Below, piece after piece: positions 1 to 40,691 of a stretch of DNA of 40,691 bases. Under the pieces are notes generated by a model. The model saw nothing but the letters and a program-made list of their open reading frames with translations. It had not been told where the DNA came from and did not search any database. How positions within the stretch are numbered: the stretch's first letter is position 1; each line of letters begins with the position of its first letter. The translations under genes and the position numbers were made by a program. Where the stretch lies: NCBI GenBank assembly GCA_028718245.1, contig JAQUME010000005.1, forward strand, positions 1-40,691. Direction: 5' to 3'. The DNA comes from Candidatus Omnitrophota bacterium. GTDB taxonomy: Bacteria; Omnitrophota; Gorgyraeia; Gygaellales; Profunditerraquicolaceae.

Positions 1-319
1 TAACCAGCTCCAGGACTTTACGCAAAGCCACTAATCCTGCGTGGCAGTTTATCTCTACCACATCCTCCCTGGTATATGATCTCGGAGAGCGCATCAGGGT
101 AAGGATCGCCTCGTCGATGACTTGAGCTCCATCCATTATCCTGCCGTAATGCATGGTATAGGTTTTAAATTGCGCGGGGCTCTTTTTATCTTTGGGAACA
201 AATACCCTTGCGGCAATCTTTATGGCATCTTTGCCGCTGATCCGGACAATACCGATCCCTCCCTGGCCTATGGGAGTAGATATGGCTGCGATCGTATCAT
301 TAAGGCTGGTTTTAAGCAT
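1..319 (-). CDS. mnmE: tRNA modification GTPase MnmE, N-terminal part (3' end outside window)
   Basis: Reverse strand reads [40 protein letters not shown]...[25 protein letters not shown], the MnmE/TrmE N-terminal folate-binding domain; not in the ORF track because truncated; overlaps folC by 8 bp. Confidence 0.9.
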
Positions 320-1640
320 AACGGTATTCACCCACGACGAATAAAGAACCGGTAACCAGGATCAGGTCATCTTTATGCGCGATTTTCTCCGCCAAAAGTT
401 TAGCTTCTTTTACGCTTTGAGTCAAATATGGGCTCCTTTTAAAATAAGATAATAATTTTTGCACCCCGGCTGCGCGCGGAGTATTTGCCCGGGTAAGGAT
501 AACCTTATCCGCTAAAGGGTTAAGCATCCTGCAAATCCCGGCGATATCCTTGTCGTCCGATATCCCCAGGACTAGAATAAGCTTGCGGTACCTGAAGCTG
601 CTTTTCACCGCCGATCTCAAGGCAGTTGCCGAGGCCAGGTTCTGGCAGCCATCCAAAACAACCAAAGGATCCTTTGAAATAACTTCGCATCTACCCGGCC
701 AGGATGCATTATAAAGCCCCCGGCGGATCGCGGGGGATGCGACATTAAAGCCGCGGGAACTTAAACACTCCACCAGGCCTACAGCTAAAGCGGCATTGGC
801 TATCTGATGAGTTCCCGGCAGGTTTATGCGCAGGTTTTTATAAACTCCGCGCAATCCTCCGACTGTAAAATTTATCCCGGGCCCGGAATAATTTATCTGC
901 CTGCCCACTTCATAAAGCTTTGCCTGAAATCTTTTGCATCTTTTATGAATTATCTGCCTGGCTTCTTTACCCTGCCTGGCGGAAATTACGACTGTACCTT
1001 TTTTCTTTATGATCCCTGACTTCTCCCTGGAAATTTTGGCCAGAGTCTTGCCTAACTTCTGCGTGTGCTCGTAACTTATGGGGGTAATTCCGCAAACCAA
1101 AGAATCGGCGGCATTGGTTGCATCCAACTTCCCTCCCATTCCGGTTTCCAGGACCGCAAAATCAACATTCATCCGCTTAAAATATAAGAAAGCTACCGCG
1201 GTATAAACCTCGAAAAATGAAAGCTCTCCATATTTTGAATTGCGGTTATATTTTTCTATCGCCGGCTTTAATTCTTTGACTAAAGAGGTTAGGCCGGACT
1301 GAGAGATCATCCCTTCAAAATCTCCGGCTTGTCTTTTACGAGCAGGGAGAAGGGGCTTAAGGATCCTGATCCTTTCCCGGAAATCATGCAGGTGGGGTGA
1401 AGTATAAAGCCCGACGCGAAAACCCGCCTCTCTGAGAATATAAGCGGTAAAGGCACAGGTCGAACCCTTGCCTTTTGTCCCGGCAACATGAATAACCCGC
1501 AGGAAATCCTGGGGGTTTCCTATGGCCGAAAGGAATCCCTCGATACGCGCTAACTTCAACGTTTCTTTATAGGAATAGTTTAGGTTTTTTTCGTAGTCAG
1601 CGAAGGAATTCAGGTATTCTAAAACTTTGCGGTAGGCCAT
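312..1640 (-). CDS. folC: bifunctional folylpolyglutamate/dihydrofolate synthase
   Basis: P-loop [39 protein letters not shown] motifs typical of FolC/Mur ligases. Confidence 0.93.
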
Positions 1641-1643
1641 GCC

Positions 1644-3200
1644 TTAATGCCTGAAATGCCTTATGCCTGTGGTGACCATGGCGATCTTGTATTTATCGCA
1701 GGCAGCGATGATCTCCTTATCGGCAATAGAGCCTCCGGGCTGGATTATCGCCCTGGCCCCTGCTTTATGCGCCCAGGATATGGCATCCGGCTTGGGAAAG
1801 AAAGCATCCGAAGCCAGGCAGCAATCTTTGCTCAAATTGCCGGATTTCTTTTTAGCGATCATTACCGAATCTACGCGGGACATTTGGCCTGCGCCGATAC
1901 CCACGGTCCTGGTGCCTTTGGTAAAAATGATGGCGTTGGATTTTACGTGCTTGGCCACCTTCCAGCCGAAGATCAGGCTTTCCATTTGAGCTTTGGTCGG
2001 TTTTTTCTTAGTCACGACTTTGAGGTTATTCATATCCAGCGTCTCTAAATCCTTGCTCTGTAAAAGCATGCCTCCGGCGATCCGCTTAAACTCCGGCTCA
2101 TCAATAGGATTTAGATCCGGCAGCTCAAGCAGGCGCAGATTCTTTTTATCTTTGAATAGGACAAGGGCTTCTTTATCGAATCCCGGGGCAATGATGCACT
2201 CCAAGAAACCGCTCTTAGCCACAACCTTGGCGGTACTTAGATCAAGCTTGCGGTTTAAAGCGACGATGCCGCCGAATGCCGAGAGTTGGTCGCATTTCCA
2301 GGCATTTAAGTAGGCACTTTTTAGATCCTTATCTTCGGCAGCTCCGCAGGGATTGTTATGCTTCACAATAACCGCGGCAGGATTTTGGAATTCTTTTGCT
2401 AATTCAAGGGCGGCATTAAGGTCAAGGATATTATTGAAAGAGAGCTCCTTGCCCTGCAATTGTTTCAGGTTGATCAGGCCCGCGGTTTTACCTTTCTCTC
2501 TGTAGAAAGCTGCTTTTTGATGCGGGTTCTCTCCGTAACGCAGCTCCTGGATCTTTTCAAAGGCCAGGAGAAGCTCTTTGGGAAAACCCCCTGCTTCTTT
2601 TTTTGCCTTAAAATACCCGCTCAAATAATTATATATTGCGGCATCGTATTTACTGGTATGCCCATAAACTTCAATGCCCAATTCCCGCATTAACTCCTCG
2701 GAAAGTGAACCGTTGTTCTTTTTTAACTCGGAAATTACCTGGCCGTAGCGGCCGGGATTACAGATCACCGCGACAGACTGGTGGTTCTTGGCAGCCGAGC
2801 GCAGCATAGAAGGCCCGCCGATATCAATATTCTCGATCACCTCTTCAATGGCCACCCCGGGTTTTTGGGTTGTCTTTTCAAAAGGGTATAAATTTACCAC
2901 CACCATATCGATGAGGCCGATATTATGTTCCTTTAAAGTACTCATATGCCCGGGGTTATTGCGCAAGGCAAGCAAGCCGCCGTGGATCTTGGGATGGAGG
3001 GTCTTTACCCTTCCGTCGAGCATCTCGGGAAAACCGGTGTATTCGGATACGTCCTTAACCGCAATATTATTCTCCCGCAGGAGTTTGGCCGTTCCGCCGG
3101 TTGAGAGTATCTCTACGCCGAAGTTACTTAATTCTTTGGCCAGCTCGACTATCCCGCTTTTGTCCGATAAGCTGATCAGGGCCCGTTTAATCTTAACCAT
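1644..3200 (-). CDS. purH: bifunctional AICAR formyltransferase/IMP cyclohydrolase
   Basis: ALISLSDKSGIVELAKELSNFGVEILSTGGTAKLL N-terminus, RYGENPHQKAAFY, KHNNPCGAA, PGGSIADKEIIAACDKYKIAMVTTGIRHFRH C-terminus. Confidence 0.97.
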   Translation of the reverse strand: MVKIKRALISLSDKSGIVELAKELSNFGVEILSTGGTAKLLRENNIAVKDVSEYTGFPEMLDGRVKTLHPKIHGGLLALRNNPGHMSTLKEHNIGLIDMVVVNLYPFEKTTQKPGVAIEEVIENIDIGGPSMLRSAAKNHQSVAVICNPGRYGQVISELKKNNGSLSEELMRELGIEVYGHTSKYDAAIYNYLSGYFKAKKEAGGFPKELLLAFEKIQELRYGENPHQKAAFYREKGKTAGLINLKQLQGKELSFNNILDLNAALELAKEFQNPAAVIVKHNNPCGAAEDKDLKSAYLNAWKCDQLSAFGGIVALNRKLDLSTAKVVAKSGFLECIIAPGFDKEALVLFKDKKNLRLLELPDLNPIDEPEFKRIAGGMLLQSKDLETLDMNNLKVVTKKKPTKAQMESLIFGWKVAKHVKSNAIIFTKGTRTVGIGAGQMSRVDSVMIAKKKSGNLSKDCCLASDAFFPKPDAISWAHKAGARAIIQPGGSIADKEIIAACDKYKIAMVTTGIRHFRH

Positions 3201-3223
3201 TATTCTATTCCTCCTTATTATAC

Positions 3224-3925
3224 CTATTTATTGAACCGAAAACTTGCCAGATCCGCGTCCTGCATCACGTACTCTTTGGGCTCAAGGCGCATCTTCCCTG
3301 CCTGCTTGGCCTGGGTTTCCCCTCCTGCCTGAATAAAATCAGAAAAGCTGATGATCTCGGCGCGGATAAAGCCTTTTTGGATATCCGAATGGATCGCTCC
3401 GCTTGCTTCCCAGGCAGTAGTGCCTTTCTTGATCAGCCAGGCGCGGTTTTCTTTGTCCCCCACGGTAAGAAATGAAATAAAACCGCTTAGGCCCATGACC
3501 TTGAATAATAGGGCCCCCAAATCTTCCAGCTCATTATTTTCCACGACCACTACGGGCTTAAGGGTAAGCAATCCGTATCCCGAAATTAATTCCTTTTCCT
3601 CCGGGGACAACTCCAGGCCTGAGATAAACTCCTCCTTCTCAAGAGCGCTTTTGAATTTCTGCAGCAATGCACTTTCCCCGGCTTCAGGAGCGCGGCTTAA
3701 GCGCGTTTCCACAAAATCCAGATCTCTTAGGATCAGGTCCAGCCGGCTCTCCTTCAGTGTCATAATAACATCCGCATCAAGCGCCGCCTCCTCACCCACA
3801 AGCTCTACCTGCACATAGGTCTTTTTCTTGGCGCTGACCAATTTATCCGCCTGATCCAGGCGGGGGTCTTTTACATTTTGTTTTCCCAAAGGAATACCGG
3901 GGACGGAAAATACGCTTATCTTCAT
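3224..3925 (-). CDS. YchF/OLA1-related protein (C-terminal DUF933/TGS domain) with most of the GTPase domain missing
   Basis: C-terminus AWLIKKGTTAWEASGAIHSDIQKGFIRAEIISFSDFIQAGGETQAKQAGKMRLEPKEYVMQDADLASFRFNK matches YchF; no GxxxxGKS/T P-loop. Confidence 0.85.
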   Translation of the reverse strand: MKISVFSVPGIPLGKQNVKDPRLDQADKLVSAKKKTYVQVELVGEEAALDADVIMTLKESRLDLILRDLDFVETRLSRAPEAGESALLQKFKSALEKEEFISGLELSPEEKELISGYGLLTLKPVVVVENNELEDLGALLFKVMGLSGFISFLTVGDKENRAWLIKKGTTAWEASGAIHSDIQKGFIRAEIISFSDFIQAGGETQAKQAGKMRLEPKEYVMQDADLASFRFNK

Positions 3926-3944
3926 ATGATTTTAAAGTTTAGGG

Positions 3945-5900
3945 CTAAACTTCCTCGTGTTTTTTGGCGGCTTGATATTGGCTGATAATGGAGGAGGCGA
4001 TCTTATGCGGGACTCCTTCATAATGCGAAAAGTGCATAGTATATGAACCGCGTCCGGCGGTAATTGAACGCAGGTCATTGGCATATTTGAACATCTCTGA
4101 TAAAGGCGCCTGTGCCTTGACCACCTGGGCTTTACCTTTGATCTCCATACCCATGATCCTTCCGCGCCGGGAGTTGATATCCCCCGAGATCCCTCCCAGG
4201 GATTCTTCCGGTATTGTCACTTCCACATCCATGATCGGCTCCAATAATACCGGTCCTGCTTCGCTTACTGCCTTTCTTAGGGCCATGGCGCCAGCGATCT
4301 GAAAGGCCATGTCCGAGGAGTCGACTTCATGATAGGAGCCGTCAACCAGGGTAACCCGGATATCTTCAATAGGATACCCCGCTACCGCACCCTCTGTGGC
4401 TGCCTGGCGTACGCCTTTTTCAACCGAGGGGATAAAATTCCTGGGGATCGCCCCTCCGAATATTTTATCCACGAACTCCAGACCCTTGCCCCTCTCTAAC
4501 GGCTCAACGGTGATCCAGCAGTCGCCGTACTGGCCGCGGCCTCCGGATTGCCGCTTGAATTTTCCCTGGACCTTAGCGCTCTTTGAAATGGTTTCTTTGT
4601 AGGAAACTTTGGGAGTGCCTAAATCCACCGCCACATTGAATCTTTTTTTCATCCGGCCTACCATAATATCAAGATGCAGGTCGCCTAAGCCGGAAACGAT
4701 CAATTCTTTGGTCTGGGGGTCATGGGTTACTTTAAATGTGGGGTCCTCGGCGCAAAGTTTATGCAGGGCGCTTGAGATCTTTTCTTCATCTTCGCGGGAT
4801 TTAGGTTTTACCGAGGCTGATATCGCAGGTTCCGGAAAAACCATTCCCTCAAATAAGAATTGCTGCTTATCCGAGCTTAAAGAATCGGCAACCCCGGTTT
4901 CCTTTAATTTAGCGATGGCCACGATATCCCCGCAGGATGCCTCCTCCTGCTGCCGCTGCTCTTTACCCTGCAGCATATAAATTTGCCCGATCCTCTCCTT
5001 GGCCCTTTTAGTTACATTATAAAAACCGGTGTTGGAGGCAAGCCTGCCGGAGAAAACACGCAGCAGGCTAAGCTGGCCCACATAAGGGTCTGATATGTTC
5101 TTAAACACAAAGGCTGAGAATGGCGCTTCAGGGCTAAGGAGTATCTCTTTCTTTTCTTCGGGTTTCACTGGATCAGCCGCCAACACAGGAGCTCTCTCTA
5201 AAGGGCTGGGCAGATATTGTATTATATCATCCAACAAGTCCTTTGCCCCTTTATCCGTAAGGCCGGAGCCGGCAACTACCGGAAAGAGCTTACGCTTATG
5301 CACTGCTTCGGCTAGACCCGCTTTTATCTCATCTATTGATAATCGCAGCACCGAAAGGTATTTCTCAAGAAGCTTATCATCGCTTTCGGCAATGGCCTCC
5401 ATTAAGAGCGGATCCTCCAATGATTCGATTATCACGCAGTTCTTGGAGAGCCTGCTCTTTATGTCGGCAAGGGCTTTGTTGACCTCCGAGCCTTCTTTAT
5501 CCGTCTTGTTTATAAAGATCATGCAGGGCAGGCCTGCCTCTTCCAGCGCCTCCCAGGCACGTTCTGTGCCCACCTGGACACCGCTTGAGGCGTCAACCAC
5601 GATGACCGCGGCATCTACGGCACGTAAACCGGAGATAACCTCGCCGAAGAAATCAGCATAACCCGGGGCATCAATGATCTGAATGCGGAAACCTTGATAG
5701 CCGCAGAACAGGAAGCTTGAATTGATGGAGTTTTTTCTCTCGATCTCATCAAAGCCGTAATCGCTTACGGTCGAGCCTTCCTCTACCCTGCCTTTGCGGT
5801 TGGTGGCCTTACAGAAATAAAGCAGGCTTTCGGCGAGGGTGGTTTTTCCGGACTGGGCATGGCCTAATAAAATAAAATTTCTTTTATTCTTGGCATCCAT
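3945..5900 (-). CDS. elongation factor G-like translation GTPase (EF-G paralog family)
   Basis: G1 GHAQSGKTT, DAPGYADF, NKTDKE and EF-G domain IV/V motifs (GRGQYGDCWITVEPL, EPIMDVEVTIPEESLGGISGDINSRRGRI). Confidence 0.88.
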   Translation of the reverse strand: MDAKNKRNFILLGHAQSGKTTLAESLLYFCKATNRKGRVEEGSTVSDYGFDEIERKNSINSSFLFCGYQGFRIQIIDAPGYADFFGEVISGLRAVDAAVIVVDASSGVQVGTERAWEALEEAGLPCMIFINKTDKEGSEVNKALADIKSRLSKNCVIIESLEDPLLMEAIAESDDKLLEKYLSVLRLSIDEIKAGLAEAVHKRKLFPVVAGSGLTDKGAKDLLDDIIQYLPSPLERAPVLAADPVKPEEKKEILLSPEAPFSAFVFKNISDPYVGQLSLLRVFSGRLASNTGFYNVTKRAKERIGQIYMLQGKEQRQQEEASCGDIVAIAKLKETGVADSLSSDKQQFLFEGMVFPEPAISASVKPKSREDEEKISSALHKLCAEDPTFKVTHDPQTKELIVSGLGDLHLDIMVGRMKKRFNVAVDLGTPKVSYKETISKSAKVQGKFKRQSGGRGQYGDCWITVEPLERGKGLEFVDKIFGGAIPRNFIPSVEKGVRQAATEGAVAGYPIEDIRVTLVDGSYHEVDSSDMAFQIAGAMALRKAVSEAGPVLLEPIMDVEVTIPEESLGGISGDINSRRGRIMGMEIKGKAQVVKAQAPLSEMFKYANDLRSITAGRGSYTMHFSHYEGVPHKIASSIISQYQAAKKHEEV

Positions 5901-5947
5901 ATCGCGCTCCTTTTACAAAGCACAAACATCCCAGATTATTAAAAGAA

Positions 5948-5976
5948 ATTATATACCAGCCGGGCTATGGGGTCAA
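5948..5976 (-). promoter_or_regulatory. sigma70-like promoter for the EF-G-like/YchF-like/purH/folC/mnmE block
   Basis: Minus strand TTGACC - 17 bp - TATAAT; SD AAAGGAG precedes ATG at 5900. Confidence 0.55.
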
Positions 5977-5982
5977 GGATAA

Positions 5983-6085
5983 AAAACCGGCGCCAGCGGG
6001 TCCTGCCACTGCGGCACCCTGCCGTCCTCAACTTGCGTTTGCGGGCGGCAAGGGAAGCGCCTCCGTGTCACCCGCGCTAACCCAT
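5983..6085 (-). other. GC-rich structured intergenic region ending in a T-run on the minus strand (terminator or candidate ncRNA)
   Basis: Outer stem GCGGGT(5996-6001)/ACCCGC(6070-6075), inner TGCC/GGCA (6004-6016) and CTTGC/GCAAG (6032-6052) stems, then T6 on the minus strand. Confidence 0.3.
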
Positions 6086-6191
6086 TTCAAATATTCTTCG
6101 GCAAGAACAATAAAAAACCCCTCATCCACTTATAGTAATAATAGAGAGAGGGAAATAATGAAAATGGGCCAGAAGCCGTTTTTCTTCTTTG

Positions 6192-7325
6192 TTATTTTAC
6201 GCTGGTTTCTAGTCTACTCAACCGGGTTTTCAGGTTTTCCAGCTCTCGCTTCAGTCCGTGGTTTTCCTGGCCAAGCTTAGTAATGTTGGAATCGAGCTCT
6301 TTCACCGCGTTGATCAGGTCAAAGGTCAAGGCGTGGGAGTTAAAGTTGAGGAGTTCGGTTTCTTTCTTGTCGGTGGGGTTTAATTTGGCCCTAAAGGTGT
6401 TAACAGTGTATGGGGCTACTTTAACTACCTCCTGGGCGATTACACCGATGTGCTCCTGGTTATCAGCTAGGAAGCCTCCTTTACCGTTGTATTTGAACCA
6501 GACAGGATTTATCTGCTTGATTACCTTTAGGCCGTTAGTGTAGGGGTGGATATCCTTCTTTACCCTTCTATCTGAAACAATAGTCCAGGCACTGGTTGAG
6601 GGTTTGGCTGCGGAGTCGGTGGAGAGCTGTAATTTATAGGTAGGATTCGTCATCCCGATGCCGACGTTGCCATTAGATTTCAAATATAATTGTGTTGCAG
6701 AACCAGTGCCAAATCCTATACTTTTGTATGCGCTTTCATCTCTGCTATAGGCCATAATGTAGGCTGTTGAAGTGTCAGGGCTGTATCCCATCTCCAGGCC
6801 GGTTCCCGAGGTTGGAGTACTCCATCCTGTAAATTGAGCAGTCCCTTTTACACTTAGTTTCGTCCCTGGGGCTGTCACCCCGATGCCGACGTTGCAGTCT
6901 TTTGTAAATATCATGACTAGTTCGGCAGCCGGCACTGGATCATCAAAAAAACTCCTCTGATAAATCCTAAAATCATCACTATATTGAATCTGAGCCTCTT
7001 TTCTATTGTTGGAAGTTACTGCGCCCATAAGCAACATAGATTTATATATACCCGTTGATTCAAAAGCTATGAATGGATTTAAATTAGATAAGTGTAACGT
7101 ATAATATGGGTTATTTGTCCCGATGCCGAGTTTATTTGCTACATAAAGGTCCTGATAACTTCCGACGGGTGAAGGATAATAGGTGGTTATGGTGAGGGTT
7201 TCATCGGCAAAACATACTACATACAAAAAGCTAAGGATTAATCCCACAACCAGGGACAAAACCATGTTTCCCGAAACGTTCCTCTTATACATTAAAACAT
7301 CCCTCCCTCTCGCGGCGGATTTCAT
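6192..7325 (-). CDS. secreted tail-fibre-like protein with C-terminal S74 intramolecular chaperone domain
   Basis: N-terminal hydrophobic segment then ETLTITTYYPSPVGSYQDLYV; repeats of GNVGIGxTxPxxKL; C-terminal SDRRVKKDIHPYTNGLKVIKQINPVWFKYN...HIGVIAQEV and terminal coiled coil. True start may be internal (MYKRNVSGN). Confidence 0.85.
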   Translation of the reverse strand: MKSAARGRDVLMYKRNVSGNMVLSLVVGLILSFLYVVCFADETLTITTYYPSPVGSYQDLYVANKLGIGTNNPYYTLHLSNLNPFIAFESTGIYKSMLLMGAVTSNNRKEAQIQYSDDFRIYQRSFFDDPVPAAELVMIFTKDCNVGIGVTAPGTKLSVKGTAQFTGWSTPTSGTGLEMGYSPDTSTAYIMAYSRDESAYKSIGFGTGSATQLYLKSNGNVGIGMTNPTYKLQLSTDSAAKPSTSAWTIVSDRRVKKDIHPYTNGLKVIKQINPVWFKYNGKGGFLADNQEHIGVIAQEVVKVAPYTVNTFRAKLNPTDKKETELLNFNSHALTFDLINAVKELDSNITKLGQENHGLKRELENLKTRLSRLETSVK

Positions 7326-7358
7326 CTCCGAAACTTCTTAAAAGATGTATTTTAGCAT

Positions 7359-7386
7359 ATTATACTCCTAACAGGTTATCTGTCAA
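7359..7386 (-). promoter_or_regulatory. consensus sigma70 promoter of the S74 protein gene with operator-like sequence in the spacer
   Basis: Minus strand TTGACA (7386-7381) - 16 bp GATAACCTGTTAGGAG - TATAAT (7364-7359). Confidence 0.65.
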
Positions 7387-7427
7387 GTAAAAGACTTCTT
7401 TTAAGAGGTTTATGCTGGTAAAAACAT

Positions 7428-7442
7428 CTGTTAGGATATTAT
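7428..7442 (+). promoter_or_regulatory. CTGTTAGGA operator-like copy immediately upstream of a TATTAT -10 for the XRE gene
   Basis: CTGTTAGGA (7428-7436) followed by TATTAT; inverted copy TCCTAACAG at 7366-7374. Confidence 0.45.
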
Positions 7443-7471
7443 TATATTAACCTGGTTAAAAAGGCGGGATC

Positions 7472-7807
7472 ATGATTAGTCTGATCAAGGAATTGGGGAC
7501 TAGAATAAGACAGTTGAGAAAAATAAAAGGCTGGACGCAAGAAGTACTGGCTGAAAAAGCAGGTATGGATTATAAATACTTGGGTGCCATTGAGCGGGGT
7601 GAGAAGAACCTAACCTTAGCCAACGTTGAGAAGATTGCTAAAGGCCTGGATATAGAGGTTTATCAGCTATTCCTATTCTCTTTAAAAGGTTTACAACCGG
7701 AAAAAAGAATTACGGGAATTAAAATCCAGGATCTGCTAAATATGTGCGATGACAAAGAAAAGAAATATCTGTTGCACATCATGCAGGGTTTTGTGGAATT
7801 AAAGTAG
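7472..7807 (+). CDS. XRE-family HTH transcriptional regulator
   Basis: LGTRIRQLRKIKGWTQEVLAEKAGMDYKYLGAIERGEKNLTLANVEKIAKGLDI; the only convincing plus-strand CDS. Confidence 0.9.
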   Translation: MISLIKELGTRIRQLRKIKGWTQEVLAEKAGMDYKYLGAIERGEKNLTLANVEKIAKGLDIEVYQLFLFSLKGLQPEKRITGIKIQDLLNMCDDKEKKYLLHIMQGFVELK

Positions 7808-7828
7808 GCCCACCGGAACAACTTCAAT

Positions 7829-7874
7829 AATTATTCCAGATAGGTATAAATCTTGCCCTTGTAATTACGCAGGA
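7829..7874 (-). pseudogene. remnant/duplicate of the kamA 3' end (LRNYKGKIYTYLE*)
   Basis: 42/46 identity to 8683-8728 (true kamA 3' end); the four differences are synonymous codons. Confidence 0.8.
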
Positions 7875-7880
7875 GAAATT

Positions 7881-7933
7881 GGGTCAGAATTATTTATTTA
7901 GCGAGCTACCTCCGTAATAAATAATTTTGACCC
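7881..7933. repeat. imperfect inverted repeat (18-nt arms, 1 mismatch)
   Basis: gggtcagaattatttatt (7881-7898) / aataaataattttgaccc (7916-7933), 17-nt loop. Confidence 0.85.
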
Positions 7934-7953
7934 ACTTTCTCAAAAAGGATACC

Positions 7954-8457
7954 CTATTTAGCGGCGAAACCGATTACTTTCTTGTGTTCATCCGGCAGGC
8001 CCATTAACTGCCGGATTGCCGCAAAAATATCCCTGATATCCGCATCGTGCCTCTCAATTTTTTCTTCCAGCTCTTCCAATTTATAGGCCAACCCTTTATG
8101 TGCAGCTAAGATCCGTCTAAGCCTCACAAATGCCCGCATAATTGCGATATTGACCTGAATGGCCCTTTTGCTGCGTAAAACACTGGAAAGCATTGCAACA
8201 CCCTGCTCGGTAAAAACATTCACATTCTTATAGAACTTTAAGGAAGTCACAATTTGTGACATCCTTCTTATTTCTTCCCTTGTTAAAGTAAACATAAAAT
8301 CATCTGGAAAACGCTGCCGGTTTCTCTTGACAGCTTGGTTCAGAACTTTTGTCCCGACACCATAAAGTTTAGCCAAATCGCTATCAAGCATAACCTTCTG
8401 CCCTCGTATGAAAAATATTTTATTTTCAACCATCTTCTCTGAAGTAAGCTCTTTCAT
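7954..8457 (-). CDS. ORF6N domain-containing protein (phage/mobile-element type DNA-binding protein)
   Basis: IFFIRGQKVMLDSDLAKLYGVGTKVLNQAVKRNRQRFPDDFMFTLTREE...FTEQGVAMLSSVLRSKRAIQVNIAIMRAFV. Confidence 0.92.
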   Translation of the reverse strand: MKELTSEKMVENKIFFIRGQKVMLDSDLAKLYGVGTKVLNQAVKRNRQRFPDDFMFTLTREEIRRMSQIVTSLKFYKNVNVFTEQGVAMLSSVLRSKRAIQVNIAIMRAFVRLRRILAAHKGLAYKLEELEEKIERHDADIRDIFAAIRQLMGLPDEHKKVIGFAAK

Positions 8458-8637
8458 GGCTTCACTCCTTTCTTAAGCCGACGCCAAACCGATATCGGTC
8501 GACTTTCCAACTCTACATCAATAGACGCAGAAGAAGCCAAAATCTAACAGGTTTATTGACAAAAACGGTTGGTGTTGTTGTAACTAAAGTCTGAAGTGTA
8601 GATAATCTGTAGCAGGAGGTTTGGCTGTGATTGAGCG

Positions 8638-8676
8638 GGCGGACTGCGAGAGGCAAGTCTCGGCAGCCCGCCGATA
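8638..8676. repeat. imperfect GC-rich hairpin downstream of kamA
   Basis: gcggactgcgagaggcaagtctcggcagcccgc folds back with a mismatch and a bulge; possible terminator or REP-like sequence. Confidence 0.4.
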
Positions 8677-8684
8677 GACTAGAA

Positions 8685-9872
8685 TTACTCCAGGTAAGTA
8701 TAGATCTTGCCCTTGTAATTACGCAGGACGTATTTACCTTTGGCCTGGGAAAGGATATAGTTTGGCCCGATAGGGATCTTTCCGCCGCCTCCGGGACCGT
8801 CGATGACGTAGGTGGGCACGGCATAGCCGGAAGTATGGCCGCGCAGCTTTTCAATGATATTGATCCCGGCTGCTACCGGCGTGCGGAAATGCTGCGTGCC
8901 TCTTACCGGATCGCATTGATAAATATAATAGGGCCTAACCCTTATCTGCAGCAGGTCGTGCACCAGGCGCTTCATCACGTATGGCCGGTCATTGACGCCC
9001 TTTAATAGCACGCTCTGGCTGCCTAACGGAATCCCGCTCTCTGAAAGCATATCGCAGGCAAGCTTGCAGCGCTTGGTGATCTCCTTGGGATGGTTGAAAT
9101 GGATGCTCATCCAGATAGGAGAATATTTCTTAAGCATATTGGCCAGCTTCTCGGTAATCCTCTGCGGCAGGGTAACCGGGATACGCGTGCCTATTCTCAA
9201 AAATTCAACGTGCGATATGTCGCGGATCCTTTGCACAAGGCTCTCCAGCTCTTCATCTTCTAAGATCAGCGGGTCGCCGCCGGAAATAAGCACATCCCTT
9301 ACTTTACGGTTAGACTTTATATATTCGATAGCCGCATCAAATCTGGTTAAAGGATTCTCCTCTTTTGCCTCATGCTCTCCGACCAGGCGGCGCCTGGTGC
9401 AATGGCGGCAATACATCGCGCAATGCTCGGTAGCTAAAAGCAGCACCCTGTCAGGATACCTGTGCACAAGGTGCGGGGCAGGAGAATCCCTGTCCTCTGC
9501 GCAAGGATCAGCCATTTCATGAGGAGAGACAGAAAACTCCGCGCCTACCGGAACAGATTGCCTTCTTATGGGGCAATTGGGGTCATCGGCGTCGATCAAA
9601 TTGGCCCAGTAGGGGGTAATGGCCATGGCAAGCCTTCCCCTGGCTTTATCAATTCCCTTTTCCTCCTCAGGGGTAAGCTTGATGATCTGGGAAAGCTCCT
9701 CTTTGGCGCGGATCCTGTGCTTTAACTGCCAGTGCCAATCTTCCCAATCGAGGGGATTCACATCTTTATATATGGATATCTGCTGATAATCGCGCGAGCG
9801 TTTTGGCGGCTTCGGAATAGCCGAAGTTTCGATCTGGAGCTTCTGGTTCTCCAATCCTACAGGATTGCTCAA
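8685..9872 (-). CDS. kamA: lysine 2,3-aminomutase (KamA-family radical SAM)
   Basis: CAMYCRHCTRRR radical SAM motif, LISGGDPL, YQCDPVRGTQHFRTPV, VIDGPGGGGKIPIGPNY; long similarity to clostridial LAM. Confidence 0.93.
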   Translation of the reverse strand: MSNPVGLENQKLQIETSAIPKPPKRSRDYQQISIYKDVNPLDWEDWHWQLKHRIRAKEELSQIIKLTPEEEKGIDKARGRLAMAITPYWANLIDADDPNCPIRRQSVPVGAEFSVSPHEMADPCAEDRDSPAPHLVHRYPDRVLLLATEHCAMYCRHCTRRRLVGEHEAKEENPLTRFDAAIEYIKSNRKVRDVLISGGDPLILEDEELESLVQRIRDISHVEFLRIGTRIPVTLPQRITEKLANMLKKYSPIWMSIHFNHPKEITKRCKLACDMLSESGIPLGSQSVLLKGVNDRPYVMKRLVHDLLQIRVRPYYIYQCDPVRGTQHFRTPVAAGINIIEKLRGHTSGYAVPTYVIDGPGGGGKIPIGPNYILSQAKGKYVLRNYKGKIYTYLE

Positions 9873-10870
9873 TTTAGCCTTTTCCTTTCTGAGGCGCTTA
9901 TTAATATGGCCTCGATGAGATCATCATATCCCATTCCGGCAGCATATGCCATAATGGGAAAATTTGATTCTTTGGGATCCAACCCGGGCAAAGGGTTGAT
10001 CTCTAACACATAAGGCACATTGAATTTATCCAGGCGTATATCGGTGCGCGAGATATCCATGCAGCCTACCGCGCGATGGGTCCTTAAGGCAACATCCCTT
10101 ACTTTCTCTTCGGTTGCTTTATCCAATCTGGCCGGGCAATGAAAGGTAGGCACCAGCCCCAGGTCTGTGTTACCCTGATACTCCTTCATCCTCCAGGAAT
10201 AAAAATACTCTCCGCTTCCTTCGCAGGATGAAAAATCGATCTCCAGAATAGGCAGTATGGAGGTTTTGCCGTTCTCAAGTATTCCCACGGTCAGCTCCTT
10301 GCCTTCGATAAATTCTTCGACCAGCACCTCCTGCCTGTAGGCGCCGATGCATTCTTTTATTTTTGCCAGAAGATCATCTTTATTAGCTACCACATTGGCT
10401 TTGTTGATCCCTTTAGCCGACCCTTCGCAATTCGGTTTGACGATCAAAGGAAAATTCAGGTCGCTTGATAACTCTTCATCCCCTCTTACAAAAAGCTGAA
10501 AATTCGGGGTAGGGATATTCTCGGCCTTTAATATTTTCTTGGTCAGGGCCTTATTCAATGCCAGGGCAAGGGAAAAAGTATCGGAGCCGGTGTAAGGGAT
10601 ATTTAAATAATCCAGGACCGCGGGGACCTCGGATTCGCGGAAACGGCCGTGTTTGCCTTCGGCGATATTGAATACCATATCCACGCGGTTCTTCTTAAAG
10701 TAAGAAAAGAGAGATGGATATTCTACGTCGACGGCCTCTACAGAGTGGCCTTTATTCCTGAGCGCCGAGAGGATGGAATTGACCGTCTCCTCGGAATCGC
10801 ACTCGGAAAAATAATCCGCCGGCTTGGTGGGGTCTTTTTTCTTTAAATTATAGGTAAGCGCTACCTTCAT
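9869..10870 (-). CDS. D-alanine--D-alanine ligase-like ATP-grasp protein
   Basis: VFNIAEGKHGRFRESEVPAVLDYLNIPYTGSD, ATP-grasp FPLIVKPNCEGSAKGI, VLEINPLPGLDP; 4-bp overlap with kamA. Confidence 0.88.
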   Translation of the reverse strand: MKVALTYNLKKKDPTKPADYFSECDSEETVNSILSALRNKGHSVEAVDVEYPSLFSYFKKNRVDMVFNIAEGKHGRFRESEVPAVLDYLNIPYTGSDTFSLALALNKALTKKILKAENIPTPNFQLFVRGDEELSSDLNFPLIVKPNCEGSAKGINKANVVANKDDLLAKIKECIGAYRQEVLVEEFIEGKELTVGILENGKTSILPILEIDFSSCEGSGEYFYSWRMKEYQGNTDLGLVPTFHCPARLDKATEEKVRDVALRTHRAVGCMDISRTDIRLDKFNVPYVLEINPLPGLDPKESNFPIMAYAAGMGYDDLIEAILISASERKRLN

Positions 10871-11860
10871 TTAAATGAGCCCGTGCCTTTTTAAGGCGCT
10901 GTTTAATATCTTGCCGATCATATTTTCATAAGTGATCCCGATATTTTTGGCTACAAGCATAAAGACATCTTCGGTAGACAGGGATGGAAGAGGATTGATC
11001 TCTAAAACGTAAGGGGCGCCATCATTATCCACCCTGAAGTCCACCCTGCCGAAATCCCGGCAATCCACGCTGCGGTAAACCTTTAACGCCAGGTCATCCA
11101 GCTTCTTTTTTAGCTCCTGGGATATCTTTGCCGGACAAATATATTCCAATCTGTCGGAGGTTATCCGCGCAAAGGTATAAAATTTATCGTTCAATTTAAG
11201 TTTTCCGTCGATCTTTATCTGCACTACGGGCATAACCTCAGGGGCATCATTCCCCACGATAGCTACGGTAAATTCCTGTCCGGAGATGAACTCCTCCACC
11301 AGTGCCGGCTGCTTATAAGTTTTGGTAATAAATTCTACCTGCTCTTTGAGCCCATCCATGTTCTCAACGCGGGAATTCTCGCTCAAACCTTTAGAGGAGC
11401 CCTCAAAGCGCGGCTTGACGATCATGGGGAATCTGCAGTGGTCGACATCGGCCAGGGCCTCCGGAGAGCTGACCTCAAAGAATCTCGGGGTGGGAATATG
11501 CTCGGCGATAAAGATCTTTTTGGCCATTACCTTATCCAGGGTAAGGCCCAGGGTAAGGGCATCAGCCCCTACAAAAGGGACCCCGGCCATCTCAAGCAGG
11601 ATCGGCACCTGGGATTCCCGGTTCCTTCCGGTTAGCCCCTCTGAGATATTAAAAACAATATCTACGCCAAGATTGTCGATCTTTTCCAGGAGGTTTGCGG
11701 CATTGCCGATCTTTTTCACCTTGAAGCCGTTTGCGGCAATGGCCTTGGCGATGACGTCGATGGTAGAAGGGTGATCGAACTCCGCGTTGGCATCAACGGG
11801 GTCGCCTTCCTTGAATTTATAATCGCTTTTTAGATCGTATGTTAATCCTACGGTTTTCAT
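10871..11860 (-). CDS. second D-alanine--D-alanine ligase-like ATP-grasp protein (paralog of neighbour)
   Basis: VFNISEGLTGRNRESQVPILLEMAGVPFVGAD, FPMIVKPRFEGSSKGL, VLEINPLPSLS. Confidence 0.88.
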   Translation of the reverse strand: MKTVGLTYDLKSDYKFKEGDPVDANAEFDHPSTIDVIAKAIAANGFKVKKIGNAANLLEKIDNLGVDIVFNISEGLTGRNRESQVPILLEMAGVPFVGADALTLGLTLDKVMAKKIFIAEHIPTPRFFEVSSPEALADVDHCRFPMIVKPRFEGSSKGLSENSRVENMDGLKEQVEFITKTYKQPALVEEFISGQEFTVAIVGNDAPEVMPVVQIKIDGKLKLNDKFYTFARITSDRLEYICPAKISQELKKKLDDLALKVYRSVDCRDFGRVDFRVDNDGAPYVLEINPLPSLSTEDVFMLVAKNIGITYENMIGKILNSALKRHGLI

Positions 11861-11903
11861 AAAAAAATAAGGGCCCGGTTTTGCTGCTTTGCTTCGAGCC
11901 CTT
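11861..11903 (-). terminator. intrinsic-terminator-like hairpin directly abutting the ATP-grasp start codon (possible attenuator)
   Basis: Minus strand AAGGGCTCG-17 nt-CGGGCCCTT then ATTTTTTT and ATG at 11860. Confidence 0.55.
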
Positions 11904-11967
11904 CATGATCTATCCAATTTTTTCCAACTTAGTTTATCCAACCTCCCAGAAAATTTTAGCCCAAAAT

Positions 11968-11995
11968 ATTGTATCTATGTTAATTTTTATCACAA
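11968..11995 (-). promoter_or_regulatory. sigma70-like promoter for the ATP-grasp/kamA operon
   Basis: Minus strand TTGTGA - 16 bp - TACAAT. Confidence 0.45.
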
Positions 11996-12071
11996 TATGT
12001 CGGTATTGTCAAGGAAATTCTGATTCCGGGCATAAATGTCGTCTTCGATTTGCCGACGGAGAAATAAAAAA

Positions 12072-12995
12072 TCATAAGTCCGGCTGGAAAATATTCCGGC
12101 GGTTAAGGAATATCTTTATAACATTCCTTCGGAAGAGAAAAACATAGGCCCAGGCGCATAGATCATAGAGCGCGATGGGAAGAAGATGGGCAAGGAGGCC
12201 GAAGAAACTTTCATTCTTCAGTATGCTAAGATAGCGGTTTTTGATCAACTCGCTGTGCAGCCGGTCATCCAGATACCTGCGGCAGATAGGTTTGCCTAAA
12301 CCGGAATCGGGCCGCCATGACCCGCCGCGCACATGGAAGGCCTTTGCCTGCGGGATATAATATGCCTGCCAGGCGCGCTTATGCGCCCTCCAGGAAATAT
12401 CCAGGTCTTCGTAAAACATGCGAAAGCGGGGATCAAAGTAATTTCCGTCCCTCCTGATATCCTCCAGCATGCTCTTACGGTAAAAAGCTAGTGAGCCGCT
12501 TACGCCGAAGATAAAGCCCGCGTCTTCAAACTGCCCTCTGTCCGGCTTTCCATACCCTCTTTCTTTGGCTGTACGCCAAACGGTTAAAAATAACCCTGTA
12601 GAGTCTAAAGTCGATCCATCCGGACGCAGGATCTTGCCGCTTACCATTCCTATCGAATCTTTTATTGAAAAGCCTCTAATCGCTTCTCCGATAAATTCCT
12701 TGTCCAGAGATACGTCATCATTGAGACAAAGGATGTATTCACCGGAGCTTAGTTGTATACCCTTGTTCAACGAGGGGCCGTAGTATAAATTCCGGGGGCT
12801 GGTGTATAATTTTATGAAAGGAAAAAGTCCGCTCATCCCGGCGGAAAAATCCGCATCAAGAGAATTGTCAATTACGATCACCTCCGTAAGAGGATAACTT
12901 TGCCGCTTAACGGAATCAAGACAGCCCCGCAAATAATCCTTTGAGCCGAAGGTTACGATGATAATACTGACAAGCTTATCAGAGTTGGCCATCAC
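12072..12995 (-). CDS. family 2 glycosyltransferase (rhamnosyltransferase-like)
   Basis: VSIIIVTFGSKDYLRGCLDSVKRQSYPLTEVIVIDNSL, LCLNDDVSL, FRMFYEDLDISWRAHKRAW. Confidence 0.9.
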   Translation of the reverse strand: MMANSDKLVSIIIVTFGSKDYLRGCLDSVKRQSYPLTEVIVIDNSLDADFSAGMSGLFPFIKLYTSPRNLYYGPSLNKGIQLSSGEYILCLNDDVSLDKEFIGEAIRGFSIKDSIGMVSGKILRPDGSTLDSTGLFLTVWRTAKERGYGKPDRGQFEDAGFIFGVSGSLAFYRKSMLEDIRRDGNYFDPRFRMFYEDLDISWRAHKRAWQAYYIPQAKAFHVRGGSWRPDSGLGKPICRRYLDDRLHSELIKNRYLSILKNESFFGLLAHLLPIALYDLCAWAYVFLFRRNVIKIFLNRRNIFQPDL

Positions 12996-14350
12996 AGCCC
13001 TCTTCCCCCGGAAGAAAAGAAGCTCTTGACCTTCTCCAAATCCAGGGCATCCAGTTCTTCCGTGCGGCAGATATATTTATTATTGCCGTCGTAATCAGGC
13101 CAGTTTGCGGATAGCAGGCTGCCCTTTCCCTCCAAATCTCTGAAGAATTCGGTGCCCGGGAATGGGGTGGCCAGGGAAAACTGCAGGGAGTCAGGCTTTG
13201 TCCGGCCGATAAAATCAATACTCTCCTGAATTGACTGTTTTGTTTCCCCGGGCAGGCCCAGGCAGAATGTCAAATGCACCTTGATACCCAAATCTTTCGT
13301 ATATTTGATCATTTTCTCGGCATGGAGCAGGTCCATTTCCTTTTTACAGAGTTTTAAAACTTTGCTATCCGCCGATTCAATCCCGTATTTAAGCGCGTAT
13401 AAACCTGCGCCCGCCATGGAGCGCAGCAGTTCTTCTTCCATAAGATCGGCCCTGGCCATCGCTGCCCAGGGGATTTTTATCCCTCTTCTCTTGATCCCGT
13501 CGCAAATTCCTAAAACATGGGCTTTATCAATATTAAAGGTGTCGTCGTCAAAATATACGGCTTTAAAATTGAATTCCCTGATGAGCCGTTCCATCTCCTT
13601 AACGACATCTTCCGGATTTCTCTTCCTGTATTTACGCTCCCCGTACATTACCTGCGGCCAAAGACAGAAGATGCACTGATAGGGGCAGCCCCGGCTTGAC
13701 CACATTTGGACGTTAGGAACGGGCAGGCCGGCGAAACCATCGTTATACCTGTAAATATCGGGGAGCTGCCTCTCTGGATAAGGCAGGTCATCCAGGTTTT
13801 CTATCGTCGGCCTTGGCTTATTAACCAGGATATCTTCATTGTCCCTGTAGGCCAGACCTAGAACAGGCCTTAGGTTGCCGGAACCACCCAATTCCTTTGC
13901 CAAGCTTAATAAGGTATATTCATACTCCCCCATCAAAATAAAATCTATATAATCATGTCTGCCCAAAATATCTTTTGCGTAGGTAGTGGCATGCGGTCCG
14001 CATAGGGCTGTCCTGGAATATGGATTTTTTCGCTTTATTTCATAAGCAAGCCTGATATCGTTATCAAAAGAGGGGGTTGAGGTTTCTATAACTATGAGAC
14101 CCGGGCCGGCTGCCTTAATTTCATCCATGACTCTTTGTTCATCCAGGCGCCCGGCTATGGCATCAATTAATTTTACATCTTTATTATTACTCTTCAAAAG
14201 GGAGGCCGAGTAGGCAAGAAAAAAAGGGAAGGGTATGTACTTTATATAATTGTTTTCTTCTGCTTCAGATGTGAATGGCCAGCGCGAACCGGCCCTTACC
14301 CCCCAGCGGTTATTTGCGCGCCAGGGAAGATTTAACAATATTGTGCGCAT
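12992..14350 (-). CDS. B12-binding-domain-type radical SAM protein
   Basis: SSRGCPYQCIFC motif, IPFPFFLAYSASLLKSNNKDVKLIDA N-terminal Rossmann-like domain, GIESADSKVLKLCKKEM, CLGLPGET. Confidence 0.9.
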   Translation of the reverse strand: MRTILLNLPWRANNRWGVRAGSRWPFTSEAEENNYIKYIPFPFFLAYSASLLKSNNKDVKLIDAIAGRLDEQRVMDEIKAAGPGLIVIETSTPSFDNDIRLAYEIKRKNPYSRTALCGPHATTYAKDILGRHDYIDFILMGEYEYTLLSLAKELGGSGNLRPVLGLAYRDNEDILVNKPRPTIENLDDLPYPERQLPDIYRYNDGFAGLPVPNVQMWSSRGCPYQCIFCLWPQVMYGERKYRKRNPEDVVKEMERLIREFNFKAVYFDDDTFNIDKAHVLGICDGIKRRGIKIPWAAMARADLMEEELLRSMAGAGLYALKYGIESADSKVLKLCKKEMDLLHAEKMIKYTKDLGIKVHLTFCLGLPGETKQSIQESIDFIGRTKPDSLQFSLATPFPGTEFFRDLEGKGSLLSANWPDYDGNNKYICRTEELDALDLEKVKSFFSSGGRGL

Positions 14351-14826
14351 TATTTCTTTAAATCCAGGTGCCTCTCGATCTTCTCAAAGAAATCCCTGAT
14401 CTGGTGGATATTCTGGTTCATATCCCTGGAATCGCAGTTCATCTGGTTAAAGTTATCTCTTACGGCTCGCAGCTCCTCAACTATAGACTGAAGATTCCGG
14501 ATAAGGGCTTCATTGCGGGCATCTGCTGATTCTCTTGCTTGTCTGAATGAATCCTGTATATCCTTCAATGAATTCTGTGTAGCCCTTAATGAATTCTGCA
14601 TATCTCCCCTTATATCAAATATCATCTGCCCGATATTGGCAAACATCCTTATTAAAGCTGCCAGGAACAGACTGCCTGCCAAGATCAGGAATCCATAAAT
14701 AAGGGAGGCAGGATCCCTGTATCTGAACATGAACCATGCGCTTGCGGCAATGCCGCAGACCGGGGCCAGGTAAGAAAAACCCAGCAGGATTATTGTAATC
14801 GGCATTTTGTCGGCGATCTTTATCAT
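14350..14826 (-). CDS. small membrane protein with coiled-coil C-terminus
   Basis: Two hydrophobic segments (IILLGFSYLAPVCGIAASAWFMF, LIYGFLILAGSLFLAALIRMF) followed by a charged heptad-rich tail; overlaps the next gene at the stop. Confidence 0.6.
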   Translation of the reverse strand: MIKIADKMPITIILLGFSYLAPVCGIAASAWFMFRYRDPASLIYGFLILAGSLFLAALIRMFANIGQMIFDIRGDMQNSLRATQNSLKDIQDSFRQARESADARNEALIRNLQSIVEELRAVRDNFNQMNCDSRDMNQNIHQIRDFFEKIERHLDLKK

Positions 14827-14841
14827 TTAGTCCTCCTTAAG

Positions 14842-16149
14842 TTACGAAATAGCCCGGTCAGTTCCCCTGGCTGAGTTTTCAATTAACTTGATTACCCCCG
14901 GGAAGCGGCTTACCAGGCTTTCTACGTAAGATCTGAAAGTGACCGATAAAATCTCCAGAAACTCGCCATTGAGATGGACCTGTTTTTTCTTGATCAGCCC
15001 GCTCCAATCCCGGTGCAACTGAGAAAGATTAAATAACCTGCCCAGCAGCCGGTCATCCTGTATTTTATAAACGGAAAAAAGTAAATGCCTGTGCAAGGTT
15101 TTATTAAATTCCTTATCGCTGAATCTTGCCTCCAAGAAAACGGATAAAAGCAAACCCAGGGCAAAGAGATTCTGCTGAAGGATATTTTCCTTCGGAGAGA
15201 AACTGGAGATATCTTTTTTTGAGCGATCGAAGTGGTAAAAAAAGGTTATGTCCAACAGGGATATCCAAAAGGATGCCCTGGGAAATTCAGGCCTGCCAAA
15301 ATCCTCCTGCCTGCCAATAGAACTAAAATAATCAAGATCCCTCAAAGAGTGGTGCAGGGCCAGCAAAAGATCCAGATAGATCAATTCATATTTCTTGTTT
15401 TCCAGGTCTTCTTCCAAAAAACGGTTAGCCAATCCGATATTATCCTTGATCTTAAGGGCAAAACTTTGGGCATCCCTGTAAAATCCCTCTTTTATATAAA
15501 AGGCATGATTCCATCTCCAGAAATTATTCAGCAAAGAAAATAGGTCATCTTTTTTCAGGTGCCCGGCGGTGGCCTGCGGCTCGTATATCAGATCGTAGCC
15601 AATTTTCCTCAGGCGGCCGGAAATATCCACATCTTCGAAGTTGCTCCTGTATTTCTCATCGAACAACCCCGCCGAAACCAGCGCTTCCCTGCGGAATAAA
15701 GTATTGGAGCCGAACAAAAATGGAGGGTTGGTCTTCCCGGCCTCTCCCCAGTGCTGCCCCATGTGCAGCGAGCGCCAGATGTCAAAGACGCTGGAGGCAC
15801 CGGATTCCAGAACCTTTCCGCCCGCTGCGGCCACATTCGATGAATCAATTCTTTCAGCCAGATTCTTCAACCAATCCTTATCCGGCAGGCAGTCAGAGTC
15901 CAGAAAAGCAATGAGCTCGGAGCCGGTATTTTTGATGGCGGTATTCCTTGCCGCCGCCAACCCCATATTTCCGGCATGCCTGATTATCCTTACCGGGAAC
16001 CTCCCGGCGATCTGAACGGTCATATCGGTTGAGCCGTCGTCGATAACCAGTATATCATCCGGCCGGGTACTCTGATGAAATACCCCACCCAAGCAAGCAG
16101 CCAGGGTATTCTCTGAATTAAAACAGGGGATACAGAGGGAGATTCTCAT
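14842..16149 (-). CDS. family 2 glycosyltransferase with C-terminal extension
   Basis: ISLCIPCFNSENTLAACLGGVFHQSTRPDDILVIDDGSTD, AFLDSDCLPDKDWL, NFEDVDISGRLRK. Confidence 0.9.
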   Translation of the reverse strand: MRISLCIPCFNSENTLAACLGGVFHQSTRPDDILVIDDGSTDMTVQIAGRFPVRIIRHAGNMGLAAARNTAIKNTGSELIAFLDSDCLPDKDWLKNLAERIDSSNVAAAGGKVLESGASSVFDIWRSLHMGQHWGEAGKTNPPFLFGSNTLFRREALVSAGLFDEKYRSNFEDVDISGRLRKIGYDLIYEPQATAGHLKKDDLFSLLNNFWRWNHAFYIKEGFYRDAQSFALKIKDNIGLANRFLEEDLENKKYELIYLDLLLALHHSLRDLDYFSSIGRQEDFGRPEFPRASFWISLLDITFFYHFDRSKKDISSFSPKENILQQNLFALGLLLSVFLEARFSDKEFNKTLHRHLLFSVYKIQDDRLLGRLFNLSQLHRDWSGLIKKKQVHLNGEFLEILSVTFRSYVESLVSRFPGVIKLIENSARGTDRAIS

Positions 16150-17378
16150 AGCGAGCGGATCTCTTTTTCTAATTTTGTTTTTAACCTGCTGATCTCTAAA
16201 AGGGCCATTTCTTTCTCGTCGCCGCCGGTTTTTTCCGGCCCCTGGAGTTTATTTAAAATACGGGAAAGCCTTCTTTTTAGCAGGTTGGTCACCGAGCCCC
16301 TGTAAGAAGCGTAGAACCTGTACCTTAATTTCATTGTTGTCGCCTGGCTTTTCAAAAGCTGCCCGGCCTTATTGGCCAGCCTTTGGTAACTGGCGATCTT
16401 TTTTACCTTTTTAGCTTTATCCAATAGGTAGGCTTTTGAGAGACGGCTGCCAAAAACCTCATCATAGCAGCTCATTAGGCAGCCGCTGCATCCGTTATTG
16501 ACAATAGAGTTGACCATCTTCATTCTCTTTCCAGAGAGCCATAATTCATACAAGCCTTCTTCCCTGATATTGCCGATCAGCTTGTTATTTGCCGCTTCTA
16601 TCCAGCAGGGGAATACATCACCGTTTGAAGCAATGGGGCAGGAGTACCAAAGGGCAGCGCAATTACGGGGATGGGATCTCCGTCCGGCTAAATACGCGGG
16701 TATCTTGCGCAGATAACTTTCCGGATTAACGGAAATTTTGTATTCTTTGGAGACGCTGATAAACCTCCCGATCAGGCCCTCCATCTTCTGGATATCCGCT
16801 TCATCTATGAAAAATCCTGCGCCGGAAGCGCGATCCTTCAGGAAGATCAGGTTAAAAGGCTGCAATCTTACGGTGGTGGACCCGTAATTCTTAGCTACTT
16901 CTAAAATATAAGGCAGCTCTTTATAATTATACCTTGATACGGTTGAAGCCACGGTAGATTCTATTCTTTGGCTCCTGAGGTTCTCCAGGGCAGAAAGCGC
17001 CTTCTCAAAACTGCCCTCACCTCTCAAATGATCATGCGTCCCTTTGCTTCCCTCTATAGAAATATTCACCACATTGACGCCGGATGCGCTTAGCCGGGAT
17101 GCAGCCTGGCTATCGATCAAACAGCCGTTTGAAGTAAGGCAGGCATTCAGCTTATTCTTCCTCGTGAAATAAATGAGCTCAAAGATATCCTCTCTTAAAA
17201 GCGGCTCCCCACCGCTGAAAACTATGGTTTGGCTGCCTAATCTGGAGGCGTCACTGATCACTTTCTTCCATTGATCGGTGGGCAATTCCTCGGATTTTCC
17301 GCCGGGGATATCGCACATCCTGCAGCGTAAATTGCACCTGTTGGTAATGGAGATAATGACTTCCTTAAGGTTTGGCAT
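16146..17378 (-). CDS. radical SAM protein with SPASM-type C-terminus
   Basis: NRCNLRCRMC, FSGGEPLLREDIF, C-terminal CxxxxxxC/CWIE/GCSGCLMSC cysteines. Confidence 0.9.
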   Translation of the reverse strand: MPNLKEVIISITNRCNLRCRMCDIPGGKSEELPTDQWKKVISDASRLGSQTIVFSGGEPLLREDIFELIYFTRKNKLNACLTSNGCLIDSQAASRLSASGVNVVNISIEGSKGTHDHLRGEGSFEKALSALENLRSQRIESTVASTVSRYNYKELPYILEVAKNYGSTTVRLQPFNLIFLKDRASGAGFFIDEADIQKMEGLIGRFISVSKEYKISVNPESYLRKIPAYLAGRRSHPRNCAALWYSCPIASNGDVFPCWIEAANNKLIGNIREEGLYELWLSGKRMKMVNSIVNNGCSGCLMSCYDEVFGSRLSKAYLLDKAKKVKKIASYQRLANKAGQLLKSQATTMKLRYRFYASYRGSVTNLLKRRLSRILNKLQGPEKTGGDEKEMALLEISRLKTKLEKEIRSL

Positions 17379-18516
17379 TTTTCAGCAAACTTTCATAATC
17401 CGTCAGCCTGGACAAAGCGGCATCCAGTAGTTCCTTTTTTTCTTGCCGGCCGGAGCTGTATTTTCTTACTTCATAAATAAAAGTATCTACGATACCGGAT
17501 AATGAATCCGCCTCAGGATGGGACCAGCAGGTCTGCAGGCAGGGCTTGCGGCAGTTTTTCATCAGGCCCCTTGCCCGGTCAGCCTCCGGGGTATCAAGGC
17601 AGGCTTCAAGATCCATATTTCTTATATTGCCAAAAGCCGCTCCGCAGCTCCTTACCTCCCCATCCGGGCCGATGTTTATAAAAACAAACGGGTTGCATGA
17701 CCACTCCTGGCTGGTCAACTGGCCGTTAAAATGCCTGAGCCATAAATAAGGGTCATGTAAAAATGCCACTAAACCGTTTTTCTTCTGGTAATCCACGATC
17801 CTGTCTATCTGTCCTTTAAGTATCTTGACCTCCTCCTCTTGCAGCCAGAAGCGCGCGCTGGAGGAGGTATTCTGCATATCCTCCTGAGCCACGATCACCG
17901 GGTGATAAACCAGGCATTCAACCCCCAACTCCCTGGCCACAGAGATGATATCAAACAGTTCTCCCACATTTTCCTTCATAATGGTAGTCCATACCGATAT
18001 CTGGGGGCCGCCGCGGTTATCCCGCTTTGCGGCCACAAGATGCTTCAACGCTTCTGTCGCTTTCCTGAACGCGCCTTTTTCTCTTATGTAATCATGGGTC
18101 TGTTCCCCGGCTCCGTCCAAAGAGACGGCTATGTTCTTCAGCCCTGAAGCCATTATTTTTCCTGCTACGGCCCGGTCGATCAATGAGCCGTTGGTAACCG
18201 CCTCGATATTCAGGTTTGCCTCCCGCGCGTATCGGAATATTTCAAAAATGTCCTTCCTTAAAAACGGCTCTCCTCCGGTGATAACCACTGTGAAATCCCG
18301 CTGCCAGCCGGATATTTCATTAAAAGCCTTCTTAACGTCTTCGGTGTTCAGCTCGTATCCTTTGAGTATTTTCACTACCCCGCACATCTGGCAATTATAG
18401 GTGCATTGGTGGCTTAAGCTGATGAATATCCATAGAGGTTTAGCCAGCCTCTTGTTTAAAACCCGGGAAAAATAATAACTTAAGTTTGTTTCAAATTTTT
18501 TAAATGCTTCCGTCAT
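17365..18516 (-). CDS. radical SAM protein with SPASM-type C-terminus
   Basis: HQCTYNCQMC, ITGGEPFLRKDIF, C-terminal WSCNPFVFINIGPDGEVRSCG...NCRKPCLQTCW. Confidence 0.9.
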   Translation of the reverse strand: MTEAFKKFETNLSYYFSRVLNKRLAKPLWIFISLSHQCTYNCQMCGVVKILKGYELNTEDVKKAFNEISGWQRDFTVVITGGEPFLRKDIFEIFRYAREANLNIEAVTNGSLIDRAVAGKIMASGLKNIAVSLDGAGEQTHDYIREKGAFRKATEALKHLVAAKRDNRGGPQISVWTTIMKENVGELFDIISVARELGVECLVYHPVIVAQEDMQNTSSSARFWLQEEEVKILKGQIDRIVDYQKKNGLVAFLHDPYLWLRHFNGQLTSQEWSCNPFVFINIGPDGEVRSCGAAFGNIRNMDLEACLDTPEADRARGLMKNCRKPCLQTCWSHPEADSLSGIVDTFIYEVRKYSSGRQEKKELLDAALSRLTDYESLLKNAKP

Positions 18517-19921
18517 CGCCTACCTGCCTTACTATTCCGTAATCCCTGCTTATTTTATTCTCTATTTTTTCCAGATACCGCAGCCGGGAATTCCTAAGCT
18601 CAAAGTTATTGCAACCGTCCTGCGAATTCCACAGCCCCAGATGCGGACCGTCCAGGACAATCCCGAATTCATCCTTATGCTTCTGCAGGTAAGAAAACTG
18701 GTTGATAGTCAGGGTGCTGAAGGTATTCTTTTTTATTAATTTGCGGTGCCCGGAGATAAAATCCGCGGTTCTCTTGAAGTCTTCATCGGTTTCCCCCGGG
18801 AAGCCCACGATCCAGTTTGCCACTATCTCTATCCCGGCGCGGCTGCATTCCCAGATAAAAATGCTTGCCTCCTCCCTGCTAAAACCCTTATGCATCATCT
18901 TCAGGATCTTATTCGAGGCGCTCTCCAGGCCCAAGATCAGATATTCACAGCCTGACCTGCGCATTTTCTTCAACAGCTGCCGGTCGAACCGCTTATCAAC
19001 CCGGCAATTCCCTCCCCAGTTGATACCGACCCTCTTGGCGATAAGCAGCTCGCATAACCTCACAAAATTATCGTAATTACCGTTGACCAACGAGTCGTTA
19101 AAGCTAACGAACCTGTTGCGGTATTCCTGGCGCAGACGCATGATCTCGGCGACGACATTTTGGGCGCTGCGGCAGCGGTAATTTATCCAGAAATAGGTAT
19201 CGGTGCAAAAGACGCAGCGCATTACGCATCCCCGGCTGGTAATTACCGGCAGCGATGACCTGTCCGTGTAGGCGCTCAAATCATAGGCCGCGAAGTCAGG
19301 ATCCGGCAATTCATCCAGGTTGGTTATGGAGCTGGCAAGGCCGTTAAATACCCATCTTCCCTCTTTGGGGGTTACTGTGCCGGGCAAGCCATCCAGGGTA
19401 ATCCCGGCTTCAATCCGCCTGAGGATATCCAGCAGGGTATTTTCCCCTTCCCCGATCACGATAATATCGGCATATTCTTCCAGCCCGTGATGAAGCTTAA
19501 AATCCGTATCCTCTCCGGAAATGTTATAACAGTTCGGACCGCCCAGGATTATCCTCTGAGAGGGTTTTCTTAGTTTTATCCTCTTGATGATCTCCAGGGT
19601 GAACAGGACGGATGTGTTCTGGACGGAAAAACCCAGGATATCGCTGTTACAGGACAGTATCCTGTTAACGCAATCTTCATAATATTGCTCATCGATAAAG
19701 GGGAGTTTCTTGAAAGGCTCAATCAAATACCAGTGATAGCCGCTGGAACTATCCCAATACAGCCTGTCTTTTTCATTCCTCTTGCCATAGAGGACAATAT
19801 TCAAATCCAAAAGCTCGACGCTATGGCCGTTCTTTTTCAGACATGAGCTTAAATACGCCAGGCCCAGACCGGGCATGGCTGTCCCGAAGGCGCAGGGGCA
19901 TTGGACGAGTGCGATCTTCAT
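18500..19921 (-). CDS. B12-binding-domain-type radical SAM protein
   Basis: MKIALVQCPCAFGTAMPGLGLAYLSSCLKKNGHSVELLDLN, TSRGCVMRCVFC, LGLESASNKILKMMHKG; ORF-track start 19939 trimmed to the ATGA-overlapping ATG at 19921. Confidence 0.9.
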   Translation of the reverse strand: MKIALVQCPCAFGTAMPGLGLAYLSSCLKKNGHSVELLDLNIVLYGKRNEKDRLYWDSSSGYHWYLIEPFKKLPFIDEQYYEDCVNRILSCNSDILGFSVQNTSVLFTLEIIKRIKLRKPSQRIILGGPNCYNISGEDTDFKLHHGLEEYADIIVIGEGENTLLDILRRIEAGITLDGLPGTVTPKEGRWVFNGLASSITNLDELPDPDFAAYDLSAYTDRSSLPVITSRGCVMRCVFCTDTYFWINYRCRSAQNVVAEIMRLRQEYRNRFVSFNDSLVNGNYDNFVRLCELLIAKRVGINWGGNCRVDKRFDRQLLKKMRRSGCEYLILGLESASNKILKMMHKGFSREEASIFIWECSRAGIEIVANWIVGFPGETDEDFKRTADFISGHRKLIKKNTFSTLTINQFSYLQKHKDEFGIVLDGPHLGLWNSQDGCNNFELRNSRLRYLEKIENKISRDYGIVRQVGDDGSI

Positions 19922-21360
19922 CAGTATTGCACCTCGCATTGATAGTGCTTATGCAGTTCTCTTGCCAGGCTGCGGAAACGCTGGAGCCTACTTTTCCTTA
20001 TCTCCGGAGTGCTCTGCCGGTTATGCCAGCCGTCTTCCTTGAAAATAATCCCGTATTTATCCACATTAAGACCGAGGTAAGAATCCTCTTCAATGTGGCA
20101 GCCGGTTACCTGGTCAAAACAATATATGAACCTGGCGTTTTCTCTGATAAAATCAAGTGTGCGCTGAAAATCATCCTCGGTCTCCGTAGGATAACCTATG
20201 AGAAAGAAGCAGTTCGCCTGGATACCCGCCCTCCAGGTATCCCGGATTATCTTTTTGGCTTCCTCGATATCATTGTTCTTATGCATTTCCTTTAAGACGG
20301 CCGCTGAGCCGCTCTCAACCCCATAGGCAAGGCTGGTGCAGCCTGCTTTTTTCATTTTTTCAAGCAACCTATAATCCATGCCTTTGCTCAAAGTCGCCTT
20401 GGCAGACCACCTGATATCAAGTTTAGAGCCTATGATCAGGTCGCATATGGCAGCCACCCGCTTGATATCGCCGTTAAAAGTTGAATCCATGATCTCAAAT
20501 TCATTCTTATGGTATTTCTCAACAATATGCCTGATCTCTTTGATCACCCTCTCGGCAGAGCAATAACGGTATATCTTCCATAGAGGGCTGTCGGCGCAAA
20601 AGGCGCAACGGTTGATGCATCCTCTGCTGGTTACCAGCGGCATTGAAGCTCGCTTATAGCCGGCAAGCTGATAATCGTCATAATCGGCGCAGGGGAGCAT
20701 ATCCAGGTCTTTCAATAAACCTCTGGGCTTATTCGCTGTCACTTTCCCATTCTCCGCGTATAGGGCCCCGTCAATAGAATGAAAATCTTTACCCTGGCCC
20801 AGAAGAGAATGGAGCTCCACTAATGCCTCCTCGCCTTCCCCGTCAAGCAGGATATCAAAATAACCGCCGGTAATAATATTCCGGTCAAGAGCGGCAAATC
20901 TCCTTATGCCGTCGGCCATTACCCTTTTGATCCTGGTTGCCTCCGGCCCGCCGCCGATAATTATCAACTCCGGATCTTTCTTTTTCAGCTCTTTAGTCAA
21001 AAGCAGGCTTACCATATAACTGGACATGAAGAGGGAAAATCCCACTACCCTCGGCTTTTGGCTGAGGATCTGACCGGCCCACTTGTCGATAAAAGGACTT
21101 AAAAATAACAGGACATGTTTCTCAAAAAGCACGGGGTCGGTAAAATATTCGGGATAATTCAAATCCCAGTAATTCTTATCGGAAAAATCTTTATACAGGT
21201 CAAAACTGAAATCAAAACACTTAACCCTTATTCCCTTCTGTTTCAAATATCCCTTCAAATAACTTATACCTACCGGCGGTTGGTCTATCCCCCAGGCCGG
21301 GCACATTATCAGGGCGATATCCAGATCATAATCAGCGTTTTGTGGTGAATCGGCGTTCAT
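19921..21360 (-). CDS. B12-binding-domain-type radical SAM protein (paralog of downstream gene)
   Basis: LDIALIMCPAWGIDQPPVGISYLKGYLKQKGIRVKCFDFSFD, TSRGCINRCAFC, YGVESGSAAVLKEMHK; start trimmed from 21423 to the ATG at 21360 just after the upstream TAA. Confidence 0.88.
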   Translation of the reverse strand: MNADSPQNADYDLDIALIMCPAWGIDQPPVGISYLKGYLKQKGIRVKCFDFSFDLYKDFSDKNYWDLNYPEYFTDPVLFEKHVLLFLSPFIDKWAGQILSQKPRVVGFSLFMSSYMVSLLLTKELKKKDPELIIIGGGPEATRIKRVMADGIRRFAALDRNIITGGYFDILLDGEGEEALVELHSLLGQGKDFHSIDGALYAENGKVTANKPRGLLKDLDMLPCADYDDYQLAGYKRASMPLVTSRGCINRCAFCADSPLWKIYRYCSAERVIKEIRHIVEKYHKNEFEIMDSTFNGDIKRVAAICDLIIGSKLDIRWSAKATLSKGMDYRLLEKMKKAGCTSLAYGVESGSAAVLKEMHKNNDIEEAKKIIRDTWRAGIQANCFFLIGYPTETEDDFQRTLDFIRENARFIYCFDQVTGCHIEEDSYLGLNVDKYGIIFKEDGWHNRQSTPEIRKSRLQRFRSLARELHKHYQCEVQY

Positions 21361-21361
21361 C

Positions 21362-22495
21362 TTATCGGCGTTTTTTAAATAAGCGTTCTTTTTCAAATAT
21401 ACCCGCAAACTCAATAAACTCATCCCGGTAAGAGCACCATTGGAGGCAGGGAAAGCGGCATTTTCTGATCAAACCCCTGTAATCCCTTGCTTTCTTTGAG
21501 AACCACAGCGATTTCAAGCTGTCTTTTGAGACATCCCCGAATGTCGCCTCGCTGTTTTCCTGTTCCACGCAAAAATAAACCTTCCCCTCCTGAACAACCT
21601 GCAGGCGGTTATACCCCGCGTAACATGGCATTTTCCAGCCCCTCATCTTCCCCCGGAAATAACTTTTCATTAATTCAAGATTGCCGGCGCTATTGGCGAT
21701 GAAATCAAAATTTGCTTCGCTTGATCGCTTGAATTTCACCAGGCTGTCTATCGCACTATCTAAAATCTTGTATCTTTCTTCCGGGATAAAAGTCGGGCGG
21801 CTGGAGTCCCTGATCCTTTGATCGGTGTTATTGGCGACTACCGGCTGTAATATTATCCTGGATATCTTTATTTTTCTGCACAAAGTTACTATATCCATTA
21901 ATTCTTCTATGTTCTGGTCCATAATCGTGCAAACAGAGCATATGTTGGGATAAGGTTTATTTTCTTTGGTTTTCATGGCATTAATCAGGTCGATATTACC
22001 TATTATCTTCTGCAATACATTCTCGCCCCTTATTTTAGCAAAGCTGCCTTCAGAAGCGGCATCGATAGATACGCTGAAGTTTAGATTATCTAATTTATAG
22101 TCAAATATCTTCTGTATCAGTTCCCTGGTAAAGAGAGTGCCGTTGGTCACTATAGTAATACCCTGCATGCCGCACTCCTTGCCGAAAGCCGCTAATTCCA
22201 ATATCTTCGGTTCCAGGAAGGGCTCCCCGCCGATCAAAATTAACGACTTGATCCCCATTTCACCGGCTTCCCTTATTAAGTTTTCCATGACCGCAATGTT
22301 CAATTCATAGGGCTTATTCCGGGACTTAAAAGACCGGGATAAATCATGCATGCTGCACATCTTGCATCTTAAATTACACCGAAAGGTAAAATTAATTTGT
22401 ATGCAATCGGGGGGGATCAATGGGTAGTCGATCTTACGTGAAAGCCAGAAAAGCAATCCCTTTTTTATAAGTTGGATTTTTCTCTTGTTATTCAT
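21362..22495 (-). CDS. radical SAM protein with SPASM-type C-terminus
   Basis: FRCNLRCKMC, LIGGEPFLEPKIL, C-terminal MPCYAGYNRLQVVQEGKVYFC...KCRFPCLQWC. Confidence 0.9.
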   Translation of the reverse strand: MNNKRKIQLIKKGLLFWLSRKIDYPLIPPDCIQINFTFRCNLRCKMCSMHDLSRSFKSRNKPYELNIAVMENLIREAGEMGIKSLILIGGEPFLEPKILELAAFGKECGMQGITIVTNGTLFTRELIQKIFDYKLDNLNFSVSIDAASEGSFAKIRGENVLQKIIGNIDLINAMKTKENKPYPNICSVCTIMDQNIEELMDIVTLCRKIKISRIILQPVVANNTDQRIRDSSRPTFIPEERYKILDSAIDSLVKFKRSSEANFDFIANSAGNLELMKSYFRGKMRGWKMPCYAGYNRLQVVQEGKVYFCVEQENSEATFGDVSKDSLKSLWFSKKARDYRGLIRKCRFPCLQWCSYRDEFIEFAGIFEKERLFKKRR

Positions 22496-22504
22496 AACTT
22501 CCCC

Positions 22505-24418
22505 TTAATCGCAAAAACAAGGCAAAAGGCAGGGTTTAGCGCATGCCGCAACCCTCTTTCTTGCCCGCTGGCTGGCCTTTGATTCAAATATTTTCCTTAA
22601 TCCGTTTTTACGGATATTACCGTAACTCTCAAAACAGGTGGTCACCTCGCCATTATTAGCGATAAGCATGGTCTTGGTTATATAATGGCACTTCACATCG
22701 TCACTGGAAAGGGTGCCGCGGAAATATTTCTTTACGAGATTCAGGTTCTGCTCCGAATTACGCAACAGACTGAAATTGTCCCTTTTAAACCCGATTAATT
22801 CATCCACCACTTTATCCAAAACAGCCAGCCTGTTTTGCGGTACCCAGTATTTAACCCCCGTTTCCCTTTCCCTCATGACCAAATTATTGGAAAGCAGCGG
22901 CTGAAGCTGAATGGAATTAACGTTCAGGGATTTTAAAAAATTAACCAGGTCAATTAGCTCTTCCAGGTTTTCATTCAAGATTATAGATATTACATTAAAA
23001 TTTATATTTGGGTAGCTCTTTTTTAACGCGGAAAGCGATTTTAATCCGCCGCGGGTTTTTTCAAAACATCCCCGGGAACCCCGGATATCATCGTGGAGGC
23101 CGGGGGTCATCGCGTCAAGGGATATGCTTAATGACAACGACTTAGCCGCGAAATAGGGCAATAATCTTTTAATCAGCGTTTCATCCAGCTTAATGCCGTT
23201 AGTCAGTATCCCGACAGAGTAATTCCTGGCTTTCACAAAATCCAGTATGTCAAATATATCCTCCCTCAAGAGCGGCTCTCCTCCGGATAGAACAAACTCC
23301 TTTACGCCCCATTCTATAGCCTGATCAATAATGCCCTTTACCTCATCCAGGGTATATTCCTCTATCTTCCTGTCTTTTCTGATCTCGCAAATATTGCACC
23401 TGAGATTGCACCTATGGGTAATATCTAAAATTATGTATTCGGGTTTAAGGCCGGTTTCTTTTGTATCCTCCCCCCGGATTAAATCAGACATTTTTAGCGC
23501 GCGCATATGCTCCGCTATGTTGCCCGCTAAATACATTATTTTATGCAATGCAAAATAAACATACACCTGGAATTTTTGAAAAGGTTTAAGGCCGGCGTAA
23601 AATTTAATAAGCCGCCTGCCTGAAATAAAGGAGAACCTTGGGGCCTTAATAAGATTTACGATAAGCCCGAAGGCAAAAATGGCGCTGTTTGCGGTCTTTA
23701 TTTCCTGCAACAAAGGATGGTCTTGATGCATATGCTGGACCAGATAATTCCCTCTCCCGTACATATATGCCTGCCTTAAGAAAGAAATAAAATCCGTGTG
23801 GCAATCATGGCGTACTTTTATATCTTGCCTGTGGATGAACCTGTCCCCCTTCTTAAATAGACGCCAAAAGAAATCCAGGTCTTCTCCAGCTGGCAAAGGG
23901 AATAATTCGTTAAAGCCTTTAGCAAGATAATCCCGTTTAAAAGACACATTGCAGGTAGGAAAGAATATAGTATTGTCTTCTCCCTTTATCCGGACATTTA
24001 TCGCTCCGTCGCTTAATGATTGGCTGACCATCGCCTTGATATTACGCCTGTCAACATAAGTTTCTCCTCCGATCGCCGCGATATGCTGCTCTGCCCTATG
24101 CGCCGTGACCATCCCCTTAACCCACCCCCTATCCAGGAGGCAATCAGAGTCCGTGAAACCGATTATCCGCCCTTGCGCGTGTTTTATGCCTAAATTCCTG
24201 GCCGCTGCCGGCCCTTTATGAGCCTGGATAAAATATTTTAAATTGGGATTTGTTTTAGAAAGCTCCACGAGCATATCTCCGGTGCCGTCGCTGGACCCAT
24301 CATCTATTACAATGATCTCAAAAGAATTTTTGGCGTAATCCTGACCGGATAAGGAATCCAGGCAGGCCTTAAGTTTGGACTTTCGGTTGTATGCGGGAAT
24401 TATTATAGATATATCCAT
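22505..24418 (-). CDS. bifunctional fusion: GT2 glycosyltransferase + radical SAM/SPASM-type protein
   Basis: N-term ISIIIPAYNRKSKLKACLDSLSGQDY...IDDGSSDGTG...FTDSDCL; C-term HRCNLRCNIC, LSGGEPLLREDIF, VKCHYITKTMLIANNGEVTTC...CAKPCLLPCFC, one uninterrupted 637-aa ORF. Confidence 0.92.
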   Translation of the reverse strand: MDISIIIPAYNRKSKLKACLDSLSGQDYAKNSFEIIVIDDGSSDGTGDMLVELSKTNPNLKYFIQAHKGPAAARNLGIKHAQGRIIGFTDSDCLLDRGWVKGMVTAHRAEQHIAAIGGETYVDRRNIKAMVSQSLSDGAINVRIKGEDNTIFFPTCNVSFKRDYLAKGFNELFPLPAGEDLDFFWRLFKKGDRFIHRQDIKVRHDCHTDFISFLRQAYMYGRGNYLVQHMHQDHPLLQEIKTANSAIFAFGLIVNLIKAPRFSFISGRRLIKFYAGLKPFQKFQVYVYFALHKIMYLAGNIAEHMRALKMSDLIRGEDTKETGLKPEYIILDITHRCNLRCNICEIRKDRKIEEYTLDEVKGIIDQAIEWGVKEFVLSGGEPLLREDIFDILDFVKARNYSVGILTNGIKLDETLIKRLLPYFAAKSLSLSISLDAMTPGLHDDIRGSRGCFEKTRGGLKSLSALKKSYPNINFNVISIILNENLEELIDLVNFLKSLNVNSIQLQPLLSNNLVMRERETGVKYWVPQNRLAVLDKVVDELIGFKRDNFSLLRNSEQNLNLVKKYFRGTLSSDDVKCHYITKTMLIANNGEVTTCFESYGNIRKNGLRKIFESKASQRARKRVAACAKPCLLPCFCD

Positions 24419-27133
24419 TTATGTGTCTTGTATAGCCAGGATACCGGAAAAATAAGGGTATTTGCCCGGCAAGAAATTTATTTTTGAAGAAGACGCGTAT
24501 TGCAGTATCCTGCCGCGGTGATAAATGTCTGAATTCATTATTTTAAGACGCCATTGCGGATTTGATTCCTGGAGGCGCAAAGAGAGCCCCGGCAAATTAC
24601 GCGCGGGATCCTCCCTCAAACCGATAACCCGGTCATCTTCCTTCCCTCTCCACAAACAATCCCAGCTATCGTCGGTTTCGCCTGAAAATTCAGGGAAGGC
24701 CCCCTCCTCCCGGCCCCCTATCCAGCGGGAAAATCTCTCGGAAGACATAATGTTTGCCTGAAGACAATCTAATGTGATCTCCTTTTCTACGCCCAGAACC
24801 ACCTGCCAGGAAAAGATCCCGTTGTCCCTAAGGAGGATCTCCCACTCTTGAGATAAAGGCAGATCCAGCCATCTGCCAAAAATCCTCAGTTTCTTCCCGT
24901 CATTATAGACGACCTTCCAAATGGCAGCGGAGAAGGAATCATGCCAGCGCTTCTGTGAGCGTATTGAAGTGTAAAGCGCGATATTCTTGGTAAGCTCGCT
25001 CCCGTTTTTATAAAACCGCCCGCTTCCTTTATCAAATACCAATTTGATATCCTTATTTTCAATGGTGTTATCAAAGATATCCGCGCGCACCGTATTATTT
25101 TTACCAAAAACAAACCTTGCCTTGAAACATTCGTGCCTGCCGGGAGAAAACACCATATTCTCCTCCGGCTCAACCTTCTCCACGTGTAAAAGCCTTGCCT
25201 TGCTATAAAAATCGGAATTAAAAACTTTCACGAAATTATCCAATTTTTCTGAAAAGAACAAAGATACTCTGGGCAGCTTACCTGCGCGGTCGCTCAGCTC
25301 TGCCGGGCCCAGCCAAACGCATCTTTGCAGGAGGTCAACTTCTCGGTCGGTAAATTTGTCGCTGAATTCTCCAGAAGCGAACTCGCTGAAAAAAAGCTTA
25401 AAATCCCCGGGGAAAAAACACCGCAGGCGCTGCTGCTGGATAGCCGTATCCCGATCTACCTCCAGGTCAACATCCCAAGTAAAAGAAGAATCATCGCATA
25501 TATTGATCTGCCATATTTGACGGATCCCGAAATTATCCCAGCTTCCGCGGGCAGTCATTTTACTCTCGGACTCTTTTTCCAATTTCCAACGGCCTGAATC
25601 CGAAGAATGCCATCTCTGTTGCGCAAAGAACGCCGAATGCATGTGCTCCGCTTTGGTCAGGGGGATATTATCGAAAAAGAGCCTAATCCTGCCCTTATCA
25701 AATGCCAGTTTCAGCCTGCCGTTTGATATGGCGGATTCATTTTGCATTCTGGAGATGTGGCCGTTTATATCCCCTATACCAACTATTATTTTGCCGGAAA
25801 AACAGCTGATCCTGCCGGTTTGATCCGGGACTGCGGCGATGAGGGGAACGGCTTTGAACTGCAATATGCGCCCCGGGTTAAAATAATCGGAATTGGATAT
25901 GGAGCCCTGGACCGGATATTTCAAGGGCGGGTTTTCAAACAGCAAAACAGGCAGTTCTCCTGAAGCCGAATCCTGCTGATATACCCCGATGCAGACAGCT
26001 GTTCCGTTTTTGGAAAATACGGGCATCCAGCTCTTATCCTCTTCTTTTATATCCGGGAAGTCTCCGGCATCCTGATCAAGAACCCACTTATTATACCCCT
26101 TATCAAGGAAAGCATTAAAGTATACTTCCGGCAGCGGGGCTTCTTTTTCCGGCTCGATTTCCATATCCCAGCTGATCTCATTATCATCGCTTACCCGGAG
26201 GCTCCATATCTGAGTAAGCCCCAGATGGGGAAATTTACCTGTCGCCATAAGCATTCCTGCGGTATCCCGCAGTTCCCATTCTGCCTGGCTGGAATTATAC
26301 CACCTGCCGGAGAGCCCAAATGCGGTATAAATCCCCGAAGGAGCGGTGATTTGGTTTCCTTTCCAGTTCAATAATACCCGGCCGTTATTGAATACCAGGC
26401 TTAGATCTTTTTTCCTGATAATAGCGCTTCCCTTTGGGCTGCCCAGCGCCTGCGAATAAAAAGATGTGGTCTTGGAAGCATTCCCGTCGCTGACCATCAT
26501 CCCGTTTTTCAGGAATATCGCTCTTTTGCACAATTTCTGCAGCAAAGCCAAGTCGTGGGTAACAATGACCACCGTCTTGCCGCTCTCCTTTAGCTTGAAT
26601 ATTTCTTTGATGCACTTTTTCTGGAAATATTCATCCCCCACCGACAGCGTGTCATCGATAAGAAAAATGTCGGGGTCCATGTGTATTGCTATGGCGAAAG
26701 CCAAGCGCACGAACATGCCCTGCGAATAGCACTTTACCGGTGCGTCTATGAACTTGCCGATCTCGGCAAAATCAACGATCTTCCGGTGCCCCTTATCGAT
26801 CTCTTCGCGGCTTAAGCCGAAAAGCTCCGACTGCAGGAAAATATTCTCCCTTCCGGTAAGCTCGGGCTGAAAGCCCGCGCCCAATTCCAGAAGCCCGGCT
26901 ACCCTTCCGGAGACATTTACCTGCCCCCGGTCCGGGTTTAACATCCCGGCGATCAATTTCAAGACAGTAGACTTTCCCGCGCCATTCTCTCCGATTATCC
27001 CCAGCGTTTCCCCTTTTTCCATGGAGAAGCTGACTCCCCGCAGGGCCCAGAAATTCTGCCAGGAGGCCTTACCTTCAATAATAAACTTGATACGGTACAT
27101 CTCCCAGGCATCCTGAAATTTGATTATAGGCAT
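24419..27133 (-). CDS. Wzt-like polysaccharide ABC transporter ATPase with three tandem ~205-215 aa C-terminal modules
   Basis: Walker A GENGAGKST, signature YSQGM, IDDTLSVGDEYFQKKC; C-terminal 660 aa made of three internal repeats (about residues 243-455, 473-678, 695-901). Confidence 0.9.
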   Translation of the reverse strand: MPIIKFQDAWEMYRIKFIIEGKASWQNFWALRGVSFSMEKGETLGIIGENGAGKSTVLKLIAGMLNPDRGQVNVSGRVAGLLELGAGFQPELTGRENIFLQSELFGLSREEIDKGHRKIVDFAEIGKFIDAPVKCYSQGMFVRLAFAIAIHMDPDIFLIDDTLSVGDEYFQKKCIKEIFKLKESGKTVVIVTHDLALLQKLCKRAIFLKNGMMVSDGNASKTTSFYSQALGSPKGSAIIRKKDLSLVFNNGRVLLNWKGNQITAPSGIYTAFGLSGRWYNSSQAEWELRDTAGMLMATGKFPHLGLTQIWSLRVSDDNEISWDMEIEPEKEAPLPEVYFNAFLDKGYNKWVLDQDAGDFPDIKEEDKSWMPVFSKNGTAVCIGVYQQDSASGELPVLLFENPPLKYPVQGSISNSDYFNPGRILQFKAVPLIAAVPDQTGRISCFSGKIIVGIGDINGHISRMQNESAISNGRLKLAFDKGRIRLFFDNIPLTKAEHMHSAFFAQQRWHSSDSGRWKLEKESESKMTARGSWDNFGIRQIWQINICDDSSFTWDVDLEVDRDTAIQQQRLRCFFPGDFKLFFSEFASGEFSDKFTDREVDLLQRCVWLGPAELSDRAGKLPRVSLFFSEKLDNFVKVFNSDFYSKARLLHVEKVEPEENMVFSPGRHECFKARFVFGKNNTVRADIFDNTIENKDIKLVFDKGSGRFYKNGSELTKNIALYTSIRSQKRWHDSFSAAIWKVVYNDGKKLRIFGRWLDLPLSQEWEILLRDNGIFSWQVVLGVEKEITLDCLQANIMSSERFSRWIGGREEGAFPEFSGETDDSWDCLWRGKEDDRVIGLREDPARNLPGLSLRLQESNPQWRLKIMNSDIYHRGRILQYASSSKINFLPGKYPYFSGILAIQDT

Positions 27134-27134
27134 A

Positions 27135-27926
27135 TTAAATACGTTTTAAAACCATAGACTCGAGGCGGACCGACACCGCCAGACCGATAAACAAACTCGC
27201 GAAAGCCAGGCAGGTAACCCATAAGAATACCGCTGGCCCGGGCATCCTGCCGTAAAAGACAATCTCCCGGTAACAGAAAATAAACGGGGAAACCGGGTTT
27301 AAATTGAATACCCAGCGGAATTGTTCCGGGACCATCTCCACGGAATAAAAAACAGGGGTCACCCAAAACCAAAACATAAGCAGGATGCCCAGCAGATGCT
27401 CCAGGTCGCGCAAGATTATGTTGACTACGCTGAACAATAAGCCGACCCCGCAGGTAAAGAAATAGGTCAACAAAAAAAGGGGCGGCAGCAAAAAAGCCGC
27501 CGGGAGGATCCCGGGGTTACGTAAAAAGAATACCGGCAATACTATGCACCAACTTATAAGAAAATTCATAAAATAAGACAGCATAGAACTCAAAGGCAGT
27601 ATCTCTTTCGGCAGGCTGAACTGGTGGAGGACGCTTTTCTGGGCCAATAAAGAAGGGTTGGCTTCGGATACGGCCGAGGAAAAGAACATCCACGGTAAAA
27701 TACCGGAGAGGATAAATAAAGCAAAATCCTTTACCTCTGTCCTGAAAACAGCGGTGAATACAAAGGTGATCACCAATACCATCAAAAGTGGATTTATTAT
27801 CACCCAGAAAAGCCCTAAAACAGACCCGGCATACTTAGCCCTGAATTGCTTCCATGACATTCCCCATAAAGAGCGGCGGTAGGAATATATTTTCTGGAGT
27901 CTTATTATAATTGATCTCATGAACAT
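27135..27926 (-). CDS. Wzm-like ABC-2 polysaccharide transporter permease
   Basis: SWKQFRAKYAGSVLGLFWVIINPLLMVLVITFVFTAVFRTEVKDFALFILSGILPWMFFSSAV; NIILRDLEHLLGILLMFWFWVTPVFYS. Confidence 0.92.
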   Translation of the reverse strand: MFMRSIIIRLQKIYSYRRSLWGMSWKQFRAKYAGSVLGLFWVIINPLLMVLVITFVFTAVFRTEVKDFALFILSGILPWMFFSSAVSEANPSLLAQKSVLHQFSLPKEILPLSSMLSYFMNFLISWCIVLPVFFLRNPGILPAAFLLPPLFLLTYFFTCGVGLLFSVVNIILRDLEHLLGILLMFWFWVTPVFYSVEMVPEQFRWVFNLNPVSPFIFCYREIVFYGRMPGPAVFLWVTCLAFASLFIGLAVSVRLESMVLKRI

Positions 27927-27941
27927 CCGTATCCCCGGAGC

Positions 27942-29267
27942 TTAGGGCCTTTTTGTTTTAAACCTGGATATCTCATCATCTATAAAACTTTCCCCTGAGG
28001 AAAGCTGTTTTGCTTTTTCCAGGCTCTTTAATGCCAGGTCATTTTTATTCATTTTTTCATATATCTTAGAGAGAGTAAGATACGCCTGCCTGTAGCGCGG
28101 ATACGCTAAAACCAGTCCTTCTACGATCTGCTGCGCCTTAACTGATCCCCCAATGCCGTTCAGCGCGTAGGCATAATTATTCAACAAGACGGGGTCAGCG
28201 GGAAATTTTTCTAATTTTTCCCCGCTATATTTTATTTCCTGCCGGTATTCACTAAGGGCCTGATCAGGCTTTCCTAAAACAATGTAAATATCGGCGATAT
28301 CATTGTGCATATTGGGATAATCATTTTTTAGCGCGCCCAGCTTTCTATATCCCTCAAGCGCCTGAGCGGACATTTTATTATCCCGGTAAACGCTGGCCAG
28401 GCTGTATACATAATCGGCGTTCTCCGGAGCAAGGCTGACTGCCCTCTCTAAATAAGGGATGGCTTCTGAATAGCGTTCAAGCCGCATCAATAATAACCCA
28501 AGGTCATTTAAGGCGGCTGGATCGCTGGCATCCAAAGAGACTGTCTTTTGCGCATAAAACAGGGACTTATCCATATCTCTTTTATACAGATAAATATCGG
28601 AAAGCAATTTATAGGCCTGGTTGAACTGCGGATCTATCCCGAGAGATTTGTTCAGGTAAATTTCCGCTTTATCGTAATCCCCGTCGGCAAGATAATAATA
28701 GCCCAGCGTATAATACGCCAGGGCGTTTCCCGGACACGAGACAAAGAGATTCTCCAAGAGGAGGATCGCTTCCCCGCTCTTCTTCGCCAGGAACAATTCC
28801 GTGCTCTTATTTAAGGCGTCGGCAAGGTAGGCATAGCAGCAGCTTTTGAATGACTCTATTAATTTCTGGTCCGAAGGGATCCCCTTCTGCCCCTGGAGTA
28901 AAACCTTCAGGGCCTCCTCATAATTTGCCTCCTCATAATATACATGGGCTAAAGAATCGTATGCCCTGGCATAAAGAGGATTTATCGAGAGCACTTTTTT
29001 GTATTCCCGGGCCGCTCCCTGATAATCCCCGCTTTCCCTGTAGACATCCGCCAATCCCAGATGCGCCATCCAGGACCCGGGATCCATCCTTATAGAGTTC
29101 TTATAAGAGGCGGCTGCTTTCTGGTAATCCATCTGTTCAAAATAATAATTACCCCGGTTGCAGAAGAATGCCGCCAGCTTCCCCCATGCCAGGAATGCGA
29201 AAGCCCCCAACAAAACTACAAGCAGTAAATATCCGATCACCTTTCTCGCCGCCGGTTTCTTCACCAT
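27942..29267 (-). CDS. membrane-anchored TPR protein
   Basis: N-terminal TM (VIGYLLLVVLLGAFAFLAWG) then many TPR units (AHLGLADVYRESGDYQGAAREYKKVLSINPLYARAYDSLA...). Confidence 0.88.
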   Translation of the reverse strand: MVKKPAARKVIGYLLLVVLLGAFAFLAWGKLAAFFCNRGNYYFEQMDYQKAAASYKNSIRMDPGSWMAHLGLADVYRESGDYQGAAREYKKVLSINPLYARAYDSLAHVYYEEANYEEALKVLLQGQKGIPSDQKLIESFKSCCYAYLADALNKSTELFLAKKSGEAILLLENLFVSCPGNALAYYTLGYYYLADGDYDKAEIYLNKSLGIDPQFNQAYKLLSDIYLYKRDMDKSLFYAQKTVSLDASDPAALNDLGLLLMRLERYSEAIPYLERAVSLAPENADYVYSLASVYRDNKMSAQALEGYRKLGALKNDYPNMHNDIADIYIVLGKPDQALSEYRQEIKYSGEKLEKFPADPVLLNNYAYALNGIGGSVKAQQIVEGLVLAYPRYRQAYLTLSKIYEKMNKNDLALKSLEKAKQLSSGESFIDDEISRFKTKRP

Positions 29268-30565
29268 AATTTTATCTCCCCTGCCGCCCTCCTGCCGTCA
29301 AGTATCGCCTCTTCCATAGACAAATACTGCCAGCTTCCGTAACGGCCGCAGGCAATTATATTGCTGGCTGATAAGAATTCTTTTATTGCCGTAGTTGCCC
29401 GGAAATAATTCCGGTCGTAAATAGGATAGCCGTATTTAATATCATTTACATCCAGGACCGATACCCTGTTTTTTTTGGTCAAGGTACCGGAGCGGTACAG
29501 GTCCGCTAAAACCTGCTTAACGATCTTTTTCCTGTCAATCGGCCTGTTTTCTGAATAGGAAACTTCGGTGTATAAAGAGCTTCTGCCGCCGGGTGCGTTA
29601 TTATTGGAAAAGTTGTGGAAGAACCCGACCCTGAAAAAAATGGTTTCTTTTTGCGGGAAATATGTCCAGTGCTTTCTATCCTGGCAGCTCCCCTCTACGC
29701 CGAGATTCAGGTTAAAGATCGAATTCCAGCGCAGCTTCTTAAGGCTCTTAAGGATCTTTCCGGGCAAGGGGTTAGCTATCTTCATCAATTCGGGCAAAGG
29801 TATTGTCAACACCAGGGTATCAAACCTTTCCTTGCCGCGGCCTTTGATGGTTATTTCCTTCTTTTTAAGATCGATCGAACTAACATAACAACCCTTGGAA
29901 ATCCCGCCTACCTCTTTTTCAAATGCCCGGGAGAGCCGGTCAATCCCCCCTTTCACGGGATACCAGAAATTTGCATTATAACCAAAATGATTCCGGCTTC
30001 CCGCCAGGAATCCGTCAATTATATCGGACAGGCTTGGCTGAGGGATAAATTTATCCGACCATGGACAACCTATCCGGTTTAAAGAGGTTGCCCAGAATTT
30101 TCTGTTATAAGGGACCATAAAATGCCTGGCTATACCTTTGCCAAAAGTAGTATTTATCCATTTCAGAAAATTTTCCTGGATATTGACCGGCCGGGGTAAT
30201 TTAGCGGCATAAATGAATTCCAGCAGGCATTCCATGGCTATCTGCCTGGGTAAAGCCCCCAGGTTGGCCTGAAAGGGATAACGGATAAAGATACCGGAAT
30301 TATTGATCCAGGCATTTCTTTCATGCTGCGCCAGATTTCCCTTTAATAACCTTGCGGCCAATTTCAGCGTATAGTTATTCCGGAAATGTAGGAGGTGGCC
30401 GCAATAATCAAAAACAAAATCCCCTGCCTGTTTAGAACGGCATAATCCCCCTACTGTATTTTCCTTTTCAAATACAGCGCCTCCCAGCCCCCTTTTTTTA
30501 AGATGCCAGGCGGCGCTTAAACCGGCCAATCCCGCCCCCAAAATAATGATCTTTTTCTCAGGCAT
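29261..30565 (-). CDS. FAD-dependent amine-oxidase/UDP-galactopyranose-mutase-like oxidoreductase
   Basis: IIILGAGLAGLSAAWHLKKRGLGGAVFEKENTVGGLCRS dinucleotide-binding fold; C-terminal GRYGSWQYLSMEEAILDGRRAAGEI. Confidence 0.82.
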   Translation of the reverse strand: MPEKKIIILGAGLAGLSAAWHLKKRGLGGAVFEKENTVGGLCRSKQAGDFVFDYCGHLLHFRNNYTLKLAARLLKGNLAQHERNAWINNSGIFIRYPFQANLGALPRQIAMECLLEFIYAAKLPRPVNIQENFLKWINTTFGKGIARHFMVPYNRKFWATSLNRIGCPWSDKFIPQPSLSDIIDGFLAGSRNHFGYNANFWYPVKGGIDRLSRAFEKEVGGISKGCYVSSIDLKKKEITIKGRGKERFDTLVLTIPLPELMKIANPLPGKILKSLKKLRWNSIFNLNLGVEGSCQDRKHWTYFPQKETIFFRVGFFHNFSNNNAPGGRSSLYTEVSYSENRPIDRKKIVKQVLADLYRSGTLTKKNRVSVLDVNDIKYGYPIYDRNYFRATTAIKEFLSASNIIACGRYGSWQYLSMEEAILDGRRAAGEIKLW

Positions 30566-31541
30566 TTGATTCTATCTTAACCAATCCCAGGAATATACCG
30601 GTGCTGAACAGAAAAACAGCTATAATGATGCCCGCTGCGGAGAGGTCGCTTACCCTTGTCAGAAGGATACCGCAGCCGGCAAAGACAGAGGATAATAAAT
30701 ACATGGCCGAGATCGTTTGCGCCTTTGAAAAACCCAGAGCGCCCATCTTTAAGGCGATATGGTCATTGCTTTTCTTAAAAGGGGGCCTCCTCTTGATTAT
30801 CCTGAATATAATAAGCAACAGTGTATCCATGATGGGCAGACCGAGGATGACCACCGGGCTAAGCAGCGCGAAGGCATTGCTGCTTGAAGCATAATGGGTG
30901 ATTAAGGCGATACAGGAGATGAGCATTCCCAGAAAATGACTGCCGGAATTGCCCAGATAAGCCCTTGCCGGAGGGAGGTTAAAGATCAGGAAACCCGCAC
31001 TTGAGGCGCAGAGTACCAGGCTTAAGATCTGTACGTTTAGATCCGCGCTTAAAAAACCTATCCACAGAAATGCGCTGCCGACGATAAGCGCAGTTCCGGC
31101 AGCCAGGCCATCCATAATATCCAGCAGATTAAAGGCGTTGGTCAGGCCCAGGATCCAGAAAAAAGTAATTACGGCATTACCCCAAAACCCGAAATAAACA
31201 ATATCGGTCCTTATGCCGGATAAGATCAATAGAGCGGCGCAAAATGACTGGACCAGGAATTTCTGTGTTATAGACAATTCTCTTAAATCATCCACTACCC
31301 CGAAGAATAATACCAGGCCGCAGGCAAAGATTACCGTTAATATCTTAAGCGGAGAAAGGCCGAACATAAAAACAGCCAAAGCTGAAGAAAAAACAAAAGC
31401 CAGCCCTATCCCCGCTCCTCCCACCAAAGGGATATTCCCTGTTATAAGTATTTTACGCCTCAAGGAAAACCTTGTCAGTAAAAATGTACAAAGCATGCTG
31501 GAGATCAGGGCGGCGGTAAGGATGATCAGGTATTTAAGCAT
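30558..31541 (-). CDS. WecA/MraY-family polyprenyl-phosphate sugar-1-phosphate transferase
   Basis: Polytopic; FFGVVDDLRELS, NAFNLLDIMDGLAAG, GNSGSHFLGMLI, DHIALKMGALGFSKAQ motifs. Confidence 0.88.
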   Translation of the reverse strand: MLKYLIILTAALISSMLCTFLLTRFSLRRKILITGNIPLVGGAGIGLAFVFSSALAVFMFGLSPLKILTVIFACGLVLFFGVVDDLRELSITQKFLVQSFCAALLILSGIRTDIVYFGFWGNAVITFFWILGLTNAFNLLDIMDGLAAGTALIVGSAFLWIGFLSADLNVQILSLVLCASSAGFLIFNLPPARAYLGNSGSHFLGMLISCIALITHYASSSNAFALLSPVVILGLPIMDTLLLIIFRIIKRRPPFKKSNDHIALKMGALGFSKAQTISAMYLLSSVFAGCGILLTRVSDLSAAGIIIAVFLFSTGIFLGLVKIESNA

Positions 31542-32703
31542 TTCTCCCTCCCCCCAATAAACCGGAATATATTCCTTCGGTATCTCTCAGCATATTACCT
31601 AATGAGAACTCCCCGGAACCGATACTCTCCCTGGAAAGCCTGACAAATTCATTTCTCCGCGGGGTATTTTTCAATAATTCAACGACCCGGTTGCGCATGG
31701 ATTGAATATCCCCCGGTTTAACCAAATAGCCTGTTTTGCCATCTGTGATCACCTCCCTGATGCCGCCGGTATCAGTAGCTACCAGGGGAACTCCCGCAGC
31801 CATTGCCTCCAAGGCAGCTATCGGAAGTCCTTCCCATCGCGAGGTAAGCACAAAGATATCCAGGCAGGATAAAATTAGGGGTATATCATTGCGCCAGCTG
31901 AGCAGAATAACCACCTCCTCCAGCTTAAGCTTCTTTATCAGGGAGCAGGCCTTTCGGCGCAATATCCCATCTCCTGCGAGGATAAATTTAGTATCGGGAA
32001 AATCTTTTTTAATGGCAGCGGCTAATTTTATAAAATCCAGCGGGGATTTCTGCTTCTTAAGGCAGGCAACCGTACCTATGACCGGCCCATCCCCGGACAG
32101 CCCCAAATTTTCCCTTGCTGCAGGCGGCGTGGCGCTGTTCTTGAACTCCTGGTTATTTACGGCATATCTTATCAGCTCATATTGGTCCCTTCTTCCGACC
32201 GCATGGGCTAATCCTTTGTTCAGGTCAGAACGGGAAACAACGATTATTTTGCTGGTAAAAGCCGCGCAGGCCTTTTCCAAAAACATATACAAATGATACG
32301 GGATTTTATGTTGATAATCGTGGAAACTCCAACCGTGAACGGTGTGGACAATAACCCTGATGCCGGAGAGCCTGGCTGCACACCTGCCTAAAATCCCTGC
32401 CTTTGAGCTATGCGTATGCACTACATCTATATTATTATTTTTTATAAAAAAATACAGGAAAAATAAGGCAAGGATATCTTTGGCCGGATGGATGGGGCGC
32501 TCAAGGAATTTACAGCGGATCAGCCTTAAATCCGGGATCATCGCCGCCTCATCTACCAGCAAACCATCTTGGCCGGTTAGAAGATAGGGCTTGAATTTTT
32601 CCTTATTTAACCCCCGGATAAGGCTTAAAAGCTGCTTCTGGGCCCCGCCTAATTCCAGCTTGGTGATCACATAAAGTATATTGATTTTCCGCTCAAAACT
32701 CAT
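31534..32703 (-). CDS. family 4 glycosyltransferase
   Basis: NILYVITKLELGGAQKQLLSLIRGL, HTHSSKAGILGRCAARL, SRWEGLPIAALEAMAAGVPLVATDTGGIREVI. Confidence 0.93.
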   Translation of the reverse strand: MSFERKINILYVITKLELGGAQKQLLSLIRGLNKEKFKPYLLTGQDGLLVDEAAMIPDLRLIRCKFLERPIHPAKDILALFFLYFFIKNNNIDVVHTHSSKAGILGRCAARLSGIRVIVHTVHGWSFHDYQHKIPYHLYMFLEKACAAFTSKIIVVSRSDLNKGLAHAVGRRDQYELIRYAVNNQEFKNSATPPAARENLGLSGDGPVIGTVACLKKQKSPLDFIKLAAAIKKDFPDTKFILAGDGILRRKACSLIKKLKLEEVVILLSWRNDIPLILSCLDIFVLTSRWEGLPIAALEAMAAGVPLVATDTGGIREVITDGKTGYLVKPGDIQSMRNRVVELLKNTPRRNEFVRLSRESIGSGEFSLGNMLRDTEGIYSGLLGGGRNA

Positions 32704-32709
32704 CGTATT

Positions 32710-32738
32710 ATTATATTACTTTAGAGACTAAACAGCAA
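32710..32738 (-). promoter_or_regulatory. sigma70-like promoter of the glycan/radical SAM operon
   Basis: Minus strand TTGCTG - 17 bp - TATAAT, with ATG only 6 nt beyond the -10. Confidence 0.55.
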
Positions 32739-32775
32739 GTTTATTAAGCAGTTACAAAGGCGGGAAGGTTGATTT

Positions 32776-33414
32776 TCAAGCCCTGGCGGGAATAATATCA
32801 AGGCCGGCCAGGTCTTTAAGCAGGCCCGGAACATCCCTGAAAACAAAGCTCCTGATCCCCAGGCTGGATGCGCTCTCGACCAGTTCCGGCCGGTCGTCGC
32901 AGTAGAATACCTCTTCAGCAGATACACCAAGGATTGAGATCACTTTATGGTAGATCGATTTATCCGGTTTAGCCAGGCCCAATTCATAAGAAAGGAAAAG
33001 CTGGTGAAAAACGTCAAATACCGGGAAACTCCTTTTCAAATATTCATAATGCAGGATGTTGATATTGGAAAGCATCGCGGTCCGGTAATCCGCTTTTAAC
33101 CTGTTAAGCAGGGAATATACCTTCCGGTTCCCTGCGCTCAAGAAGAATATATCGTTCCAGATAGGGACAAAGGAATCATAGCTGAGTTTTAAGGCCAGCA
33201 TCTCTTTAACCCTGGAATAAAATTCCTGCGGGCCGATCTTTCCTTCTTCAAAGGCCACGGTGACCTGCGAATCAAAAAAGAGGTTATATATTTCAAGAGG
33301 GTTTTTCGCGCAGAAACCCGATATCCTTTGGGCTGAGCGCTTATGGTCAAAATCAACCAGGACCTTCCCCAGGTCGCATAAAACCACCTTTATCCGGCTA
33401 TCGCTCATTATCAA
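32776..33414 (-). CDS. HAD-family hydrolase (YihX-like)
   Basis: VVLCDLGKVLVDFD, AMLSNINILHYEYL, LAKPDKSIYHKVI, FYCDDRPELVESA. Confidence 0.85.
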   Translation of the reverse strand: MIMSDSRIKVVLCDLGKVLVDFDHKRSAQRISGFCAKNPLEIYNLFFDSQVTVAFEEGKIGPQEFYSRVKEMLALKLSYDSFVPIWNDIFFLSAGNRKVYSLLNRLKADYRTAMLSNINILHYEYLKRSFPVFDVFHQLFLSYELGLAKPDKSIYHKVISILGVSAEEVFYCDDRPELVESASSLGIRSFVFRDVPGLLKDLAGLDIIPARA

Positions 33415-34382
33415 TTCCCTTTATCCTGGTTCTTATGGAAAAGGTCCAGGAACCTGTCCTCATACTCCTTATAGACATTCCATTTATCCAGCTGGGCCTT
33501 TAATTCATTGGCCTTGGCGATGTTTGATTTGCTTTCCTCAAAGAGCTTCTCGATCTTTTCTTTTATGGAGGCCGGCAGCTTGGTAAGCTGGCTTAAGGTT
33601 TTCTTGATCAGTTCCACCTCATCCTCGCCGATCGGGCCGGACTGGCCCGGAGTCCCCAACTTAAGAAAATCCAAAAGCTTATTGATCTCATTCTCCATGA
33701 CATGGGCCTGTTCTTTCAGCGGCCGCACGTCTATAACTATATTCAATATCTTTCCCAGGGCTTCCAGCACCGCGGCAGAGGCCTTGGGGTTTTCGATCTG
33801 AATGGTATAAAGCGGGATATCCCCGAGCAGGCAAAAACCTTTAAATCCGGCTTTCTTGGCCATAGCCAGAAAGAGGCCGTTCATTCCGCTGATCTGGCCG
33901 TTCTCCAGCGCCCGGAAATTATATTTCCCCAGGATCTCCTTGATCTTGCGGTCTGTAGCCGCGAACCATACGGCTGAATCCTGCATGTGGTCGGTTGGCT
34001 GCGGCATAGAGGCAAAACTTACCACCGCCTCAACCTGGAATTTCCTGGCAAGCCCCAGGATCTCCTGAGAATACTTATCCGCCTTAGAGAGATCGGGCTG
34101 GGCATTGCTTAAAAATATGATCAGGTCATTTTTGCCCCCCTTGTTCTTCCAGAAATAGAATTTGCTTTCCGGCAATTGCGGACTTTCCAATATCCCGGAG
34201 GCGATCACGCTTCCGGTGAGATAAAAAAATCCCTCTGCTTCGATACTGGCCAACTCCTCGGCTTTCAGGTATTCCACCAGATAGTTTGCCGCCTTAAACG
34301 CCACATCCCCCATCCCCGGCCAGGCCACCACCAGGTAAGGTTTCTTAAGGCGCACCCTGCGCTTGATCTTTAATATCTCCAT
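33411..34382 (-). CDS. PAC2 family protein
   Basis: PYLVVAWPGMGDVAFKAANYLVEYL, GQISGMNGLFLAMAKKAGFKGFCLLGDIPLY. Confidence 0.85.
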   Translation of the reverse strand: MEILKIKRRVRLKKPYLVVAWPGMGDVAFKAANYLVEYLKAEELASIEAEGFFYLTGSVIASGILESPQLPESKFYFWKNKGGKNDLIIFLSNAQPDLSKADKYSQEILGLARKFQVEAVVSFASMPQPTDHMQDSAVWFAATDRKIKEILGKYNFRALENGQISGMNGLFLAMAKKAGFKGFCLLGDIPLYTIQIENPKASAAVLEALGKILNIVIDVRPLKEQAHVMENEINKLLDFLKLGTPGQSGPIGEDEVELIKKTLSQLTKLPASIKEKIEKLFEESKSNIAKANELKAQLDKWNVYKEYEDRFLDLFHKNQDKGN

Positions 34383-34407
34383 TTCATCTCCTTGTGAATT
34401 TCCCTAT

Positions 34408-35532
34408 TTATGAAAATTTATAATTCTTGAGGAACCCGGCCAACAGCTTGGCCCCTTTATACAAATTGCTCACCCTTGCATATTCATCCGCGACATGCGC
34501 GCAGCCTTCGCTGCCGAAACCGGTGGCAAGGGCCGGGATATTCCTGGATTTAAAAAATGTGATCACGGTTGCCCCCTCCGAACCGCTGAGGCGCGGCTTT
34601 ACCTTAGCGCTGCGCATCGCCGAAATCAAACCCTTAACCAGCGGATGTTCGGGACTAATATAATACGGCTCCTGGATGCCCTGGATATCGATCTTAAAAT
34701 TACTGCTGTAGCGGGAAATGATTGCCTTTAAGTTCCGTAAAATCCGCTTGTGGCTTGTCCCGGGAAGAAAGCGGAAATCCAGCTCGAATTCACACCAGTC
34801 GCTGACCACATTCACCTTATCCCCGCCTTTTATGGTGCCGACATTAACGGTGGGCTCCCGCAAATACCTGTTCTTTTTATAATTTATTTTTTGATCTTTA
34901 AGGTCGGTAATTACCCTGGCCGCTATATCTATGGCATTAACGCCCAGCCAGGGATAGGCCCCGTGGGCTTTTTTGCCTTTAATAGATACTTTAAGATGCA
35001 TCAGCCCTTTCTGTGTGATCACGATCTCAAAATCATCGGCATCCAGGACCACTGCCGCCTCAACTTTCAATATCGAGCGCTCCAGTAAAGGTATCAGCCC
35101 CAGGGATGAACCGCTCTCTTCGTCGCTAGTTGCGGCAAATACCAGGTTATAATTAAGCTCTGTACCCTCCTCAACCAGGCTGTGGATAGCTTCCATGGCG
35201 CACGCCACATTACCCTTACAATCCGTTGCCCCTAACCCGTATATTTTGTCCCCGGTAATTTTAGCGGTAAAAGGATCATGCCTCCAGCTTTTTCCTGCAG
35301 GCACGGTATCAAGATGCGGGGTGATCAGAAGGGATCTACCGGACCTACCTTTAAGGGTAGCGATTACATTTGTCCTTTTGCTTTTAAAGCTGTAGGTTTT
35401 GACATCCAGGCCGAGAGCGCGTAAATATTTGGCTACAAAACCAGCTGCCCTGGATTCATCGCCGGGCGGATTCTGGGAATCCAGGCTGATCAATTTCCGG
35501 ATAGTATTGAGCAGGCGTTTTTTATTGACCAT
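34408..35532 (-). CDS. M20-family peptidase/deacylase (ArgE/DapE-like)
   Basis: LLITPHLDTVPAG, YGLGATDCKGNVACAMEA, ATSDEESGSSLG, HGAYPWLGVNAI. Confidence 0.92.
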   Translation of the reverse strand: MVNKKRLLNTIRKLISLDSQNPPGDESRAAGFVAKYLRALGLDVKTYSFKSKRTNVIATLKGRSGRSLLITPHLDTVPAGKSWRHDPFTAKITGDKIYGLGATDCKGNVACAMEAIHSLVEEGTELNYNLVFAATSDEESGSSLGLIPLLERSILKVEAAVVLDADDFEIVITQKGLMHLKVSIKGKKAHGAYPWLGVNAIDIAARVITDLKDQKINYKKNRYLREPTVNVGTIKGGDKVNVVSDWCEFELDFRFLPGTSHKRILRNLKAIISRYSSNFKIDIQGIQEPYYISPEHPLVKGLISAMRSAKVKPRLSGSEGATVITFFKSRNIPALATGFGSEGCAHVADEYARVSNLYKGAKLLAGFLKNYKFS

Positions 35533-36160
35533 GGAGAGGACAGATCCCGCATTTAGGATCGAGTTTACGGCAGTAATCCTTAGCCAGCCTTACTAAAAGG
35601 GCATGGTATTCATTAAACATCTTCGCGTTGTTTTTGAGATTACGCATAAAAATATCCTGAACATGCGCGTAGCCGGCATCATCGTTAATTAAGCCGTGCC
35701 GGGAAAATACCCTTTTGGTGTAGGCATCCACCACGAATACCGGTTTATTCAAAGCATAGAGCAGGATGGAATCCGCTGTTTCCGGGCCTATTCCTTTTAC
35801 CGAAAGCAGGAGCTTACGCAATTTCCGCATCTTCTCTTTCGACATCTTCCCAAGGTCACCCTGATAAATCTCAAAAAAGAACTTCAGGAATTCCTTGATC
35901 CTGGCTGCCTTGATATTATGGTAACCGCTGCTTTTGATCAAGGAGGATATCTTAGCGGAGCTCATCCGAAAAAGTTTTCCGGGCTCAAGCGCCTTTTTCT
36001 CCTTAAGCCTGGCTATGGCCTTTTCCACATTCAGCCAGTTAGTCCCCTGGGTAAGGAAAGCACCGATGATAACCTCAAAACTATCCTCCGCCGGCCACCA
36101 ATGCTGCGGCCCGAATTCAGAATAAAGCCTGCGAAAAATATCCTGTAATTTCCTGCGCAT
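35522..36160 (-). CDS. endonuclease III-like HhH-GPD DNA glycosylase (MagIII/MpgII-like)
   Basis: LTQGTNWLNVEKAI, SVKGIGPETADSILLYALNKPVFVVDAYTKRV, C-x6-C-x2-C at C-terminus. Confidence 0.87.
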   Translation of the reverse strand: MRRKLQDIFRRLYSEFGPQHWWPAEDSFEVIIGAFLTQGTNWLNVEKAIARLKEKKALEPGKLFRMSSAKISSLIKSSGYHNIKAARIKEFLKFFFEIYQGDLGKMSKEKMRKLRKLLLSVKGIGPETADSILLYALNKPVFVVDAYTKRVFSRHGLINDDAGYAHVQDIFMRNLKNNAKMFNEYHALLVRLAKDYCRKLDPKCGICPLHGQ

Positions 36161-38094
36161 CAGTCAAGTTCCAGGGGATTATAACCGTAATAGGCAAAAA
36201 TGGCATAAGCAGTCCCGGATACTGAACCGGTATGCTTGCCTTTTGGGGTCATCCAGCCGTGCCCGGTATCCACAAAATCCTGCGTAGCGTAAGGAAGACA
36301 GCCTTCCCCCTGTCCCGAGGGAGAGGGACTGGAAATGATCATATTGCCTAACTGCGCCAGGTAATTATCCGCTTTATTCCGGTAAACAGCGGCTTTATCT
36401 TCCTGGCCCGCTTTAGAATAATAATCCGCCATTATCTTGTATGAGACGACCATCTGTGCGGTCCATTCGCTTGAAACCACCCCTCCGCGGGCAACGTGGC
36501 GCTGGGGAGCAAAATCAAAACCCTGGATCTTGACGACCCGGCCAGAGGGACGGACAAAATCAACCTCCGCTTTACAATTATCCTCGACGAACTCCATTAT
36601 TTTATCCGGGTCCATGCCCAGCTCTTTTAATCTTTCCGGGCCGATAGCGGCAATGGACCAGGCATAGGTGTCGGTGGCGATCGTAGAGTCGCCTTTGCCG
36701 CGCTTGACCGGCAGATCATCCCTGCCATAAGTATTGCGCACCAGCCAGCTTAATGTATCTTCGGCTGCCCGGCCATATTTTTCTTTGCCTGTAACTTCGG
36801 AGAGCATCTTGAAAAAGGCGTAAGCATCCAGGTTATGCTCCGTAGAATACCAGCTCATCTGCGGCCCGCCGCGGATACCGCAGTCGCTGTCGGCCTGCTG
36901 CAGCTTGATAATATTGCCGGCGATCTCTTCGGCTATTGGCATATAATGCCTGTCCCCGGTTTTGCGGCTATGCTGAATAATGGCAATACCCAGCCAGATA
37001 TTCGGGCCGCAGTGTTCGACAAATTCCGCCGGGCTCCCGGTATCGGCGTAATAAGCATTTAAAAACCAGCCGTCCTCCCTTTGCGCCTGATAGGCAAAAA
37101 AATCCAGCAGTTTTTTTGCCCGGTCATGATCATTAAGGTTGGTAAAAACCTGGATCAGCAGCGCCTGGTCATAAGTAAAGGCCCAGTTGGCAATATCTTT
37201 ATCCCCTTCAAAGCTCATTACCAATCCCGTGCGCGGATTCTGGTGGATCTTAAGCCACTGGTACATCCGGTCCAGGTTTGCCTTGGTCAGGATCGCCTTC
37301 CTGGTATCCAGGCGCGAGGATTCTTCTTTGACCGTCTTTTCACTGACCTGCAGCATAGCCAATTCTGTCTGTAAAAGATCCCTCTCCCTGGTAAGCCCCA
37401 AGATCAGTTCATTTAATTCCTTTGTCTTATCAACGGCAGCGACTGGCTGGATATCTTTTTTTTCCGAGGCGGATTTGATCCGGGAAACCAACGAATTGAT
37501 CTTCTGCTGTAGGACAACCCTCTGCTGGGCTATTTCTTTTATCCTCTGCCTGGCAAGATCGGATTCGTGTAATACTCCGACTAACTCCTCAACGAGCATC
37601 CTGTTTTTATGGGTCAGCTGTATGTTTAAGTAGGCACCGAAAGCCAGGAATAGGGTCAAGCAGGCGATAACCGAGATCGTCACCGGTATAAAAAACTTCT
37701 TTAGCCGGGCATAACGCATAAGGGTATTGTTCTGGGAGGAGTTGATCTGTTCATAGGATAGGCCGATAAGGTAACGGTTAGGATAACCCGGGACTTCTCT
37801 TGTCCAGGCCACGCCGGTAAAGGCGATTATCGGATTCCTGAGTAAGGGGACATCGGTTTCGATGGATAATTTGGCCTTCTTTTCCTGGATCAGCCGGAAC
37901 AGCTCAGCCGAAAGGTTGTTCACTGCCAGGCATATGCCGCCGCGGCCGATACTGTTGGTAAACCCCTGCATCCAGGGGGAAAATATCTGCGACCTGTCCG
38001 GGCTCTCCAGACGGAACTGCACAGGAAGGACAGTATCCAGGCGGATATACTTTCTGCGCTCAACCCCAAAATCGATCTTAGTTTTAAACCACAT
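36160..38094 (-). CDS. PilZ-like domain + TM + coiled coil + alpha/alpha-toroid (glycoside-hydrolase-like) protein
   Basis: RRKYIRLDTVLPVQF...GRGGICL (PilZ-like), TM at FFIPVTISVIACLTLFLAFGAYL, long coiled coil, then helical repeats with W/Y-rich motifs (NWAFTYDQALLIQVFTNLND, IATDTYAWSIAAIG). Confidence 0.75.
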   Translation of the reverse strand: MWFKTKIDFGVERRKYIRLDTVLPVQFRLESPDRSQIFSPWMQGFTNSIGRGGICLAVNNLSAELFRLIQEKKAKLSIETDVPLLRNPIIAFTGVAWTREVPGYPNRYLIGLSYEQINSSQNNTLMRYARLKKFFIPVTISVIACLTLFLAFGAYLNIQLTHKNRMLVEELVGVLHESDLARQRIKEIAQQRVVLQQKINSLVSRIKSASEKKDIQPVAAVDKTKELNELILGLTRERDLLQTELAMLQVSEKTVKEESSRLDTRKAILTKANLDRMYQWLKIHQNPRTGLVMSFEGDKDIANWAFTYDQALLIQVFTNLNDHDRAKKLLDFFAYQAQREDGWFLNAYYADTGSPAEFVEHCGPNIWLGIAIIQHSRKTGDRHYMPIAEEIAGNIIKLQQADSDCGIRGGPQMSWYSTEHNLDAYAFFKMLSEVTGKEKYGRAAEDTLSWLVRNTYGRDDLPVKRGKGDSTIATDTYAWSIAAIGPERLKELGMDPDKIMEFVEDNCKAEVDFVRPSGRVVKIQGFDFAPQRHVARGGVVSSEWTAQMVVSYKIMADYYSKAGQEDKAAVYRNKADNYLAQLGNMIISSPSPSGQGEGCLPYATQDFVDTGHGWMTPKGKHTGSVSGTAYAIFAYYGYNPLELD

Positions 38095-38171
38095 TTTTTC
38101 TAACCCTTGAAGGTGAATGTTACGGATTATATTTTATAACAAACCAGTTTTTATGCAACCTGAATGTTCCT

Positions 38172-38993
38172 TCAGGCGATCTCCAGGCTCAAAATATTGT
38201 CCAGGCGAAAGACGCGCTCCTCTTTTTTTAAGCAGCAATATCCCACAAGATATTTATGCCCCCTATCCTGTCTTATCTCTTTGGGGATAACCTGGCGCTC
38301 GGTTACCTGGGCATTCTGCGTAGAGATGTAGCGTATTTTTAATGTCGCCTTTAGATCAATGCATTCCATGACCTTAGATGCCTTCTGCTCATTAGAGCTT
38401 TCCAGCAATCCGGGATTAAAAGCAAAGAGCCCGGAGAAGCCGCTAAAATCAGTTATCCCCTTGGCCTGGCAGACTATTTTGAGCCTGTCAAAGACCTCCC
38501 AGGTCATCTGCACGTCGGAAAGAGCGCGATGCTCCTGCTTTGATCTAACCCCCAGCTTCTCCGCTACAAACCAGAGCGCATAGCGGTTCAACCCCGGCAT
38601 AAGCCTTCTTGCCATGGTAAGCACGTCAAAGACAACCATATCGCCGGGCCTGGAAAGAGAAATGAGTTGAAGTTCATTATCCAGAAAACCCAGATCAAAC
38701 TCCGCGTTGTATGAACAAAGGCAGCTGCCCCGGATAAATTCAAGGAATCGCGGGATAACCTCTTTGGGGCTTTCGGCTGTCCGGAGCATCTGGGGAGTGA
38801 TTTTATTTACCGCAAAGGCGGCTTCTGAAACAGGATAACCCGGGTCAACCAGGGAAGAAAATGTGGATATCTTCTCCTGGCCCTTAAATCTTAAGCCGGC
38901 GATCTCAACTATGCGGTCTCCAGCCTGCCAGTTAAGGCCGGTGGTCTCGGTATCAAATATGGTAAATTCCACTTCATCGATATCTTTATGCAT
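38172..38993 (-). CDS. DEDDh 3'-5' exonuclease (DnaQ-like) fused to C-terminal WYL-like domain
   Basis: FTIFDTETTGL, LCSYNAEFDLGFLDNEL, HRALSDVQMT; C-term LKIRYISTQNAQVTERQVIPKEIRQDRGHKYLVGYCCLKKEERVFRLDNILSLEI. Confidence 0.85.
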   Translation of the reverse strand: MHKDIDEVEFTIFDTETTGLNWQAGDRIVEIAGLRFKGQEKISTFSSLVDPGYPVSEAAFAVNKITPQMLRTAESPKEVIPRFLEFIRGSCLCSYNAEFDLGFLDNELQLISLSRPGDMVVFDVLTMARRLMPGLNRYALWFVAEKLGVRSKQEHRALSDVQMTWEVFDRLKIVCQAKGITDFSGFSGLFAFNPGLLESSNEQKASKVMECIDLKATLKIRYISTQNAQVTERQVIPKEIRQDRGHKYLVGYCCLKKEERVFRLDNILSLEIA

Positions 38994-39882
38994 GCCTGGT
39001 TATAATATAGGCCGGGACCATCCGCAACGGCTTATAAGAAAGTTTTACCTTGCGCAGATTATCCAAACCCGAATCATCCATAATATTAATGTATTTATAG
39101 ATCTTTAGCTGTTGGCAGAAACTCCTGAAGATGAATTGCGCCAGGCCCTTCACGGAAAGATCGGTTATCTCATAAAGCACGCAGAATGTATCGGCATTCA
39201 ACCTGTATCCGAATGTAAATCCCCTGATCTGTTTATCCACTTTAACCACGATCCCCTCAAAACTTAAGCGCCTGTAATCAGCCAAAGCTGCGTTGATCAC
39301 CCTGCGGTTATCCTCAAGCATCCCGCGATAGATATCGTCGCTATTCTGTTTTTTACGGCCATCCAGCCAGGAATTGAATAGGTCCAAACACTCTGCCTTA
39401 TCAGCCGGGGAGAGCGGCCTTACCTTAAAATCATGATGCTTGATAAAATAATTATAAGAAGCGCGCTGGGATTTGAACTTATTCCCCCTGAACAGCGCCA
39501 GATCCCTGCGCGAACAAAGATAATCCGGGTATTTATCGCTAGAGCGGTAGCCCGAAGACCGGTAATACTCCAGCTCCGGTTCTTCAATATTCTCAATGCG
39601 GGAGATATCCTTATTCTCGTTGATATCATCCATGATCTCAAAAGATCGCTTTACAGCCGGGAGGTTTGGTTCTTTTCCCAACGGAGGAAGGTACATAAAA
39701 CAGCCGATCTTATCAGAAAAAAATACGCAAAGGCTCCTCCGGATCAAAACCCAGCGTATATCAAAGAGGGGCTTCCAGATATATATATTGGAAAAGGAGA
39801 ATGCCGCCAGTTCATGCCTGGCCAGGCTAAGGTATTTATTGAACAGCTTTTGGTCCTTTAAAACCAGATTATTCAGGGTCAC
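38986..39882 (-). CDS. DUF2156 / phosphatidylglycerol lysyltransferase C-terminal-domain-like protein
   Basis: IRGFTFGYRLNADTFCVLYEITDLSVKGLAQFIFRSFCQQL...YINIMDDSGLDNLRKVKLSYKPLRMVPAYII. Confidence 0.85.
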   Translation of the reverse strand: MTLNNLVLKDQKLFNKYLSLARHELAAFSFSNIYIWKPLFDIRWVLIRRSLCVFFSDKIGCFMYLPPLGKEPNLPAVKRSFEIMDDINENKDISRIENIEEPELEYYRSSGYRSSDKYPDYLCSRRDLALFRGNKFKSQRASYNYFIKHHDFKVRPLSPADKAECLDLFNSWLDGRKKQNSDDIYRGMLEDNRRVINAALADYRRLSFEGIVVKVDKQIRGFTFGYRLNADTFCVLYEITDLSVKGLAQFIFRSFCQQLKIYKYINIMDDSGLDNLRKVKLSYKPLRMVPAYIITRHA

Positions 39883-40375
39883 GGGATAGTCGTAATTCAG
39901 CGACCTCTCTTACCTCTTCATACGCCTGGATGATCTGCGGGTTATCTTTAAGTATCTTGAGCTGCTTTGGCGAGTTGAGGTAGGAGGAAATATAAACAAT
40001 ATACTCCCGCATCTCCGGGGAATCCATTCTTTCAAGAACATAAGGGCAGTTCAGGTCAACGGTCAGAAGCACCTTACCCTTGCGTAGGTTTATGAGAAAA
40101 GGATAGAGCCGGCATTCAAAGGGCCGTTGATCGTAAATGAGGCATTTATTATCCCCGCTATCAAGGAAGGGGCAAATAAATCCGCCGTCGGGACCAGCTA
40201 TAGGCTGGATGCGCCGGTCTGCCGAGATCGAGGCCGCGGGTATCCCTGCTCTATCCACCAGCCCCTGTATCTCTTCATCCAATAAGCAGGGGCTCCACAC
40301 TGAATTTGCCTCTTTAAAGCGGCAGCAAGAGCGGCACTTAAGGCAAAACTCCTGCGGCACAAATTGCCTGATCAT
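39869..40375 (-). CDS. YkgJ-type cysteine-cluster protein
   Basis: CLKCRSCCRF...FICPFLDSGDNKCLIYDQRPFECRLYPF. Confidence 0.88.
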   Translation of the reverse strand: MIRQFVPQEFCLKCRSCCRFKEANSVWSPCLLDEEIQGLVDRAGIPAASISADRRIQPIAGPDGGFICPFLDSGDNKCLIYDQRPFECRLYPFLINLRKGKVLLTVDLNCPYVLERMDSPEMREYIVYISSYLNSPKQLKILKDNPQIIQAYEEVREVAELRLSRDPE

Positions 40376-40691
40376 TTGACAATACTCCCTAATTTAAGTT
40401 TTTTCTCGGGGCTGATAACCGCTAATATATTTTCATCTGAGCCGGCCAATATCATACCCTGGCTTTCCACACCCCGTAAAACAGCCGGCTCCAGGTTATC
40501 TACCAGGACCACCTGCTTTCCTAAAAGCTCATCTTTGGAGTAAAAACTTTTAATCCCGGCAACCACCTGTTTCTTGCGGTCACCCAGGTCCACGGTCAAA
40601 ACCAGCAATTTATCCGCGTTCGGATGGTCATTGACCTCCTTGATCTCGGCGATCCTTAACTCTATTTTCCTGAAATCATCAATAGTTACCA
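40372..40691 (-). CDS. metG: methionyl-tRNA synthetase C-terminal/beta tRNA-binding (EMAP-like) domain, 5' end outside window
   Basis: Frame open to window edge: VTIDDFRKIELRIAEIKEVNDHPNADKLLVLTVDLGDRKKQVVAGI...ILAVISPEKKLKLGSIVK; track ATG at 40608 is internal. Confidence 0.88.
   Translation of the reverse strand, partial: VTIDDFRKIELRIAEIKEVNDHPNADKLLVLTVDLGDRKKQVVAGIKSFYSKDELLGKQVVLVDNLEPAVLRGVESQGMILAGSDENILAVISPEKKLKLGSIVK

Follow-up and report, generated by a model that had tools for sequence, protein, structure and literature searches.

A conserved fusion of a GT2 glycosyltransferase with a radical-SAM enzyme in surface-glycan loci of Omnitrophota

The known substrates of radical-SAM enzymes include peptides and sugars, the latter either free or linked to a nucleotide; DesII is a sugar deaminase, and SuiB and SkfB are peptide maturases. 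We know of no radical-SAM enzyme that is joined to a sugar-adding transferase and acts on the polysaccharide while this is being assembled. The Twitch domain, a truncated form of the SPASM domain, carries one auxiliary cluster and up to four cysteines. The SPASM domain itself is defined by two auxiliary clusters and a seven-cysteine motif, CX9-15GX4C-gap-CX2CX5CX3C-gap-C (PMC6231123). BlsE decarboxylates the sugar acid of cytosylglucuronate (PMC3715490), and the Twitch enzyme BtrN oxidises an aminocyclitol (PMC9012708). The gene described here joins a radical-SAM (rSAM) enzyme to a GT2 glycosyltransferase in a locus that resembles the Wzm/Wzt O-antigen loci, with which it shares a WecA/MraY-like initiator, GT4 and GT2 enzymes, Wzm, and a Wzt with a long C-terminal part. 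In contrast to those loci, the loci of this type bear an unusual load of radical-SAM genes (from 4 to more than 12) and several fusion enzymes. The component parts are already known. Our literature search, which covered papers available without subscription, found no description of a GT2/radical-SAM fusion or of rSAM-rich Wzm/Wzt loci.

The window, which is the whole stretch of 40,691 nucleotides that was analysed, is contig 5 of a metagenome-assembled genome of 1.2 Mb in 99 contigs, and a scan of it against Rfam gave no match. The fusion gene occupies 22505-24418 on the minus strand and encodes 637 aa, as supported by its single frame, its domain matches, and its homologues. The preliminary description had this single-ORF fusion and its coordinates right, with the strand unstated, and the residues that it quoted (IIPAYNRKSKLKACLDSL, DDGSSDG, DSDC, ED, and CNLRCNIC) are all present. 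The GT2 domain (residues 1-310; 23489-24418, minus strand) contains a DDGS motif at D40, a DxD motif at D90/D92, and an ED pair at 179-180, and long helices (210-231, 245-273, and 279-316) form its C-terminal end. It matches the Pfam model PF00535 at residues 4-165 (E 2e-32) with 112.9 bits against a curated cut-off of 23.3, and this score, together with the DxD and ED catalytic motifs, places it in the GT2 family. A variable linker (residues 311-325; 23444-23488, minus strand), in which residues 313-323 have a pLDDT below 50, leads to the radical-SAM core (residues 326-500; 22919-23443, minus strand) with C337xxxC341xxC344 and GGEP at 379-382. The core matches PF04055 at residues 333-495 (E 2e-23; 83.7 bits against a cut-off of 29.5), and its CxxxCxxC and GGE motifs and the agreement of its model with radical-SAM structures place it in the radical SAM superfamily. 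The protein ends in an auxiliary-cluster domain (22505-22690, minus strand) with the pattern C577-x12-G-x4-C595 ... C626-x3-C630-x3-C634, where the Pfam SPASM model exceeds its cut-off of 21.5 bits at residues 577-628, with a score of 27.2 (E 4.8e-6).

Across 22 fused proteins, D40, D90/D92, and E179-D180 of the GT2 half, C337/C341/C344 and E381 of the rSAM half, and C577/C595/C626/C630/C634 of the auxiliary domain are invariant. In a separate alignment, G379-G380-E381 is invariant as well. Because the catalytic residues are invariant, both halves look active. C577, C595, C630, and C634 are common to all 50 of the 50 rSAM domains aligned from these loci. The label "radical SAM/SPASM-type" that had been given to the protein holds for the radical-SAM domain and the C-terminal cysteine cluster; the SPASM part does not hold, since the 22 fused proteins have five invariant cysteines, in the arrangement CX12GX4C...CX3CX3C, instead of the seven of the full motif. 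The auxiliary domain appears to be Twitch-like, and its cysteine count fits one auxiliary cluster. Among the NCBIfam matches listed, neither half reaches the cut-off of a named family. The best matches of the GT half, MftF (TIGR03965; 141.4 bits against 280) and EpsD, both fall below their cut-offs, and among the best 25 matches listed for the rSAM half none reaches the cut-off of a named rSAM equivalog (MftC, PqqE, or others), with StsB the best at 86.2 bits against 625 and MftC at 68.6 against 265.

A phylum-wide search of 386 genomes found the fused gene in 18 genomes, including that of the window. The other 17 fused proteins, one of which (in G373) is cut near its end by a contig end, are 44-62% identical to ours along their length. 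Four further genomes (G417, G464, G465, and G468) emerged from a profile search within the class, which brings the number of Omnitrophota genomes to 22; in a 23rd, G230, the gene is broken by two contig ends, and the rSAM fragment still bears the end of the GT2 part. The fusion spans several families of one Omnitrophota class, and its close fused homologues in named collections are also Candidatus Omnitrophota. A scan of genome contigs returned two close fused homologues and one weak GT2 match, and all matches among viral contigs were weak and covered the GT half, in whole or in part. Genome G243 holds the only split pair, with GT2 and rSAM as two separate frames; the GT2 frame ends a few bases past an A6 run, and the rSAM frame begins within the last GT2 codons. 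Because this rSAM nests inside the fused clade in the rSAM-domain tree (a clade of 20 rows with SH-aLRT 100), we consider the split to be secondary or an error. A more distant protein with GT2, rSAM, and SPASM in the same order (G025, L061:8312-10345; 677 aa, 28% identity) adjoins PMT-type glycosyltransferases.

A G6 run near the junction and the metagenomic origin of the assembly could arouse suspicion of a chimera or a frameshift. However, the same fusion recurs in 22 genomes, at the identities given above or with strong profile matches, and base composition is smooth across the junction (GC 44.2% and 42.8%, GC3 49% and 51%, on its two sides). Given this smooth composition and the recurrence of the fusion in many independent genomes, such an artefact is excluded for practical purposes, and we give it almost no chance. 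The fusion is genuine, as first observed. The search for homologues with the same domain order yielded 22 or 23 fused forms against one split form, and the idea that all homologues might be two separate genes is therefore false.

The C-terminal half is 34% identical to the protein of the adjacent gene at 21362-22495, in agreement with the earlier statement that the two are paralogous, and 28% and 31% identical to those at 17365-18516 and 16146-17378, respectively. The motifs said to be shared with the adjacent protein differ slightly from those quoted, with YFRG present there and GKVYFC and RFPCLQWC in place of the others; GEVRSC and RKPCLQTC occur in the protein at 17365-18516. The rSAM halves of all fused proteins form one clade apart from the neighbouring rSAM paralogues. 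A recent duplication of the adjacent rSAM gene within the locus was considered as the source of the C-terminal half and rejected, because the sequences of each rSAM type, taken from different genomes, group together in a separate clade. In genome G147 (L041:15492-16540), the orthologue of the rSAM gene at 17365 lies in two overlapping frames and may be a pseudogene or reflect a sequencing error.

The trees of the GT half and of the rSAM half conflict. Locus L060 combines GT type II with rSAM type I, and loci L042 and L052, from two independent genomes, combine GT type I with rSAM type II. Each tree is rejected when it is forced onto the data of the other half (AU p 4e-5 and 2e-5, values that are optimistic in that the groups were named only after the trees had been seen), and the conflict remains when four more sequences are added. 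Segment identity switches between residues 241-310 and residues 326-380, with the linker as the breakpoint region of module exchange between orthologues. The contig of L060 has a coverage of 2.3x, and that case alone might be a misassembly; L042 and L052 are free of this doubt. Judging from these trees, the halves have separate evolutionary histories and exchanged partners through recombination at the junction, and they thus act as swappable modules without strict mutual specificity. Because the halves differ in history and recombined at the junction, a tight one-to-one coupling between them is unlikely. The proposal of coupled sugar transfer and radical modification is thus upheld as a functional link, given the conserved fusion and the glycan operon, but not as tight coupling; likewise, the Rosetta-stone argument stands where it connects two functions, yet it does not prove that the active sites are coupled, since the halves were exchanged.

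The fusion gene lies in an operon-like run of 16 genes between 32703 and 12072, in which neighbours either overlap or stand no more than 15 bases apart; the genes listed below with coordinates are all on the minus strand. The run starts with a GT4 glycosyltransferase (31534-32703), a polyprenyl-phosphate sugar-phosphate transferase of the WecA/MraY family (PF00953; 30558-31541), a FAD amine-oxidase-like oxidoreductase (29261-30565), a TPR protein, a Wzm-like ABC-2 permease (27135-27926), and a Wzt-like ABC ATPase of 904 aa with a long C-terminal extension (24419-27133), followed by the fusion. Downstream are the radical-SAM/SPASM-like paralogue B (21362-22495), which has its own orthologous clade, two B12-binding radical-SAM proteins (19921-21423 and 18500-19939), the radical-SAM paralogue C (17365-18516), the radical-SAM/SPASM-like paralogue D (16146-17378), a separate GT2 glycosyltransferase (14842-16149), a 158-aa membrane/coiled-coil protein that is conserved in part of the loci (14350-14826), a third B12-binding radical-SAM protein, which is HpnJ-like (278 bits against a cut-off of 578; 12992-14350), and a further GT2 glycosyltransferase (12072-12995). 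With PF01061, PF00005, PF00953, PF00534, and PF00535 in one operon and conservation in relatives, the run has the make-up of an ABC-transporter-dependent surface-glycan locus. All fusion loci with enough context have Wzm and/or a long Wzt nearby, and in many of them the FAD oxidoreductase, the WecA/MraY-like transferase, and the GT4 enzyme are close to the fusion. The loci of other genomes contain a similar set, in which the number of rSAM genes varies and further genes, for example one for a GH44-like protein, are inserted. Among unfused homologues of the GT half, the closest (G192, 39%) adjoins a FAD oxidoreductase, a B12-rSAM gene, and an rSAM gene. In addition, the presence in the genome of genes for LpxC and for a Wzy_C-family protein makes an LPS-type envelope plausible.

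Several further observations were made in this window and in related genomes. By eye, the extension of the Wzt-like protein appears to contain three imperfect repeats of approximately 200 aa, and it is kept in relatives; in G333, of the same genus, a Wzt ATPase of 1189 aa (L063:8470-12039) carries a C-terminal radical-SAM/SPASM-like domain without CxxxCxxC. Other fusions include a triple B12-rSAM, GT2, and rSAM/SPASM protein of 1170 aa in the same type of locus (G133, L054:811-4323), an FkbM-type methyltransferase joined to an rSAM/SPASM domain (G243, L051:7115-8959), a tandem rSAM-rSAM protein of 810 aa (G199), and a protein of 962 aa with two radical-SAM domains plus SPASM (G147). Runs of approximately 10 or more radical-SAM genes are present in G199 (L047:1-16358) and G051 (L064). 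Elsewhere in the window, a lysine 2,3-aminomutase-like gene is joined to two D-Ala-D-Ala-ligase-like ATP-grasp genes (8685-11860), which perhaps form a beta-amino-acid peptide pathway, and a Peptidase_S74 (endosialidase chaperone) protein (6192-7325) has an N-terminal TTYYPSPVGSYQDL segment after a signal-like region.

The AlphaFold2 model of the full fusion, made with 18 orthologues, has two confident domains (mean pLDDT 87.1); its pTM is 0.52, and the mutual placement of the active sites is not fixed by it. The rSAM half modelled alone reached a pLDDT of 93.7 and a pTM of 0.91. For this half, Foldseek ranks BlsE first by E-value (E 2.9e-15; TM 0.69/0.68), with SuiB and SkfB close behind, followed by anSME, viperin, and DesII. 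BlsE acts on a sugar and is similar in fold (TM 0.69 by query) and in its CxxxCxMC-type motif; however, it is approximately 20% identical, and it is a stand-alone enzyme of a nucleoside-antibiotic pathway. BtrN, with a sugar-like substrate, also has few C-terminal cysteines, which fits one auxiliary cluster, but it is a stand-alone enzyme whose sequence match to the rSAM half is confined to the N-terminal core. Since SuiB and SkfB are almost level with BlsE, the ranking of predicted structures is not decisive for the rSAM substrate. The GT half matches TarP/TarS, PcManGT, WrtF, and other GT-A enzymes, and shares its fold and its DDGS, DxD, and ED motifs with such bacterial surface-glycan GT2 enzymes (including MftF and EpsD), in keeping with its place in a glycan export operon. 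It differs from them in being fused at its C-terminus to a radical-SAM enzyme.

Because the conserved single-ORF fusion sits in an rSAM-rich glycan export operon, we consider a link between transfer and radical modification to be the most reasonable interpretation. The likeliest role is in the assembly of a lipid-linked surface glycan, with the rSAM half remodelling a sugar, and we believe with moderate confidence that the protein has two functions, the addition of a sugar to the lipid-linked glycan and the alteration of a sugar by radical chemistry. In the substrate, reaction, and order of steps that we infer, the WecA/MraY-like enzyme and the GT4 enzyme would start the glycan on a polyprenyl lipid, and the metal- and nucleotide-sugar-dependent GT2 half would add a sugar. 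The rSAM half would then use SAM and its CxxxCxxC cluster to produce a 5'-deoxyadenosyl radical, which would take a hydrogen atom from a carbon of the sugar just added or of a neighbouring one, and one auxiliary Fe-S cluster, of Twitch type, would probably accept an electron. The sugar may thereby be oxidised, epimerised, decarboxylated, or altered in another way; the other rSAM and B12-rSAM enzymes of the operon may make additional changes before Wzm/Wzt exports the finished product. The fusion would keep transfer and tailoring together, with the halves as interchangeable modules and not as a co-evolved channel.

The recombination of the halves in L060, L042, and L052 would also suit a looser arrangement, in which the fusion serves only to keep two enzymes co-expressed and at one place in the membrane, while they act at separate steps of the same glycan pathway and share no substrate. 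The coexistence of the split form in G243 with fused forms and the short, variable linker, which is predicted to be disordered, point the same way. However, proteins that have diverged deeply, to 44% identity, are still fused, with only one split known, and we regard this arrangement as unlikely. Of somewhat lower probability is a peptide pathway, in which the rSAM half would be the maturase of a RiPP or protein, the GT2 half would glycosylate the same peptide, and the ABC pair would export it. Such a pathway would accord with the near-top structural matches to SuiB and SkfB, with the fact that, of the NCBIfam models, the GT half matches best that of the mycofactocin glycosyltransferase MftF (141 bits), which comes from a RiPP pathway, and with the resemblance of the B12-rSAM neighbours, below cut-off, to RiPP C-methyltransferase models.

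SuiB and SkfB (SPASM/Twitch) share the radical-SAM core and the SPASM/Twitch domain with the fused half, but they have a peptide-binding N-terminal domain and a precursor encoded nearby, and neither was found at the fusion locus. Within the run from 12072 to 32703, the gaps of 15 bases or less leave no room for a RiPP precursor gene. Moreover, approximately 15 mostly low-confidence residues separate GT2 from the rSAM core, too short, judged by length, for an RRE-sized segment. The peptide-maturase models among the matches listed all lie far below their cut-offs, and a Wzm/Wzt exporter with WecA/MraY-like, GT4, and GT2 genes is typical of glycans. It is also conceivable that both halves act on one lipid, the lipid carrier or a lipid anchor, which the rSAM half would modify and the GT2 half would glycosylate, as the HpnJ-like neighbour and the polyprenyl-phosphate transferase of the operon might suggest; no lipid-acting family is a good match for the fused rSAM half itself, and to this explanation we assign the smallest probability of the three.

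Given that the fusion recurs in related genomes within an operon for the synthesis and export of a surface glycan, we think that radical reactions probably rewrite the surface glycans of these bacteria. We suggest, more tentatively, that Omnitrophota may possess an undescribed class of surface glycan, the sugars of which would be rewritten during assembly by a battery of radical-SAM and B12-radical-SAM enzymes, by way of bifunctional enzymes built from exchangeable GT2 and rSAM modules, the triple B12-rSAM/GT2/rSAM fusion among them. Since the modules have been swapped in nature, it may be feasible to recombine the halves in experiments. If the reading as a transfer and tailoring enzyme is right, the GT2 half marks the step, so that the rSAM substrate would be testable with a small set of donors and acceptors, and the locus would give access to new carbohydrate chemistry from a major uncultured phylum.
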